DNA of 64,000 nucleotides. Origin: Oceanicaulis sp. HTCC2633 (lineage in GTDB: Bacteria > Pseudomonadota > Alphaproteobacteria > Caulobacterales > Maricaulaceae). The stretch lies in NCBI RefSeq assembly GCF_000152745.1, contig NZ_CH672428.1:926916-990915 (forward strand). Reading direction: 5' to 3'. Under the pieces are notes generated by a model that saw only the letters and a list, made by a program, of their open reading frames with translations, did no database searches and was not told where the DNA came from. The translations under genes were made by a program, and so were the position numbers. Below, piece after piece: positions 1 to 64,000 of the stretch (its first letter is position 1; the number at the start of each line of letters is the position of its first letter).

Positions 1-155
1 AGGCGCGACGCCTGCTCAAGCAGAATTCTGTCTCGCTCAATGGTCAGAAAGTGCAGGACGAAAACGCCGATGTGCGCGAGCACCGTACGGGCGCCGGCGC
101 CGTGGTGATGAGCGTGGGCAAGGCCAAGCGCTTCCTCATTCGTTTTAACGGATAA
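1..155 (+). CDS. tyrS: tyrosine--tRNA ligase, C-terminal end (partial)
   Basis: Only the last 50 codons lie in the window, ending at TAA 153-155. The translation contains RRLLKQNSVSLNGQKV and then KAKRFLIRF, the pattern of the S4 RNA-binding domain that closes bacterial tyrosyl-tRNA synthetases and helps bind tRNA-Tyr. The catalytic domain lies upstream, outside the window. The stop is 5 bases before the next start, so the two genes are probably co-transcribed. Another S4-domain protein cannot be fully excluded from so short a piece. Confidence 0.75.
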   Translation, partial: ARRLLKQNSVSLNGQKVQDENADVREHRTGAGAVVMSVGKAKRFLIRFNG

Positions 156-160
156 TCGAC

Positions 161-1477
161 ATGACGCCGCTGTCCGAGTTCGACGCCGTCTTCATCTGGG
201 GCTTCGGCAAGGAAGGCCGCGCCGCGCTCAACCATGTGCGCACGCGCTCTGAAGCCGCGCTCTATGTGATTGACGCGAAAGAGCCTTCCGACCTGCCGGA
301 CGGGGTTGAGTACGTCGCGCAGGACGATCTGGCGCAAGTCATCGAGAAAGCGGGCCAGTCCCTGATCGTGAAATCGCCGGGCGTGTCGCTCTATGATGCG
401 CGCCTGGCTGAAGCGATGGATCTGGGCGCGGAGCTCACGAGCCAGACCAATCTGTGGTTCGCCTCCAAACCCGCCCATCAGACCGTGATCGGGGTGACGG
501 GCACCAAGGGCAAGTCCACCACCTCGAGCCTTCTGCATCACATGCTCAAGGCGCTCGATGTGAACGCGGTTCTGGCGGGCAATATCGGCGAGCCGGTGAT
601 CGACACGTCCGAGGACGCCGAGATCGTGGTGCTGGAGCTGTCGAGCTATCAGATCGCCGACCTCGTCCATGCGCCAGACTGGTTCATCTTCCTCAACCTC
701 CTCAATGATCACGCGCCCTGGCATCGCGGCGTCGAGCAATACCGCCGCGACAAGGCGCGGCTCGCCATGCTCGATCCCAATGCGCGCGGCGTGATGAGCG
801 CCAGGGATTCCCGGCTCAACGCGCTGTTCGTCCATCGTCCCAACACCGTCTGGTATGACCAGAGCGAAGGCTTTCATGCGCCCGACGGCGTGATCCATCA
901 TGGCGCTGAAGCTTGGGGCCGCATCCCCGCCTTGCCCGGCGCCCATAACGCGGCGAACGCCTGCGCGGCCTTGGCGGTGATCGAAGGATTGGGGCTGAGC
1001 GCCTATGAAGCCTTCGAGAGCCTTTCAAGCTTCAAGGGTCTGGCGCACCGGCTCGAAACCGTTCACACGCTCAATGGCGTCGATTTCATCGACGACACGC
1101 TGTGCACCACGCCGCAATCCTGCCTGCTCGCCTTGGCGGCGTTTCCGGACCGACCCATCAGCCTGATCCTGGGCGGGGAAGACCGCGAGCAGGACTATGC
1201 ACCGCTCGCTGAAGGTCTGCGCGATGAGACCCGGATCAAGGCCATTGTGACCATTCCCGAGAACGGTCCCGCCATCATCGAGGCGCTGAAATCAGGTCCA
1301 CATGCGGATATAACCACTTACGAGCCTGACTTTGAGCTGGCCGTGAAGCGCGCTTACGAAGCCCTGCCCGATGGCGGCATCGTGATGATGAGCCCGGCGG
1401 CCCCACGGGGTGCGGCCTTTACCTATTTCGGCGCCCGCGGCGACGCCTTCACCCAAGCTGCGAAGAAGCTCGGGTAA
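161..1477 (+). CDS. murD2: UDP-N-acetylmuramoyl-L-alanine--L-glutamate ligase (MurD2 type)
   Basis: This cytoplasmic Mur ligase of 438 aa adds glutamate to UDP-MurNAc-L-Ala using ATP. The P-loop GTKGKST is at residues 114-120, followed by the central Mur ligase domain and the C-terminal glutamate-binding domain. Two motifs differ from ordinary MurD. The usual NDSKATN is DDTLCTTP (311-318), and the usual SPACASFDQF, which contacts D-Glu, is SPAAPRGAAF (411-420). With the MurL gene converging from the right, this points to MurD2, which takes L-Glu instead of D-Glu, as described in Xanthomonas. The Mur-ligase call is seen; substrate specificity is inferred. The ATG lies 5 bases after tyrS. Confidence 0.85.
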   Translation: MTPLSEFDAVFIWGFGKEGRAALNHVRTRSEAALYVIDAKEPSDLPDGVEYVAQDDLAQVIEKAGQSLIVKSPGVSLYDARLAEAMDLGAELTSQTNLWFASKPAHQTVIGVTGTKGKSTTSSLLHHMLKALDVNAVLAGNIGEPVIDTSEDAEIVVLELSSYQIADLVHAPDWFIFLNLLNDHAPWHRGVEQYRRDKARLAMLDPNARGVMSARDSRLNALFVHRPNTVWYDQSEGFHAPDGVIHHGAEAWGRIPALPGAHNAANACAALAVIEGLGLSAYEAFESLSSFKGLAHRLETVHTLNGVDFIDDTLCTTPQSCLLALAAFPDRPISLILGGEDREQDYAPLAEGLRDETRIKAIVTIPENGPAIIEALKSGPHADITTYEPDFELAVKRAYEALPDGGIVMMSPAAPRGAAFTYFGARGDAFTQAAKKLG

Positions 1478-1538
1478 AACGCACTCACTGATTCAATTCA
1501 GGGTTTGAGCTTTCAGGCGCGCAACTTCACGCACAAGA

Positions 1539-2867
1539 TCAGCTTGCCGCCATAAGCTCGGCGACCGGTCCCGGCATACGATGCTCGGAGCGCGCATCCA
1601 GCGCCTGCGCCCAGGCCAGCTCCAGGTCTGCGCGATCCCACTGAGTGAACAATTCACCCTCAATCGACTGTATCAGCGGAGCTTTCGCCCACTCCGCATC
1701 ACTCAGAAGGTGGGTGATGGCCGCCGCCACTTCGCGCCGCTCTCCGACGCACTCCCAGGGCTTGGCGTCGGTCAGACCGGCGATCTCGCGCAGGAAGTCG
1801 AGATTCCTGGGATCATGGAGGGGCTGGCTCTGGAAGACCCGCGCATGACGCTCCACCGGCAGGAAGGGCGCCAGCAGCACGGCGGTGTAGACGCACTTGG
1901 CGCATTCCCCGCACCAGCGCCGGTCCCTGGGCAGGGCGTTGGGCCCGGCGAACACGAAATTGCGGTTGCAGCTGGCGAAAATCTCGAGCGCATCCTCGCC
2001 TGCCGTGGCCAGATAATGCGCAGTCCACAATTCGCTGACCGGGCGCAGGATCGAGAAATAAGTCACCGGCACGGCGTTGCGCAGCGCGTCCTCGAACTCG
2101 AGGGATTTGGAGAACTGGTGGTTCACCGGATGGCCGTTGCTCTCCATGGTCGGCTCGCTGGCCGCACGCTCATTGGCGAACACTACCCAATCCAGCCCCT
2201 TGGCGGCGGCGTAAAGCGTCATCAGACAAGAGTTTACGCCCGTAATCGGAATATGGCCGTTCAGCGCCCGACCTGACCGGCTCAGCTCGATCAGGTGCGG
2301 GTCAATCCGGCGCCGGATCAGCGTCACCGGCGCCTCGCTCATCGCCACAAGGCGTTCGCCCACGCTGTCAGACAGGATCAGGGAGACCTGTTCGACCTCG
2401 GCCCCCACCGCCTTGATGACGCTGGCGGCCACATGGCTGTCCTTGCCGCCGCCAAAGGCGACCGCGGCGCGCACATCCTCCGTCTTGCGTGCGGGCGTCT
2501 GGAGCGCGTCCATGCGAGGTTCAGCCTTGATGGTGAATTCAGGCGGATACGGCAGTTCGTTGCGTACATAGAACTCGCCCAGCCCCGGCCCGTACGCCAG
2601 CTCAAACAGGTGACGTTCTGCGTCGGTCAGCGCGAAATCGGGCTCGATCAGGTTGGCCGGCGCGGCCTTGTAATAGCTCGTCCCGATCAGGATGGCGCAC
2701 ATGCGCACCAGACCCGCAAGCACGCTGCGATCCAGGCGGTCAAAGTCCGCCTCCTCGGGAAACACGACCGTCTCTGTAAACGCGCCAATGCCGGGAACAT
2801 CATATTCGAAGGCGTACCCGTTCTGCCCATCAAGGCGTCTGGGGAAGCAGAGGCGGAAGGAGGTCAT
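1539..2867 (-). CDS. murL: UDP-N-acetylmuramoyl-L-alanyl-L-glutamate epimerase (MurL)
   Basis: MurL inverts the glutamate of UDP-MurNAc-L-Ala-L-Glu to the D form using ATP, which completes the alternative route begun by MurD2. The 442-aa protein has a PP-loop-like ATP site, GGGKDS, at 139-144. It also has the family stretches NHQFSKSLEFE (249-259), FSILRP (271-276), SCNRNF (299-304) and the cysteine cluster CGECAKC (319-325). The start at 2867 was chosen because homology-like sequence begins at MTSFRLCFPRR; the longer reading frame upstream looks non-coding. It converges on murD2 with a 61-bp gap and follows the D-glutamate-cyclase-family gene on the same strand by 50 bp. Confidence 0.85.
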   Translation of the reverse strand: MTSFRLCFPRRLDGQNGYAFEYDVPGIGAFTETVVFPEEADFDRLDRSVLAGLVRMCAILIGTSYYKAAPANLIEPDFALTDAERHLFELAYGPGLGEFYVRNELPYPPEFTIKAEPRMDALQTPARKTEDVRAAVAFGGGKDSHVAASVIKAVGAEVEQVSLILSDSVGERLVAMSEAPVTLIRRRIDPHLIELSRSGRALNGHIPITGVNSCLMTLYAAAKGLDWVVFANERAASEPTMESNGHPVNHQFSKSLEFEDALRNAVPVTYFSILRPVSELWTAHYLATAGEDALEIFASCNRNFVFAGPNALPRDRRWCGECAKCVYTAVLLAPFLPVERHARVFQSQPLHDPRNLDFLREIAGLTDAKPWECVGERREVAAAITHLLSDAEWAKAPLIQSIEGELFTQWDRADLELAWAQALDARSEHRMPGPVAELMAAS

Positions 2868-2917
2868 GTCGGCTCGCGAAATTCGGTGTTGGACAGACCC
2901 TAGCGGGCCTTGCGCGC

Positions 2918-3691
2918 TTAAACCACCGCGTCGCGCTGCGCCGTGATGATCATGTGGCCGGGCTTGTGAAAAATCGCCAGCTCCGGCTTTGCGTCCAGCA
3001 CCACAGCCTGGGGCGTCACCCCGCACGCCCAGAACACCGGTACATCGCCCTCTTCCAGGACAGGTTCATCACCGAAATCGGGCTGCATGATGTCCGCAAT
3101 GCCGATCGCCGCCGGATCGCCGGCATGGACGGGCGCGCCGTGGCTGCCAGGAAACCGTCCGGTAATTTCGCTGACCCGCTCCACAAGCTCGGCCGGATAT
3201 CCCCGCATGGAGACGACCATGCCGCCCGCAAACGGCCCAACCGGCGTGCACTCAAGATTGGTGCGATACATGGGCACATTGCGGCCCGCATCGATATGGC
3301 GAACCGGCAGGCCTTCGGCCAACAGCGCATGCTCGAAGGTGAAGGAGCACCCCAGCAGCAGAGCGACCAGGTCCTCGCGCCACAGCTCGGTCAGGTCCGT
3401 GCGCTCCTCGCTGAACTCGCCATTGCGGAACACCTCGAAGCGCGGCGCATCGGTGCGCACATCCACATCCAGCTTGGGGATGGTCGGATCGCCCGGCTCG
3501 CTCATGCCCAGAAGCGGACAAGGGCGCGGGTTGAGCTGAGTGAACAAGAGGAAATCATACGCCATGGAGGCCGGCAGAATCACCAGATTGGCCTGGGCGA
3601 AGCCCGGGCACAGCCCGGTGGTGGGCTGGTCAAAAGCGCCGGATCGAACCGCCGCAAGATGGGCGTCACGAAGCGAATGCGGGTCAGTCAT
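2918..3691 (-). CDS. DUF1445/YcsI family putative hydro-lyase (D-glutamate cyclase family)
   Basis: A 257-aa cytoplasmic protein of the YcsI/DUF1445 family. Family-like stretches include the N-terminal GLCPGFAQANLVILP, the LLGCSFTFEHALLAEGLPVRH segment and FWACGVTPQAV near the C-terminus. Bacterial members are usually called putative hydro-lyases; the mammalian relative DGLUCY cyclises D-glutamate to 5-oxo-D-proline. The gene precedes murL on the same strand by 50 bp, so the two may form an operon, which makes a D-Glu-related role plausible here. The start ATG at 3691 follows an AAGGAC-like ribosome site; ten further in-frame codons upstream exist but look less likely. The family is well supported; the substrate is inference. 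Confidence 0.8.
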   Translation of the reverse strand: MTDPHSLRDAHLAAVRSGAFDQPTTGLCPGFAQANLVILPASMAYDFLLFTQLNPRPCPLLGMSEPGDPTIPKLDVDVRTDAPRFEVFRNGEFSEERTDLTELWREDLVALLLGCSFTFEHALLAEGLPVRHIDAGRNVPMYRTNLECTPVGPFAGGMVVSMRGYPAELVERVSEITGRFPGSHGAPVHAGDPAAIGIADIMQPDFGDEPVLEEGDVPVFWACGVTPQAVVLDAKPELAIFHKPGHMIITAQRDAVV

Positions 3692-3750
3692 TGCGAAGTC
3701 CTTGATCTGACGCCAGTTCACGTCAGTTCAGCGCAGCACGCAAGCCATGA

Positions 3751-5247
3751 TTAACGACTCATTGCATCCCGGACCGCATCGACGCGAGAACGCCCCACCG
3801 GCGCCTCGGCGCCACCAACAAGGCTGAGCGCATAGCGACTGCCCGGACGGGTCAGCAACGCCTCCGTCTTGGCCATGTTCACCGCATAGGAGCGATGCAC
3901 GCGCAGAAGTCCCGGCCCGGCCTCCTCCAGCACCGCCGCCAGCCCGCGCTGATCGAGCAGCCAGTCGCCGCCGCAGCGATGCACCTCGGTGTAATTGCCT
4001 GCGGCCTTCAGATACAGCACGTCCTCAAGCGCGACCCGGTGCAGGCGCCCGGTGGATTGCACCGTCAGCGCCGCCTGTTGCGGCGTGGCGTCGGTCGCCT
4101 GTGGTGCAGCGGCGGGCGATAAGAGGTCCGGCGCCCGCACCATCCACACCCCCAGCGCCACAGCGGTGATGGCGTAAACGCCCAGATCGATGAACCGCCC
4201 GGGCGCCACAAGGTTCAGGAACAGCAGCGCAATCCATACCCCCGCCATAGCCAGGGCGTTGCGGTCGAGCCGAATGCCAGCGAGCAGAGTCCACACCAGA
4301 CTGCCCAGCAAGGCGCACATGGTCAGTAGGATGATCTTGCCGTCATAGCCGTCAAACAGGAGCACGCCCAAAAGGGCGCAGGCGGTCGTGATCCCGATGG
4401 CGGCGCGGCTCCAGACCCGCCCCAGCACCCAGCGCTTGACCAGAAAGCCCAGACAGCCCGCTGAAAAGCCCGCCATGCCCATCAAGATCACGGCCTGTCG
4501 GGGCTGATGCCAGCTATAGGGATAATTGACATAGGCGCGCGAGATTTCCGCGAGCGCGGCGATGACCAGAGCGCCCAGACCCGCCGCCAGCCAATACAGG
4601 GCTTTGTCCGCGCGGTCCTGTCCCAGACGGATCAGCCCCACGGCCAGAACGACCAGAATGCCCGCCAGCCCCAGCGTCGGCGCATAAAGGCGCAAAGACC
4701 GCCGTGCATCGGCGCGATAGGGCGTGGTGCCCACGGTTTGCAGGATCACCGCCGGATCATAGCCCGCGCGCGTGCTGGAGACCTCAAGCTCGATGATATT
4801 ACCGCTGGGACGGATCAGGTTCGACGGCAGCGCGATCAGGCTGTCGATCGGCCCGGCCCGCTCTGGCCCGTCCGGGCCGAGGGGACGGCCCTTGGCCCCC
4901 ACCCTCTCGCCATTCAGAAAAGCCAGAGCGGAAAACGGTCCCGACAACTCGAGCGCCATGGGGGCGCCGGTCTCAAACGCTTCATCGGGCGCCGCCCAGC
5001 GCACACGTACGACGCCTTGCGCCGGATCGACGCGCCATATCTGTGCGCTTGCCCAGTCTGAAGAGACCGAAGGATCGGCGCCCGGCGCCAGAACGCTGAC
5101 CTCGCCCGCGCGCCAGATCAGCGTCTCTTCACCCGGCCAGGGAGCGATCAGGATCAGGGCGCAGACCAACGTCGCCAAGGCGGCTTCCCAAGGACGCAGG
5201 GTTTGCCCGATGCGGGCTGTCAAAGCCTTGAGCTGTTCACCCCGCAT
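3751..5247 (-). CDS. membrane-bound LytTR-type DNA-binding regulator
   Basis: A 498-aa protein. A TM helix near residues 20-40 is followed by an extracytoplasmic beta-rich region (about 45-180), then seven or so hydrophobic helices (about 185-375). A proline/alanine linker leads to a LytTR DNA-binding domain (about 395-495) containing HRVALEDVLYLKAAGNYTEV and LLRVHRSYAVN. LytTR domains bind direct repeats in promoters; here the domain is tethered to a membrane sensor rather than a receiver. No histidine kinase is adjacent. It is divergent from the serine hydrolase, with starts 108 bp apart, so that gene is a possible target, but this is a guess. Confidence 0.85.
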   Translation of the reverse strand: MRGEQLKALTARIGQTLRPWEAALATLVCALILIAPWPGEETLIWRAGEVSVLAPGADPSVSSDWASAQIWRVDPAQGVVRVRWAAPDEAFETGAPMALELSGPFSALAFLNGERVGAKGRPLGPDGPERAGPIDSLIALPSNLIRPSGNIIELEVSSTRAGYDPAVILQTVGTTPYRADARRSLRLYAPTLGLAGILVVLAVGLIRLGQDRADKALYWLAAGLGALVIAALAEISRAYVNYPYSWHQPRQAVILMGMAGFSAGCLGFLVKRWVLGRVWSRAAIGITTACALLGVLLFDGYDGKIILLTMCALLGSLVWTLLAGIRLDRNALAMAGVWIALLFLNLVAPGRFIDLGVYAITAVALGVWMVRAPDLLSPAAAPQATDATPQQAALTVQSTGRLHRVALEDVLYLKAAGNYTEVHRCGGDWLLDQRGLAAVLEEAGPGLLRVHRSYAVNMAKTEALLTRPGSRYALSLVGGAEAPVGRSRVDAVRDAMSR

Positions 5248-5355
5248 TTGAGCATTTCGTCCTTTTCAAGTTTCGCGGGCGCAAAACCGCCTGCAGACAG
5301 AGGGTGTTGGCGGTCACCGCCTCTCCCCACGCAAACGACAACAAGGACGCCTTTA

Positions 5356-6402
5356 ATGCAAACCCTCATTGCCGCACTCGGCTCCGCCGCGCTGATCACC
5401 CTTCCGGCGATGGCCCAGAGCCAGACCGAAACCGCCCAGGCGATCTTTGATCAGTTCGCCGCCGGTTATCCCGCCCTCAACGCCACGGTGATGGTGAATG
5501 GCGAGATCGTCTTTGAAGCCGAGGGCGGCACGATGCGCAGCGATCACGATGGCGTCGATACGGACTATAACGTCTATTCAACGGCGAAAATGTTCACCGG
5601 CCTCGCCTTCGCCCGGCTGGAAGCCCATCAGGGGCTCGATCTCGATCAGTCCGTTCGCAATATCGATCCCGCCCTGCCCGACCCTTATCAGGACGTGACC
5701 TTGCGCCAGCTCCTCAGCCATACCGCAGGCGTGCGCGGCTATACCGGTGATACCGACTGGATCGCGTTCAATGATCTGCGTTGCGAGCTGCCGTCAGACG
5801 CACTGGGCCATTTCATCAACGATCCGCTGATCCATGCACCCGGCGCACGCCATGAGTACACCACTTATGGCTTTGTGCTGTTGAGCCATCTGCTGGTCGA
5901 ACTAACAGGCTCGGACAGCTTTGACGCGGCCATGGAGCAAACACTCGGCGACGCCTATCTGGCGCACAAGGATTCCCTGAACGCGGACAAGGCCACGCCC
6001 TATTTTGACGCCGGTGAAGGTCTTGAACCCATGCCCCTGTCAGCAGAGTGCAAATTCGGCGGCGGCGGTCTGATCGCCTCCAGCCGGGATCTGGCGGCCA
6101 TGGGGTCCGCTCTGGTGGAAGGCCAGCTCTTGAGCGCTGAAGAAATTGACGCCGCCTTCCAGCCGATCCAGACGACAGGTGGTGACGCCGTGAGCTATGT
6201 CTACGGCATGGAAGCGGGTTTTGAGCCGAGCCTGAACCTGCATTACGCCGCCCATTCCGGCGGCAGCCCGGGCGGCCGCAGCTTTGTGATGGCCTATGTG
6301 GAGCCGCAAGTGGTTGTCGCCACAACCGGAAACGCCGACGGCGACAATCATTACCCGCTCGCCCTGGCCCTGGCGGACCTGTTCGCAGGCTACGCCCGAT
6401 AA
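5356..6402 (+). CDS. secreted serine hydrolase, beta-lactamase/LACTB-like fold
   Basis: A 348-aa protein with a signal peptide ending at AMAQ (about residue 20), so periplasmic. The class C beta-lactamase-type nucleophile motif SxxK is STAK in YSTAKMFTG. The second motif is YTT rather than the YxN of true AmpC, as in LACTB-type peptidases. The third is HSGGSPGG. This pattern fits a serine peptidase or esterase more than an antibiotic-resistance enzyme. The first ATG that gives a signal peptide is 5356. It is followed by a strong GC hairpin and is transcribed away from the LytTR regulator. Confidence 0.8.
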   Translation: MQTLIAALGSAALITLPAMAQSQTETAQAIFDQFAAGYPALNATVMVNGEIVFEAEGGTMRSDHDGVDTDYNVYSTAKMFTGLAFARLEAHQGLDLDQSVRNIDPALPDPYQDVTLRQLLSHTAGVRGYTGDTDWIAFNDLRCELPSDALGHFINDPLIHAPGARHEYTTYGFVLLSHLLVELTGSDSFDAAMEQTLGDAYLAHKDSLNADKATPYFDAGEGLEPMPLSAECKFGGGGLIASSRDLAAMGSALVEGQLLSAEEIDAAFQPIQTTGGDAVSYVYGMEAGFEPSLNLHYAAHSGGSPGGRSFVMAYVEPQVVVATTGNADGDNHYPLALALADLFAGYAR

Positions 6403-6406
6403 AGTC

Positions 6407-6438
6407 ATCGGGCGCCCGGCTTGCACCGGGCGCCCGAT
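6407..6438 (+). terminator. GC-rich hairpin after the serine hydrolase
   Basis: A perfect 13-bp stem (ATCGGGCGCCCGG paired with its complement) with a 6-base loop starts 4 bases after the stop codon. There is no T-run, so it may stop transcription weakly or protect the mRNA end. Confidence 0.5.
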
Positions 6439-6586
6439 CCAGGCGGAAACCAATGCGGTCGCTGCAGGCCGACCGATTGGTCCGCCACGGATGCGATCCG
6501 GATCAGCCCCGCTCACATGGCGCTGATCAGGGACCAGCACCGCATAAGAAACGCGCGCCGAGGCTTTTCGTTCACCGATCGTGCAA

Positions 6587-7198
6587 TCACAGATCCGGCG
6601 GCGCGTCGGCATGGCGCCACATATAGCGCGCCAGATAGGAGCGATAGGGCGCAAACCGCGCCGCTGTCCGGACGGTCTTGCGGCGCTTGCTCGTCAGCTT
6701 TTCCAGGGTCTTGCGCGCCGTCACATCCCCATCAGGCCAGATATCCGGTTCGCCGAAATAGAAGATGTTGGCCATGTCCGCCGTCCAGCGGCCCACGCCC
6801 CAGATTTCGACCAGCCGGTCAGATCGGTCCTCAGGCGGCATCGCCCTGAGAACATCGGCCTCGAGCGCGCCCTGCCGGTTCGCCTCGGCAATGGCGAGCA
6901 GGGTCTTCACCTTGGCGCCGGACAAACCGCAGGCGCGCATCCGGTCGGCTTGATTCTCACAGAAGGTCTCAAGCAGGCTGTCCTGCGTCTCGCTCAACGC
7001 AGCAACCCGCGCCCAAATGGAGGCCGCGGCCTTCACGCTCAATTGCTGACCAGCCACAGAGCGGCACAGGGATAAAGGAAAGGCCAGGCTCGGAGCGCGC
7101 CAGGGCGCCAGCAGGCCCTGCCGCGCAATGGAGTGATGAAGCTCCGGGCTCAGATCCGCCGCAGCAGACAGGCAATGGTCGTGGGCATGCTGGGTCAT
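6587..7198 (-). CDS. DNA-3-methyladenine glycosylase II-type (HhH-GPD) base-excision repair enzyme
   Basis: A 203-aa HhH-GPD superfamily protein that would remove alkylated bases from DNA. SVAGQQLSVKAA lies in the N-terminal half. A helix-hairpin-helix segment, EIWGVGRWTADMANIF (about 131-146), is followed by the catalytic aspartate region WPDGDVTARKTL. The length suits the short AlkA-like glycosylases that lack the AlkA N-terminal domain. The start at 7198 is uncertain: an ATG 16 codons upstream (7246) is in frame, and the two starts have similarly poor ribosome sites. The gene is divergent from the TonB receptor and its 5' side faces the Fur-like box. Confidence 0.8.
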   Translation of the reverse strand: MTQHAHDHCLSAAADLSPELHHSIARQGLLAPWRAPSLAFPLSLCRSVAGQQLSVKAAASIWARVAALSETQDSLLETFCENQADRMRACGLSGAKVKTLLAIAEANRQGALEADVLRAMPPEDRSDRLVEIWGVGRWTADMANIFYFGEPDIWPDGDVTARKTLEKLTSKRRKTVRTAARFAPYRSYLARYMWRHADAPPDL

Positions 7199-7261
7199 GC
7201 CCCTATCGGGCCTGTTCGCGGAGAGACGGTCAACTGCGCGAGCCATATCGATTCTGCAATT

Positions 7262-7296
7262 CATTCTCATTTTATATTGATATTGAGAATGACACG
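7262..7296. promoter_or_regulatory. Fur-type iron box upstream of the TonB receptor
   Basis: An AT-rich patch in GC-rich DNA holds an inverted repeat, CATTCTCA (7262-7269) and TGAGAATG (7284-7291). The hexamers GATATT-GAGAAT-GACACG resemble GATAAT repeats of Fur boxes. It lies 38-72 bp before the receptor ATG, where repression by iron-loaded Fur would act. Seen: the repeat. Inferred: Fur as the binder. Confidence 0.6.
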
Positions 7297-7333
7297 CATT
7301 AAGCATGCCGCAGATTTGATACGGGGTTTTCTC

Positions 7334-9436
7334 ATGACTTTCCGCTCCTCCCTGCTGGGCGCCTGCGCGCTCATGACGCTGGCGACTTCCGCCCATGCGC
7401 AAACCGAGACGAACACGTCCGGTGAAACCGAAGATGTGATCGTGGTCACGGGCGCTCTGGGCGCGTTCGGCGCCACCAAGTCCAGCGCACCGATCCTGGA
7501 GACCGCACGCTCTGTGTCGGTCGAGACGTCCTATGACTTCATCTCGCGCGGCGCCCTGAACCTCAGCGACACGCTCAATTACACCTCGGGCGTGCTGGGT
7601 CAGGCTTATGGCTTCGCCACCCGCGGCGATTTCTTCACCGTGCGCGGGCTCGACGTGCCGGAATATCGCGACAATCTTCAGGCGCTGTTCGGCAATTACA
7701 ACAACACCCGTCCCGACCTTTACACCATCGACCAGGTGGAAGTGCTCAAAGGGCCGGCCTCTGTGCTCTATGGCCAAGGCTCTCCGGGCGGCATTGTGAA
7801 CCTTGCATCCAAGGTCGCAGGACCGGATCTCGGTCAGGAGATCGTGGCGAGCTATGGCACGCATGACCGCGCCGAACTCGCTGGCGATTTCAGCACCACG
7901 CTGATCGAGGACACGCTCCATGCCCGCTTTGTCGGCGTGGTGCGCGACAGCGACACCCAGGTCGATTACGTCAATGACGACGCAATTGCGCTGGCGCCGT
8001 CCCTCACCTGGACACCGGGCGAGAACACCGAAATCAACCTGCTGTTCAACTATGATGACCGCGACGGCGACGCCGCCGGCCAGTTCATCCCGCTGACCGG
8101 CACCTATTATCCCGGCCCCAATGGCGAGACGATCGAGCCGAGCACCTATCTGGGCGAGCCTGGCTTCAACACCTATGAGACGGACTCCACCGCCCTCACA
8201 GTGATCGGCAGTCACCGCCTCAATGACATCTTCACGCTGGAAGGCACGGCGCGCTGGCGCGATTCCGGTTCCACCTATCGACAGACCTGGGTCGCCTTCG
8301 CGGGCGCAGGCGTTCCGCGCATCCTGCCCAATGGCGACAGCCGGTATGGCCGCCGCTGGTATGACAGCGAAGCCAGCTCCAAACAGCTCGCCTTCGACAC
8401 GCGCGTGCGCGCAGATTTCGTGACCGGCGCGTTCGAGCACGAGGTTCTGGGGGGCGTAAACTATCAGAATGTCGAGCTGGACAGCGAGTCCTCCTACCTC
8501 CTGCAAGGCACGATCAATGTCTTCAATCCGGTCTATGGCGACGGTCTGCCGACCCAGGCCGAGATCGACGCCGTGCGCAGCTACACCTCCAGCGAGACCG
8601 ACTATTGGGGCTTCTACCTGCACGACCAGATTTCCTGGGGGAACTGGATCTTCAATGCCGGACTGCGCGCTGATGAGGTGAGCAATGAAACCGGCGCCGT
8701 GAGCCAGGATGATGACGCGGTCACCTATTCGGTCGGGCTTCTGTACGCCTTCGATAACGGGTTCTCGCCCTATGTCAGCTATGCGGAATCCTTCGAGCCG
8801 GTGATCGGCATCGACAGCTTCACCAATCAGGCGCTCAACCCGCAGGAAGGCGAACAGGTCGAGATCGGCGTGAAATACCAGCCCGCCGGGACCCGCACCT
8901 ATCTGACGCTGGCCTGGTTCGACATCACCCAGACCAACCTGCCGAACCCGGTCGCCCTGCCGACCGCACCGTCCCAGCAGGAGGGCGAAGCCAGCGTCAC
9001 CGGTTTCGAGTTCGAAGGCGTGACCACGTTCGAGACCGGCTATGGCGACCTGAAGCTGGATGCGGCGCTGACGCTTCTCGACACCGAAGACGCCAACGGC
9101 ATTCCCTTCTCGGTGATCCCTGACGAGCAGGCCTCGCTGTGGGCCGAGTTCCGCCCCGCCGCGCTTGACGCCCTGCGCATCGGCGCCGGCGTGCGCTATG
9201 TCGGCGAACGCGAGAGCAATGGGGTCAGCGTCGTCAATGGCGACATCGTGCGCATCGTGTCTGACAGCTACACCCTCGCCGACCTCCTCATCGGCTATGA
9301 GCTTGAGGACTGGAGCGTCGCTCTGAACGTCCGCAACCTCTTCGACGAAGCGTATTACGGCAGCTGCCTGGCGCGGGGCGATTGCTTCCCCGGCGAGGAG
9401 CGCACCGTCAATCTGCGCGTCGCGAAACGCTTCTAG
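7334..9436 (+). CDS. TonB-dependent siderophore/iron receptor
   Basis: A 700-aa outer-membrane receptor. A signal peptide ends at AHAQ (about 20). A TonB box-like stretch, EDVIVVTGA, follows, then a plug domain (about 50-160) with FFTVRGLDVPEYRDN and VEVLKGPASVLYGQGSPGGIVN, then a 22-strand-type barrel ending in a terminal Phe (RVAKRF). This is the pattern of FhuA/FecA-like siderophore receptors that take ferric complexes through energy from TonB-ExbBD. The start 7334 gives the signal peptide; an in-frame ATG at 7289 lies within the Fur-like patch and is less likely. It is first of three genes in an iron-regulated cluster. Confidence 0.9.
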   Translation: MTFRSSLLGACALMTLATSAHAQTETNTSGETEDVIVVTGALGAFGATKSSAPILETARSVSVETSYDFISRGALNLSDTLNYTSGVLGQAYGFATRGDFFTVRGLDVPEYRDNLQALFGNYNNTRPDLYTIDQVEVLKGPASVLYGQGSPGGIVNLASKVAGPDLGQEIVASYGTHDRAELAGDFSTTLIEDTLHARFVGVVRDSDTQVDYVNDDAIALAPSLTWTPGENTEINLLFNYDDRDGDAAGQFIPLTGTYYPGPNGETIEPSTYLGEPGFNTYETDSTALTVIGSHRLNDIFTLEGTARWRDSGSTYRQTWVAFAGAGVPRILPNGDSRYGRRWYDSEASSKQLAFDTRVRADFVTGAFEHEVLGGVNYQNVELDSESSYLLQGTINVFNPVYGDGLPTQAEIDAVRSYTSSETDYWGFYLHDQISWGNWIFNAGLRADEVSNETGAVSQDDDAVTYSVGLLYAFDNGFSPYVSYAESFEPVIGIDSFTNQALNPQEGEQVEIGVKYQPAGTRTYLTLAWFDITQTNLPNPVALPTAPSQQEGEASVTGFEFEGVTTFETGYGDLKLDAALTLLDTEDANGIPFSVIPDEQASLWAEFRPAALDALRIGAGVRYVGERESNGVSVVNGDIVRIVSDSYTLADLLIGYELEDWSVALNVRNLFDEAYYGSCLARGDCFPGEERTVNLRVAKRF

Positions 9437-9453
9437 GATCGAGTGCTGAGATC

Positions 9454-10041
9454 GTGGCGACCTCTTCGATAGCAGCACTGATCGTCGGACTGGCGCTGGG
9501 CCTTCTGGGCCTGGCGCTGGTCCGTCAGTCCTGGCTCAGGCGTCAGACCCGGCATACGGGTCTGATGGCGACGGGCTGGAGCCTGATGATCCTTGCCACA
9601 GCCCCCCTCGTGGTCGCGCTTGGCCCCGATCTGGGCGTTACCACTGCTTTCATGGCGCCCATGCTCGGCGCCATTGCGCTTTTGAGCCCGGGCATGATCC
9701 AGCCCGTCGGGGCAGCCTCAAACGCCGTCAGTCCGGCGAGCGCATCACGCACGCATTGGCTGGCGAGCTTGCGCACCCTCATCGTGTGCCTGCTGGCCGG
9801 TCCTGCCGCCCTGACCGTGACGCTGATTGCATCCATCGCCCTGCTTCGGATGACACAGGGCATTGGCTGGACCATGCCGGACAGCCTGTTGTTGGTCTTC
9901 CTGTTCGCGCCTCTCGCCTGGGCCGGGCTCGCCGTCATCAGCGCGCTCGACGCCCCCTTGCGCTGGCGCAGCGCCAGCCTCGCAGCCCTTGCCGCCGTGT
10001 TCGCCATCCTGGCGCTTCTACTTTCGCCTTCCATTTCGTGA
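9454..10041 (+). CDS. small polytopic membrane protein of the iron cluster
   Basis: A 195-aa hydrophobic protein with about five TM helices and no catalytic motif I recognise. The start is taken as GTG 9454, 17 bases after the receptor stop, because hydrophobic sequence begins there and no ATG suits. Small membrane proteins often sit between TonB receptors and PepSY proteins in proteobacterial iron operons, where their role is unclear. It ends 8 bases before the PepSY gene, so all three are likely co-transcribed. It could be an accessory to reductive release of iron in the inner membrane; that is inference from context only. Confidence 0.65.
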   Translation: MATSSIAALIVGLALGLLGLALVRQSWLRRQTRHTGLMATGWSLMILATAPLVVALGPDLGVTTAFMAPMLGAIALLSPGMIQPVGAASNAVSPASASRTHWLASLRTLIVCLLAGPAALTVTLIASIALLRMTQGIGWTMPDSLLLVFLFAPLAWAGLAVISALDAPLRWRSASLAALAAVFAILALLLSPSIS

Positions 10042-10049
10042 GACGTCCC

Positions 10050-11567
10050 ATGGCCGCCCCTGCCCGCCCTTCGATCTGGCCTGATCTGTCCGCCAAGCTG
10101 GTGGCGCGCATGCTGTCGGCCCATGCCGGCCTCGGCGTCATTCTGGGCGCCCTGCTCTACATCGTCTCGCTGAGCGGGGTTCTCGTGGTTTTCCACGCCG
10201 AGTTCGCCCGCTGGGAACAGCCGCATATCGTTGAGAGGCAGAGCGTGTCGCCCGAGCTGGCGCAAAGCGCAGCGCAGAGCGTGCTCGATCATGCGCGCGC
10301 CATGGACGATACCCCCGACGAGATCATGATCTTCATGCCGACCCCGGACTCACCGCGTCTGGCGGGCGGCTATGACGACAGCTACTGGTTCATCGATGAT
10401 CAGGCCCGGCTGGGCGAGCGGATCGATCACGGCTTTTCCGAATTCCTGATCGACCTGCACTACTATCTGCACCTGCCCTCCACGCTCGGCCTGATCGTCG
10501 TGGGCCTGATGGGCGTGATGATGCTGGCGCTGGTGGTCTCGGGTTTTCTGGCCCATCCGCGCGTGTTCAGGGACGCCTTTCGCAGCCGCAAGCCCGGCAA
10601 TGGCCAGCTCAGCCTGGCGGATCGCCACAACCGGCTGTCGGTCTGGGGCGCGCCCTTTCATGTCATGATCCCACTGACCGGCGCCGCCCTGGGGCTGGCG
10701 ACGATTGTCGCTTTGGTGCTGGCCCAGTCCGAGCCCGAAATGACAGTGACGGACATGTTCGACACGGTGTTCGGCGCGGGCGCCGAACAGACGGCGCCCG
10801 CCGGCCCCCTGCCGGACGCCGCGCAGGCCTTGCGGGTGGTGGCAAAAGACTTCGCCGAAGACGGGCTGATCCCGTGGATCATCCAGATCCACCATCCGGG
10901 CGAGGACGAGCAGACGCTGCAGATCCTGACCGCCGCGCCCGACCGCCTGATCTTCGGCGAATACCTCCAGTTCTCACCCGATGGCCGCTTCATCGGCCAG
11001 ACCGGGCTAGAGAACGGGGAGTTCGGTCAACAGGCCATGGCGTCCGTCTACAACCTGCATTTCGGCAATTGGGGCGGCGCGCCGATCAAGCTGGTCTATG
11101 TCGCGCTCGGCCTCGCCCTGTGCGTGGTGTGCGTCAGCGGCGTTCAGCTCTGGCTCTACAAGCGCGCCCGCAAGAAAGGCCCCCAGCCCCGGCTTGAACG
11201 CGCCTGGATCGCCCTGGTCTGGGGACCGGTGGCGCTGATCGGACTGTGCCTGACGCTGGATCGGGTCTTCGGGATTGCAGATTCGCTGCTGGCGCCGGTC
11301 TTCTGGATCGGCCTGGTCGCCCTCGCCGGTCTCAGCCAATTCGCCCCCTCCAAGGCAGGACTGTCCTGCGGTCTCAAACTGACAGGATCAACGCTGCTCC
11401 TGATTGGCGCCAGTGCGCATTTCCTAGCCTATGGGGCCAGCGGCTATCAGAACCCGGCCGCCTGGGGCGTGTTCGCGGGCATCATCCTGAGCGCCCTGCT
11501 GCTGACAGGCGACGCACTGCGCCAACCTCGCGCCGGGGTGACGCCTGCCGTGGTCCCGGGAGACTAG
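10050..11567 (+). CDS. PepSY-associated transmembrane protein (iron uptake reductase-like)
   Basis: A 505-aa inner-membrane protein with TM segments near residues 25-50, about 150-175, 210-230, 350-370 and three to four more at the C-terminus. Extracytoplasmic PepSY-like loops lie between them. Family marks include HAGLGVILGALLYIVSLSG near the N-terminus, DLHYYLHLP, and SVYNLHFGNWGG with YVALGLALCVVCVSG. Conserved histidines in the helices (HAG, HYYLH, LHFG) suggest haem or metal binding, as in FoxB/PiuB-type proteins linked to iron release from siderophores. It is third in the TonB-receptor cluster. It overlaps the end of the convergent STAS-like gene by 4 bases. Confidence 0.85.
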   Translation: MAAPARPSIWPDLSAKLVARMLSAHAGLGVILGALLYIVSLSGVLVVFHAEFARWEQPHIVERQSVSPELAQSAAQSVLDHARAMDDTPDEIMIFMPTPDSPRLAGGYDDSYWFIDDQARLGERIDHGFSEFLIDLHYYLHLPSTLGLIVVGLMGVMMLALVVSGFLAHPRVFRDAFRSRKPGNGQLSLADRHNRLSVWGAPFHVMIPLTGAALGLATIVALVLAQSEPEMTVTDMFDTVFGAGAEQTAPAGPLPDAAQALRVVAKDFAEDGLIPWIIQIHHPGEDEQTLQILTAAPDRLIFGEYLQFSPDGRFIGQTGLENGEFGQQAMASVYNLHFGNWGGAPIKLVYVALGLALCVVCVSGVQLWLYKRARKKGPQPRLERAWIALVWGPVALIGLCLTLDRVFGIADSLLAPVFWIGLVALAGLSQFAPSKAGLSCGLKLTGSTLLLIGASAHFLAYGASGYQNPAAWGVFAGIILSALLLTGDALRQPRAGVTPAVVPGD

Positions 11568-11995
11568 ATCAGGACCACGGAGTCTTCATCGTGATTAGGC
11601 AAGGGGTCCGAAATTGAGCCGTCGCATCCCAGCCAGCCCAGCACATCGCTCCAGTCGGTGAAAGAGCGCGCATCCACGGCGCGTTCTCGCAAGAGATCCA
11701 CCATGAGCGCCGCTGGGCGGCTGTTTCGCCCGCTGCTGAGATAGCTGACCCGTAATCCGGGCGGCACATGGATGCTCATGCTCAAGGCCAGCTCTGAATA
11801 CTCGTTGATCAAACGCCGCAGGACCGCCGCCCTGTAATCAATGATGAGACCGCTCAGAACCGGGCGAGCGAGCCGCCTTGCCAGATCCCGGATCAAAGCC
11901 GCAGACTGCTCGAGCGTACCCCCTGCCCCCAGAGCGAAGCACCAAACCCTTGGCGCTTCAAAGATCAGCTGACTGGCGTAGACGGGATGCTTCAT
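11564..11995 (-). CDS. STAS/SpoIIAA-like small protein, paralogue A
   Basis: A 143-aa soluble protein of unknown function. The alternation of strand and helix and the central LSGLIIDYRAA strand resemble STAS/SpoIIAA-like domains, which bind partners or small ligands. It aligns end to end with the next gene: xxPxxW near residue 17, LSGLIIDYRAA at about 47, RN...AALM at about 90 and WLGC at about 125. The pair therefore arose by tandem duplication. It overlaps the 3' end of the PepSY gene by 4 bases (convergent). No catalytic residues are evident. The domain call is tentative; the paralogy is clear. Confidence 0.65.
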   Translation of the reverse strand: MKHPVYASQLIFEAPRVWCFALGAGGTLEQSAALIRDLARRLARPVLSGLIIDYRAAVLRRLINEYSELALSMSIHVPPGLRVSYLSSGRNSRPAALMVDLLRERAVDARSFTDWSDVLGWLGCDGSISDPLPNHDEDSVVLI

Positions 11996-12061
11996 CCTGC
12001 CGCCTTGCCCGATTATAATTTAATAACTTCTGAGCGATTTGAGCGACGAGGCGCATTCTTG

Positions 12062-12475
12062 CTAGAGCCAAACAGTCGAAGGAATGGGATCCACCGCATA
12101 CGGACAGCCAAGCCATTTCGCCATGACCTCCCACTCCGCGAAACCTCGCACGAACAAACCGTTCTCAATCAGCAGTTTGATCATTAAAGCCGCTTGTGGC
12201 GCATTTCGACGATTGGTCAGATAGGCCACCTGAAAATAGGGCGGCAGAAAGAGACTGAACCGTTTCGCCAGTTCCGCGAATTCACCGGCCATCAAGTTCA
12301 AGCGCGCCGCACGATAATCAATGATCAGTCCGCTCAAACGCTCTTCGACTATTCGCCTTGAGAGTCTTTGAAGGTTTCTGACTGATTTGTCTATGGTGAC
12401 TTCACCGCCTACAGCCGCATACCAGATATTTGGCGCCTCGTGCAGCAAGAAGCGCGCATACAGTGATCTATCCAA
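12062..12475 (-). CDS. STAS/SpoIIAA-like small protein, paralogue B
   Basis: A 137-aa protein collinear with the gene at 11564-11995. It shares YA...L..EAP..W, LSGLIIDYRAA, RN...AALM..LL and WLGC. The start is a TTG at 12475; alignment of both N-termini (MDRSLYARFLLHEAP with MKHPVYASQLIFEAP) supports it, and an in-frame stop lies just upstream. The gap between the paralogues is 66 bp, so they may be co-transcribed. Upstream is a long AT-rich non-coding stretch that must hold the promoter. Function unknown. Confidence 0.6.
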   Translation of the reverse strand: MDRSLYARFLLHEAPNIWYAAVGGEVTIDKSVRNLQRLSRRIVEERLSGLIIDYRAARLNLMAGEFAELAKRFSLFLPPYFQVAYLTNRRNAPQAALMIKLLIENGLFVRGFAEWEVMAKWLGCPYAVDPIPSTVWL

Positions 12476-12829
12476 AGCCAGGACCCACTACAAATGACTA
12501 CCTAAACTTCACTTGTTTGTAAATTTGGATTCGATAGATGCATATTGGCAATATGTATGATTATTTTTTACAGTTAATAATTTCTATTCCTATAGAGCCG
12601 AATAAGTCATGAAACTCCAGCAAGCTACAATTGCATAAAATCCAGATTGGGGATTCTTTGCATCCAATTACATCATTTTTATGGTAACTGCTCTTGATTA
12701 TCACGAAAACCTTCGCATCAGGATTGTCAAAGGTCAGGCCTTACTCGCCATACGTGTAAAGCGCTTACTCCTGTGGCCGCAGCGTAGCGAGGAGCGAAAG
12801 TCCGGACGGTGTTAAGCATCGGGAAAAAC
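12476..12829. other. AT-rich non-coding stretch beside the split tRNA
   Basis: I find no convincing open reading frame here on either strand. Base composition falls well below that of the flanking housekeeping genes, which suggests foreign or degenerate DNA. It presumably holds the promoter of the STAS-like gene on the minus strand. On the minus strand a run of five T follows the tRNA CCA end almost at once (12824-12828), which could terminate the tRNA transcript. Confidence 0.5.
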
Positions 12830-12887
12830 TGGTGCGGGCGGCCGGAGTCGAACCGGCACGGGCGTTGCCGCCCAACGGATTTTAAGT
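12830..12887 (-). pseudogene. 3' half of interrupted tRNA-Leu(UAA)
   Basis: Read on the minus strand, this begins in the anticodon loop (ACTTAAAA, 12887-12880). It continues through the anticodon 3' strand TCCGT, a long variable arm (GGGCG-gcaa-CGCCC), a perfect T arm (GCCGG-TTCGACT-CCGGC), the acceptor 3' strand CGCCCGC and encoded ACCA. Its acceptor strand pairs 7 of 7 with the 5' half at 13951-13957. Together, sharing one ACTTAAAA, they give an 89-nt class II tRNA. One C-U mismatch is left at the base of the anticodon stem (positions 27-43), possibly decay since the split. Confidence 0.9.
12880..12887 (-). repeat. core direct repeat, left end of island (ACTTAAAA)
   Basis: The 8-base anticodon-loop sequence ACTTAAAA (minus strand) recurs at 13919-13926. 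The two copies bound the insert and would be the crossover sequence in site-specific recombination. Similarity ends abruptly on both sides. Confidence 0.8.
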
Positions 12888-12984
12888 ATTATCGCACGAA
12901 GTTCAGATGGTAAAACCAATCACCGTTTTCGCTAAGCTATGCTTGGAGATAACTCATACGCGCTCGATCTAATTTTAGAGCCCT

Positions 12985-13046
12985 CGCGTCACATGTGACG
13001 CGAATTGTGACGTCTCGCGTCACATACTTACTGATCCGCGTCACAT
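12985..13046. repeat. left cluster of GCGTCAC palindrome and half-sites
   Basis: The perfect palindrome CGCGTCACATGTGACGCG occupies 12985-13002. After a 4-base spacer come GTGACG (13007-13012), then CGCGTCACAT at 13016-13025 and again at 13037-13046. The palindrome, 4-base spacer and GTGACG recur in the same orientation at 13780-13807. Clustered sites near an element end are typical of protein-binding arms for a recombinase or regulator. The last copy overlaps the stop codon of the 13041-13298 reading frame. Confidence 0.75.
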
Positions 13047-13298
13047 TACGTCGTCATCAACATTGAAATTTTGAAAGTCATCCGACCAATGAAGGCTGAA
13101 CAAATACAACCCATTCTTAATTTCCTGAATAAATCGCAGACACTCCTCTGATGATATAACATCAAGATCATCATACAAAGCAGTCATTCTTGCCAAATTC
13201 GTGGAAAAAGCCCCATCCACAATTGCTGTATTGGGCCAATCATCAGAACGAACTGAAAGCAAATCAATGACTTTTAGATAAAGCATCACGATATCCAT
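13041..13298 (-). CDS. AbiV-like C-terminal portion (probable frameshifted second half)
   Basis: An 85-aa reading frame starting MDIVMLYLKVIDLL and overlapping the end of the upstream frame by 35 bases. AbiV proteins are usually about 200 aa in one piece, with a segment resembling R..ALY(V)... after the dHkkKL region. Here YRDAL in the upstream frame runs into YLKVIDLLS in this frame. The simplest reading is one AbiV-family gene broken by a single-base insertion or two-base deletion near 13275-13285. It could also be a translationally coupled second gene or use programmed frameshifting. The base composition is AT-rich like the rest of the island. Confidence 0.5.
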   Translation of the reverse strand: MDIVMLYLKVIDLLSVRSDDWPNTAIVDGAFSTNLARMTALYDDLDVISSEECLRFIQEIKNGLYLFSLHWSDDFQNFNVDDDVM

Positions 13299-13659
13299 CG
13301 CTCTCCCTATCTACACTTAAATTCTCCGAAAAATAAGATAAGAATTTTTCTACCATAACCTCATCTTTATTGGAAAATTTAATATTCTTTATAACGCTAG
13401 CAATAACTTGATCAGCGGACATGAAAAAGCTGTTTGAGTAAATAATCCAACGCAGGGCTCTTCGCAGCTTCTTTTTATGATCTTCTAAATCCTTCGTACT
13501 TGCCTCCCCTTCTGCCCGAAGAATGGCTTTTCCTAGCTCCTCAAACGCATGAACGGACAGCACATAGGCCGATCTGATACGCTTGTGGGTAAACAGCAAT
13601 TCAGCATCCTCAATGAGCTGCTCGGCATTGCGATACGCTGGAGATCGGTCCAAAAACAA
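13264..13659 (-). CDS. AbiV-family abortive infection protein, N-terminal portion
   Basis: A 131-aa helical protein. The motif NAEQLIEDAELLF...RSAYVLSVHAFEELGKAIL, followed by DHKKKLRRAL, matches the AbiV phage-resistance family: an A/H-x-EE-x-GKA core, then dHk-K. AbiV of Lactococcus stops phage multiplication by interacting with a phage protein and blocking late translation. The start is TTG at 13659, only 7 bases from the 5' end of the divergent tRNA-Leu, so any leader would be antisense to that tRNA. The frame ends early at 13264, and the rest of the family appears in the overlapping frame. Whether it is functional is uncertain. Confidence 0.6.
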   Translation of the reverse strand: MFLDRSPAYRNAEQLIEDAELLFTHKRIRSAYVLSVHAFEELGKAILRAEGEASTKDLEDHKKKLRRALRWIIYSNSFFMSADQVIASVIKNIKFSNKDEVMVEKFLSYFSENLSVDRESDGYRDALSKSH

Positions 13660-13665
13660 ACTCTC

Positions 13666-13749
13666 GGCCCCTTGGTGGAATGGTAGACACAGCAGACTTA
13701 AAATCTGCGGCTTTCGGGCGTCCCGGTTCGAGTCCGGGAGGGGCCACCA
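13666..13749 (+). tRNA. tRNA-Leu(UAA), complete copy inside the island
   Basis: 84 nt including encoded CCA. The acceptor GGCCCCT pairs 7/7 with AGGGGCC. The anticodon stem GCAGA/UCUGC encloses loop CUUAAAA with anticodon UAA at 13699-13701. The variable region is GGCTTTCGGGCGT and the T arm CCCGG-TTCGAGT-CCGGG. It differs throughout its stems from the interrupted host tRNA, so it is not a recent copy of it. It decodes UUA and, by wobble, UUG. As the interrupted gene cannot make a normal tRNA, this copy may now be the cell's main UAA isoacceptor. It is divergent from the AbiV-like gene. Confidence 0.95.
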
Positions 13750-13779
13750 AAGTCAAACAAGTTTAGCTCAAGAAATTGC

Positions 13780-13808
13780 CGCGTCACATGTGACGCGCCT
13801 CGTGACGC
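13780..13808. repeat. right copy of the 18-bp palindrome and half-site
   Basis: CGCGTCACATGTGACGCG at 13780-13797 is identical to the left copy at 12985-13002, 795 bp away. As on the left, GTGACG follows after exactly 4 bases (13802-13807). It lies about 120 bp inside the right core repeat, much like the left copy's roughly 100 bp, so the clusters mark both subterminal regions. Confidence 0.75.
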
Positions 13809-13918
13809 ATAAGCGTAGCCTGAAATCACATAAAAGGTTGAGAGATGACAACTGGTTGGCAGGCGCCAACAATTGGAATTTTGAAACCGTTTCCAATAGT
13901 CGATTGTACTTTCAGTGC

Positions 13919-13926
13919 TTTTAAGT
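13919..13926 (-). repeat. core direct repeat, right end of island (ACTTAAAA)
   Basis: Second copy of the anticodon-loop octamer, in the same orientation as 12880-12887. It joins the tRNA 5' half to the island. Just inside the island are two small inverted repeats: ATTGGAA/TTCCAAT (about 13872-13897) and GTTGG/CCAAC (about 13855-13870). Confidence 0.8.
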
Positions 13927-13957
13927 CCGGTGCGTCTACCAATTCCGCCACGCCCGC
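13919..13957 (-). pseudogene. 5' half of interrupted tRNA-Leu(UAA)
   Basis: On the minus strand this starts with acceptor GCGGGCG (13957-13951), then TG, a D arm GCG...CGC enclosing GAATTGGTAGA, then A-CCGGA and the anticodon loop CTTAAAA, where similarity to tRNA stops. It is completed by 12887-12830. The native promoter should lie in 13958-13998 and would now transcribe into the island, across the replacement tRNA in antisense and into the AbiV-like gene. Confidence 0.9.
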
Positions 13958-13998
13958 CGCGTGTGTTGCGCGAACACCGTTCGTTCTGAATACGAAAC

Positions 13999-14024
13999 GG
14001 GCCGGACTTTTCCAAGTCCGGCCC
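13999..14024 (-). terminator. terminator of the ClpP-like gene
   Basis: An 11-bp perfect stem (GGGCCGGACTT and its complement) with a 4-base loop lies 29 bases after the ClpP-like stop, followed on the minus strand by GTTTCGTATT. It lies just upstream of the tRNA-Leu 5' half, separating the two transcripts. Confidence 0.7.
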
Positions 14025-14052
14025 GCTGTCGTTTGGCAGAAAGATAAGGCGG

Positions 14053-14673
14053 TTAGCGCTTGATCTCGTCCTGGCTGGTGATGATCTTGCCGCACAGGCC
14101 ATATTCAACCGCATCCTTGGCCGAAAGCCAGAAATCGCGGTCGGTGTCCTTCTCGATCTGATCGAGCGACTTGCCCGTGGCGTCAGCGAAAATCTGGTTC
14201 AGACGCTGACGCATGGAGCGCATCTCACGGACCTGGATCTCGATGTCGGACGCCATGCCGCCCGCGCCGCCGGACGGTTGGTGCAGCAAGAAGCGGGTGT
14301 TGGGAAGCGCGTAGCGGTCTTCCTTATTAGCGCCCACATAGATCAGCGCCCCGGCGCTCGCCACCCAGCCCGAGCCGAGCACGATCACGCGCGGTTTGAT
14401 GAACTTCATGGTGTCGTGGATCATGTCGCCCGATTCCACATGACCGCCCGGAGAGGAGATGACCATCAGGATCGGGTCGTCGGACTTGGCCGCCAGCGCG
14501 AACAGCTGGGCGCAGACCTCACGCGCCGTCTTGTCCGAAATGCCCCCGGTGATCAGGATGGTCCGGCTCTCAAACAGCGCCTTGCCCACATAATCGGGGG
14601 TTTTCGGCGCGTTATTGTCTTCGCCGTCTTCGTCGTCATTGCGGATGATCGGGTCGGTATAGCCGTAAGACAT
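14053..14673 (-). CDS. ClpP-family serine protease (non-canonical ClpP paralogue)
   Basis: A 206-aa cytoplasmic protease of the Clp/crotonase fold. The catalytic serine sits in [15 protein letters not shown], the histidine in [13 protein letters not shown] and the aspartate in the [12 protein letters not shown] stretch, giving the full triad. The nucleophile block differs from the GQAASMGA of housekeeping ClpP. No clpX or tig neighbour is present, so this is probably the second ClpP seen in many alphaproteobacteria, which may pair with ClpA/ClpX or act in other complexes. An acidic N-terminal segment (NDDEDGEDN) precedes the core. It has its own terminator. Confidence 0.85.
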
Positions 14674-14810
14674 CAGCGGCGGTCCTCAAATCAGGCTGGA
14701 AGCCCTGAAGCTCAGGGCCGGTAAGGCAGGTTCAGGCCAAAACGTAAGATGGCCCGCGCGGGACGGCAAGCATGGCCTCCAGCGCGTTAAGGCGCGGTTG
14801 CTCCCCGCGC

Positions 14811-15563
14811 CTATTGCGCGAGCCGGTGCAGCGCCCGCTCCACCTCCGCCAGCGCCTCCGGATCCACGCCCCGCGCGACGAGCGCCACGCCGCGGGTGAT
14901 GGAGCCGTCCTCGGTCTCCTGGAACCAGGGATAGGAGCCCAGCGACACTTCCGGATAATCGATCTGCAGCTGGCCCAGCGCTTCGGCCAGATCGCCTTCC
15001 CGCGCGCCCTCGAGCCGCACCGTGACAGACTGGGTGACAGCGCCCCGGGTCAGGCGCGGCGCGACATCCTCCAGCATGCCGCGGGCGATCTTGGGGACCC
15101 CGGCAAGGACGAAGACATTCTCGATCTGGAAGCCCGGCGCCCCGGTGACCGGATTATCGATCAGGATTGCCCCCTCGGGAATGCGCGCCATGCGCAATCG
15201 CGCGGTCGTGACCTCGGTCTTGGCGCGGGCGTACCAGTCTTCCAGGATGGCGAGCGCATCGGCCCGCACGTCTATGCTGCGTCCGAAGGCGGCGGCGACC
15301 GCGTCGGCGGTGATGTCGTCATGGGTGGGCCCGATGCCGCCCGTGGTGAAGACATAATCGCACCGCGCGGACAGCGCCTGAACCGCCTCGATGATGGCGT
15401 CCTGGTCATCGGAGACGATTCGCACTTCCTTGAGGCCGATACCCAGCGGCGCCAGGAACTCGGCGATCTGCTGCACATTGATGTCACGGGTGCGGCCCGA
15501 CAGGATTTCATCGCCAATGACGACAATCCCCGCGCTGACGGTCTTGTTCCCGGTTTCACTCAT
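14811..15563 (-). CDS. CinA-like molybdopterin-binding-domain protein
   Basis: A 250-aa protein matching the N-terminal COG1058 domain of CinA: VVIGDEILSGRTRDINVQQIAEFL at residues 14-37 and YVFTTGGIGPTHDDITADAVA at about 70-90. The MoaB/Mog-like fold is complete, but the C-terminal nicotinamide-nucleotide deamidase domain of full CinA is absent, as in many proteobacteria where the two halves are separate genes. Stand-alone versions may act as ADP-ribose or NAD-derivative pyrophosphatases. It is divergent from sfsA, with 71 bp between starts. Confidence 0.85.
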   Translation of the reverse strand: MSETGNKTVSAGIVVIGDEILSGRTRDINVQQIAEFLAPLGIGLKEVRIVSDDQDAIIEAVQALSARCDYVFTTGGIGPTHDDITADAVAAAFGRSIDVRADALAILEDWYARAKTEVTTARLRMARIPEGAILIDNPVTGAPGFQIENVFVLAGVPKIARGMLEDVAPRLTRGAVTQSVTVRLEGAREGDLAEALGQLQIDYPEVSLGSYPWFQETEDGSITRGVALVARGVDPEALAEVERALHRLAQ

Positions 15564-15634
15564 GGCCGCCCCTCTCTTGCGTGCGTGGTCGGGCAGACTA
15601 TGGTCCGCCCCTTCCCGCTCTCCAAGGTCTTGTG

Positions 15635-16336
15635 ATGCGATTTCCCGCCCCGCTCCATCCCGGCGTCCTGATCAAGCGCTATAAACGCTTCCTGGCCGAT
15701 GTGGCGCTGGACACCGGAGACACCGTCACCGCGCACTGCCCCAATCCGGGCTCCATGATGGGATTGAAGGAGCCGGGCAGTCGCTGCTGGCTCAGCCATG
15801 CCGACGACCCCAGACGCAAGCTCAAATACACCCTGGAGGTTCTTGAAGCCGACGGCGCCCTGGTGGGCATCAACACCCACCGCCCGAATGCGCTGGCGGA
15901 AGAGGCCATCCGGGAAGGACGCATTCCCGCCCTGTCCGGCTATGGCAGCCTCAGGCGCGAGGTGAGATACGGCGTCAATTCGCGCATCGACCTGTTGCTC
16001 GAGAGCGAAGACCGGCCGGCCTGCTATGTGGAGGTGAAGAACTGTCATCTCATGCGCACCCCGGGGCTGGCGGAGTTTCCGGACAGCGTGACGACACGCG
16101 GCGCCAAGCATCTGGGCGAGCTCAGCGAGATGGTGCGTCAGGGCCATCGCGCGGTGCAGCTCTTCATCGTGCAGCGTCCCGATTGCGACGCGCTGTCCCC
16201 GGCGGAGGACCTGGATCCCGATTACGCCCAGGCTCTGCGTGACGCTGCGGCTGCAGGCGTCGAGGTCCTCGCCTGGGCGTGCGCAGTGACGCTGGACGGG
16301 ATAGAGGTGATCCGCGAGATCGAGGTGAGACTGTGA
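15635..16336 (+). CDS. sfsA: sugar fermentation stimulation protein homologue SfsA
   Basis: A 233-aa member of the SfsA family. Conserved parts are RYKRFLADV at about 10-18, TAHCPNPGSM at 31-40, and the nuclease-like active-site region SRIDLLLES...CYVEVKNCHLM at about 113-138. The PD-(D/E)XK-like core suggests a nucleic-acid-binding or nuclease role; the original link to maltose metabolism in E. coli is indirect. The start ATG 15635 was chosen to begin at the conserved F-P-x-P-L sequence. Its stop overlaps the GTG start of the thioesterase (GTGA), so the two are translationally coupled. Confidence 0.9.
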   Translation: MRFPAPLHPGVLIKRYKRFLADVALDTGDTVTAHCPNPGSMMGLKEPGSRCWLSHADDPRRKLKYTLEVLEADGALVGINTHRPNALAEEAIREGRIPALSGYGSLRREVRYGVNSRIDLLLESEDRPACYVEVKNCHLMRTPGLAEFPDSVTTRGAKHLGELSEMVRQGHRAVQLFIVQRPDCDALSPAEDLDPDYAQALRDAAAAGVEVLAWACAVTLDGIEVIREIEVRL

Positions 16337-16842
16337 GCGAGACCCACGTGCTGAACCCTGAAGACGCCGGCTGGGACCTGCCCCGGCCCTTCATCCTGCC
16401 CGTCACGGTGAAGACGGAGGATATCGACGACTTCGATCACGCCAACAATTCGGTCTATCTGCGCTGGGCGGACCAGACCGCCTGGGCGCACTGGGAGGCG
16501 GACGGCTACACCCGTCAGAATTGCCGCGATCTTGATCGCGGAATGGCGATCCTGCGCACCGAGGCGGACTATCTGGGTCATTGCCGCAAGGACGAGGACA
16601 TCGCATGCGCCGTGTGGATCGCCCGGTCAGACGGCAGATTGCGCGCCGAGCGCTGGTACCAGTTCCGTCGCGTCTCGGACGGAGAGACCGTTTTCCGCGC
16701 CGTCACGAAACTGGTCTGCTTCCAGCTCAGCACAGGCAGGCCGGCGCGAATGGTGGACAGTTTCGCCCGCCATTACGGCAAGCCCGCCGAGGATCTCAGC
16801 CAGGCGGCGGACGCGCTGGACGCCCGCCTGAAACGCGGCTGA
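16333..16842 (+). CDS. acyl-CoA thioesterase, 4-hydroxybenzoyl-CoA thioesterase-like hotdog fold
   Basis: A 169-aa single hotdog-domain protein. The active-site helix motif DIDDFDHANNSVYLRWADQTAW (about 34-55) carries the catalytic aspartate of the 4HBT family. A strand with GETVFRAVTKLVCFQL closes the fold. It would hydrolyse acyl-CoA thioesters in the cytoplasm; the substrate is unknown. The start is GTG 16333 overlapping the sfsA stop codon; no ATG suits the conserved region better. Confidence 0.8.
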   Translation: MSETHVLNPEDAGWDLPRPFILPVTVKTEDIDDFDHANNSVYLRWADQTAWAHWEADGYTRQNCRDLDRGMAILRTEADYLGHCRKDEDIACAVWIARSDGRLRAERWYQFRRVSDGETVFRAVTKLVCFQLSTGRPARMVDSFARHYGKPAEDLSQAADALDARLKRG

Positions 16843-16931
16843 AAACCGGCCCATCTGCGCATTACAGACCGGAAAGTTTTCCCGCCGCCTGGACAGGCCT
16901 ATAGTCCGCGCGTGATTAAGGGGAGACTTTC

Positions 16932-18536
16932 ATGCGTTCCATTCTTGCTGCTGCGGCCAGTGCCCTTGTGCTGACCGCCTGCGCCACCGTTCCGGCGCCC
17001 GAACAGGCCCAGACCCAAACCGCTGCGCCGGTTGTGGCGGCGTCCTCCATCGAAGCCCATATCCGCTTCCTGGCTGACGACCTGCTTGAGGGCCGGGAAG
17101 CCGGTGAGCGCGGCTATGACATCGCCGCCGCCTACATGGAGAGCCAGTTCCGCCTGATCGGCCTCGAGCCGGGCGGCATGGACGGCTATCGCGCGCCGGT
17201 TCCGCTTCAGGTGATGTCCGCGAACCAGGACGAGGCGAGCTTCGTTCTCAACGGCGAATCCCTGACCCCGGGCCAGGACTTCGTCGTGTCCGCACATGCT
17301 GCGCTCGATGAAGCCAGCATCGAGGCGGACGCCGTCTTCGTCGGCTATGGCCTCGACGCGCCGCAACTGGGACTTGATGATTACGAGGGCCTCGATGTGG
17401 AGGGCAAGATCGTGGTGGTGCTGATGGGCACGCCGGGCGAGCTGCCGTCTGACATTTCCGCGCACCTCAATTCCAGCCGCACCAAGGCGCAGTACGCCGC
17501 CGACAATGGCGCGATCGGCATGATCGCCGTGATGCCTGAGGGTCTGTCGCGCTTCACCTTCGAGCGCATGGCGCCCTACGCCGCCGGCGAGAGCATGACC
17601 ACCGAAGCCGCCTCCGCCGCCTCGGAGCTGCAGGTGCGCGCCGCCATTTCCGACGCGGTTGCAACGCGCATGTTCGAAGCGGCCGGTCAGGACTATGCCG
17701 CCATGGTCGAGGCCGCCATCAATGGCGAGACGCCCGAGGGCTTCGACTTCAACCAGACCCTCGCCCTGTCCGCCAAGACCGAGCGCGAAATGGTCTATTC
17801 CGACAACGTGGTCGGCGTTCTGCCGGGCTCTGATCCGGCCCTGGCCGACCAGCCGGTGATCGTGACCGCGCACCTCGACCATATCGGCATCTGCCGCCTG
17901 GAAGAGGATGTGGACCGGATCTGCAACGGCGCGCTCGACAATGCGTCGGGCTCGGCGATCATGATCGAGACCGCCCGCGCCATGGCCGAGATGGAGCGCC
18001 AGCGTCGCCCGGTGATCTTCGTCGGCCTGACCGCAGAAGAAAAAGGCCTGCTGGGTTCGGCGCATATCGCCGCCAACATCACCCCGGCCATGAACGGCAT
18101 GGTCGCCAACGTCAATCTCGACATGCCGGTCATCCGCTACGAGTTCAACGACCTGATCGCCTTCGGCGCCGAGCATTCCAGCCTGGGCCCGATCGCGGAA
18201 GCCGCCGTGGCCAGCGCCGGCGCGACCCTGTCGCCCGATCCGCTCCCGCAACAGGCCCTGTTCGTGCGTTCGGACCACTACAACTTCGTGCGCCAGGGCG
18301 TGCCTTCGCTCTTCCTGATGACGGGCTTTTCCAGCCCCAATCCCGAGGATGATGAAGGCCAGGGCTTCCTGAACTTCCTGGGCGGCGACTATCACAGCCC
18401 GGGCGATGAAGCCGATGCCGGCGTGATGTTTGACCAGGGCGCCAAGTTCGCCAACATCAACCTCGCCATCATCGAGGCGATCGCCAATTCCGACGAGACC
18501 CCGCACTGGAACGAAGACAGCTTCTTCGCCCAGTAG
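16932..18536 (+). CDS. M28-family metallopeptidase with PA domain, lipoprotein
   Basis: A 534-aa exported zinc peptidase. The signal peptide has a lipobox ending LTAC with Cys at residue 17, so it is anchored to a membrane. A PA-like insert (about 130-280) carries VFVGYGLDAPQLGLDDYEG. The M28 catalytic part follows: TAHLDHIG (zinc His, about residue 316), DNASGSA (bridging Asp, about 336), TAEEKGLLGS (base and zinc Glu, about 366-367), NLDMP, and the late histidine GGDYHSPGDE. Such enzymes trim peptides as aminopeptidases. A strong hairpin follows. Confidence 0.85.
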   Translation: MRSILAAAASALVLTACATVPAPEQAQTQTAAPVVAASSIEAHIRFLADDLLEGREAGERGYDIAAAYMESQFRLIGLEPGGMDGYRAPVPLQVMSANQDEASFVLNGESLTPGQDFVVSAHAALDEASIEADAVFVGYGLDAPQLGLDDYEGLDVEGKIVVVLMGTPGELPSDISAHLNSSRTKAQYAADNGAIGMIAVMPEGLSRFTFERMAPYAAGESMTTEAASAASELQVRAAISDAVATRMFEAAGQDYAAMVEAAINGETPEGFDFNQTLALSAKTEREMVYSDNVVGVLPGSDPALADQPVIVTAHLDHIGICRLEEDVDRICNGALDNASGSAIMIETARAMAEMERQRRPVIFVGLTAEEKGLLGSAHIAANITPAMNGMVANVNLDMPVIRYEFNDLIAFGAEHSSLGPIAEAAVASAGATLSPDPLPQQALFVRSDHYNFVRQGVPSLFLMTGFSSPNPEDDEGQGFLNFLGGDYHSPGDEADAGVMFDQGAKFANINLAIIEAIANSDETPHWNEDSFFAQ

Positions 18537-18559
18537 ACCCTCGGTACTGCGAACGAATG

Positions 18560-18602
18560 CGCGCCCGGGCCCGTGGAACATTCCATCACGGCCCGGGCGC
18601 GT
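18560..18602 (+). terminator. terminator after the M28 peptidase
   Basis: A long GC stem (CGCGCCCGGGC against GCCCGGGCGCG, with one bulge) extends into TGGAA/TTCCA and is followed by GTTTATAT. It lies 23 bases after the stop codon. Confidence 0.75.
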
Positions 18603-18635
18603 TTATATAGGGGTCAGGCAACGAACGGATGAGAC

Positions 18636-19460
18636 GTGACTGACACCGGGCTAGAGATCGACGACGCGCCGACGCGCGATGGGCATATCAAGCGCCACAA
18701 GCCGGAAGATTTCGACGGCATGCGCAAGGCCGGGCAATTGTCCGCGCGTGCGCTCGACATGCTGGTCGATCATGTAAAGCCCGGCGTCACCACCCAGGAA
18801 CTCGACGACCTGGTTCGTGAATTCTATCTCGACCACGGCGCGGCTCCGGCCACGATCTTCTATCGCGGCTACACGAAATCGAGCTGCACCTCGATCAATC
18901 ACGTCGTCTGTCACGGCATCCCCAACAAGAAGCCCCTGCGCGAAGGCGACATTGTCAACATCGACGTGACCTGCGTGCTGGACGGCTGGCATGGCGACAC
19001 CTCGCGCATGTTCGGCGTGGGCGAGGTCAAGCGCAAGGCGTCCCGCCTTGTCGAAGTGACCTATGAAGCCATGATGCGCGGCATCGAGATGGTCAAGCCG
19101 GGCAATACGTTCGGCGATATCGGCGCCGCCATCCAGGAATATGCCGAATCCCAGCGCTATTCGGTGGTGCGTGATTTCTGCGGCCATGGTCTGGGGCGCC
19201 TGTTCCACGACGCGCCCAACGTGCTGCACTTTGGCGAGTACGGCACCGGGCCGGTGATCGAGGAAGGCATGTTCTTCACGATCGAACCCATGCTCAATAT
19301 CGGCAAGCCCGGCGTGAAGATCCTCAATGACGGCTGGACCGCGGTGACCCGCGACAAATCCCTGTCGGCCCAGTTCGAGCATTCTGTGGGCGTGACGAAA
19401 GACGGCGTCGAGATCTTCACCAAATCGCCCGCCGGTCTCGATCAGCCGCCCTGCGGCTAG
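18636..19460 (+). CDS. map: type I methionine aminopeptidase
   Basis: A 274-aa cytoplasmic enzyme that removes initiator Met from nascent proteins. The five metal ligands of the pita-bread fold are visible: NIDVTCVLDGWHGDTSRMF (two Asp, about 109-127), GHGLGRLFHD (His, about 182-191), FTIEPM (Glu, about 214-219) and SAQFEHSVGVT (Glu, about 245-255). The substrate-side residue is in TSINHVVCHGIP. The start is GTG 18636; no earlier start is supported. It lies after a terminator, so it is probably its own unit. Confidence 0.95.
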   Translation: MTDTGLEIDDAPTRDGHIKRHKPEDFDGMRKAGQLSARALDMLVDHVKPGVTTQELDDLVREFYLDHGAAPATIFYRGYTKSSCTSINHVVCHGIPNKKPLREGDIVNIDVTCVLDGWHGDTSRMFGVGEVKRKASRLVEVTYEAMMRGIEMVKPGNTFGDIGAAIQEYAESQRYSVVRDFCGHGLGRLFHDAPNVLHFGEYGTGPVIEEGMFFTIEPMLNIGKPGVKILNDGWTAVTRDKSLSAQFEHSVGVTKDGVEIFTKSPAGLDQPPCG

Positions 19461-19904
19461 GCGCGAACTTATCCGCCCCCTCTGAGAGTCGAGCCATACT
19501 GCTCCTCGTTCCTTCCATGACGGGCGGCCGGCGCGTTCAGGCTGGGAGGGGCGGGATGTCCCGAGGACAGAGGCCGTAACGCAGCCCCTGGCCGAAAGGG
19601 CGGGCCCTCACCGGGCGGTCCAGGGCAGCGGCGTCTGATGAGACGCTGACTGCACCGGCGGCGCGACAGCGCAGAAGTCTCCGGACGGTGACCCTGAAAA
19701 ATCATCTCAAGCGCGGGAGCCGGGTCCGGTTCTCAAACTGCACATCTTCAACACAAGACGACCCGCTCTCGCGCGACCCGTCTTATGCTTTCCCCTGCGT
19801 TGGCGCGCGGGGTTGTTGGTGCATGGGTCCCCGGGTCAAGCCCGAGGACCGAGATTTGGAGCTTTAACCTCTCCGCCTTCGGACGTGATCCGGAGGCCCA
19901 TAAA
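19461..19904. other. non-coding stretch with strong secondary structure, map to gltX
   Basis: No convincing gene is seen. Frames here are low-complexity Arg/Pro/Gly strings. Between 19540 and 19690 many self-complementary segments occur: GCGTCT-gatg-AGACGC (19629-19644) and GCCCCTGG against CCAGGGC (about 19578-19625). They could be a structured RNA or degenerate repeats. I could not match this to SRP RNA, tmRNA, RNase P RNA or 6S RNA. Confidence 0.4.
19821..19850. repeat. dispersed GGGTC-TCAAG-CCCGAGGAC hairpin repeat
   Basis: A small inverted repeat, GTCCCCGGG-tcaag-CCCGAGGAC (19827-19849), preceded by GCATGG. Closely similar words are common in intergenic DNA of alphaproteobacteria. I saw only this copy clearly in the window. 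Confidence 0.45.
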
Positions 19905-19936
19905 CAAAAAACCCCGGAGCCTGGCTCCGGGGTTTT
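19905..19936 (-). terminator. gltX terminator
   Basis: A 9-bp stem, CCCCGGAGC/GCTCCGGGG, with a T6 run on the minus strand and TTTT on the plus strand, 23 bases past the gltX stop. It may serve both directions. Confidence 0.85.
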
Positions 19937-19958
19937 GTCATTCACATGAAAGCCAGAT

Positions 19959-21311
19959 CTAGACGGTCACGCCGTTGAGACGCGCCTTGGCTTTTTCTGC
20001 ACCGATCAGCGGCAGGAGCTCGGCCATTTCCGGTCCGCGTTGCTGGCCGGTCAGCGCCATGCGCAGCGGCAGGAACAGGGTCTTGCCCTTGCGACCCGTC
20101 GCCTCTTTCAGCGCGTTGGTCCAGACGCCCCAGCTGTCCGCGGTCAGCTCGCCTTCGGGCAGAAGCTCGGCGGCCTGGGCGGCGAAGTCGGCGTCTTCAT
20201 CGGCGATGGCCGGAGTGACCGGGCCCTCGATCAGACGCGCCCATTCCACCACATCCTTGAGCACGGTCAGGTTCGGACGCACGGCCAGCCAGAAGGCTTC
20301 GCCGCCATCTGCATCCAGCCCGGCCAGGCGATCGCGCACATCCGCGTAATCCATGGCGTGCACCAGCTTGGCGTTCAAACGCCTGAGTTCTTCAGGATCA
20401 AAGCGGGCCGGGGTGCGCGAGAGCTTGCCAAAATCGAACTCGTCAGCGAGCTGTTGCAGCTCGGAGCGCGCATCCACGGCGTCAGAGGTGCCGATCTTGG
20501 CGAGCAGCGAGCAGACCGCCATCGGCTCATAGCCTTCGATATCGCGCAGGTCTTCGATGGACAGCGAGCCCAGACGCTTGGACAGCTTGTCGCCATCCGC
20601 TCCCACCAGCAGGGCCATATGGCCCATGGCGGGCGCCGACCCTTTGCCGCCCAGCGCCTCGAAGATCTCGATCTGCGCGGCGGAGTTGGTGACATGGTCC
20701 TCGCCGCGGATGATGTGGGTGACCTTTGAATCGAGGTCATCCACCACGCTCGGCAGGGTGTAGAGATAGCTGCCATCGGCGCGGATCAGGATCGGATCGG
20801 AGACAGAGCTGGTCTCGATATGGCTCGGCCCGCGCACCAGATCGGTCCATTCGATGCGCCCGCCCGACAATTTGAAGCGCCAGTGCGGCTTGCGGCCTTC
20901 GGCTTCCAGCTTGGCTTTCTCTTCATCGCTGAGGCTCAGCGCGGCGCGGTCATAGACCGGCGGCTTGCCCTGGGCGCGCTGGATCTTGCGTTTGCGATCA
21001 AGCTCGTCCTCGGTCTCGTAGCACGGATACAGCAGGCCCTTCTCGATCAGCGCAGCCTTGGCGGTCTCGTATTTGTCGAAGCGCTCGGACTGCTTGAACG
21101 TCTTGTCCCAGCTCAGACCCAGCCAGGTGAGGTCGGCGCGGATCGCATCCTCGAATTCAGCGGTGGAGCGCTCCAGGTCCGTGTCGTCGATGCGCAGCAG
21201 CACCTGCCCGCCCTGGCCCCGCGCGAACAGGACGTTCATCAAGGCGGTGCGCACATTGCCCACATGCAGCTTGCCGGTGGGGCTGGGGGCGAAACGGACT
21301 TTCACGGTCAT
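19959..21311 (-). CDS. gltX: glutamate--tRNA ligase
   Basis: A 450-aa class I synthetase that charges glutamate to tRNA. It starts with VRFAPSPTGKLHVGNVRTALMN, containing the HIGH-type signature (HVGN, residues 17-20). IIRGEDHVTNSAAQIEIFEALG lies mid-protein and the KMSKS-type loop is GDKLSKRLGS (about 235-244). The length is typical. The C-terminal anticodon domain looks shortened and divergent, as in many alphaproteobacterial GltX1/GltX2 enzymes, so it could be a non-discriminating or specialised copy. The ATG at 21311 is the only good start. Confidence 0.95.
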   Translation of the reverse strand: MTVKVRFAPSPTGKLHVGNVRTALMNVLFARGQGGQVLLRIDDTDLERSTAEFEDAIRADLTWLGLSWDKTFKQSERFDKYETAKAALIEKGLLYPCYETEDELDRKRKIQRAQGKPPVYDRAALSLSDEEKAKLEAEGRKPHWRFKLSGGRIEWTDLVRGPSHIETSSVSDPILIRADGSYLYTLPSVVDDLDSKVTHIIRGEDHVTNSAAQIEIFEALGGKGSAPAMGHMALLVGADGDKLSKRLGSLSIEDLRDIEGYEPMAVCSLLAKIGTSDAVDARSELQQLADEFDFGKLSRTPARFDPEELRRLNAKLVHAMDYADVRDRLAGLDADGGEAFWLAVRPNLTVLKDVVEWARLIEGPVTPAIADEDADFAAQAAELLPEGELTADSWGVWTNALKEATGRKGKTLFLPLRMALTGQQRGPEMAELLPLIGAEKAKARLNGVTV

Positions 21312-21471
21312 GGATATCGACTCTGATTATGAGACAGGCGCGCGACGGGCGCGCGAACTAAAGCGCGGCTTTAGACCGCCGCCCTCGCGTCGTCAAACGG
21401 GTGAGTGCGGAGAAACGCTTGATGATTGAAGCGGACAAGGCGATCCTTGCCGCCTTCGCTGGGGGAAAGTG

Positions 21472-22263
21472 ATGAGCCAAGAGCCGCAAACGCCGGTCGG
21501 TCCGGGACCCAAAGGGCCCCAGCTCGATGACATGCTCGACAGTCTGATGGGCTGGAACCGCAGCTTCATCCGGACGCTCAAGGACGGCTTTCTCAAGCCT
21601 GAAGAGGTCGCAGGCGCGATCCTGCAGCAGGAAAGCTCAAGCTACGCCAACCCCATTCGGCTGCTGGTCTTCCTGTTCGGGATCTACATGACCCTGACGG
21701 TCTTCATGGTCGGTCCGGATGCGCAGAATGTGGAAGCCTTCACGCCCGCCGCCCCCGAAGTCCTGAACGCCTGGCTGATCGCACAAGGCTCCAGCCTGGA
21801 AGAGGTCAATGAAGTCTGGAGCTTCTGGCTGCAGATCATGATCTGGCCGATCATGGTGATTTCCTCCCTGCCCTACGCGCTGCTGTTCAAGGCCTATGCG
21901 CCCGGGCGCACGCTCTACGGCGCGGTGCTGGTCTATCTGACCACCATCAACACGATGACAGCGGCCCAGATCCTCCTGACGCTGGTCCTTGCGATCTTCA
22001 TGGACAATGCCGCGAGCGTCGCTCTGGGTCTGCTGATGGTCATGGTCCTGTATTTCTACATCACCGGACGCGTGATCTACGCTCACTACGCCCGGACGCT
22101 GACGGGCACGATACTGAAGCTCTTTTCCTTCGTCCTGTTGACCCCCGTCACCATAGTGATCACCTTGCTGCTTCAGGTCCTCACCTTCGATCAGGTTATG
22201 GAGCATCGCTTTGATCTGAACGTGTCGGACATCATCGAGCTGAGGGGAGACACAGCGCCATGA
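21472..22263 (+). CDS. Yip1-like multi-spanning membrane protein, copy 1
   Basis: A 263-aa inner-membrane protein. A soluble N-terminus (residues 1-60) containing RSFIRTLKDGFLKPEEVAGAI is followed by about five TM helices (about 63-80, 120-145, 155-185, 190-210, 220-240). The layout and the pre-TM motif resemble Yip1/DUF-type membrane proteins of unknown function. The same motif appears in the gene at 23949. The start ATG 21472 follows GGGGGAAAG; a GTG one codon earlier is possible. Its last codon overlaps the next gene (ATGA), so they are coupled. Confidence 0.65.
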   Translation: MSQEPQTPVGPGPKGPQLDDMLDSLMGWNRSFIRTLKDGFLKPEEVAGAILQQESSSYANPIRLLVFLFGIYMTLTVFMVGPDAQNVEAFTPAAPEVLNAWLIAQGSSLEEVNEVWSFWLQIMIWPIMVISSLPYALLFKAYAPGRTLYGAVLVYLTTINTMTAAQILLTLVLAIFMDNAASVALGLLMVMVLYFYITGRVIYAHYARTLTGTILKLFSFVLLTPVTIVITLLLQVLTFDQVMEHRFDLNVSDIIELRGDTAP

Positions 22264-23261
22264 ATTCTCGCGAAATCCGCCTGACCCAGCATTTCACGGG
22301 CCCCGTGAAATCGGACTATTTCGAGATGGCGGAGGTAGAGCTTCCCGAACCGGGCGAAGGCGAGGTTCTGGTCAGGAACGCCTGGCTGTCCGTCGACCCC
22401 TACATGCGCGGTCGCATGATCGGCGTGAAAACCTATATCGACCCTTTCGAGGTCGGCGCCCCGCTTGAGGGCGGCGCGGTCGGACAGGTCGTTGCGTCCA
22501 ATGCCGACGGCTTTGCCGAAGGCGACTGGGTCATGAGCATGAAGGGCTGGCGCGAAGGTTATGTGGCGCCCGCCAACACCCTCACCAAGATCGACGCCAG
22601 CGTGCTTCCGCCTGAAGCCTATCTGGGCGTGGCCGGTCTGACCGGCATGACCGCCTATATCGGCCTCAAGCGCATCATCGAACTCAAGGCTGGCGAAACC
22701 CTGTGGATGAGCGCAGCGGCCGGCGCGGTCGGCTCGGCCGGCGTTCAGTTCGCCAAGGCCATGGGCGCCAATGTCATCGCCACCGCCGGCGGCGAGGAAA
22801 AGACGGCCTTCTGTTCTGAAATCGGCGCGGACGCCGTGGTCGATTACAAGGCCACGGACGATCTCGCCGGCGCCGTGCGCGCGGCGGCCGAGCCGTTCGG
22901 CGGCGTGGACGCCTATTTCGAGAATGTCGGCGGCGATCACCTGCAAGCCGCGCTCGATGTCATCAAGCCCCATGGCCGCATGGCCGTTTGCGGCATGATT
23001 GCCCGCTATAATGACGACCAGCCCCTGCCCGGCCCGACCAACCTCACCCAGATCATCGCCAAGAAGCTCAAGGTCCAGGGCTTCATCCTGTCAGACCATT
23101 TCGATCTGCAGGGCGAGTTCATCTCGGATCTGTCGGACTGGATGATGGCGGGCAAGGTGAAAACCCGCGACACCGTCTATGAAGGCATCGAGCAGACCCC
23201 GGACGCCTTCATGGGGCTCTTCACAGGCGCCAATATCGGCAAGATGCTGGTCAAGCTCTGA
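22260..23261 (+). CDS. NADP-dependent medium-chain oxidoreductase (CurA/prostaglandin reductase-like)
   Basis: A 333-aa zinc-independent MDR enzyme that reduces double bonds of alpha,beta-unsaturated ketones or aldehydes. LSVDPYMRGRM at about 44-54 is the family mark. The Rossmann segment AAAGAVGSAGVQFAKAMGANVIATAGG (about 152-178) binds NADPH. YFENVGGDHLQAALDVIKPHGRMAVCGMI and the C-terminal DTVYEGIEQTPDAFMGLFTGANIGKMLVK complete it. No zinc ligands are present. The ATG overlaps the preceding stop. A long hairpin follows. Confidence 0.9.
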   Translation: MNSREIRLTQHFTGPVKSDYFEMAEVELPEPGEGEVLVRNAWLSVDPYMRGRMIGVKTYIDPFEVGAPLEGGAVGQVVASNADGFAEGDWVMSMKGWREGYVAPANTLTKIDASVLPPEAYLGVAGLTGMTAYIGLKRIIELKAGETLWMSAAAGAVGSAGVQFAKAMGANVIATAGGEEKTAFCSEIGADAVVDYKATDDLAGAVRAAAEPFGGVDAYFENVGGDHLQAALDVIKPHGRMAVCGMIARYNDDQPLPGPTNLTQIIAKKLKVQGFILSDHFDLQGEFISDLSDWMMAGKVKTRDTVYEGIEQTPDAFMGLFTGANIGKMLVKL

Positions 23262-23268
23262 CGCTGCG

Positions 23269-23303
23269 CCGGTCCGGCGACGCCAACACAGTCGCCGGAC
23301 CGG
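23269..23303 (+). terminator. hairpin after the oxidoreductase gene
   Basis: A perfect 13-bp stem (CCGGTCCGGCGAC and its complement) around a 9-base loop lies 7 bases past the stop, without a T-run. Confidence 0.6.
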
Positions 23304-23460
23304 ACTTCAACACGGCCTTGATTCCAAGGCTACATTCACAAGGCGAGTTCCAGTCGGCTCGACACGCCTGTTATACGTCTTGTGAAGACTTTGGTTCTAA
23401 TGGTTACCCGTACCGTTATTCGAGACAGGACGGTCGTCTGTCAGAGGACCGAGGGTTTCC

Positions 23461-23892
23461 ATGAACGTAGATCAGTTGAACGCGCGTGCAGAGGGCCGTC
23501 TCGCCGGCCTTGTCGGGCTTGAGGTTCTCGAGGCCACTCAGACCCGCATTCGCGGAGCGCTTGTGGTGCGGCCCGAATTGCAGGCGCCGACCGGTTTCCT
23601 GCATACGGCGACCATCATCGCCATGCTCGACACCCTCGCCGGGTATGGCGCGGGCATGAACATGCCTGATCGCGCCATCGGCTTTACGACCATCGAAGTC
23701 TCCTCGAGCTTCTTCGGAACCGCCCGCGAAGGCCGGGTCATCGGCGAAGCCGTCCCCATTCACCGCGGCAGCACCACCCAGGTCTGGTCGGCCAATTGCT
23801 GGCGCGAGGGCGACAACAAGGAAATCGCGGTCTTCCGCTGCACCCAAATGGTGCTCTACCCCCAGCGGCGCGGCGATCACAAGGAAGACTAG
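23461..23892 (+). CDS. PaaI-type hotdog thioesterase
   Basis: A 143-aa protein of the PaaI/YbgC hotdog group. The segment LQAPTGFLHTATIIAMLDTLAGYGAG (about 40-65) holds the helix and the catalytic Asp of PaaI-type thioesterases. The strand after it is GFTTIEVSSSFFGTAREGRVIGEAVPIHRG. It would hydrolyse acyl- or aryl-CoA. It is preceded by 199 bp without a gene and followed after 56 bp by the second Yip1-like gene. Confidence 0.85.
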   Translation: MNVDQLNARAEGRLAGLVGLEVLEATQTRIRGALVVRPELQAPTGFLHTATIIAMLDTLAGYGAGMNMPDRAIGFTTIEVSSSFFGTAREGRVIGEAVPIHRGSTTQVWSANCWREGDNKEIAVFRCTQMVLYPQRRGDHKED

Positions 23893-23948
23893 CTTCAACG
23901 CGAGCGCGTTTCGGGCCACACTGTCCCTTCCGGGGCAAGGGGGCGCGC

Positions 23949-24671
23949 ATGAGCGGGTCAGAGATTGAGGATCAGGACCGCAAGGATCGCGAGGATCTGA
24001 TCGAAGACACGCTGGGCTTCAATCTGCGCAGCATCAAAACGCTCTACGCCTTGCTGGCCAGCCCCCGCTCGGTCATGCGGGCCATTGTGGAGCGTGACCG
24101 TGAACGCTTCACCCCCATGATCCGTCTCTTTCTGGGGCTGATGGGCGTGCAGGTCGCCCTGTCAGTCATCTGGGGCGGCCATGCCGGCATACTCGAACAG
24201 TCGCTCAGCCGGCTCTCTGAAGAGCAGCTGCAGGACCTGCAGACCCTGGTCGACAGACCGCTCGACGAATTCTACGCCATTTTCGGAACCATCATCGGTT
24301 TCCTTCAGCCCATCCTGGTCGGCCTGTTCACCGCGGGCTCGGTGCTGGTCCTGCGCCTGATGGGCGAACGTCGCCCCTTCAGCGTCAATCTCAACCTGAT
24401 GTTTGCGACCCTCAATGCCGGCAGCACGATCGGTCTGGTGGTGATGATACCCCAGACCCAGCTGGACCTTCCCTGGTCGATCGGGATGGGTCTGGTGATG
24501 CTGGGGTATTTCCAGGCGTTCTTCAGAGGCATGCCCGAAAGCATCATCGGCACGGGCTTGAAGCGCTGGGGTTACAGCCTGCTCATGACGCTGGTTCTGA
24601 TCATCCTGATCCTGATCGCCGGCCTCGTCATGCAGGTCACGGCCTTGTTCGGCGCCTATATCTGGCCCTGA
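23949..24671 (+). CDS. Yip1-like multi-spanning membrane protein, copy 2
   Basis: A 240-aa protein with a charged N-terminus (EIEDQDRKDREDLIEDT), then RSIKTLYALLASPRSVMRAIVERD...PMIRLFLGLMG, which aligns with RSFIRTLKDGFLKPEEVAGAI...NPIRLLVFLFG of the gene at 21472. About five TM helices follow. Function unknown. The start ATG 23949 follows a G-rich ribosome site. The 3' end overlaps the small convergent gene by 16 bases. Confidence 0.65.
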   Translation: MSGSEIEDQDRKDREDLIEDTLGFNLRSIKTLYALLASPRSVMRAIVERDRERFTPMIRLFLGLMGVQVALSVIWGGHAGILEQSLSRLSEEQLQDLQTLVDRPLDEFYAIFGTIIGFLQPILVGLFTAGSVLVLRLMGERRPFSVNLNLMFATLNAGSTIGLVVMIPQTQLDLPWSIGMGLVMLGYFQAFFRGMPESIIGTGLKRWGYSLLMTLVLIILILIAGLVMQVTALFGAYIWP

Positions 24672-24847
24672 CGCGCCGCGCGTTGCATCCGCCCGACTAT
24701 GCCGCCGCCTATGACCGCGGCGACAAAGCAGGCCAGCGTGCCGTTTCCGAACATGTGAACGAAGCCTGCATAGGACAGGCAGGTGGCGGCGACCGCGAGG
24801 CCGATGGCGCTGATTCTGTTCAGCCATGAGACAGGTGCGTAGGTCAT
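24656..24847 (-). CDS. small membrane protein, 63 aa
   Basis: A short reading frame predicting two hydrophobic segments (ISAIGLAVAATCLSYAGFV and LACFVAAVIGGGIVG) with a basic C-terminal tail. I recognise no family. The start ATG 24847 was chosen because hydrophobic sequence follows at once; an in-frame ATG at 24898 would add 17 basic residues. It overlaps the preceding gene tail to tail. It may be real, but coding evidence is limited to length and hydrophobic pattern. Confidence 0.4.
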   Translation of the reverse strand: MTYAPVSWLNRISAIGLAVAATCLSYAGFVHMFGNGTLACFVAAVIGGGIVGRMQRAARQGQI

Positions 24848-25055
24848 GGTTTCCTGAGAGCAAACAACAGGCCGTTTTCGTAGCCATTTGTTTACCATAA
24901 CGCGTAATTTCCCGTTAGGACTGCACACCAATTCAGCGGAAACGCCTGTATAGCCTTGCAATCAACGATCAGAATCGCGCTTCATGGCGCTGTCCAACGT
25001 TGGCGGGTTGCGATTCCCACGCTTCCGCCTTTTTTAAACCAAGGGGGGAACCCTG

Positions 25056-25322
25056 ATGAATAAATCTGAACTCGCCAAAGCCATCGCCGACAAAGCTGGC
25101 ATCACCAAAGCCCAGGCCAGCGACGCAATCGACGCGTTCGCAGACGCCATCGTCGGCGCAGCGAAGTCTAACGACTCCGTGCAGCTGGCGGGCTTCGGCA
25201 CCTTCCACGCCAAACACCGCGAAGCGCGCGAAGTGCGCAACCCGCGCACCGGCGAAAAAATGATGTCCAAAGCCAAGACGCAACTGGCCTTCCGCCCGGC
25301 GTCTGCGCTGAAAGACATCTAA
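25056..25322 (+). CDS. HU-family DNA-binding protein
   Basis: An 88-aa histone-like protein that dimerises, bends DNA and compacts the nucleoid. MNKSELAKAIADKAGITKAQASDAIDAF forms the helical dimer part. VQLAGFGTFHAKHREAREVRNPRTGEK, with the beta-arm tip RNPRTG, contacts the minor groove. The length is standard for HU rather than IHF (IHF alpha and beta have distinctive C-termini). A strong AAGGGGGGAA ribosome site precedes the ATG and a terminator follows. Confidence 0.92.
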   Translation: MNKSELAKAIADKAGITKAQASDAIDAFADAIVGAAKSNDSVQLAGFGTFHAKHREAREVRNPRTGEKMMSKAKTQLAFRPASALKDI

Positions 25323-25356
25323 GCGTTTTCCGCCCCCGGGCGGACATGCTGATGCG

Positions 25357-25390
25357 AAACCGCCGCCCGAAAGGGCGGCGGTTTTCTTTT
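25357..25390 (+). terminator. HU gene terminator
   Basis: The stem AAACCGCCGCCC with a GAAA tetraloop and its complement is followed by TTTTCTTTT, 35 bases after the stop. Confidence 0.9.
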
Positions 25391-25414
25391 GCGGCTACGC
25401 GCTGAGGCCTGGGA

Positions 25415-26464
25415 TCAGGCGCTGGCCGGGAAGAGACGCTCCATCGCAGCATCGGCCGCCTCAAGCGCCCCCTCGATAAGGCCGCCATGTCCTTGCGACG
25501 CCTCCGCGCCCGCAAAGGCCAGACGCCCCTCAAGCCAGGTCTGCGACAAGGCCGGCTCGCCATACGGGGGATGCTCGCGCGGTCCGGGGCTGTCGGCAGG
25601 GGTCGCGGTGAGCGGATCGGACGCCCAGTCCTTGAACACGATCTCGACCGGGCGCCCGGCCTCGGCGCCAAACAGGCGCTCCAGCTGGCTCAGGGTCTCG
25701 GCCTGCAACGTCACCGCCCGACGTTGCCGGACGCCATGCGGCCAGCCGTAAAAGCCAAAGAGCGCAAACCGGCCCGCTTCATCATCGCTATGGTCCACCA
25801 CTTCCATCAAAGGTCCGACCTGGCTGACCGCCGAGCCTGACAATCCCGCCTCACGCCAGAACGGCGCGTCGTACCGCAGCGATATCTTGGCGTGCGCGGC
25901 CATCCAGGTGGGCCAGCGCGTCAGCGCCGCCTTCAGCGTATCAGGCAGCAACGGGCTGAAGCTCCAGCCTGCAATCAGCGGCGGCGGCGCAGCAAGGATC
26001 ACATGGCGCGCCTGAATACCCTGCCCGTTCGCAATCCGCACCTCGACTCCCTCGCCTGCAAGCGCGATTTCATGCACATGCGCGTTCAGGGCCAGCCTGT
26101 CAGGCGGAAGGGCTTTGGCCAGACGCCGGGCCAGCTCATACGGGCCGCCTTCCAGCCGCGCCGCATCGGCGTAGCGTTTGGGAAAATCCAGCGTCTGCAC
26201 GCCCGCCGCCGTTTCATACCGCAAGGCGCCGCGCTCGGGCTGGGCGAAGACGCGAAGGCCGAGGGCCTCGATCAGGGCGCGCACGCGCGGCTGGTGCGCG
26301 GGCCAGACCCAGGACGGTCCCAGATCCAGCCCGGCTTCGGCATAAGCGCGACCGCCAACCCGGTCCCGCGCTTCAACGATCTGATAGTCGAGCCCGAGGG
26401 CCTGCGCGCGCGTCGCCGCACGCAGGCCGCTGATCCCGGCTCCGATGATCACAAGGTCCAGCAT
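25415..26464 (-). CDS. FAD-dependent flavin amine oxidase family protein
   Basis: A 349-aa oxidoreductase. The N-terminal dinucleotide motif LVIIGAGISGLRAATRA (residues 4-20) binds FAD, followed by E35-type acid in YQIVEARDRVGGRAY, the second FAD contact. LEGRLAFAGAEASQGHGGLIEGALEAAD at the C-terminus closes the FAD site. It is shorter than most monoamine oxidases (about 430-500 aa), so the substrate domain is reduced. The substrate is unknown. It lies 24 bases after the DAHP synthase gene on the same strand, so the two may be co-transcribed. Confidence 0.8.
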   Translation of the reverse strand: MLDLVIIGAGISGLRAATRAQALGLDYQIVEARDRVGGRAYAEAGLDLGPSWVWPAHQPRVRALIEALGLRVFAQPERGALRYETAAGVQTLDFPKRYADAARLEGGPYELARRLAKALPPDRLALNAHVHEIALAGEGVEVRIANGQGIQARHVILAAPPPLIAGWSFSPLLPDTLKAALTRWPTWMAAHAKISLRYDAPFWREAGLSGSAVSQVGPLMEVVDHSDDEAGRFALFGFYGWPHGVRQRRAVTLQAETLSQLERLFGAEAGRPVEIVFKDWASDPLTATPADSPGPREHPPYGEPALSQTWLEGRLAFAGAEASQGHGGLIEGALEAADAAMERLFPASA

Positions 26465-26488
26465 GGCCCCGAGGTCGAGTGAGACCGT

Positions 26489-27865
26489 CTATTCCGCGGC
26501 GACCTGACCGCGCTTCAGGCCCTGGGCGGGCTTGAGGGCGTCCGAGATCTGGAAGGCCATCTCCAATGCCTGATCCGCGTTCAGGCGCGGATCGCAATGG
26601 GTGTGATAACGGCTCGACAGGTCCGCTTCGGACAGATGACCGGCGCCGCCGACGCATTCGGTCACGTCCTGCCCCGTCATCTCGAAATGCACCCCGCCCG
26701 GCTCGGCGCCCTCGGCGCGCAGCACCTCGATGAAGGTGCGCAGCTCGGCCAGCACCTTGTCGAAGTCCCGCGTCTTGTAGCCATTGGCGGCCTTGTGGGT
26801 GTTGCCGTGCATCGGGTCACACGACCAGATCACATTGCGGCCCTCGGACTGCACCTTGCGCACCAGCGGCAACAGGCCATCGGCCACCTTGTCCGCGCCC
26901 ATGCGCACATACAGGATCAGACGGCCCGCCTCGTCGCGCGGATTGAGCACGTCGATCAGACGGATCAGTTCGTCGGGATCGAGCGTCGGGCCGCATTTGA
27001 GTCCGATCGGGTTCTCGATGCCGCGCATGAACTCCACATGGGCATGGTCCGGCTGACGAGTCCGGTCGCCAATCCACAGCAAATGGGCGCTGGTGTCGTA
27101 CCAACGGCCCGAATTGCTCTCCATCCGGGTCAGGGCCTGCTCGAACGGCAGGTGCAGCGCCTCGTGTGAGGTGAAGAAATCCACCCCTTCCAGAGACGGC
27201 GCGCCGTCCGGGGTCACGCCGCAGGCGCGCATGAAGGCCAGCGCCTCGCCAATCCGGTCCGCGTATTCCTGATAGCGCTCGCCCGCCGGGCTGCCCGCCA
27301 GGAAATCCAGCGTCCACTGGTGCACGTTGTGCAGGTCGGCATAGCCGCCCGACGCCAGCGCCCGCAGCAGGTTCAGCGTCGCGGCCGACTGGTCATAGGC
27401 GCGGATCAGACGCTCGGGATCGGGCACCCGCGCCTCTTCGGTAAAGGCCATGTCATTGATGGAATCCCCGCGATAGCTCGGCAGGGTGACGCCATCGATG
27501 GTCTCGGTGTCTGACGAGCGCGGCTTGGCGAACTGGCCCGCTATACGGCCCACCTTCACCACCGGCTTGGCGCTGGCGAACGTCATGACCACCGCCATCT
27601 GCAAGAGCACGCGGAAGGTGTCGCGCACGGTCTCGGCGGAAAACTCCTTGAAGCTTTCGGCGCAATCACCGCCCTGCAGCAGAAAGGCCTGACCCGCGGA
27701 CACATTGGCGAGCTGGCTCTTCAGCCGACGCACCTCGCCTGCAAAGACCAGCGGAGGGCGCTTGGCGAGCTCGGATTCCACCCAATAGAGCTTGTCCATA
27801 TCGGGATAAGCCGGCATTTGCTTGCCAGGTTTGGATCTCCAGCTCTCAGGGCTCCACAGGGTCAT
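26489..27865 (-). CDS. class II 3-deoxy-7-phosphoheptulonate (DAHP) synthase
   Basis: A 458-aa first enzyme of the shikimate pathway, joining PEP and erythrose-4-phosphate. It is of the plant/Mycobacterium-type class [14 protein letters not shown] at about 60-71, the [16 protein letters not shown] stretch, [10 protein letters not shown] (about 348-357) and [18 protein letters not shown] (about 385-402) hold metal and substrate residues (Cys, His, Glu, Asp). The start is ATG 27865, whose [14 protein letters not shown] is the family N-terminus. A structured leader lies 48 bases upstream. Confidence 0.93.
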
Positions 27866-27912
27866 GGCCTTCGCCTTTCTCGTATTTGGCCGGACATAGT
27901 AACGGCGATTGT

Positions 27913-27958
27913 GCAACGCAGTAAGCCCCGAAGGTCCGCTTCGGGGCGCACTGCGTGC
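27913..27958 (-). promoter_or_regulatory. two-tier hairpin in the leader of the DAHP synthase gene
   Basis: GCCCCGAAG/CTTCGGGGC is nested within GCAACGCAGT/ACTGCGTGC, giving about 18 paired bases with a small internal loop. It lies between gor and the DAHP synthase ATG. With no T-run on either strand it is not a clear terminator; it may be a leader element or an mRNA processing structure. Confidence 0.4.
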
Positions 27959-28014
27959 AAAAAGCAACGATGATGGTTACGGGGTGATGCATTCACCCCA
28001 CAGGATCGACGACT

Positions 28015-29418
28015 TTATTCCGCAGCGCGCAATTCGGGCGGGATCCACTTCTCCTTCATGGTCACCAACTCCTCGGCGACACTGGGATGGACCGCACAGG
28101 TGGCGTCGAACTGCTCCTTGGTCAGCCCCGCCTTCACGGCAATGCCGACCGCCTGGATGATCTCCGGGCTGTCATCGCCCACCAGATGCACGCCGATCAC
28201 GACCTGATCGGAGGGGCGCACGATCATCTTCATCATCATGCGGTCGGGATGATCCGTGATGATGCCCTTCATGGGCCGGAACTGGGATTTGTAGATATCC
28301 ACCTCGCCATACTGATGGCGGGCCTCGGCCTCGGTCAGCCCGACCGTGCCCACGGGCGGCTGGGTGAAGACGGCGCTGGGAATGGTGGAATGATCATAGG
28401 CGTTCGGCTTGCCGCCGAAGACCGTGTCCACAAAGGCCGCGCCCTCGCGGATCGCCACCGGGGTCAGGTTCACGCGGTCTGTGACATCGCCCACCGCATA
28501 GATGTTCTCAACGCTGGTCCTGGAGTATTCATCAACCTTGATCGCGCCCTTCTCATCGACCTCGACGCCCGCCGTCTCCAGACCCAGGCCCCGGGTATAG
28601 GGATCGCGGCCAATCGCGAAGACGACCTGGTCCACATCCTCGATCACATCGCCATTCTTCAGGGTGACGCGCTTGGTTTTCGCGTCCTCGTCAACCTGCT
28701 CGACCTTCTCGAACACGGTATGGGTGATCACGCGCACGCCCGCCTCCTTGAGGCCTTCATGGACGGCGGTGCGCACATCATCATCAAAGCCGCGCAGCAC
28801 GGTCTCGCCCCGGTAGACAAGGCAGGTCTCGACCCCCAGTCCGGCGAAGACCTGGGCGAATTCGACCGCGATATAGCCGCCGCCGGCGATCACGATGTGC
28901 CTGGGCAATTCGGGCAGGTGAAACAGCTCGTTGGACGTAATGGTGTGCTCGACGCCCGGAAGGCTCTCGTCCTTGTTGGGCGCGCCTCCGACGGCGATCA
29001 GGATGTGTTTCGCCGTCACCGTACGATCCTGATTGACAAGGCGTATGGTGTTCGGCCCTTCAAGCTCGGCGCGGTCCTCGATCAGCTCGACGCCCGCATT
29101 GGCGAGATTGCGCGAATAGATGCCCGACAGACGATCCACTTCCGCATTCATCGTGTCGCGGAAGGTCGGCCAGTCAAAGCTCGGCTCGCCCACATCCCAG
29201 CCATAGGCCCTGGCCTGCTTGAAGCTCTTGGAGAAGCCGGACGCGTAGACCATGTATTTCTTGGGCACGCAGCCGCGGATAACGCAGGTGCCGCCGGGAC
29301 GGTATTCCTCGGCCACGGCGACCTTTTTGCCCATCATGGCGCTCAGACGCGAGGCCCGCACGCCGCCAGAGCCTGCCCCGATTGTGAACAGGTCATAGTC
29401 AAACTCGTGATCGGCCAT
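28015..29418 (-). CDS. gor: glutathione-disulfide reductase
   Basis: A 467-aa cytoplasmic flavoenzyme that reduces GSSG with NADPH. The FAD motif IGAGSGGVRASR is at residues 12-23, the redox disulfide is in GGTCVIRGCVPKK (about 42-54), and the NADPH motif is IAGGGYIAVEFAQVF. The second FAD contact is IYAVGDVTDRVNLTPVAI. The C-terminal active-site sequence CAVHPSVAEELVTM carries the His-Glu pair. The CVIRGCVPKK variant and the plant-like features are usual for alphaproteobacterial GR. An own promoter probably lies in 29419-29515. Confidence 0.93.
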   Translation of the reverse strand: MADHEFDYDLFTIGAGSGGVRASRLSAMMGKKVAVAEEYRPGGTCVIRGCVPKKYMVYASGFSKSFKQARAYGWDVGEPSFDWPTFRDTMNAEVDRLSGIYSRNLANAGVELIEDRAELEGPNTIRLVNQDRTVTAKHILIAVGGAPNKDESLPGVEHTITSNELFHLPELPRHIVIAGGGYIAVEFAQVFAGLGVETCLVYRGETVLRGFDDDVRTAVHEGLKEAGVRVITHTVFEKVEQVDEDAKTKRVTLKNGDVIEDVDQVVFAIGRDPYTRGLGLETAGVEVDEKGAIKVDEYSRTSVENIYAVGDVTDRVNLTPVAIREGAAFVDTVFGGKPNAYDHSTIPSAVFTQPPVGTVGLTEAEARHQYGEVDIYKSQFRPMKGIITDHPDRMMMKMIVRPSDQVVIGVHLVGDDSPEIIQAVGIAVKAGLTKEQFDATCAVHPSVAEELVTMKEKWIPPELRAAE

Positions 29419-29515
29419 GTCGCGCCCTTCCGTGATTCAGTCTCGTCAGTGTGCGTATGTGTGCACACTGACCGGTTAGGTCAAATCACGGGGGTGTGGA
29501 AGATGGGGAAACCGC

Positions 29516-29989
29516 TTACTCGGTCATGATGGCGTCGATCTGAGGCTGTATGCCCATCATGGCCGAAATGCCCAGCTGCTCGGACACCCGCCCGACCTGG
29601 TCCATGAGCTGGGGCATGGCCACCACCAGCTTCTGGCCGGTCTCGGTTTCATAGAAGGCGTTGATCTCTTCCAGCTCTTCCAGCGTGAACGCTTCGGCAT
29701 AGGCCGACGCGCTCTGGACGATGATCTGCGGGACAAGATCGGTCAGGGTCTGCTCGATCAGGGCCATGGCCTGCGCGATCTGGGCGTCAGAGGCTGTCGC
29801 GTACTGGCTTCGCAGGGCCGGCTCCATGCTGGGCATCATCATGCCCATCATCATGGCGGCCGCATCGGCGCTGCCTGTCAGCTCCATCATGCGCTCGGCC
29901 TCGGCGAGACGCAGTTCAGGATCGCTCTGCGCCAGGCTTGGCGCCGTGAGAAACAGGGCGGCGCTGACGGCCAGGACAAGACGGATCAT
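29516..29989 (-). CDS. DUF2059 exported protein with methionine-rich segment
   Basis: A 157-aa protein with a signal peptide ending at SLAQ (about 21), so periplasmic. A DUF2059 domain covers about 80-145, with FTLEELEEINAFYETETGQKLVVAMPQLM as the recognisable core. Ahead of it is a methionine cluster, MMMGMMMPSM (about 46-55), with no obvious partner motif. Function unknown. It lies upstream of radC in divergent orientation and downstream of gor's start region. Confidence 0.75.
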   Translation of the reverse strand: MIRLVLAVSAALFLTAPSLAQSDPELRLAEAERMMELTGSADAAAMMMGMMMPSMEPALRSQYATASDAQIAQAMALIEQTLTDLVPQIIVQSASAYAEAFTLEELEEINAFYETETGQKLVVAMPQLMDQVGRVSEQLGISAMMGIQPQIDAIMTE

Positions 29990-30060
29990 ATTTCCCCTCC
30001 AAGATCACTCGATAGCGGCTATTCTCCTATCAGGCGAATAGCAGTCTGGCGAGCCCCACA

Positions 30061-30759
30061 TTGAGCGAATCCCCAAAGTCCCCAACACCTTCTCACCATG
30101 CCGGCCATCGCGACCGATTGCGGGCGCGCTTTGCCGAGGCCGGCGGTCCGGGGCTCGCAGACTACGAGCTTCTGGAACTGGCCCTGTTTCGCTCCATTCC
30201 CCGCCGCGACGTCAAACCGCTCGCAAAGGCGCTGATCGCCCGATTTGGCGGTCTGGGCGGGGTGTGCGCAGCGGACCTGCATCAGCTCAAGGAGGTGAAG
30301 GGCGTCTCTGAAAAGACCGCGCTCGATCTCAAGCTGATCGAGGCTCTGGCGGTGCGCATGGCGCGTGAACAGGTGGTGGGACGGCCGATTCTGTCAAGCT
30401 GGTCGGCGCTTCTCGATTATCTGCGCACCGCGCTTCAGCACGCCGCCACCGAACAGTTCCGGGTTCTGTATCTGGACAAGAAGAACCGCCTCGTCGCCGA
30501 CGAGCATCAGGCGCGCGGCACGGTGGATCATGCGCCCGTCTATCCGCGCGAAGTGGTCAAGCGCGCCTTGGCGCTCGACGCCAGCGCGCTCATCCTCGTG
30601 CACAATCACCCCAGCGGCGATCCCACCCCGTCCCATGCCGATATCGAGATGACCAAGCTCGTCATCAGCGCCGCCAAACCGTTCAACATCGTGGTCCATG
30701 ACCATCTGGTGATCGGGCGCGAACGGACCGCGAGCTTCAAGAGTCTGGGATTGCTTTAG
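30061..30759 (+). CDS. radC: RadC family JAB/MPN protein
   Basis: A 232-aa protein. The N-terminal helix-hairpin-helix part ([13 protein letters not shown]...[12 protein letters not shown]) is followed by a JAB1/MPN metalloprotease-like domain. The metal site [18 protein letters not shown] lies at about 181-198, with the paired Glu in the EQFRVLYLD strand. Despite the name, a DNA-repair role is not supported experimentally; the biochemical activity is unknown. The start is TTG 30061, giving MSESPKSP. No better ATG is seen. Confidence 0.88.
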
Positions 30760-30780
30760 AAGGGCGGGACAGCCAGCCCG

Positions 30781-31170
30781 CTAGGCCGGCGGCGTTCCCG
30801 GCTCCCACAGCTCGATCTTCACCCCGTCAGGATCCATCACCCAGGCGAAGCGGCCATAGTCAAAGCTCTGAGGCTCGCCGATCAGATCGGTTCCCGACGC
30901 CGCGATACGTTCAAGCAGGGCGTCCAGATCCGACACGATGAGATTGATCATGAAAGTCTGGGCGGACGGTTCGAAATAGTCCGAGCCGCTCTCGAAACGG
31001 GCGAAGATCGTGCGTGCCCCCTCCCCGAAGGCTTTCGCCGCATCCGCATGGGCGAAATCAAATCCCCCATAAGAATTAAGCTCTAAACCCAGAACCTCTT
31101 GATACCAGCGCTTGCTCGCGTCAGGATCGCCGGACTTCACGAATATGCCGCCAACACCCAGAACCGGCAT
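30781..31170 (-). CDS. VOC-superfamily (glyoxalase/bleomycin-resistance-like) protein
   Basis: A 129-aa single-domain protein built of two beta-alpha-beta-beta-beta repeats. GIFVKSGDPDASKRWYQEVLGLEL is the first repeat, and GRFAWVMDPDGVKIELWEP is the closing motif, whose final Glu is a usual metal ligand. Members include glyoxalases and dioxygenases, so the substrate cannot be told. It lies tail to tail with radC (21 bp gap). Confidence 0.85.
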   Translation of the reverse strand: MPVLGVGGIFVKSGDPDASKRWYQEVLGLELNSYGGFDFAHADAAKAFGEGARTIFARFESGSDYFEPSAQTFMINLIVSDLDALLERIAASGTDLIGEPQSFDYGRFAWVMDPDGVKIELWEPGTPPA

Positions 31171-31206
31171 GCCTGCCTCCTTCTCAACTTGCCCTCACGG
31201 TGACCC

Positions 31207-32451
31207 ATGCGCCCTGCCCCGTCCAATTATTTCACCCATCTTGAGTGCTCCATGACGGGGACGCGACTGGACAAGGACACGGCGCATAACCTGTCTCCCG
31301 AAGGCTGGCCGCTGCTGGCGCGCTATGACCTTGAGACGATGAAGCGCGAGGTAGACCGCGACGCCATCGCCGCTCGTCCCGCCCATGAAGAAGCCGGGTT
31401 CTGGAAATGGCGCGAGCTGTTGCCGGTCGCGCGGAACGAGGACGTGGTCTCTTTGGGCGAGGTGGACACGCCTTTGATCGAAACGCCGAAGGTGGCCGCC
31501 GCGCTGGGGCTCACCGCCCCGCTCTGGGTCAAGGATGAGGGCCGCCTGCCCACCGGCAGCTTCAAGGCGCGCGGTCTGGCGCTGGCGGTGTCCATGGCGA
31601 AATCGTTTGGCGTGAAGACCATGGCGATGCCCACCAATGGCAATGCCGGCGCAGCGCTCTCCGCCTATGGTGCGCGAGCCGGAATGACCACCTATTCCTT
31701 CTGCCCCGCCGATACGCCCGAGGTGAATGTGCGCGAGATCGCGGCGCAGGGCGGGCAGGTGTTCCGGGTGAACGGGCTTATCCACCAGTGCGGCGCCATA
31801 GTGGGCGCGCTCAAGGAGGAGATGGGCTGGTTTGACGTCTCCACCCTCAAGGAGCCCTACCGGATCGAGGGCAAGAAGACGATGGGGATCGAGCTCGCCT
31901 GGCAAATGGGCTGGAAACTGCCCGACGCCATCTTCTACCCCACCGGCGGCGGCACCGGCCTGATCGGCATGTGGAAGGCCTTCGACGAGATGGAGAGACT
32001 GGGCTGGATCGGCTCGGAGCGTCCGAAGATGTTCGCCGTGCAGGCCGAGGGCTGCGCGCCCATCGTCAAGGCGTTTGAGGCGGGCGAAGAGCACGCGCCC
32101 GAATGGCTGGACGCCCATACATTCGCGTCGGGCATTCGCGTGCCCAAGGCGATTGGCGGTTTCCTGATCCTGCGCGCCGTGCGTGAAAGCGGCGGGTCGG
32201 CGCTGGCGGTTTCAGACGCCCAGATCGAAACGGCGCGCCAGCTCTGCGGACGCGAAGACGGTCTGCTGTTGTGCCCGGAAGGCGCCGCCACCCTGGCCGC
32301 CTGTCAGTCCGCCTTGTCACAGGGTCTGATCCAGAAGGATGCCGAAGTCGTATTGTTCAATTGCGGATCCGGGCTGAAATACCCGCTGCCCGACCTGGCC
32401 CGAACCCTTGATCGCACCCAGCCCATAACCCCGGCCATGCTGGCGCCGTGA
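31207..32451 (+). CDS. thrC: threonine synthase
   Basis: A 414-aa PLP enzyme converting O-phosphohomoserine to threonine. The PLP lysine lies in LPTGSFKARG (about 114-123), the phosphate-binding glycines are in PTGGGTGLIGMW (about 245-256), and TNGNAGAALSAYGARAG is the nucleotide-like loop. An N-terminal HLECS...NLSPEGWPLLARYDL resembles the degenerate zinc-ribbon leader of archaeal/plant-type threonine synthases, which supports the early start at 31207. Related cysteate synthases cannot be wholly excluded. Confidence 0.82.
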   Translation: MRPAPSNYFTHLECSMTGTRLDKDTAHNLSPEGWPLLARYDLETMKREVDRDAIAARPAHEEAGFWKWRELLPVARNEDVVSLGEVDTPLIETPKVAAALGLTAPLWVKDEGRLPTGSFKARGLALAVSMAKSFGVKTMAMPTNGNAGAALSAYGARAGMTTYSFCPADTPEVNVREIAAQGGQVFRVNGLIHQCGAIVGALKEEMGWFDVSTLKEPYRIEGKKTMGIELAWQMGWKLPDAIFYPTGGGTGLIGMWKAFDEMERLGWIGSERPKMFAVQAEGCAPIVKAFEAGEEHAPEWLDAHTFASGIRVPKAIGGFLILRAVRESGGSALAVSDAQIETARQLCGREDGLLLCPEGAATLAACQSALSQGLIQKDAEVVLFNCGSGLKYPLPDLARTLDRTQPITPAMLAP

Positions 32452-32559
32452 AGGACGCTCTGAAAACCCTCACTGAATTGTAATGAACACGCCGCTTTAA
32501 CGGAATCGTCTCTCTATCGCATAACCCGGCCTCTTTTGAGCCGCCCCCGAGGGATCGCC

Positions 32560-33846
32560 ATGAGCACCCCCGCGCCTTTCACCGCGAAACGACCCGCCGC
32601 CAGAAACGCCTGGACGGCTCTGGGCGTTCTGCTTGTGGTCTACCTCGTCAACTTCATGGACCGGCAGGTCTTTGCCGTGCTTCAGGAAGAGTTCCGAACC
32701 GATCTCAACCTGAGCGACAGCCAGCTGGCCTTGCTGGGGGGCACGGCTTTCGCCCTGTTCTACGCCACCCTGGGCATTCCCATCGCCATCCTGGCCGACC
32801 GCACCAATCGGGTCCGGCTGATCGCGGCGGCGTGTGTTGTCTGGAGCGTGTTCACCGCGCTCTCGGGCATGGCGTCCAACTTCATCCAGATGCTGCTGGC
32901 CCGCATCGGCGTGGCGTCGGGCGAGGCTGGCGGCGTATCGCCGTCCTACTCGGTCCTGTCTGACTATTTCCCGCCCTCCAAACGCGCTTTCGCCATCGGC
33001 CTGTTCTCGGTGGGCGCGCCGCTGGGGCTGACCGCCGGTTCGGCTCTGGGCGCCTTCATCGCCGACGCGCTGAGCTGGCGCTGGGCCTTCGTGCTGGTCG
33101 GCCTGCCGGGCGTGCTGCTGGCGCTGGTGCTGGTGGTTCTGGTCAAGGAACCGCGTCGGGGCATGTTCGACACCGAAGCTCTGCGCGCGCAGAAAGCCAA
33201 TGCGCTTGGCGCCCTGAAGCTGGTCTTCGCCACGCCCTCGCTGCGCCTGTTCACGGCGGCGGCGGCCGTCACCTCCTTTGCCGGATACAGCCTGTATCAA
33301 TGGGCGCCCTCCTTCCTCATCCGCTCTCAGGGCATGACCCTTGAGGAAGTGGGCGCCGGGCTGTCGCCGCTCTTCGCGCTCGGACTTGTCGGCTCCGTGG
33401 CGGGCGGCTGGATCGCGGACCGGATCGGGCCAAACCGCCCCGAAGCCTATGGCGTCATTCCCGGACTGACTCTGCTGCTGACCGTGCCCTTCTTTCTGGG
33501 CGGGCTGATGGTGCGCGATGGCGGGATGAGCCTGATCTTCTTCGCCATTCCGCTGCTGCTCAGCTATGCTTGGATCGGTCCGGGGTTGGCCGCGACCCAG
33601 ACCCTCACCCCGCCGGCCTCTCGCGCGGCGGTGGCGGCCATCATCGGCTTCTTCAACAATCTTATCGGCATCGGCCTCGGACCGCTTGCGGTCGGCGCGC
33701 TCTCAGACTTCCTGCGCCAGAGCCACAGTGAAGGCGAAGCCCTGCGACTGGCGCTGATGGCGGGCAGTTGCGCCTTCGCCCTGGCGGCGGCGCTGTTTGT
33801 CGCGGCGGGCTATGCGCTCAAGCGTGATCTGAAGTCGCGGACTTGA
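32560..33846 (+). CDS. major facilitator superfamily transporter (spinster-like)
   Basis: A 428-aa inner-membrane protein with 12 predicted TM helices. The loop 2-3 motif ILADRTNRVRLIAAACVVWSVFTALSG (about 76-102) and the motif ARIGVASGEAGGVSPSYSVLSDYFPPSKR (about 115-143) are typical of the Spinster/organic-solute MFS group. LVNFMDRQVFAVLQEE near residue 28 also fits that group. The substrate is unknown. The start ATG 32560 follows GAGGGA. It lies alone between thrC and purB. Confidence 0.9.
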   Translation: MSTPAPFTAKRPAARNAWTALGVLLVVYLVNFMDRQVFAVLQEEFRTDLNLSDSQLALLGGTAFALFYATLGIPIAILADRTNRVRLIAAACVVWSVFTALSGMASNFIQMLLARIGVASGEAGGVSPSYSVLSDYFPPSKRAFAIGLFSVGAPLGLTAGSALGAFIADALSWRWAFVLVGLPGVLLALVLVVLVKEPRRGMFDTEALRAQKANALGALKLVFATPSLRLFTAAAAVTSFAGYSLYQWAPSFLIRSQGMTLEEVGAGLSPLFALGLVGSVAGGWIADRIGPNRPEAYGVIPGLTLLLTVPFFLGGLMVRDGGMSLIFFAIPLLLSYAWIGPGLAATQTLTPPASRAAVAAIIGFFNNLIGIGLGPLAVGALSDFLRQSHSEGEALRLALMAGSCAFALAAALFVAAGYALKRDLKSRT

Positions 33847-33915
33847 CGCGGCGGGCCGGTTGGCGCTGTTTGCGCGCAAACTTCACCGTTTCGCTAGACG
33901 TGAGAGCCGCGCCCC

Positions 33916-35220
<1,305 letters not shown>

Positions 35221-35247
35221 TCGCAACCTTCCACCTCGAAGAACGAG

Positions 35248-35277
35248 AAAACGCCGCCCGTTCGGGCGGCGTTTTTA
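35248..35277 (+). terminator. purB terminator
   Basis: The stem ACGCCGCCCG/CGGGCGGCGT with a short loop is followed by TTTTTATT, 28 bases after the stop. Confidence 0.9.
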
Positions 35278-35429
35278 TTGGGGACAGATGGACGGGGACA
35301 ACGCACAAACGAACGAATAGGCAAAAGGTTCCAAACATTTCGCACAAAACTGCACATACATATTTCTTGGAACCCAGCCCCTGCACTCCGCTTTGATCAA
35401 GTTCACCGGCGCTACCCGTGAGCTTGATA

Positions 35430-37217
35430 ATGAAACACTACAAATCCACTGCTGCCGCCTTTGTTCTCGCAGCCGCGATAACCTCCCCCTCCCCGGCCTT
35501 CGGACAGAGCTCCACCGTGCTCTCCAGTCTCGAACCCGACATTGTGGGCGAGCAGACCGGCCCGGCCGGCCGCATCCCAGATGGCAGCCTCTCTTCGGCC
35601 ATTGAAGCCGTCCTTGATCCCGCCCCTCAGTCTGGCGCGCACGATCCCGACCATGCTGTTGATGAAGCCCTTTACGCGGCTTACGCCATGCGTGTCTTCG
35701 ATCCGATCTGGACGCAAGACGGCGCCCAGGCCCTGATCACCGCCTATGCCGAAGCGCCCGGCGAAGGCCTGTTGCTCAGCGACGAGGTGCTGCGCACCCT
35801 GCGAGAGGCTTCGCGCGCCCTCGACGCCGACGATGCCGAGGCGGCGGCGCGGGCGGACATTCGCCTCTCAGCCGCCTTTATCGCCCTCGCGGATCGCCGC
35901 CTGAACGGGCAGGCCGCGCCCACCGCCGACATGAGCGATACGCCCCTGCCCCTGGACCAGATGTTGCCGCGGGCGGGCGCGGGCGTACTGGATTACGAGC
36001 AGCTTTCCGTCACGCATCCCGAGTATGAGGACCTGATCAAGGCGCGGCGCACCTATGACGGCTATATCAAGTCCGGCGGCTTCACACAGGTGCCCGAACC
36101 TGAAGGTCTTCTGGAGCTTGGAGACTCAAGCCCGGTTGTCGAAACGCTTCGTGTTCGGCTGCGCGAGGAAGGCTATCGGATCGAGCGCCCGCGTCGGCCG
36201 TCTCTGATGGCGGAAAGCCAGCCGCCCCTGACCCAGGTGTCCTTCATCACGGCGCCCGACGCCGCCGCACCTGTCAGCGCGGCGGACTGGCGTCGTGAAA
36301 TGCAAAGCTTCTCCCCAGAGCTTGAGGCCGCCCTGCGGGACTTCCAGGCGCATAATGGTCTGGAAGTGGACGGTGTGCTCGGCCCGGCGACGATCGCCGC
36401 GCTGAATGTCAGCGCCGAGGACAAGCTGGCGCGGATCGACGCCAATCTCGAGCGCTGGCGTCGCGCCTCTCCCGATCTGGGCGAGCGCTATGTTGAAGTG
36501 AACATTCCGGCGTACACCGCACGCGCCGTTCGCGATGGCGACACCGAGCTCGAAATGCGCTCGATCGTCGGATTGCCCGCGCGCCAGACCCCGCTGATGA
36601 GCGAACAGATTGAACACATTGTCGCCAATCCGCACTGGTATGTGCCCGAAAGCATTCTGGTGCGCGACAAGCTGAGCCATATCCGCGAAGACGAGGCCTA
36701 TCTGGAAGATCGCGGCTACAAGGTCGTCGATCGCGATACGGGCGAGCCGCTGAGCGCGGAAACGATCGACTGGAGCGCAGACGGAATCGCCGACCAGGTC
36801 CGCCTGATCCAGGATCCGGGCGACAATAACGCCCTGGGCGAGCTGAAGATCATGTTCCCCAATCAACACTCGGTCTATCTGCATGGCACGCCGAGCCGCC
36901 ATCTGTTCGAGCGCGACCAGCGCGCCTTCTCTTCAGGCTGTATTCGTCTGGAGGATCCCCAGGCCATGGCGGCCTGGGTGGTCGAGGCCGTCACCGATCA
37001 GAACGCAGAAGCGATGATCGCCCAAGCGGTCGCTTCCGGCGAGAACCAGCACATCGCGCTGGACGCGCCCCTGCCCGTTCATGTGGTCTATCGCACCGTC
37101 GAGGTCGAGGACGATGGCGACGTGATCTTCCACCATGATGTCTATGACCGTGACCCGGCGCTGATTGCGCTGATCCACAATTCGCCGCTGACCGTTCGCA
37201 ATCCGGAGCAGATCTAG
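35430..37217 (+). CDS. L,D-transpeptidase with peptidoglycan-binding domain (YcbB/LdtD-like)
   Basis: A 595-aa exported enzyme making 3-3 cross-links in peptidoglycan. A signal peptide ends at PAFGQ (about 26). An N-terminal helical domain is followed by a PG-binding-1 repeat (LRDFQAHNGLEVDGVLGPATIAALN, about 310-335). The YkuD catalytic domain follows, with HGTPSRHLFERDQRAFSSGCIRLEDP (about 490-515), where Cys is the nucleophile and His its partner. The start is ATG 35430. The next gene starts 2 bases after its stop, so the two form a cell-wall operon. Confidence 0.9.
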   Translation: MKHYKSTAAAFVLAAAITSPSPAFGQSSTVLSSLEPDIVGEQTGPAGRIPDGSLSSAIEAVLDPAPQSGAHDPDHAVDEALYAAYAMRVFDPIWTQDGAQALITAYAEAPGEGLLLSDEVLRTLREASRALDADDAEAAARADIRLSAAFIALADRRLNGQAAPTADMSDTPLPLDQMLPRAGAGVLDYEQLSVTHPEYEDLIKARRTYDGYIKSGGFTQVPEPEGLLELGDSSPVVETLRVRLREEGYRIERPRRPSLMAESQPPLTQVSFITAPDAAAPVSAADWRREMQSFSPELEAALRDFQAHNGLEVDGVLGPATIAALNVSAEDKLARIDANLERWRRASPDLGERYVEVNIPAYTARAVRDGDTELEMRSIVGLPARQTPLMSEQIEHIVANPHWYVPESILVRDKLSHIREDEAYLEDRGYKVVDRDTGEPLSAETIDWSADGIADQVRLIQDPGDNNALGELKIMFPNQHSVYLHGTPSRHLFERDQRAFSSGCIRLEDPQAMAAWVVEAVTDQNAEAMIAQAVASGENQHIALDAPLPVHVVYRTVEVEDDGDVIFHHDVYDRDPALIALIHNSPLTVRNPEQI

Positions 37218-37219
37218 GC

Positions 37220-38242
37220 ATGAAACTGAGCGCATCCGCACTCACACTCAGCCTGTGCCTGGCGAGCTCGACCGCCTGTCAGGGCCAGACGCCGACACAA
37301 ACCCCCGACCCTGATCGCGCCAGCCTGTCAGAACCGGCAGAACCGGTGACCGACAGGAAGGCCGCGTTGAAGGACCGTCTGGCCGAGCTGGCGGGCACCG
37401 AGCCCTCGGCGGAGACGGCCCTGCCCGTGAGCGTGAACGGGAACGCCATGCCGCATTCCATCTGGCAGGCGACCCTGATGCCGGGCGAGACGCTGGAGCT
37501 TGAAGCAGAAACGGACATCTCGGTCTCCATAGACGGCGGCGAACCTGCTGATCTCGACGCCACACACAGCTTCACCGCGCCGGAGACGCCCGGCGCGCAC
37601 CAGATCCGCCTCTTTGATCTTGAGGGCGGGCACGCCCTGATCTCCGTCTTCGTCCTCAAACCCCTTGAGGGACAGGAGGTCGTGGAAGGCTATCGGATCG
37701 GGTCCTATCCGAGGAACACGCCCGAAGGTCTGATCCGGGTCACACGCGATGATCTTGATGTTCCGGTGTCGCCCAGCTTCACGCTGGGTCAGTTCCTGTG
37801 CAAGCAGCAGCCCGGACACTGGCCGAAATTCGTTCTGGTGAGCCCGAGCCTGCTCAACCGTCTTGAAGCCCTGCTGGCCGAAATGCGCGCAGACGAGCTG
37901 ACCCGGGCCGAAAGCTTCTTCGTCATGAGCGGCTTTCGGACCCCCTTCTACAACACGGCCATCGGCTCGGCCCGCTTGTCGCGGCACATGTATGGGGACG
38001 CCGCTGACATCTATCCTGACGTGGAAGGCGGAGACAGCGTGATGGACGATCTCGATGGCGATGGTCGAGTGACGCGCGCGGACGCCAATTTCCTCTATGA
38101 TTTCGCGGACCGTCTGTTCCGCAACCGCGAGGATCTCGATGCTGGCGGCATCGGCGCCTATGGCGCAAACGCCGTGCACGGTCCCTTTGTCCATGTGGAC
38201 GGCCGCGGCAGCCGCGCGCGCTGGGGACGCGGAGAATCCTGA
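37220..38242 (+). CDS. DUF882/M15-type murein peptidase, lipoprotein, with an EF-hand-like loop
   Basis: A 340-aa exported zinc peptidase resembling YcbK/MepK. The signal peptide ends in a lipobox-like SSTAC (Cys 20). The catalytic part has MSGFRTPFYNTAIGSARLSRHMYGDAADI (about 235-263), with metal His and Asp, and HGPFVHVDGRGSRARW near the end with the last His. Between them DLDGDGRVTRAD (about 275-286) is a textbook EF-hand loop (D-x-D-x-D-G-x-V-x-x-x-D). MepK of E. coli cleaves the 3-3 bonds that L,D-transpeptidases make, which fits its partner two bases upstream. Confidence 0.85.
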   Translation: MKLSASALTLSLCLASSTACQGQTPTQTPDPDRASLSEPAEPVTDRKAALKDRLAELAGTEPSAETALPVSVNGNAMPHSIWQATLMPGETLELEAETDISVSIDGGEPADLDATHSFTAPETPGAHQIRLFDLEGGHALISVFVLKPLEGQEVVEGYRIGSYPRNTPEGLIRVTRDDLDVPVSPSFTLGQFLCKQQPGHWPKFVLVSPSLLNRLEALLAEMRADELTRAESFFVMSGFRTPFYNTAIGSARLSRHMYGDAADIYPDVEGGDSVMDDLDGDGRVTRADANFLYDFADRLFRNREDLDAGGIGAYGANAVHGPFVHVDGRGSRARWGRGES

Positions 38243-38326
38243 TCGAGGTCCAGTTCACAGCGCTTTGATCGTGTCGTCAGGTCCGGGCTGATAGGATAGG
38301 TCGATCTCGAGTGGGAGCCGGCCTCA

Positions 38327-38758
38327 ATGATCCGCCTTTTCAGCCTTGCACTGCTCGCAATGAGCCTTCTGAGCGGCTCCGGCCATGCGCAAGCGGACCC
38401 GGACGGCGAGCCTCGCCTGGTCGCGGCGCTCTTCCGCTCGAACTGGTGCGGCCCGTGCAAGGTTCTCGAGCCGCGCTATGAGCGTGTGATGGCGAGCTAT
38501 GCCGAGGCGCCGCTGGAGCGGGTGCGGTTTGATTCGTCCTTCGGAAGACGCGGCGCGCTCGCGGAGCGGGCCAGCGAGGAAGGCATCCGGTCGGTCTATG
38601 ACTCCGTGAACGGGGCCACCGGTTTTGTCCTGCTGATTGATCGCGACACCCAGGACGTGCTGGCGCGCATCACGATGGAGTATTCAGACGCGGACATGGC
38701 CGGCGCGCTCGATTACGCGCTCGAGGTCGTCTCCGATCGCGAGGACTTCGGCCTCTAG
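38327..38758 (+). CDS. periplasmic thioredoxin-like protein
   Basis: A 143-aa protein with a signal peptide ending at GHAQ (about 22). The thioredoxin active site WCGPCK is at about 40-45. The fold is shortened, and its middle part RGALAERASEEGIRSVYDSVNGATGFVLLID is unlike TlpA or classical Trx, so the redox partner is unknown. It could reduce or oxidise exported thiols. It follows the DUF882 gene by 84 bp and could be read from the same transcript. Confidence 0.75.
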   Translation: MIRLFSLALLAMSLLSGSGHAQADPDGEPRLVAALFRSNWCGPCKVLEPRYERVMASYAEAPLERVRFDSSFGRRGALAERASEEGIRSVYDSVNGATGFVLLIDRDTQDVLARITMEYSDADMAGALDYALEVVSDREDFGL

Positions 38759-38827
38759 CCCTCGCCCGACATGAAACCGGCGGCGCAGAGCCTGCGCCGC
38801 CGGTTCCGGATCAGGATGAGACAGGGT

Positions 38828-39148
38828 CTAGCCGTTGCGAACCTGCTCGCGCGCTTCTTCGAGAAGCTGCTCCATCTTGTGACGGATCTGGTGATCGCTC
38901 TGCTCGATGCCGCGGGCGTCGAAATCGCCGCGCACCTTGCGGAACACGTCCTCGTCGCCGGCTTCCTCGAAATCGGCTTTGACGACGTCCTTGCCATAGG
39001 CTTCGGCGTCATCGCCGGTCAGGCCCATCAGCTCGGCGGCCCACAAACCCAGAAGCTTGTTGCGGCGCGCAACCGCCTTGAATTCCAGCTCCTGATCGTG
39101 AGCGAATTTGTTTTCAAACGCGTTTTCGCGATCGTCAAAACCTGACAT
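38828..39148 (-). CDS. DUF1476 family protein, F1-ATPase inhibitor zeta subunit
   Basis: A 106-aa helical protein that in Paracoccus and relatives blocks ATP hydrolysis by F1F0-ATP synthase, inserting its N-terminus into the F1 catalytic interface. The N-terminal MSGFDDRENAFENKFAHDQELEFKAVARRNKLLGLWAAELMG and later HKMEQLLEEAREQV are highly characteristic. The length is standard. It is monocistronic, converging on the thioredoxin-like gene. This family is nearly confined to alphaproteobacteria. Confidence 0.92.
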   Translation of the reverse strand: MSGFDDRENAFENKFAHDQELEFKAVARRNKLLGLWAAELMGLTGDDAEAYGKDVVKADFEEAGDEDVFRKVRGDFDARGIEQSDHQIRHKMEQLLEEAREQVRNG

Positions 39149-39302
39149 GGCGGTGGTCCTTCAACCCCAGACATCGATACTGTTGAGGGAAAGAGTTAGC
39201 CTCAGCGGCGCGGTTTATCAATCGCGTTGCCCGGAGCGGAAACAGGCTTCAGCACAGATATTGATGTAAGGGCCTGCCTCGCGTATGTAGGCGCCACGAT
39301 AG

Positions 39303-39332
39303 CGGCCCGCGGCGACGGGCCGTTTCGCGTTT
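39303..39332 (+). other. small hairpin in the leader upstream of purC
   Basis: CGGCCCG-cggcga-CGGGCCG followed by TTTCGCGTTTC, 109-138 bases before the purC start. It resembles a weak terminator or attenuator, but no other leader elements were found. The gap 39149-39440 otherwise shows nothing recognisable. Confidence 0.35.
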
Positions 39333-39440
39333 CTCATGGCATGGCCCGGGCGCGACGTCTCTGTTCCCAGCGACATCAAAGCGGGCTCACGCCCCACTCG
39401 CGCGCCGCAAGACGCGCCTCAAGCCGGAGCGAGGCTGCCG

Positions 39441-40202
39441 ATGTCCCGCCGCAAAATGCTTTACGAAGGCAAGGCCAAGATCCTCTACGAAGGTCCGGAA
39501 CCCGGCACCGTCGTGGCCTATTTCAAGGATGACGCCACCGCCTTCAACGCCCAGAAGAAAGCCGTGCTGGAAGGCAAGGGCGTTCTGAACAACCGGATCT
39601 CCGAATTCGTGATGGAGAATCTGGGCCGTATGGGCATCCCCACCCACTTCATCAAGCGCCTGAACATGCGCGAGCAGCTGCTGCGCGAAGTGGAGATCAT
39701 TCCGCTTGAGGTCGTGGTGCGCAATGTCGCCGCCGGCTCCATCGCCAAGCGCTTCGGCCTGACCGAGGGAGATCCGCTGCCGCGCTCCATCGTCGAATTC
39801 TATTACAAGAACGACGCGCTGGAAGACCCGATGGTGGCCGAAGAGCACATCACCGCCTTCAACTGGGCGACCACCCAGGACATGGACGAGATGATCGCCA
39901 TGGCCCTGCGGGTGAACGACTATCTGTCCGGCATGTTCATGGCCGTCGGCATCCGGCTAATCGACTTCAAGCTCGAATTCGGCCGCGTGTACGACCAGAA
40001 CGACATGCCGCGGGTGATCCTCGCTGACGAGATCAGCCCCGACAGCTGCCGTCTGTGGGACGCCCACACCAATGAGAAACTCGACAAGGATCGGTTCCGC
40101 CGCGATCTCGGCAATGTGACCGAAGCCTACGCCGAAGTGGCCCGCCGCCTCGGCATCATGAAAGAAAACGGTTCCGTTACCGAAGAGGGGTCTCCGGAAT
40201 GA
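39441..40202 (+). CDS. purC: phosphoribosylaminoimidazole-succinocarboxamide synthase
   Basis: A 253-aa enzyme joining CAIR and aspartate with ATP in purine synthesis. [36 protein letters not shown] (start), [23 protein letters not shown] (about 95-117) and [35 protein letters not shown] (about 174-208) are the family signatures. The ATG at 39441 follows GGAGCGAGG. Its stop overlaps the purS start (ATGA), heading a four-gene purine operon. Confidence 0.96.
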
Positions 40203-40441
40203 AAGCGCGCGTTCATGTCTACCTCAAACCCGGCGTTCTGGACCCGCAAGGCCAGGCCGTCTCCAACTCGCTGAACCATCTTGGGTTCAATGAAGTTGCG
40301 GGCGTGCGTCAGGGCAAGCTGATCGAGATCGACCTCAACACCGCCGACGCCGAAGAGGCCCAGCAACGCGTGGCCGAGATGTGCGACAAGCTGCTCGCCA
40401 ACCCGGTCATCGAAAATTACGACATCGAGCTGAGCGCCTAG
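40199..40441 (+). CDS. purS: phosphoribosylformylglycinamidine synthase subunit PurS
   Basis: An 80-aa small subunit that bridges PurL and PurQ in the three-part FGAM synthase. [32 protein letters not shown] is the family N-terminus. It overlaps purC by 4 bases and lies 31 bases before purQ. Confidence 0.95.
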
Positions 40442-40472
40442 GGCGCCCCGGCGAGCAAGAAGCGGATCCGAC

Positions 40473-41138
40473 ATGAAAACCGCCGTCATCGTCTTCCCCG
40501 GCTCGAACTGTGACCGCGATGCGGCCATGGCGCTCGAAGCCGTCACCGGCCAGAAGCCGGCCATGGTCTGGCATGAAGAGACCGAGCTGCCCGAGGGGCT
40601 GGACTTCATCATGGTCCCCGGCGGCTTTTCCTATGGCGACTATCTGCGCTCGGGCGCGGTCGCTGCGCGCTCGCCCATCGTCAATGACCTCAAGAAGAAG
40701 GCCGAAGCCGGCGTGCCCATGCTGGGCGTGTGCAACGGGTTCCAGATCCTGACCGAGGCCGGGCTGCTGGACGGCACGCTGATGCGCAACGCCTCGCTGC
40801 ATTTCGTTTGCGAGAAAGCGCCGCTGCTGGTGGAGACGGCGAACACCCGCTTCACCAAGGGCTATGCCGACCGCAAGGAGATCCTCATTCCGGTCGCGCA
40901 CCATGACGGCAATTACTTCGCCGACGAGGCCACGCTCGACCGGATCGAAGGCGAAGGCCAGGTGGTCTTCCGCTACGCCAACAATCCCAACGGCTCCGCC
41001 CGCGACATCGCCGGCGTCACCAATGCGGCGGGCAATGTGCTGGGCATGATGCCCCACCCCGAACGCGCGGTGGACGCCGATCACGGCGGAACCGATGGAC
41101 TGGCCCTGTTTGAAAGCGTGCTGGGGAAACTGTCATGA
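40473..41138 (+). CDS. purQ: phosphoribosylformylglycinamidine synthase subunit PurQ (glutaminase)
   Basis: A 221-aa class I glutamine amidotransferase that supplies ammonia to PurL. The nucleophile is in [15 protein letters not shown] (Cys about 89), the oxyanion glycines are in [14 protein letters not shown], and the His-Glu pair is in [10 protein letters not shown] (about 192-201). It overlaps purL by 4 bases, so it is translationally coupled. Confidence 0.96.
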
Positions 41139-43378
41139 GCGAAGCTGTGAACCCGCGTTACGCCGAAGGCATCACTGAAGAGATCGCCCTCGATCACGTC
41201 ACCGCTGACGAATACGAGATCATCCTCAAGGAGCTCGGCCGCGCGCCGAACCTTGTGGAGCTCGGCATCTTCTCGGTCATGTGGTCCGAGCACTGCTCGT
41301 ACAAATCCTCACGCCTGCACCTGTCCAAATTCCCCACCAAGGGCGAGAAGGTGATCTATGGCCCCGGCGAGAACGCCGGCGTCATCGACATTGGCGACGG
41401 TCAGGCCGCCATCTTCAAGATGGAGAGCCACAACCACCCCAGCTATATCGAGCCCTATCAGGGCGCGGCCACGGGCGTGGGCGGCATTCTGCGCGACGTC
41501 TTCACTATGGGCGCCCGCCCGGTGGCGCTGATGAACGCGCTGCGCTTTGGCGATCCCAAGCACCCCAAGACCCGTCAGCTGGTCGCGGGCGTCACCGCCG
41601 GCATTGGCGGCTATGGCAATTGCGTGGGCGTGCCGACGGTCGGCGGCGAGACCAATTTCGACAAGGGCTATAACGGCAACATTCTGGTGAACGCCATGGC
41701 CGTGGGCCTCGCGGACACCGACAAGATCTTCACCGCAGCCGCCCGCGAGCCCGACTTCCCCGTCCTCTATGTGGGCGCGAAGACCGGTCGCGACGGCATT
41801 CACGGCGCCACCATGGCGTCGGCGGAATTCGGTGAAGGCTCGGAAGAGAACCGCCCCACCGTTCAGGTCGGCGACCCCTTCACCGAGAAGAAGCTGATCG
41901 AGGCGTGTCTCGAACTGATGAGCGAAGACGCCATCAGCTCGATCCAGGACATGGGCGCGGCCGGCCTCACCTCCTCGTCCGTGGAGATGGCCTCTTCGGG
42001 CGGCCTCGGCATCGAGCTGGATCTCGATCACGTGCCCCAGCGCGAAGAGAACATGACCGCCTATGAGATGATGCTGTCGGAATCCCAGGAACGGATGCTG
42101 ATCATCATCAAGCCGGGCCGTGAGCATGTGGCCGAGCGCATCTTCCGCAAATGGGATCTGGATGTCGCCACCATCGGCAAGACCGCGCCCCATGGCCGTC
42201 TTGTCCTGCGTCACAAGGGCGAAGTGGTCTGCGACCTGCCGCTCGACCCGATTGGCGAGAACGCGCCCAAATACGACCGGCCCTGGTTCCCCGCCGAAGC
42301 GCGCGGCTCCATCGATCCGGCGGACCTGCACCAGCCCGAACATCTGGGCGAAGTGCTGGCGAGCCTGATGGGCAGCCCGGACATGGCGTCCAAGCGCTGG
42401 ATCTGGCGTCAGTATGACCGTCACGTCATGGCCGACACGGCCGCCAGCTCGGAAGATCCCGCCGACGCGGCCATCGTGCGTGTTCACGGCACCAACAAGG
42501 CGCTGGCGATCACCACCGATTGCACACCGCGCTATTGCTTTGCGGACCCGTTCGAGGGCGGCAAGCAGGCCGTGGCCGAAGCCTGGCGGAACCTCACCGC
42601 CGTGGGCGCCGACCCGATCGCGATCACCGATTGTCTGAACTTCGGCAATCCTGAACGCCCCGAGATCATGGGCCAGTTTGTGGGCTGCGTGGAAGGCATG
42701 GCCGAGGCCTGCAAGGCGCTCGACTTCCCGGTCGTGTCGGGCAATGTCTCGCTCTACAACGAGACCGATGGCGTCGCCATTCCGCCGACCCCGGCGGTCG
42801 GCGCTGTGGGCCTGATCCCGGACATGAGCCAGCGCATGGGCTATGGCGGCCTGAAAGACGGTCAGGTGCTGCTGCTGGTGGGTGAAACCCGCGGCGAGCT
42901 CGGCGCCTCGCTCTATCTGCGCGAGATCGAAGGCCAGGAAAAAGGCGCTTCGCCGCGCGTGGACCTGGCGGTCGAGAAACGCAATGGCGACTTTGTCCGC
43001 AGCGCGATCCGCGCGGGCAAGGTCAGCGCCGTGCACGACCTGTCTGACGGCGGTCTCGCCTGCGCGGCGGCCGATATGGCGATGGCGGCGGGCGTGGGCG
43101 TCAAGCTCGCCTATACCGGCGCCCTGCCCGTCTTCGCCTGGATGTTCGGCGAGGATCAGGGCCGCTATCTGATCGCGGCGGACGCGACCGACGCTGAAGC
43201 CCTGCGCGCCGACGCCAAGGCCGCCGACGTGCCGATGGACGTGGTGGGTCTGGCCGGTGGCCGCTTCATCTCCATCAATGGCGGCCACGCGGTTGACCTG
43301 ATCCGCCTCAAGCAGGCCCATGAAGGCTTCATGCCGGCCCTGATGGACGGCGAGCCGGAGGCCCGCGTCGCCGAATAG
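41135..43378 (+). CDS. purL: phosphoribosylformylglycinamidine synthase subunit PurL
   Basis: A 747-aa ATP-dependent synthetase of the short type that works with PurS and Pur[16 protein letters not shown] (about 47-61), [44 protein letters not shown] (about 96-140), and the second half's [23 protein letters not shown] mark the two AIR-synthase-like repeats. The length matches PurS-dependent forms rather than the 1,300-aa fused enzyme. A strong terminator ends the operon. Confidence 0.96.
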
Positions 43379-43400
43379 GCTGCATCAAACGCGAATAAAA

Positions 43401-43429
43401 AAAGGCCGGGGCGTCGCCCCGGCCTTTTT
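43401..43429 (+). terminator. pur operon terminator
   Basis: AAAGGCCGGGGCG/CGCCCCGGCCTTT with a short loop and T5, 23 bases after purL. The A-run on the other side lets it serve the convergent gene as well. Confidence 0.92.
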
Positions 43430-43448
43430 CGTTCAGCCTGTCAGCCGA

Positions 43449-43919
43449 TCAGCTGTTGCACTGGGCCAGCGCGGAATTGTGCGCGACAGCCTCTTCACCG
43501 GCGCCCAGCTCTGCGGCCCGGGCGAAGTCAGCGGCGGCGGAAGCATGGTCGCCTGCCAGCCAGTAAGCGCCCCCGCGGTTGGTGAAGGCTTCCCATCCTT
43601 CGGGATTACGCTCAATGGCCGTGGCGCAGGCGTCCGCCGTGCCGGCATCGCCTTCATTGGCGAGCGCGGCGCAAAGATTGATGGCGGCGGCGTTCTTGTT
43701 GCGGTTCGAGGTGCCAGACTCCAGCGCTTCTGACGCAAAGTGTGCGGCATTGCGCCAGTCACCCTGGTCCACCCGGCGTGCGGACTGTCGCACATCAGAG
43801 TTCGGGCCGGACACGCCGACAAACATCGGCTCGGTCGGGCATTCCTGCGCCTGAGCCCCGCCAAAACCGGCCAGAACAAGTGCTGCGCCAGCGAAAACAG
43901 TACGAAGTGCGGTGGACAT
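43449..43919 (-). CDS. exported tetratricopeptide-like protein
   Basis: A 156-aa protein with a signal peptide ending at AQAQ (about 25). After it come helical pairs resembling TPR repeats, with GDWRNAAHFASEAL and GWEAFTNRGGAYWLAGDHASAAADFARAAELG giving the clearest two. Cysteines near residues 27, 84, 97 and the C-terminus may form disulfides. Such proteins act as scaffolds; no partner is evident. It converges on purL and shares its terminator. Confidence 0.7.
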   Translation of the reverse strand: MSTALRTVFAGAALVLAGFGGAQAQECPTEPMFVGVSGPNSDVRQSARRVDQGDWRNAAHFASEALESGTSNRNKNAAAINLCAALANEGDAGTADACATAIERNPEGWEAFTNRGGAYWLAGDHASAAADFARAAELGAGEEAVAHNSALAQCNS

Positions 43920-44079
43920 GGTCCTCTCCCTGATGACACCCATGATCGGGTATGCGCCGTCAATTGCGACGTATACATAGGTGCATCACCACACTTTGAA
44001 AAGTGAACGGTGTTTATTTTTGTTATGATTTCATGCCGCGGCGCAATTGATGCGCCGCGGCAATCACTTGGCGAATTGG

Positions 44080-45030
44080 CTAGTTCTCCGAGCCACCGCC
44101 TACAACCGTATCGAGATCCGCATCGATGCGCTCGGCCAGCTCGACCGCCACGCTCACCGCGCCCAGGAAGAAGTCGGGATCAATGGTCTCGAACTCGTCA
44201 GACGGCTGGTGATAGTGCTCGTGATCCTCGACCCCGAGATAGAGGAAGGGGATGCCGCCCATATGGAAGGCGCCCTGATCGGACAACAGCGTCCAGTCAT
44301 TGCGCGGGTCTTCGTCCGGGCTGTCATAGCCCGCCGCGAGCGTGATCGACGCGTCGGCCGCACTCTCTTCCACGATCGGCGTCAGAGCCGGCGTGTGATA
44401 CGGACCCGCCGCCCAGATATCATTGTCCGGGCTATAGCCCAGCATGTCGAAATTGAGATTGAAGGCGACGGGCGCCGCGCCCTCGACCGGGTTTGAAACC
44501 ACCTCACGGGCGCCGCGCAGGCCGGATTCCTCGGCGTCGAACGCCATGATCAGGATGTCATGCCGGGGCGGGTTGGCGATGAAATGCTCGGCCGTCGCCA
44601 GCAGGGCGGCCACGCCCGAGGCGTTGTCATCGGCGCCGTTATAGATCTCGCCCGCTTCATTCTGGCCCACATGGTCGTAATGGGCGGTCACGGCGATGGC
44701 GCGCGAGCGATCTGCGCCCGGAATCACGCCGATCACATTGACGGCGTTCACGGTCTCGCGCGGGGAGTTCGGGTCGCGGAAATCGAGCGCCTGTTCATAG
44801 CTGAAGGGATGCTCATAGCTGTCGCCCACGGTATCGACGCCGATCTCGGTCAGGCGCTCGATGATATAGGCGCGGGCGCGGGCATTGCCTTCGGTTTCCA
44901 CCAGGCGCCCCTTCATCTCGTCCGAGCTGATCACGCACAGATCCGCCCAGGGCTGCGGCTCGAGATCCGCGCAATCGGAGATGGCGGGGACGGTCATGAC
45001 CGAGGTGAGAAGCAAGGCGGACAGCAACAT
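44080..45030 (-). CDS. M28-family zinc aminopeptidase, exported
   Basis: A 316-aa protein with an N-terminal signal sequence (MLLSALLLTSVMTVPA). M28 metal residues: TAHYDHVG (His, about 114-121), DDNASG (Asp, about 133-138), AFDAEESGLRG (Glu pair, about 163-173), NFDMLGY and the final HYHQPSDEFE. It has no PA insert, unlike the larger M28 protein at 16932, so it resembles bacterial leucine aminopeptidases. It is monocistronic and divergent from bolA. Confidence 0.87.
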   Translation of the reverse strand: MLLSALLLTSVMTVPAISDCADLEPQPWADLCVISSDEMKGRLVETEGNARARAYIIERLTEIGVDTVGDSYEHPFSYEQALDFRDPNSPRETVNAVNVIGVIPGADRSRAIAVTAHYDHVGQNEAGEIYNGADDNASGVAALLATAEHFIANPPRHDILIMAFDAEESGLRGAREVVSNPVEGAAPVAFNLNFDMLGYSPDNDIWAAGPYHTPALTPIVEESAADASITLAAGYDSPDEDPRNDWTLLSDQGAFHMGGIPFLYLGVEDHEHYHQPSDEFETIDPDFFLGAVSVAVELAERIDADLDTVVGGGSEN

Positions 45031-45126
45031 CAGACGAATCTCCGTAATATCCCTGTGAAAGCTAGGGTTCCGGGCTCGCCCGGTGTGATGGTATGGCTCA
45101 CCCTAGCACTGTGCAGGAGAGACGCC

Positions 45127-45360
45127 ATGCCCATGAATGCTGAAGACATTGTCAGCCTCATCAAGGAAGGCGTGCCCGGCGCCGAAGTGGAGATCACCGA
45201 TCTCGCCGGCGATGGCGACCACTACAAGGCCGTGGTGACCTCGGACGCCTTCTCCGGCATGCCGCGCGTGAAACAGCACCAGATGGTCTATGCCGCGCTC
45301 AAGGGCCGGATGGGCGGCGAGCTGCACGCCCTGGCGCTGGAAACCCGCACGCCGGACTGA
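45127..45360 (+). CDS. BolA-family protein
   Basis: A 77-aa BolA-fold protein. MNAEDIVSLIKEGVPGAEVEITDLAGDGDHYKAVVTSDAFSGMPRVKQHQMVYAALKGRMGGELHALALET covers the domain. The conserved His of RVKQHQMVY binds a [2Fe-2S] cluster shared with CGFS glutaredoxins. The grxD-type gene lies 70 bp downstream, the usual pairing. The ATG at 45127 was preferred; one at 45133 is possible. Confidence 0.9.
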   Translation: MPMNAEDIVSLIKEGVPGAEVEITDLAGDGDHYKAVVTSDAFSGMPRVKQHQMVYAALKGRMGGELHALALETRTPD

Positions 45361-45430
45361 CGCATCGCGATTGAACTTTCCCGCTCGCCCTCCCATCTTT
45401 GGGCGAACGCACCATAAGGAACCCTCTGCA

Positions 45431-45763
45431 ATGTCTGACGACGCCACCCAGGAAGCGATCAGGAAAGCCGTCACCGAAAACGACGTCGTCCTGTTCATGA
45501 AAGGCACCCCCACCTTCCCGCAATGCGGCTTCTCCTCGGTGGTGGCGCGCGTGCTCGATCATGTGGGCGTGGAATACGCCGCCGTGAATGTTCTGGAAGA
45601 CCACGCCGTGCGCGAAGGCATCAAGGTCTATTCGGACTGGCCGACCATTCCCCAGCTCTATGTGAAGGGCGAGTTTGTCGGCGGCTGCGACATCATCAAG
45701 GAGATGTTCGAGGCTGGCGAGCTGCAGCAGCTCCTCAAGGAAAAGGGCCTGGTTGAGGCCTAA
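45431..45763 (+). CDS. grxD: monothiol glutaredoxin, CGFS type (Grx4/GrxD)
   Basis: A 110-aa protein that carries and delivers [2Fe-2S] clusters. VVLFMKGTPTFPQCGFSSVVARVLDHVGVEY holds the CGFS site (about 32-35). DWPTIPQLYVKGEFVGGCDIIKEM binds glutathione through TIPQ and GGCD. It forms a heterocomplex with BolA, whose gene precedes it. Two terminators separate it from the convergent rpsD. Confidence 0.95.
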   Translation: MSDDATQEAIRKAVTENDVVLFMKGTPTFPQCGFSSVVARVLDHVGVEYAAVNVLEDHAVREGIKVYSDWPTIPQLYVKGEFVGGCDIIKEMFEAGELQQLLKEKGLVEA

Positions 45764-45788
45764 GCCCAAGGCCCCTCCAACGCACAAG

Positions 45789-45815
45789 AGCCCGCCTTTC
45801 GAGGCGGGCTTTTTT
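45789..45815 (+). terminator. grxD terminator
   Basis: AGCCCGCC-tttcga-GGCGGGCT followed by T5, 25 bases after grxD. Confidence 0.9.
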
Positions 45816-45840
45816 GTCCCTGATACTGACCCGACAAAGA

Positions 45841-45869
45841 AAAAGCCCGCTGCGATGCAGCGGGCTTTT
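45841..45869 (-). terminator. rpsD terminator
   Basis: AAAAGCCCGCTGC-ga/at-GCAGCGGGCTTTT, 22 bases past the rpsD stop on the minus strand, with T-run in that direction. Confidence 0.9.
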
Positions 45870-45891
45870 CCGTGTCTCTTCGTCCTCGAAA

Positions 45892-46509
45892 TTACGAGGA
45901 GTAGAATTCGACGACCAGGTTCGGCTCCATCTTCACCGGGTACGGAACTTCGTTGAATTCCGGCTTGCGGGTGTAGGTGGCCTTCATGGCTTTCGGATCG
46001 AGATCGATGTAATCGGGCACGTCGCGTTCCGGGGAGCCCAGCGCTTCAAGCACCAGAGCCATGGAGCGGGACTTTTCGCGCACCTCAACCACATCGCCCG
46101 GCTTGACCATGTAGGAGGCGATGTTGACGCGCTTGCCGTTCACACGGACATGGCCGTGGTTGACGAACTGGCGAGCCGCGAAGACGGTCGGCACGAACTT
46201 GGCGCGATACACGATCGCGTCCAGACGGCTTTCCAGCAGACCGATCAGGTTTTCAGCCGTGTTGCCCTTCAGGCGCTGCGCTTCGGTGTAGATGCGCTTG
46301 AACTGCTTCTCGGTGATGTTGCCGTAATAGCCTTTGAGCTTCTGCTTGGCGCGCAGCTGCAGACCGAAATCCGACAGCTTGCCGGCGCGGCGCTGGCCGT
46401 GTTGACCCGGGCCGTAGGAACGCTTGTTAACCGGGGACTTGGCGCGGCCCCAGATGTTCTCGCCCATACGGCGGTCAATTTTGTATTTCTGCGAATGACG
46501 CTTCGACAT
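45892..46509 (-). CDS. rpsD: 30S ribosomal protein S4
   Basis: A 205-aa primary 16S rRNA-binding protein of the small subunit. [21 protein letters not shown] at the start, RPGQHGQ-like [11 protein letters not shown], and the S4 domain [49 protein letters not shown] (about 93-141) are typical. The start was set at MSKRH. It stands alone, outside the alpha operon, as in many alphaproteobacteria. Confidence 0.97.
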
Positions 46510-46662
46510 AGTCTTTCCTTCGTGACGCGGCCCGGCCCTGATCCCTCGGTCAGGGCAATTCAAACGGCGGTCCACGCATCGTCCGTTGCCATGAAAACAA
46601 AGCTCGTCCGGCAGGCCGGCGAGCGAGGGAAGCGCGGGTTATGAGCAAACACAGGCCCTGAG

Positions 46663-48150
46663 TCAATCACCGGACTGCCAAGACGCCTGTCGCCACAGGG
46701 TAAAGAGCGCACTGAGCGCACTCAGCCCCCCGACCGCCAGCAGCTTGAGCGCCAGACCGGGCGCGCTGACCTCCTGCAGGGCCGCCCAGTCCAGCAGGCA
46801 GGACGAGGCCTCATAGCCGTAACGGCCCGTTCCCCCGTCAGGCAGGGCGCAACCGGCAAACACCGACGCCTGGATCGCGCCCTGCGCCAGAACGCCCGCA
46901 ACGCCAAGAATGATCAGGGCCAGAGCCAGCGCGGAGTGTCGGCAGCAAAGCGCAAAGGCCAGCGCCAGCAAGGGCGCCAGCATATGCAGGTCCTCGAGCC
47001 CGGCGGCGTAGCCCTGCAGCCCCAGTAGCAGCACGCTGAGGGTGAAGAGCGGCAGGATGAAGGCGAGCGCCCTGGCGAGCGGCGGCAGGCTGGACCAGTG
47101 AAACTCCCAGCGGATGAGGATGAAGACCAACAGCGCCAGCGGGACCAGCCGCCAACCCGGCTCAGGCAGGATGACCGACGCGCCTCCGTCTTCTGAAAAG
47201 CCTGCGACAATGGCCCATAGGCGCTCCAGAAATCCCGGCCCCAGCACCGGCGTCATGGGCGCGGCATGGGGGCTGGTCATCACATAGATCAGCCAGCCCG
47301 CGCCTATGAGCAGTGCAAGCCCTATGGCGAACAGGCGCAGGACCAGCCACTCGCCATCCAGAGAATCCTGCCTGTGCAGCGTCCATCCGCGCCAGACGAG
47401 ATATCCGGCCAGCCCCGCCCAGATAAGGACGACCAGCGCATCCGCCCAGATCCCGAGCCCCAGCGCCAGCCCGAGCCCCAGGCTGGCCATCAGGTCATTG
47501 CGCCTGGACAACGCCATGAAAGCGACACTGGCTGCGCCAATGCAGGCCAGCGCCGTTCCGCTCCCGCCAGCCAGCGCCATCTGGGAGACAAATTGCGGGA
47601 AGATCAGCGGCCAGGCGGCCATCAGGGCGGCGCCCCGACCATCCAGATACCGGTAATGCACGGCCGCCGTCACTGCGGCTGCAAATCCCGCCATAGCCAC
47701 CGACCAGAGGATCACACGGTAAAGCCGCAACCGCGCCGGCCAGCTCCATGACGAGGTCGCAAAGCGGACCGGAGCCAGCAAGGCCAGCGTCAGGGGACGG
47801 GCGCGGTAGCGTTCGGCGTCCGCGGCCGGCCCGGGCTGGGCGGCTTCAGCGACATCCGGGTGCGCGAACCGGGCGTATCCGGGCCGCCCCTCCTGCGCCA
47901 GAGAGCGCGGCCAGGGACCTGCAAAGCCCAGCGCGTCCGGGCTCAGGCGTGCGTCATCGGACAAGACCAGGCGTCCGGTCGATGCAAATGTCTCCAGAGC
48001 GGCCATCTGCGCGGCTTCCTGCCGTCCCTCAAAGGCCGGCACGAAGACGGCGTATCCCAGCCCCGCCAGAAAGACGCCCAGCAACATGCGCCGCCAGGCC
48101 GGGCCTAGAGCCTGATCGAGACGCAACAGAACGGCGCTCCAGAGCGTCAT
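46663..48150 (-). CDS. large polytopic membrane protein, possible GT-C-like
   Basis: A 495-aa protein with about 11-12 hydrophobic helices. A large extracytoplasmic loop (about 45-120) after the first TM contains RYRARPLTLALLAP. This layout, one TM, a big loop and then many TMs, is seen in polyprenyl-phosphate-dependent glycosyltransferases and in unrelated membrane proteins; no DxD or other catalytic motif stands out. It follows the next upstream gene by 16 bp on the same strand, so the two are probably co-transcribed. Function unknown. Confidence 0.65.
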   Translation of the reverse strand: MTLWSAVLLRLDQALGPAWRRMLLGVFLAGLGYAVFVPAFEGRQEAAQMAALETFASTGRLVLSDDARLSPDALGFAGPWPRSLAQEGRPGYARFAHPDVAEAAQPGPAADAERYRARPLTLALLAPVRFATSSWSWPARLRLYRVILWSVAMAGFAAAVTAAVHYRYLDGRGAALMAAWPLIFPQFVSQMALAGGSGTALACIGAASVAFMALSRRNDLMASLGLGLALGLGIWADALVVLIWAGLAGYLVWRGWTLHRQDSLDGEWLVLRLFAIGLALLIGAGWLIYVMTSPHAAPMTPVLGPGFLERLWAIVAGFSEDGGASVILPEPGWRLVPLALLVFILIRWEFHWSSLPPLARALAFILPLFTLSVLLLGLQGYAAGLEDLHMLAPLLALAFALCCRHSALALALIILGVAGVLAQGAIQASVFAGCALPDGGTGRYGYEASSCLLDWAALQEVSAPGLALKLLAVGGLSALSALFTLWRQASWQSGD

Positions 48151-48166
48151 GACGCGCTCCTGCGCT

Positions 48167-48847
48167 TCAGCTTTCAGACAGGCGCGCTTCGCATTGCGCC
48201 AGTGTTTCGCCCTCGGCTTCCAGCGTCAGGCGGATGGAGCGAACCAGCACCGCCTGCCCGTCTCCCGCATCGCCGGGCCATATGCCCAGCCATTCCGCAC
48301 CATTGGGTTGGGCCGCCGGAGAGACCTGATAACACAGCCCCGTCGTGGACCAGCTGTCGGTCACAGGGCGCAGGGTCCGCTCGGAATCACCGTGCCCCAC
48401 GGTGAAATACCCCAGCCGGATCTGGTCGATCCGCGAATCGGGAGCGGCCTGCGCCTCCACTTCGAACCGCACGATGCGTCCGACGGCATTGGCTTCCCAA
48501 TCGGCGGGCAAGGCCGCGCCGACGCCCGCAGACAACAGCCCCGCCGCTTCGAAGGAGGCGGTTGCGCTCAGACGTGCGATCGGTTCGCCCATAGGCCCGA
48601 ATGTCAGCTCGAAACGCGTTCCGGGGCCCGGAATGAGCTGCCCCAGCGCCTCTCCCTCCATGACGAAGGATGAGTCGGTGATTTCAGGCTCAACGGTTCC
48701 AGGGCGCACATTCAGCGCCAGAACGATGAGACCGGACGCCACCAGCACGGACAGAGGCAGGAACACCCAGTCAGGCGGCGACCAGCGTCCGGAGCGACGC
48801 AGGATATCCAGGAATATAGTCGCGGTGCGGGGTTCAGTCTGGGCCAT
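48167..48847 (-). CDS. membrane-anchored protein of unknown function
   Basis: A 226-aa protein: cytoplasmic N-terminus, one TM helix (about 28-48, VFLPLSVLVASGLIVLALNV), then a beta-rich extracytoplasmic domain with a carbohydrate-binding-like pattern (alternating hydrophobic strands, GTRFELTFGPMGEPIARLSATASF). Two cysteines lie in the C-terminal half. I recognise no family. It sits just upstream of the large membrane protein gene on the same strand. Confidence 0.6.
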   Translation of the reverse strand: MAQTEPRTATIFLDILRRSGRWSPPDWVFLPLSVLVASGLIVLALNVRPGTVEPEITDSSFVMEGEALGQLIPGPGTRFELTFGPMGEPIARLSATASFEAAGLLSAGVGAALPADWEANAVGRIVRFEVEAQAAPDSRIDQIRLGYFTVGHGDSERTLRPVTDSWSTTGLCYQVSPAAQPNGAEWLGIWPGDAGDGQAVLVRSIRLTLEAEGETLAQCEARLSES

Positions 48848-48937
48848 GACTCTGCTGGCGGATCCTTCAAACCCTCATTCACTATAGGATATCGGCGCGT
48901 CTGGATACCGCCTGACGCAACCCCGTCCTGAAAGGCT

Positions 48938-48968
48938 CAGGCCGCCCTCCCTGAGGGAGGACGGCCTG
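48938..48968 (-). terminator. hairpin after the chemoreceptor gene
   Basis: CAGGCCG-CCTCC/GGAGG-CGGCCTG with one internal mismatch and a 4-base loop lies 23 bases past the chemoreceptor stop. There is no T-run on either side. Confidence 0.55.
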
Positions 48969-48991
48969 CACTCAGCCTCGCCTGCGGGGGA

Positions 48992-51088
48992 TCAGGCGGC
49001 TGTAGGGACTATCTCGCTGCGCGACTGCCCGCTCTTGCGCCGCTCCGGGCCCCGATAGCCGGGGTCATCGCCTTCACGCCGGTTCAGCGGGCCTTCCTTG
49101 ATCGCCTCGAAGAACTGCTCGACCGCTTCGCGCAGCGTGTCGGACTGGCTGGTGAAGGCGTCAGACGTCTGCTCAAGCAGGCCGGCCGCGCTTTCGGTAT
49201 CAGCGACGGCCTCGCCCACATCGCGCACGCCCTTGGCCAGCGTGGAGGTGCTTTCGGCGGCGCGTGACGTGCTCTGGGAGATTTCGCGTGTCGCGGCCCC
49301 CTGCTCCTCGATCGCGCTGGCGATGGAGGCGGTGGCCTCGTTGATCTCTTCGCTCATCCTGGCGATCCCGCGTATGGAATCGACCGATCCGCTCATGGAC
49401 GTCTGGATGTCGCGCACCAGACTGGCGACGCTCTCGGTCGCCTTGCTGGTCTGTTCGGCGAGATCCTTCACCTCGCTGGCCACAACAGCAAAGCCCTTGC
49501 CGGCGTCGCCCGCGCGCGCCGCCTCGATCGTGGCGTTCAGAGCCAGCAGATTGGTCTGTTCGGCGATGTCGTTGATGAGATCGATGACGTCATTGATGCT
49601 GGACACCCGGTCCGCCAGGGCCTCGATCTGATCCACGGACTGCTGGGAGCGCTCTCCGGCGTCCGACACCTTTTCAGACGCGCTTTCGGTCAGGCGGGCG
49701 ATCTCCTGGATCGAGCTCGCAAGCTCTTCCGCCGCCGCAGCCACGGTCTCGACGCTGGACGCGGTCTCGCCTGCAGCGCCGTCGGCGGTCTTGGCCTGCT
49801 CGTTGGCGAAAGTGGCCTGGGAGTTCAGCCGGCCCGCCGTGTGACGCATCTCATGGGTGCGCTCGGCCAGAACCTTGAGAATGGTCTCGACCTTGTGACG
49901 GAAAACATCGATGGCCTCATGCGTCGCCTGGGAGCGCGCCTCGCGTTCCTTGCTGGCGGCCAGCGCCTCTGACTCCATCCGGATACGATTGATCTCGCCG
50001 GCGCGCAGATCCTCGACGGCGCGGAACAGGTCACCCAGCTCGTCCTTGCGCTCGACGCCGCTCACCTCGAATTGCAGCTCGCCGCGACGCACCCGGGCTA
50101 TGCCGGCGACGACAGCGCCCACATTTGACATGATCAGGCGCACCACCATGAACGCGCCCAGAATGGCGAGACCGAGACCCACCACGCCCAGCAGCGTGCT
50201 GACCAGCTTCTGATGGGTAAACGCCGCCTCGATCTCATCGCCGGCCCTGTCCTGCAATTGCACCACGTCTGAAACGACAGTGCTGACCGCACCCGCCATT
50301 TGAGGCCCAAGCTGGTCCAGCTCGTTGCGGGCCAGAGCGTTCAGTTGCTCGGTTATGCCCACAGCGGCTTCAAACCGGCTGGCGTAGGTGGTGACGTCGT
50401 TCAGGATCGGCTGGACCGCTCCCGCCATGATCTGTCCATCCGACTGCAGCATGCGATTGAGCATGCCCAGCATGGTCTGGAGCTCGGACTGGGCCCGGTC
50501 GAAACTTGCGCCATATCCCTCGGTCAGCGCCCGGCGACCATAATAGCGCGCCTGGAGCAGGGACCGGATGCTTTCCGCCATCAGCAGCATAGACTGGTCC
50601 GCCCCCATCATTTCCGCCACGGCGAGCGTGTCGCCCATCTGTCCCAGAAGGCGGTCTTCGAACTCGGTCAGGGCCGTGATCTCTTCATCCAGAAGCTGGC
50701 GACGCGTGATGTACTGCTCAAACGCCTCGGCGTATTCATCCCCGAACTCATCCACCCGGGAGAGATCCTCGCGCACCGTGTCGTTGGACAGCCGGTTGCG
50801 GGCGGCCAGGATCTCGGCTTCAAGAAGCTCGCGCTTGGACCAGGCCTGATCGGCGATGGCGGGATCCCCGGTCACCCGGTAGACATAGGTGTCGTTCCGG
50901 AAGCTCGCGACAGTCTCCTGGATCTCGGCCATATCGACCGAAACCTGGGAAATGGTGCGGAAGCGGGCGAAATTCGCGCCGCTGGCGGAGGCGAACAAGA
51001 ACCCCGCCACAACCATAACGATGACAATGACAGCCATCATTCCGAACCCGCCAAACAACTGGGTTCTCAACGACAATGAATTAAGCAC
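48992..51088 (-). CDS. methyl-accepting chemotaxis protein
   Basis: A 698-aa chemoreceptor. TM1 is at about 10-32 and a periplasmic helical sensor follows (about 35-290, MCP_N-like/helical-bundle). TM2 is at about 295-318, then a HAMP domain (about 318-370), then the signalling coiled coil. The tip is [40 protein letters not shown] (about 518-557). The C-terminus ends [22 protein letters not shown], with no CheR-docking pentapeptide (xWxxF). No che genes are nearby, so it would use a central cluster elsewhere. Ligand unknown. Confidence 0.93.
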
Positions 51089-51233
51089 GGTGCTCTCCCT
51101 GTAAGCACTTCACAGGCTTGCAGGATGACGCAAATTCGGCTCAGGATTGTAAATCACGTGCGCCTGTTCCCGCCACAGGGGATCGCGCCAGGCGATGTTT
51201 GGCAAAGCCCAATCAACTTCTGGATTTAATTGA

Positions 51234-51998
51234 TTATTCGCGTTCAATACGCGCCTTGCCGCGTCCGATGGCGAGCGCCTTGATGACCCCGCGCAGGGTC
51301 CGGACCTCCTGCTGCGTTAACCCTCCCCGCGCAAATGCGTTGATGAGATTCTGCATCATCAGAGGCGTCTTTTCCGGCGGATAGAAGAAGCCTGCGCGAT
51401 CAAGCTCCTGCTCGAGATGGGCGTAGAACGCCGTCATCTCCTGTTCTGTCGCCCGGTCATCAAGCGGTTTGAAATCCTCGGGCGTGGGCTCGCCCGCTCG
51501 CCATTCATGGGCGAACACCCCGACCGCCATCGCGAGATTGAGCGAGCTGAAACTGCGGTCCACCGGCAAGGTGATGATCGCATTCGACAAGGTGATCGCC
51601 GCATTGGGCAGGCCGGACTTCTCGGCCCCGAACAAGACGCCAACCCGCTGCCCGGCCTCCACATGCCCCCGGATCTCGGCCATGCCCTCACGCGCGGTGA
51701 AGACCGGCTTGACCATGTTGCGCGGCTGGGCGGTGGACGCGAATAGCAGCTGGCAATCGGCGACCGCCTCCTCGAGCGTATCGAAGACACGGGCGTCATC
51801 AAGAACCGGTGAGGAGGTCGCCATGGAGACGGCCTTCGGGTTCGGCCAGCCGTCGCGGGGATTGACGATCCGCAGCTCCGGGATCCCGAAATTGCCCATC
51901 ACCCGGCACGCCGCGCCGATATTCTCGCCCATCTGGGGCTCGACCAGGATGAATACAGGGGTCTGGGGTTCGACCATGGTCGGGTCTGACTCAGTCAC
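51234..51998 (-). CDS. TrmH-family RNA methyltransferase (TrmJ-like)
   Basis: A 254-aa SPOUT methyltransferase that likely 2'-O-methylates position 32 of tRNAs. VFILVEPQMGENIGAACRVMGNFGIPELRIVNPRDGWPN (about 13-51), LFGAEKSGLPNAAI (about 145-158) and the knot segment PVDRSFSSLNLAMAVGVFAHEW (about 168-189) are the three SpoU motifs. The C-terminal extension with FFYPPEKTPLMMQNLINAFARGGLTQQEVRTLRG matches TrmJ. GTG 51998 follows AGAGGG at good spacing and is chosen over ATG 51977. It is divergent from icd. Confidence 0.88.
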   Translation of the reverse strand: MTESDPTMVEPQTPVFILVEPQMGENIGAACRVMGNFGIPELRIVNPRDGWPNPKAVSMATSSPVLDDARVFDTLEEAVADCQLLFASTAQPRNMVKPVFTAREGMAEIRGHVEAGQRVGVLFGAEKSGLPNAAITLSNAIITLPVDRSFSSLNLAMAVGVFAHEWRAGEPTPEDFKPLDDRATEQEMTAFYAHLEQELDRAGFFYPPEKTPLMMQNLINAFARGGLTQQEVRTLRGVIKALAIGRGKARIERE

Positions 51999-52127
51999 GG
52001 GCGCCCTCTTTCTCTTCACGCGAGGCGGTGCTAGACACCCGCCACACATTCGTCCACCCCTCGACACGGCATGTCGCACTCCCGAGCTGCGTCACCACAT
52101 GCCCATAGAACATGGAAGACACGCTTC

Positions 52128-53351
52128 ATGGCCAAGATCAAAGTCGACAATCCGGTCGTCGAACTCGACGGCGACGAGATGACCCGCATCATCTGGGCGC
52201 TGATCAAGGAAAAGCTGATCCTGCCCTATCTGGACATCGACCTGAAATACTACGACCTGTCGGTCCAGAAGCGCGATGAGACCAACGACCAGATCACCGT
52301 TGAGGCCGCTGAGGCCATCAAGCATTACGGCGTCGGCGTGAAATGCGCCACCATCACCCCGGACGAAGCGCGGGTGGAGGAATTCGGCCTGAAGCAGATG
52401 TGGAAGTCGCCGAACGGCACCATCCGCAACATTCTGGGCGGCGTGGTGTTCCGCGAGCCGATCGTGATCAAGAACGTGCCCCGGCTGGTTCCGGGCTGGA
52501 CCAAGCCGATCGTCATCGGCCGTCACGCCTTTGGCGACCAGTACAAGGCAACCGACATGAAGGTGCCGGGTCCGGGCAAGCTGACCCTGACCTACACCCC
52601 GTCTGACGGCGGCGAGCCGATCACCCACGAAGTGTTCGACTTCCCGAGCGCAGGCGTGGCCATGGGCATGTATAACCTGGACGAGTCGATCCGCGACTTC
52701 GCCCGCGCCTCGCTGCGCTATGGCCTCGACCGTAAATGGCCGGTCTACCTGTCCACCAAGAACACCATCATGAAGGCCTATGACGGCCGCTTCAAAGACA
52801 TCTTCCAGGAAGTCTACGAGAACGAGTTCAAGGCCGATTTCGACAAGCTGGGCATCATCTACGAGCACCGCCTGATCGACGACATGGTGGCGGCCGCGAT
52901 GAAATGGTCCGGCGGTTTTGTCTGGGCCTGCAAGAACTATGACGGCGACGTGCAGTCCGACACCGTGGCGCAGGGCTTCGGCTCGCTGGGCCTGATGACG
53001 TCCGTGCTGATGACGCCGGATGGGAAAACCGTGGAAGCGGAAGCCGCGCACGGCACCGTGACCCGTCACTATCGCCAGCACCAGCGCGGCGAGAAGACCT
53101 CCACCAACTCCATCGCCTCGATCTTCGCCTGGACCCGCGGCCTGAAATACCGCGGCAAGATGGATGGCAACGAGCAGGTCGAAGCGTTCGCGGAAAGCCT
53201 GGAGCAGACCATCATCAAGACGGTGGAAGCGGGCTACATGACCAAGGACCTGGCGCTGCTGGTCGGCGACCAGCAAGGCTGGCTGTCCACCGAGGGGTTC
53301 CTCGACACCGTGGCCGAGCGCTTCGCCGAGGTCATGAAAGACAAGGTGTAA
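52128..53351 (+). CDS. icd: NADP-dependent isocitrate dehydrogenase
   Basis: A 407-aa homodimeric TCA enzyme of the eukaryote-like class. [44 protein letters not shown] is the family start, [19 protein letters not shown] (about 92-110) binds isocitrate, and [47 protein letters not shown] (about 248-294) has the metal Asp residues. [32 protein letters not shown] binds NADP. The start is at MAKIKV. A terminator follows. Confidence 0.96.
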
Positions 53352-53380
53352 GGCGTTCCGCCTCACATATGATCTTGTGG

Positions 53381-53409
53381 AAAGGCCGGGCGAACGCCCG
53401 GCCTTTTTG
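53381..53409 (+). terminator. icd terminator
   Basis: AAAGGCCGGGCG-aa-CGCCCGGCCTTTTT, 29 bases after the stop. Confidence 0.92.
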
Positions 53410-53494
53410 CGTTCTCCATCCGCTGTCCAAAAATTCACTCGCGCGCACCAGGCCCTTTGGTGTTAAAGTCTCACTTTAATTCACGGAGGCCGTC

Positions 53495-53806
53495 ATGAAA
53501 CCTCGCCGCCTTGTGGTCCTCAGTCTGATCACCCCTCTCGCCCTGTCGGCGTGCGTGTCCGTCGACACCTATGACCGGCGCGCCGCCTTTACCCAGTGCC
53601 GGGAGATCAGCGACAGGGATGCGCGCGATCTCTGCATCGAGCGGAGCATGGAAGCGGCTCGGACCGAGCGCTACGAGAACGCGGAAGACTTCCAGCGCCG
53701 TCAGGAAGAGTTCGAGGATCGCTATGCCCGCGACCGCGCCATGGGCGTGCCCGAAGATCTCGCGGGTCGCCGTCCGAGCGACATTCTGGACGACCGCCCC
53801 AACTAG
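53495..53806 (+). CDS. small lipoprotein of unknown function
   Basis: A 103-aa protein whose signal peptide ends in lipobox LSAC (Cys about 20). The mature part is short, charged and helical (CREISDRDARDLCIERSMEAARTERYENAEDFQRRQEEFEDRY), possibly coiled coil, with two further Cys. I recognise no family. A GGAGG site lies 7 bases before the ATG. It overlaps the convergent gene by 4 bases. Confidence 0.7.
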   Translation: MKPRRLVVLSLITPLALSACVSVDTYDRRAAFTQCREISDRDARDLCIERSMEAARTERYENAEDFQRRQEEFEDRYARDRAMGVPEDLAGRRPSDILDDRPN

Positions 53807-54153
53807 CCGACGGTTTCTGGCTGCTGGCCCAGCAGGAACAGCAGGGCCAGCATCAGGGCGAAGCCCGTGCCCAGAGCCCAGAGCAACCAGCGCCCGTGCC
53901 GCCAGGGCGCGCGGAAGCGGGACATCTGCACCAGAAGGTCTGCCGGATAGCCTGCGCAATAGAGCACATTCGCGGCCATCGCCATGACGATGAGCTCGGG
54001 CAGGCTGAGCCCGAACGCATTCCAGTTGACCACGTCCAGACCCTGAACCGTCAGCACCGCCATCAGCAGGATGGCGTTGTAGATCACCCGGCCGCGTTCC
54101 CAGAACACGAGCGCATCGCTGGCGACCGCCTGGAAGCTGACACTCTGGCTCAT
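53803..54153 (-). CDS. small membrane protein in the Kef-antiporter operon
   Basis: A 116-aa protein with three predicted TM helices (about 22-40, 50-70, 90-110) and short loops. No family recognised. Its start codon overlaps the antiporter's stop (TGATG), so it is translationally coupled to it and may be an accessory subunit; Kef systems in enterobacteria have separate, unrelated ancillary proteins. That link is inferred from position only. Confidence 0.6.
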   Translation of the reverse strand: MSQSVSFQAVASDALVFWERGRVIYNAILLMAVLTVQGLDVVNWNAFGLSLPELIVMAMAANVLYCAGYPADLLVQMSRFRAPWRHGRWLLWALGTGFALMLALLFLLGQQPETVG

Positions 54154-55886
54154 CAGACGACCTCCGAGGCGTAGACATCCTCGCGTTCCGCAGCGAGGCG
54201 GTCGCGCACCGTGTCCGCGCTCAGCCCCATATCCTCCAGCGCCCGGCCGGCAAGCTGAAGCGCCGCTTCGGCGGTTTCCAGGGTCACATGGCTGGCGCCC
54301 GCCGCTTCCAGCTCCGCCGCGTGGCGGCGGTCGCGCGCCCGGGCCAGGATCAGCGCGTCAGGGCGCAAGCGACGCGCCGTGCGCACCATGTCGGAGGCCT
54401 TCTGGGGATTGTCCACGGTCACGACGAACATGTCCGCCCGCGCAGCCCCGGCCCGCTCCAGAAACTCTTCCCGGCCTGCATCACCATAATAGACGGGCCA
54501 GCCTTCCTTGCGGCCATCGGCGACCTTCTGGGCGTTCATGTCGAGCCCGATCAGGGAGACATTCTCGGTTTCCAGCACCCGCGCCATGGTGCGTCCGACT
54601 CGGCCGAACCCGGCAATGATCACATGGCCCTCCAGCTCCAGAAGGTCAGCGGGCAGTTCGCCCTGCCCCTGCGCATCCTCGGGTTCAGAGGCGAGCTTGC
54701 GGCCGAGGGCGGCCAGGGCCGGCGTCATCAGCATGGACAGTCCCGCGATGGCCGCGACCAGAGTTGAAATGTCAGCGGGGATAATGTCGCCCGCGCTGGC
54801 GGTGGCGAGAACGACAAAGGCGAACTCGCCGGCCGGGGCCAGCAGGAAGGCGGCTTCCAGCGAAAGCCTATGATCGCCCGCGAACAGGCGGCAGGCGAGA
54901 TAGACCAGCAGGGCCTTGACGATCAGCATGACCACGAGGCCCGCGATGACGACACCCGCATTCTGCCAGACTGCGCCCAGATCGAGGCCCATTCCGACCG
55001 TCATGAAGAAGACGCCCAGCAACAGCCCCTTGAACGGCTCCAGATCGATTTCAGCCTGGTGCTTGAACTCGGTCTCGCCCAGCATGAGCCCGGCCAGGAA
55101 CGCGCCCAGCGCCAGGGACAGGCCGGCGCCTGCGGTCAGCATGGAAGCGCCCACAACGACCGCCAGGGTCAGGGCCATCAGGAGATCCCGGCCGCCCGCC
55201 TTGGCCACCAGCCGGAAGACCGGTCGCAACACCAGACGCCCCAGCAGCAGGATCCAGGCGAGCGCCAGCAAGCCCTGGAACAGGGCGCTCAGCAGCGCCT
55301 CGCCCAGATCGGCGCCGGAATCTCGGGTCAGAAAGCCCACCAGGATCAGGATGGGCGCCACCAGGATATCCTGCATCAGGAGAACCGCCAGGGACGCCCG
55401 GCCCACCGGCGCCGCCGTCCGGCGCTCCTCGGCCATGATCTGCATGACGATGGCGGTCGAGGACAGCGCCAGCGCCAGACCGATCACAAGCGCTGCGGGC
55501 GCGGTCTGACCAATGAAGAAGCATGCGGCGCCCAGAATGGCGGCGCTGCCGAAAGCCTGCAGCCCGCCCGCGCCAAAGACGGCGCGGCGCAATTGCCAGA
55601 GCCTCTTGAAGGAGAGTTCGAGCCCCAGAAGGAAGAGCAGGAAGAGGACGCCCAATTCCGCGAAGGGCTTGGCGGCCTCAGGCTCGGAGATCGTCACCCA
55701 TTCCAGCACGCTGAAGCGTTCGGCCAGTCCGCCTAGCGCAAACGGGCCAAGCGCCAGGCCCGCGATGAGGAATCCCAGAACCGAGCTGAGCTTGAAGAGG
55801 CGAAAGAGCGGCACCACAACGCCGGCGGCGATCAGAAAGACCACCGCATCCTTCAGCCAGATTTCATAGCCATGCCCGTGTTCCAT
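54153..55886 (-). CDS. CPA2-family potassium/proton antiporter (KefB/KefC-like)
   Basis: A 577-aa inner-membrane protein. About 12-13 TM helices (about 12-385) carry CPA2 marks: LGFLIAGLALGPFALGG, FLLFLLGLELSFKRLW and LALSSTAIVMQIMAE...GRASLAVLLMQDILVAPI. A cytoplasmic RCK/TrkA-N domain (about 415-540) starts with GHVIIAGFGRVGRTMARVLE, a nucleotide-binding loop, with D at LIGLDMN. Kef proteins release K+ under electrophile stress and are gated by glutathione adducts. Glutathione reductase lies elsewhere in the window but is not linked. Confidence 0.88.
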   Translation of the reverse strand: MEHGHGYEIWLKDAVVFLIAAGVVVPLFRLFKLSSVLGFLIAGLALGPFALGGLAERFSVLEWVTISEPEAAKPFAELGVLFLLFLLGLELSFKRLWQLRRAVFGAGGLQAFGSAAILGAACFFIGQTAPAALVIGLALALSSTAIVMQIMAEERRTAAPVGRASLAVLLMQDILVAPILILVGFLTRDSGADLGEALLSALFQGLLALAWILLLGRLVLRPVFRLVAKAGGRDLLMALTLAVVVGASMLTAGAGLSLALGAFLAGLMLGETEFKHQAEIDLEPFKGLLLGVFFMTVGMGLDLGAVWQNAGVVIAGLVVMLIVKALLVYLACRLFAGDHRLSLEAAFLLAPAGEFAFVVLATASAGDIIPADISTLVAAIAGLSMLMTPALAALGRKLASEPEDAQGQGELPADLLELEGHVIIAGFGRVGRTMARVLETENVSLIGLDMNAQKVADGRKEGWPVYYGDAGREEFLERAGAARADMFVVTVDNPQKASDMVRTARRLRPDALILARARDRRHAAELEAAGASHVTLETAEAALQLAGRALEDMGLSADTVRDRLAAEREDVYASEVV

Positions 55887-55994
55887 GATGCGCCCCTCAT
55901 CGCCCGAATTGACGTCGAGATTAACCCTAAACGGGAAAATGCCGACGCTTTATGAATGAGGCGGACAAAAGGGGTGCGGCGAATGCGCTCTGAT

Positions 55995-56870
55995 CTATCC
56001 GGGCCGCTTGACCGGAAGCTTGTCCGGATTGCGCATGGTGTAGAGCCAGCCAATGCGGGACGGCTCCTGACGCGACGGCGCCAGCGTCGTGACATGGTCC
56101 AGCGCGCCCCCCTCCAGAATCGCCATGCCCGGCGCGCCGTTCACCATCACCAGCACAGGTCTGGCGCCGATCTGCTTGCGGGTCGCCAGAGCATGCATGA
56201 CCTGGGCGGTTTCATCGGCGCCATACAGCGGCCTGAGCGCGGCGCGCGCCTTGCCCCCGCCATCAGAGATCGCCACCACATCCTGGGCCAGAAGATCGCG
56301 AATGGCCTGAAGGTCGCCGCTGGCGCTCGCCTGCATCAAACGCTCCAGCAACCCCATCACCGCATCCCGGGAGGCGCCAAGCTGCATGGGGGCGGCGCCG
56401 GTCTTGGCCCGCGCCCGGCTGACCAGCTTGCGGCAGGCCGTCTCGCTCTTCTCCAAGACTGACGCAATCACCGCATAGGGCTCCTCGAACGTGTCATGCA
56501 GGACAAAGGCGGCGCGTTCGTCGGGCGTCAGGAATTCCATCACCCAGACCAGCGCCAGCTCGGCCTGCTGAACCGTCTCCAGCCGCGCCGTGAAGTCGCT
56601 GGCCGGGTCTTCCAGAACGGGTTCGGGCAGCCAGGGTCCGATATAGGACTCCCTGCGCGATCGCGCCCGTCTCAAAGCGTCAATGGCGAGACGGGTCGTG
56701 ATCGTGCGCAGCCAGGCGGCGGGTTGGTCGAGCGTCTCGGGCTCGACCTTGCGCCAGCGCAGCCAGGCCTCCTGAACGACATCCTCGGCGATCGCCCGCT
56801 CGCCCAGCATCCGATAGGCGAGCGCCATGAGCGAAGGCCGTTCGGCTTCAAAGACGGCTGTCTGTGTCAT
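55995..56870 (-). CDS. ECF41-type sigma factor with SnoaL-like C-terminal domain
   Basis: A 291-aa sigma-70 family extracytoplasmic-function factor. Region 2 (LAYRMLGERAIAEDVVQEAWLRW, about 17-39) and region 4 (LTPDERAAFVLHDTFEEPYAVIASVLEKSETACRKLVSRAR) lead to a fused SnoaL-like domain. That domain holds the two ECF41 hallmarks: DGGGK (about 203-207) and NPDKL near the end. In this group the C-terminal domain regulates the sigma factor, in place of an anti-sigma protein. Its ATG overlaps the stop of the upstream partner gene by 1 base. Confidence 0.9.
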   Translation of the reverse strand: MTQTAVFEAERPSLMALAYRMLGERAIAEDVVQEAWLRWRKVEPETLDQPAAWLRTITTRLAIDALRRARSRRESYIGPWLPEPVLEDPASDFTARLETVQQAELALVWVMEFLTPDERAAFVLHDTFEEPYAVIASVLEKSETACRKLVSRARAKTGAAPMQLGASRDAVMGLLERLMQASASGDLQAIRDLLAQDVVAISDGGGKARAALRPLYGADETAQVMHALATRKQIGARPVLVMVNGAPGMAILEGGALDHVTTLAPSRQEPSRIGWLYTMRNPDKLPVKRPG

Positions 56871-57793
56871 CAGGACTGCACCGTTCGCGTTTCGCCATCC
56901 ACCCTGAGCCTCAGGCAGGCCTGCCCGTGTCCCAGAGCGCGCTTGAGCAGAGGATAGCTGCGAGCCACCAGAACCGCATAGGCCACGGCGAGCGCGGCGC
57001 TCTGGCCATACTGGCGGATGATGGCGTGACGCAAGCCCTGAACGGCGTCATCGCGGCGCATCAGGGCCTGGGCAAAGCGAAAGCCCAGGGCTGCGCTGTC
57101 TTCCGTGCGATCGAACGCTCCATCGATCAGGGCGTTGATCACGGAGGGGCTGACCCCGCGGGCCAGCAACATGTCCACAGTCAGCTGGGCGCAAGGTCCG
57201 CAATCCTCTTCCAGCATGGCGCCCAGCGTCGCCCCGGCGGTCAGCAGGTCCGGCGCCGCCCCCTGAAAGGCCGCGAGTCCCTGAAACTGCTGGAAGCGCA
57301 CCAGCGTGTCCGGCGCCATTTCGGTGATTTCGTGCAGATAGCTGGCGTCATAGGACCATTGCCGCTCGAAGCGCTCTGTCAGCTTGTGCTGCAGGTTTCG
57401 CCCCCCAATTCCGGGAGCGAGCGCAGGCACTCTGAAAAGGGCGAAACCGGCGGCGATCACAGGGGCGATGACACCGAAGAGATCAGTCCCAAGCGCCCCC
57501 AGGCTGGTCGGGCCCATGGCGACCAGCCCGACGGCATGCAAGCCCGCATGAAGCGCAGGCCAGCTCAAGCCGGCCATCATCAGGCCTCGCGCGCCCATCC
57601 AGGCGCCGACGGCCAGAACGGCGCCGGACGCCAGAAAGGCGAAGCCGATATCAAGAACAAAGTGCGCATTGTAGGGCCCGGTCATCCGCACGCCGGGCGT
57701 CAGCGCATACCAGAGCGGGCCGGACAACAGCATGGTCAGCCCGGTGGCGATCAGGACCAGGGCGCAGGCGTAAACGATCAGTCGTGCAATCAT
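56870..57793 (-). CDS. membrane protein fused to a carboxymuconolactone decarboxylase/AhpD-like domain
   Basis: A 307-aa protein. Four TM helices (about 5-25, 42-65, 72-92, 100-120) precede a soluble domain (about 130-300). EEDCGPCAQLTVDMLLARGVSP (about 196-217) matches the CxxC-containing motif of CMD/AhpD proteins, although the usual His after CxxC is replaced here. ECF41 sigma factors are typically encoded next to a CMD, oxidoreductase or epimerase that is their main target; here that partner has a membrane anchor. Its end overlaps the sigma gene start, so the two are coupled. Confidence 0.7.
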   Translation of the reverse strand: MIARLIVYACALVLIATGLTMLLSGPLWYALTPGVRMTGPYNAHFVLDIGFAFLASGAVLAVGAWMGARGLMMAGLSWPALHAGLHAVGLVAMGPTSLGALGTDLFGVIAPVIAAGFALFRVPALAPGIGGRNLQHKLTERFERQWSYDASYLHEITEMAPDTLVRFQQFQGLAAFQGAAPDLLTAGATLGAMLEEDCGPCAQLTVDMLLARGVSPSVINALIDGAFDRTEDSAALGFRFAQALMRRDDAVQGLRHAIIRQYGQSAALAVAYAVLVARSYPLLKRALGHGQACLRLRVDGETRTVQS

Positions 57794-57859
57794 GTCAGTC
57801 TCCCTTTGCTGGAAGACTTGACGGATGACTGCTCCCTGATGTGACGGACGGGCTGTGAT

Positions 57860-58300
57860 TTATCCGCGCTTGAGCGTCACGAAGACTTCCGACGCGATGC
57901 GCCAGCCATCGCCATCCAGACGCCATTTGGCAAAGTAGCGGCCCGAATAGCGCACGTGGACGCCGTGCGCGGACCAATCGCCCTTCCAGCGGCCGGTCTC
58001 GGCGGCCAACAGACCGTCCTCGCCCACATCGATGCGCATGGGCGTGCGCAGATAGCTGACATTGGGCGCCTGATTGATGATGGAGCGCCAGGCGTCCAGC
58101 TGGACGTCGCGCCCGGCCATCAGCTCGGCGTCATCGCCGGGCACGAGCGTGCAATCCTCGCACAGGGCCGCCTCGATGGCGCTGAAATCCCGCTCGGACA
58201 GCGCCTGATTGAAGGCGGCGCGGGCGGCGGCGATCTGTTTCGCCGCCGCCTTGTCGCCTGTCAGCTGGATATCGGCGCCGGGTTTGGCTCGCTTGACCAT
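57860..58300 (-). CDS. NTF2-like/SnoaL (DUF4440) family protein
   Basis: A 146-aa alpha+beta cone protein. AAARAAFNQALSERDFSAIEAALCEDCTLVPGDDAELMAGRD is the helical start with the pocket-lining region, and YSGRYFAKWRLDGDGWRIASEVFVTL forms the curved sheet. The family includes isomerases, dehydratases and binding proteins, so the function is open. Its start overlaps the alaS stop by 1 base, so it is coupled to alaS. It could also be linked in time with the SnoaL-tailed sigma gene beyond it. Confidence 0.78.
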   Translation of the reverse strand: MVKRAKPGADIQLTGDKAAAKQIAAARAAFNQALSERDFSAIEAALCEDCTLVPGDDAELMAGRDVQLDAWRSIINQAPNVSYLRTPMRIDVGEDGLLAAETGRWKGDWSAHGVHVRYSGRYFAKWRLDGDGWRIASEVFVTLKRG

Positions 58301-60960
58301 CAGCCCGCCAGAACCTGACGAATGGCCGCCAAGGCATCTTCAGCCTTGTCGCCATCCGGGCCGCCCGCCTGGGCGAAGTCCGGACGGCCGCCGCCGCCCT
58401 TGCCGCCCACTGCGGCGGAGCCGGCGCGGACGAAATCAACCGCGCTCATCGAGCCTGTGAGGTCGTCGGTCAGGCCCACGGCCAGCGCGGCCTTGCCGTC
58501 ATTGACGCCCACAAAGGCCGCGATACCCGAGCCCATCTGCTTGCGCGCCTCGTCCACGAGACCGCGCAGATCCTTGCCGCCAACGCCTTCGACCACACGG
58601 GCGATCAGCTTGATCCCGTTGATCTCTTCAGGACCGGCCGGCGCCGCGCCGCCGCCCCCGCCCCCGCCCATGGCGAGCTGTTTCTTGGCTTCGGCGAGTT
58701 GGCGTTCCAGCGTCTTGCGCTCGGCCTGCAGCGCCTCGATGCGCTCCACCAGCTCCACGGTCGGCACTTTCAGCGCCGCAGCCGCATCCTTCGCCTTGTT
58801 CGCCTCGGCTTCCAGCCATTGACGCGCGGCCTCGCCGGTCACGGCCTCAAGACGGCGCACGCCCGCCGCGGCGGAGCTTTCACCCACGATCTTGAACAGA
58901 GCGATGTCGCCCGTGCGATTGACGTGGATGCCGCCGCACAGCTCGACCGAATAGGCCTTGTCGTCGGATTTGAGCGAGTCGCCCATGGCCAGCACGCGCA
59001 CCGTCTCGCCATACTTCTCGCCAAACAGCGCCAGCGCGCCGGCCTCAATCGCCTTCTCGGGCGTCATCTCGGCGGTTTTCGCCTCGGCGTTCTGCCGGAT
59101 CACCGCATTGACCTGCGCCTCGATGGCGGCGGTCTCGGCCTCGGTCAGCGCCTTGGCGTGGGAGAAGTCAAACCGCAACCGGTCCGGGCCCACATAGGAG
59201 CCTTTCTGGGTGACGTGCGGGCCGAGCACATCGCGCAAGGCGGCGTGCAAAAGGTGGGTGGCGGAGTGATTGGCGCGCACCTTGGTGCGGCGCTCGGCGT
59301 CCACAGACTGGGATGCGGCGTCCCCGATCTTGATCCCGCCCTCTTCCAGCACGCCGATATGGGCGTAGATGGAGCCCGCGCGTTTCTGCACGTCAGAGAC
59401 GATGAACCTGGCGCCATTGTCGAAGGTGATGACGCCCGCATCGCCGATCTGGCCGCCGCCTTCGGCATAGAAGGGCGTGGACTTGAAGATCAGCTCGGCG
59501 CCCTGGCCTGCAGAGAGTTCAGACTGCTCGGCGCCATCGGAGACAATGGCGGTGAGCTCAGACTGACCGTCATGGGTGTGATAGCCGACGAAGTCGGTCG
59601 CGCCGAGACGATCACGGACCGAGAACCAGAGCGCTTCGGGCGCCGCCTGGCCAGACCCGGTCCAGCTGGCGCGCGCGTCGGCGCGCTGGCGCTCCATGGC
59701 GGCGTCAAACCCGGCATGATCAACGCTCAGTCCGCGCGTGCGCAGCGCGTCTTCGGTCAGATCGAGCGGGAAGCCATAGGTGTCGTAAAGCTTGAACGCG
59801 GTCTCGCCCGGCAGCGCATCGCCTTCCTTCAGATTGGCGGTCGCTTCATCGAGCAGGGTCAGACCGCGACCCAGCGTGCGCTGGAAGCGTTCCTCCTCGC
59901 CGCGCAGGGTCTCCTCGATCACCGGCAGGGCGCGCGGCAGTTCGGGGAAAGCCTCGCCCATCTCGTCAGACAGGGTCTTCGCCAGACCGAACAGCACCGG
60001 CTCATTGGCGCCCAGAAGGTGCGCATGGCGCATGGCGCGGCGCATGATCCGGCGCAGCACATAGCCCCGGCCTTCATTGGACGGCGTGACGCCGTCGGCG
60101 ATCAGGAAGGAGGTTGAGCGCAGATGGTCCGCGATGACCCGGTGGCTCGCCAGCGCATCCCCCTCGGCCTTCACCTTCAGCGCCTCTTCAGAGGCGTTGA
60201 TCAGGGTCTTGAACAGATCGACGTCATAATTGTTGTGAACGCCCTGCAGTACGGCCGCGATGCGCTCGAGCCCCATGCCCGTATCGATGGAGGGCTTGGG
60301 CAGGTTGATGCGTTCGCCGCCCGCCTGCTGCTCGAACTGCATGAAGACGAGGTTCCAGATCTCGATGAAGCGGTCACCGTCCTCTTCCGGCGTGCCGGGA
60401 GGGCCGCCCCAGATGTCCGGGCCGTGATCAAAGAAGATTTCCGAGCACGGACCGCACGGGCCGGTATCGCCCATGGACCAGAAATTGTCCGAGGTGGAAA
60501 TGCGGATGATCCTGTCGTCAGACAGGCCCGCAATCTTGCGCCACAGCGCCGCCGCCTCATCATCCTCGGAATAGACCGTGACCAGCAGCTTGTCCTTGGG
60601 CAGGCCGAACTCCTGGGTCACCATCTTCCAGGCGAACTCGATGGCGTTGTCCTTGAAATAGTCGCCGAAGGAAAAATTCCCCAGCATTTCAAAGAAGGTG
60701 TGGTGGCGGGCGGTATAGCCCACATTATCGAGATCGTTGTGCTTGCCGCCCGCGCGCACGCATTTCTGCGAGCTCGTGGCGCGCACATAGTCGCGACGCT
60801 CGGCGCCTGTGAACACGTTCTTGAACGGCACCATGCCGGCGTTCACGAACAACAGGGTGGGATCATCCTGGGGCACCAGCGGCGCCGACTGGACGATCTC
60901 ATGGCCTTCTTTGGCGAAGAAATCGAGAAACTGGCTTCGGATATCGCGCAAGGCGGTCAT
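58300..60960 (-). CDS. alaS: alanine--tRNA ligase
   Basis: An 886-aa class II synthetase with an editing domain. [52 protein letters not shown] starts the catalytic domain. The editing site has [19 protein letters not shown] (HxxxH, about 563-581) and [14 protein letters not shown] (CxxxH, about 672-685). Before the C-terminal C-Ala domain a coiled coil ([25 protein letters not shown]) meets a seven-glycine linker ([13 protein letters not shown]). The length is normal. RecA lies upstream on the same strand, the usual neighbour, separated by a hairpin. Confidence 0.97.
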
Positions 60961-61050
60961 GGGGCACTCCGGGCGCTGGCGCGCGGCGTTTGAGAGGATG
61001 GCCGCCTGCTGGTGCGGCGGCCCTTGGGTGTCGGTTCTCCCCCATATACG

Positions 61051-61081
61051 AACGGGCGCCCGGTCAAGCCAAGCGCCCGTT
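61051..61081 (-). terminator. hairpin between recA and alaS
   Basis: AACGGGCGC (61051-61059) pairs with GCGCCCGTT (61073-61081), with an inner GG...CC extension. It lies 50 bases past the recA stop on the minus strand and is followed by CGTATATG. It probably ends or attenuates recA transcription. Confidence 0.6.
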
Positions 61082-61130
61082 GTATATTCATCACCGAAAT
61101 CAGGGGTGATGCGGCAGTTTCAACGCAGCC

Positions 61131-62213
<1,083 letters not shown>

Positions 62214-62284
62214 CAGGTCGGCCCTCCTTATTTCACGCCCGACCGAGTCGGGCAATGAAGCCAACCGTACTTATTTTGTTCCGG

Positions 62285-62299
62285 GAACGCAACAGGAAC
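62285..62299 (-). promoter_or_regulatory. SOS (LexA) box upstream of recA
   Basis: On the minus strand GTTC-CTGTTGC-GTTC fits the alphaproteobacterial LexA direct repeat GTTC-N7-GTTC exactly. It lies 72-86 bases before the recA ATG. An overlapping GTTCCGGGAAC palindrome (62278-62288) extends the site. Confidence 0.85.
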
Positions 62300-62345
62300 A
62301 TATTCCGCGGTGGAACACCCGCTTCCGCCCAGCGCAATCAGCGTC

Positions 62346-64000
62346 TTAGGCCCGCTGGCGCGCCGCGAGCTCTTCCTTCACGCGCTCGGCGAGCTGCTGG
62401 ATGTCGAACGGCTTGGGCAGGAAGGAAATCTCGAGATCGTCCGACAGCGTGTCGGAAAACTCTTCCTTGGCGTAGCCGGAAATGAAGACGATTCGCGCAT
62501 TGCCCAGGAGATGCCGCGCCTCCTTCAGAAGGCCCGGACCATCCAGCCCCGGCATCACCACGTCGGAAATCAGAAGATCAAAGCTCTCGGGCTCTTCCTC
62601 GAGGATTTCCAGCGCTTCCTCGCCATCACAGGCCTCGACGACCTCATAGCCCCGCCGCACCAGCGTCTTGGCGGCGATGGCGCGCACGGCGTCCTCGTCC
62701 TCCACGAACAGGATACGCCCCTTGCCGGCGAGATCGGACGGCACGGGTTCGGCGGTCTTGGCCGCTTCCTCGCGCGCCAGCTCGGTCTGCTCTTCCTCGC
62801 TCGGCACATGGCCGGGCAGGTAGATGTGGAAGGTCGTCCCCTTGCCAACCTCGGAGTCCACGAACAGGAAGCCGCCCGATTGCTTGACCACCCCATAGAC
62901 GGTCGCAAGCCCCAGCCCTGTGCCCTGCCCGGCTTCCTTGGTGGTGAAGAACGGTTCGAAGATCTTCTTCAGCGTCGCCTCATCCATGCCGGCGCCGGTA
63001 TCGGACACATGGATCGCGGCCCAGTCGCCATCCTTGGGGTTCGGCGCCCCGGCGCGGGCCACATCCTCGGCGGAGACCGCTGCGGTGGTGATGGTCAGCA
63101 CGCCGCCGCCTTGGGACTTCATGGCGTCGCGGGCATTGGTGGCGAGGTTCACGAGCACATTGTCGATCTGGTTGCGATCCGCGCGCACCAGCGGCAGGTC
63201 GCGGCCATGCTTGATATCGAGCCGCACGGTCTCTTCCAGGATCTGGCCCAGCATGATCGAGCAGTCCGACAACACATCTGAAATATCGAACACGGTGTTG
63301 CGGAAGGTCTGCTTGCGCGAGAACGCCAGAAGCTTGCGCACCAGCCCTGCCTGACGGGTGACGGTGGAGTTGATCTGCTGCAAGTCCTGATAGGACGGAT
63401 CGCCCACCGGGTGCCGGTTCAGGAGCTCGCCGACATTCAGGCGGATCGCGGTGAGCATGTTGTTGAAATCATGCGCCACGCCGCTGGCGAGCTGGCCCAC
63501 CGCCTGCATCTTGCCGGCCTGGGCGACCTGTTGCTCGAGCGCCTTCCAGGACGAGATATCGACCACATAGGCGACCCGCTTGCCCTCACGCGACGGCGAC
63601 AGGAAGACCTGCACCGCGCGCTCGCCATCCTCGCCCGCCTTCAGGCGCACTTCGCTGGGCTCGCCGCGGCCCGCGAGCGCGGAGGCGAGCACATTGTCGA
63701 TCCGGCCATCCCCGCCGATTTCGAACAGGGATTCAAAGGTCGCGCCGGGCACCGCCGCGCCGCCCGAGAGCTTGAGAAGCGCCGGATTGGCGTCCTCGAT
63801 CACCGCCACGGCGGGATCGGCGTCATCCAGTCGCGCCACGCCGAACGGCGCAGTGGCGAACATTTCATCAAAGGACCCGCCCGCAAGCGAGGTTCCGACC
63901 GGAGAGGCTTCCTGCACGGCGTGCGGAACCGCCACGCCCGGAGGCGCGCCTGTGACGGAAAGCTCATAAACCACCGCGCGCGCCTTGGCGGGGCGGTCGT
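62346..64000 (-). CDS. cckA: cell-cycle hybrid histidine kinase CckA (5' end outside window)
   Basis: The visible 551 codons run to the window edge in frame, so the N-terminus with its TM helices is missing. A PAS-like sensor (to about residue 140 of the visible part) precedes the phosphoacceptor helix GQLASGVAHDFNNMLTAIRLNVGELL, with His in VAHDFNN. The ATPase domain has DNVLVNLATNARDAM (N box), DTGAGM (G1) and GQGTGLGLATVYGVV (G2). A C-terminal receiver has RILFVEDEDAVRAIA, the phospho-Asp in LLISDVVMPGLDGPGL and the Lys in FLPKPF. CckA feeds phosphate through ChpT to CtrA to control the cell cycle in Caulobacter-like bacteria. Confidence 0.9.
   Translation of the reverse strand, partial: DRPAKARAVVYELSVTGAPPGVAVPHAVQEASPVGTSLAGGSFDEMFATAPFGVARLDDADPAVAVIEDANPALLKLSGGAAVPGATFESLFEIGGDGRIDNVLASALAGRGEPSEVRLKAGEDGERAVQVFLSPSREGKRVAYVVDISSWKALEQQVAQAGKMQAVGQLASGVAHDFNNMLTAIRLNVGELLNRHPVGDPSYQDLQQINSTVTRQAGLVRKLLAFSRKQTFRNTVFDISDVLSDCSIMLGQILEETVRLDIKHGRDLPLVRADRNQIDNVLVNLATNARDAMKSQGGGVLTITTAAVSAEDVARAGAPNPKDGDWAAIHVSDTGAGMDEATLKKIFEPFFTTKEAGQGTGLGLATVYGVVKQSGGFLFVDSEVGKGTTFHIYLPGHVPSEEEQTELAREEAAKTAEPVPSDLAGKGRILFVEDEDAVRAIAAKTLVRRGYEVVEACDGEEALEILEEEPESFDLLISDVVMPGLDGPGLLKEARHLLGNARIVFISGYAKEEFSDTLSDDLEISFLPKPFDIQQLAERVKEELAARQRA

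Follow-up and report, generated by a model that had tools for sequence, protein, structure and literature searches.

Mobile elements that break a tRNA gene without rebuilding it, and that bring a whole tRNA of their own, are known from actinobacteriophages, where the principle of tRNA-dependent lysogeny has been proven experimentally (Guerrero-Bustamante and Hatfull, 2024, PMC10865867). The common cores described there are short, 8-17 bp, as in phage Gaia with a tRNA-Leu(CAA) and an 8-bp core, and according to the authors the spread of this lifestyle beyond actinobacteriophages needs study. A comparable case has been described in Sinorhizobium meliloti, where prophages like Mesorhizobium phage vB_MloP_Lo5R7ANS occupy tRNA-Leu(UAG) in two Sinorhizobium strains (PMC11476347). 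Other prophages have been reported without tRNA-dependent lysogeny (PMC12429752). Two further kinds of elements have to be considered in the present case: hitchers and satellites, which borrow the functions of a helper (PMC11389934), and the group I introns of tRNA-Leu(UAA) genes (RF00028), described for example in Nostoc (PMC4476775).

Here we analyse a locus in a stretch of 64,000 nucleotides (referred to below as the window), in which a host tRNA-Leu(UAA) gene is split by a small island. The locus resembles the actinophages in having a short core in a tRNA gene that is not rebuilt. The actinophages, however, are complete temperate phages of Actinobacteria with their own integrase, whereas the window holds a 1-kb alphaproteobacterial element that has neither an integrase nor phage genes. 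The likeness to the Sinorhizobium prophages is closer, and consists of an alphaproteobacterial host, the inactivation of a tRNA-Leu in mid-gene and an element-borne tRNA-Leu resembling that of another taxon; those elements are prophages at a different isoacceptor, and the window element is a mini-island. The larger relatives of the window island have a group I intron in their substitute tRNA, a feature not mentioned in the consulted parts of either the actinophage or the Sinorhizobium report (PMC10865867; PMC11476347). Like a hitcher, the island is too small to move alone and seems to have kept its ends; unlike in the described hitchers, no helper candidate was found, the search having covered the relevant integrase family in the island's own genome (PMC11389934). 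With the known tRNA-Leu(UAA) introns, the introns in the substitutes of the integrase-bearing relatives share the U34/A35 site, the difference being that here they interrupt the crossover core of island-borne tRNAs, and that the substitute in the window has none (PMC4476775).

The initial annotation of this DNA had presented a 1-kb defence cargo with a swap tRNA as a layout not known in this form. This needs correcting, since the principle is on record (PMC10865867; PMC11476347) and the island is not alone, having a counterpart in a second mini-island and in a class of integrase-bearing islands. What is new is that second mini-island, the intron-bearing substitutes in the integrase-bearing islands and the agreement of the anticodons in all 50 of the loci where it could be read. 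The literature covered, mostly titles and abstracts with few subscription journals, gave no description of a link between introns and substitutes or of AbiV in tRNA islands. These findings suggest that the replacement of an essential tRNA is not confined to complete phages, and extends to a 1-kb element without integrase and to a broad integrase-bearing class.

A host tRNA-Leu(UAA) gene split in its anticodon loop

The 5' half of the host tRNA-Leu(UAA) gene lies at 13919-13957 on the minus strand and terminates in the core ACTTAAAA (13919-13926). The 3' half, at 12830-12887 on the same strand, opens with a copy of this core (12880-12887). The two halves overlap by exactly these 8 bp, situated in the anticodon loop, and when joined they are recognized by ARAGORN as an 89-nt tRNA-Leu(taa) whose acceptor and T stems are complete and whose anticodon stem has one mismatch. 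In the unedited window, an inner tRNA at 13666-13749 on the plus strand was the only one detected by ARAGORN and Rfam. The split gene proposed initially, with its halves at 13957-13919 and 12887-12830, is thereby confirmed, and the proposed 1,039-bp insert agrees with a mini-island body of 1,031 bp (12888-13918) when one copy of the core is counted in. As ACTTAAAA occurs just 6 times in the 3.17-Mb genome, and 3 of these copies are within the locus, a split at this sequence is more than chance. The full pairing of the joined halves in the acceptor and T stems suggests that the insertion is young.

An ordinary tRNA island would restore its target by carrying a matching end, and both the site in a tRNA gene and the direct repeat at the two ends would suit such an element. 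The tRNA is rebuilt at neither junction of the insert, and the repeat measures merely 8 bp; the canonical tRNA-restoring island was ruled out on this ground, and we assign the ordinary-island reading a negligible probability. Base composition is less telling. The insert had been called AT-rich, and its GC content is indeed 34-52% for 300-base windows starting between 12,950 and 13,550, against 60-72% from 14,000 onward; the other flank is likewise AT-rich, which makes GC content by itself unsuitable as a marker of the insert. An assembly error or chimaera, for which we found no supporting point, appears very improbable: the genome (3.17 Mb in 3 contigs, completeness 100) has the locus inside a contig of 3,168,988 bases, and independent genomes have the same architecture. 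We consider it very likely that the locus results from a swap integration into the anticodon loop of this host gene.

The empty site and the substitute tRNA

The host clpP gene (14053-14673, minus strand) flanks the side of the 5' half and provides a landmark for the site in relatives. Both the clpP side and the 3' side were matched by 15 of 15 genomes of the genus, not always in one place. In the congener G096, an uninterrupted tRNA gene, identical to the joined halves at 87 of 89 bases, stands beside clpP with the same flanks, and the matches to the two sides of the window insert meet at the core (138434-138441). An empty-site relative, the first thing that the initial annotation had proposed to look for, has thus been found. 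In a second congener, G084, this tRNA gene is likewise split at ACTTAAAA, and its halves are 23.1 kb apart.

The insert itself contains a whole tRNA-Leu(UAA), intronless and 84 nt long including CCA, at 13666-13749 on the strand opposite to the target; it is complete and clearly different from the host gene, as first described. In this respect, and in having an 8-bp core at which no tRNA is rebuilt, with an empty site in G096, the insert corresponds to what defines the elements of tRNA-dependent lysogeny. A tRNA search of the genome returned 42 matches, in which the inner tRNA was the sole Leu(UAA); the remaining Leu anticodons are TAG, CAA, CAG and GAG, and two matches of 72 bases, untyped, are too short for Leu. 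This genome-wide check and the empty-site relative both support the earlier claim that the target has been destroyed and replaced. With the target broken and unrestored, a tRNA-Leu(UAA) of a different type standing in for it, the empty site known from a relative and no other UAA-Leu tRNA detected in the genome, the host cell is likely, judging by its sequence, to depend on the substitute tRNA of the island.

We propose that site-specific recombination between the attP of a small integrative element and the 8-bp core ACTTAAAA would have placed this element in the anticodon loop of the only tRNA-Leu(UAA) that the host had. The target would have been left unrebuilt, and the whole substitute tRNA-Leu(UAA) would now decode the UUA codons. 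As it must do so, any loss of the insert other than by exact excision should be lethal. Such events would offer a route for the horizontal replacement of tRNA genes.

Comparison of the insert DNA with other sequences returned its tRNA and little else. Among 136 other genomes of the family, the matches listed fell at query positions 783-850, within the tRNA (779-862), and the rest of the insert had no counterpart. The matches of the 12 plasmid records lie within 779-864 and those of 37 phage records within 781-873, corresponding to the tRNA plus at most 11 bases beyond it. The counterparts of the inner tRNA in the phage records are mostly annotated as tRNA-Leu, with 75-97% identity.

Cargo and end repeats of the island

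The candidate cargo is a 131-aa ORF at 13264-13659 on the minus strand, which matches the HEPN_AbiV family (Pfam 2.6e-12; PADLOC AbiV 8e-6). Its likeness to the AbiV abortive-infection protein (PF18728) is based on a score of 47.6 bits, above the cut-off of 27.1. The AbiV-like gene reported initially is upheld to this extent; its frame covers only positions 9-82 of the 155 positions of the profile. An 85-aa ORF at 13041-13298, also on the minus strand and in another frame, overlaps it, belongs to no family, has no convincing match, and is possibly its C-terminal part. With half of the profile covered, and with this unmatched frame overlapping its end, the AbiV-like gene may be shortened or frameshifted, although a frameshift linking the two could not be demonstrated when the frames were compared separately. 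In a protein search, the AbiV-like protein had no counterpart in plasmids or viral contigs. To judge by its family name, the gene may have a defence role. A tRNA swap would make a mobile element hard to lose, and could in this way fix a defence gene in a population.

Both ends of the insert carry repeats. CGCGTCACATGTGACGCG occurs once near each of them: at 12985-13002 near the 3'-half end, where two more copies of CGCGTCACA follow (repeat region 12985-13046), and at 13780-13797 near the 5'-half end, next to an imperfect neighbour (repeat region 13780-13807). All 6 exact copies of CGCGTCACA in the 64-kb window are inside the insert. Of 398 genomes of the order, only that of the window contains the 16-base sequence CGTCACATGTGACGCG, and its two occurrences are both inside the insert. 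In viral contigs, it gave 6 single matches, none accompanied by another copy of the 9-base repeat at its locus, which we take for chance by judgement rather than by a count of expected matches. When compared with the generally known layout of arm-type integrase sites, the end repeats resemble such sites, and may be used by an integrase as its arm sites.

No ORF of integrase size is present in the 1,031 bp of the insert, no relative of the integrase family described below was found in the window, and there is neither a sign of the genes that a temperate phage would have nor room for them. The core and the putative recombinase-site repeats have nevertheless been retained at both ends. This combination of a missing integrase and conserved arm-like repeats suggests movement by an integrase acting in trans, supplied by a larger element.

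A second mini-island with the same order of parts

A sample of the class was searched with the AbiV-like protein of the window, and 5 of 385 genomes, its own included, gave a match. In one of them, G585, which belongs to another alphaproteobacterial family, the match lies in a second mini-island (L256), where the halves of a tRNA-Leu(UAA) gene are 1,109 bp apart within a 17-bp repeat, AAGGGACTTAAAATCCC, and give a valid tRNA when joined. Its interior contains a whole, different tRNA-Leu(UAA) and an AbiV-like ORF of 193 aa, which covers nearly the full profile (Pfam 2.6e-13) and is 29% identical over 106 aa to the possibly shortened protein of the window. The repeat TGTTGCGGC is located at positions 154, 225 and 1,029 of 1,109, that is, two copies lie close to one end and a single copy close to the other. 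A search of the 11 kb around L256 gave no relative of the integrase family.

The order of parts is common to both mini-islands: target half, repeats, tRNA, AbiV-like gene, repeat, target half. This shared layout was not selected for, because L256 was found by means of its protein and not of its tRNA. The remaining three AbiV matches had no tRNA within 1.5 kb on either side.

Integrase-bearing islands at the same site

The first gene of the 23.1-kb island of G084 encodes a tyrosine integrase. Next comes a whole tRNA-Leu(UAA) that contains a group I intron, matched by Rfam with an E of about 1e-7 but short of the gathering score. A pattern search for the UAA 5' half with a broken stem recovered 6 of 398 genomes of the order (G000, G084, G013, G361, G259 and G440), a lower bound as the pattern recognizes one type of 5' half only. 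As in G084, an integrase and an intron-bearing substitute are present in G013 and G361. In G259, a split half and an intronless tRNA-Leu(UAA) converge at a distance of about 245 bp, and the 7 kb examined gave no relative of the integrase. The 5' half of G440 has no tRNA-Leu within 38 kb and no relative of the integrase within the 40 kb examined. The 3' half was found in neither of these two genomes.

Genome contigs were scanned with the three integrases (A1), and the best 80 of 130 relatives, together with 2 from viral contigs, gave 82 loci. An upstream tRNA-Leu 5' half, not whole according to ARAGORN, was present in 62 of these (30 UAA and 32 CAA); another 11 had an intact upstream tRNA-Met, Trp, Arg or Phe, and 9 had neither by pattern. 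Both the split half and the substitute were found in 50 loci, and their anticodons agreed without a mismatch (25 UAA-UAA, 25 CAA-CAA). Twelve split loci lacked a recognizable substitute. In four of them, the sequence stops no more than 400 bp past the integrase; among the remaining 8 (5 CAA, 3 UAA), one has an intron-bearing tRNA-Leu(taa) that ARAGORN detects and the pattern missed (L214). Where the upstream tRNA is intact (11 loci), no substitute was seen on the integrase strand in up to 2.6 kb examined (142 bp only in L178). In one locus (L166), a tRNA-like stretch with a shortened anticodon loop was observed by eye where a CAA substitute was expected.

A 3'-half pattern was searched in the genomes of 22 UAA islands and matched in 10. 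In all 10, joining the 5' half of the island to this 3' half produced a valid tRNA-Leu(taa), which the 3' half by itself did not; some of the pairs are on different contigs. The far ends of the other 12 islands were not seen, as the pattern had no match there. By sequence comparison, integrase-bearing islands break tRNA-Leu(UAA) at the same site as the mini-island and, like it, bring a substitute. Such islands also have repeats at their ends: of 10 examined, 7 carry TTACACA close to the core at either end, while base shuffles of the ends gave 0.007 such elements on average and at most 1 (n = 1,000), for a motif that had been picked by eye from the same sequences. In L171, TTAGCACA is found at both ends; TTACACA is present only on the left in L172 and only on the right in L194.

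How is the mini-island related to these larger islands? We consider it moderately probable that it is an integrase-less tRNA-swap element, a hitcher, moved in trans and holding its host by the substitute tRNA. Several findings count against this. The repeats of the integrase family that we found differ in sequence from those of the window insert; the island's own genome has no relative of that family at E<=1e-3; no second copy of the insert was found by DNA comparison among phages and plasmids; only two mini-islands are known, and their substitute tRNAs are in opposite orientations relative to the target; ACTTAAAA in the substitute of the window remains unmasked; and the half-covered profile of the AbiV-like frame fits decay as well. 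Hitchers are otherwise not known to swap an essential tRNA.

Decay is the essence of the main competing explanation, in which the mini-island is what remains of a larger integrase-bearing swap island after deletion of the integrase and most of the cargo, the rest staying in place because the cell could not do without the substitute tRNA. Large swap islands do occupy the same site in a congener, forms without an integrase exist in the stretches examined of G604 (L259) and G259, and the AbiV-like frame of the window may be broken. This explanation would, however, require identical leftovers to have arisen twice, as islands of about 1.1 kb with an identical arrangement of parts occur in two different families. 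In addition, the tRNA of the window is oriented opposite to that of the integrase-bearing islands, and the acceptor and T stems formed by the target halves are still complete, as in a young insertion. We consider a remnant rather unlikely, and movement by an integrase in trans, as opposed to the decay of a larger island, more probable than not.

A group I intron in the crossover core

An intron was present in 25 of 25 UAA substitutes and in 0 of 25 CAA substitutes, as scored by a pattern of its 5' end, most being also detected in the intron mode of ARAGORN; no intronless UAA substitute was found in the 82 loci. These introns are about 200-280 nt long and are positioned between U34 and A35, which is inside the crossover core (ACTT/AAAA). 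The same position raises the question of whether the insert in the window could itself be an intron, its host halves being spliced in RNA, as tRNA-Leu(UAA) group I introns lie at this point of the anticodon loop. The window gave no Rfam intron match at the gathering score. Group I introns need a 3'-terminal G, and the base before the 3' exon, read at U34/A35, is a T. The insert moreover contains a whole tRNA on the other strand, and in relatives the group I introns sit in the substitutes. As far as the sequence tells, these points contradict splicing of the halves, which had been named initially as the observation that would turn the island into an intron, and an intron here is extremely improbable.

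Why should the UAA substitutes carry introns? The intron may mask the core against re-integration. For archaeal tRNA genes, it has been proposed that introns and other disruptions protect against integration, and attachment-site masking would provide a testable reason why bacterial tRNA-Leu genes contain group I introns. A simpler interpretation would be that such introns are just frequent in tRNA-Leu(UAA) genes. On an integrase tree of 85 rows, made by a quick method and with one row (L152) on a very long branch, the target changed 8 times between UAA and CAA over the 53 rows with both traits known. All 5 independent pairs on starred branches had the intron together with UAA, for which the sign test gives 0.0625, so that the association is suggestive only. 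In the CAA substitutes, the core is changed in 19 of 25 and retained in 6 of 25; this is weak evidence for masking, given that many rows are near-copies, that both bases are native to such tRNAs, and that the 6 keep the core.

Taken as a whole, the following scenario is possible, though we would put it short of probable. Islands that swap tRNA-Leu(UAA) would be widespread in Alphaproteobacteria and beyond, and their intron would be kept since, by cutting the core ACTT/AAAA, it shields the one remaining tRNA from re-integration. Decay of such islands would leave the intron-bearing tRNA as the sole copy of the host, which would account for the patchy distribution of tRNA-Leu(UAA) introns in these bacteria, and the 1-kb AbiV islands would be hitchers of these systems, tying the host to themselves through its need for the tRNA and at the same time providing defence.

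The pattern of an intron-bearing tRNA-Leu(UAA) was found in 9 of 385 genomes of the class sample. A strict link between introns and islands is not supported, since three of the nine (L235, L237 and L239, in wider view L260-L262) have neither this integrase nor a split half nearby. The other six (6/9) are on or beside islands. Four directly adjoin this integrase, one of these being a partial match, and L263 has an integrase and a split half about 2-3 kb upstream. In L259 (G604), no relative of the integrase was found in the 15.2 kb up to the 3' half; both halves are present, 15.2 kb apart, and give a valid tRNA when joined.

Distribution of the tRNA-swap islands

Three contigs assigned to Acidobacteriaceae (L144, L154 and L156) each carry a split tRNA-Leu(UAA), a tyrosine integrase of the family found in the larger tRNA-swap islands, and an intron-bearing substitute tRNA. 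Since the full set is present on these contigs, either the swap system or the assignment of the contigs crosses phyla. The viral contig L222 holds a split tRNA-Leu(CAA) together with an integrase of this family and a tRNA-Leu(CAA) without an intron, and phages may thus be among the integrase-bearing swap islands. Immediately downstream of another member of the integrase family (L173) lies a whole tRNA-Tyr(GTA), and this locus may be an island that swaps a third tRNA isotype.

At locus L259 of G604, the tRNA-Leu(UAA) halves are separated by 15.2 kb (1586-16802). An intron-containing substitute follows the 5' half at a distance of 178 bp, and GCTAGCACA repeats occur there in pairs. No relative of the integrase family was found within 1586-16802, and we read this locus as a decaying island or one that is differently driven. 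G440 has an orphan tRNA-Leu(UAA) 5' half at C1:1051270 (L136), where 38 kb on the island side yielded neither a tRNA-Leu nor a relative of the integrase family.

Neighbourhood of the mini-islands

Behind the mini-island of G585 (L256), an AAA/kinase-like ORF of 226 aa (reverse strand, about 2207-2870) is flanked by the true tRNA 3' half on one side and a degenerate second copy of it on the other. It looks as if a further 0.6-kb cassette had inserted into the 3' part of the tRNA in a restoring manner. Beside the mini-island of the window lie two minus-strand ORFs, of 143 aa (11564-11995) and 137 aa (12062-12475), which resemble each other by eye; neither has a match in Pfam. The 137-aa ORF falls within DNA shared at 90% identity with the congener G096, whose host tRNA gene is uninterrupted.
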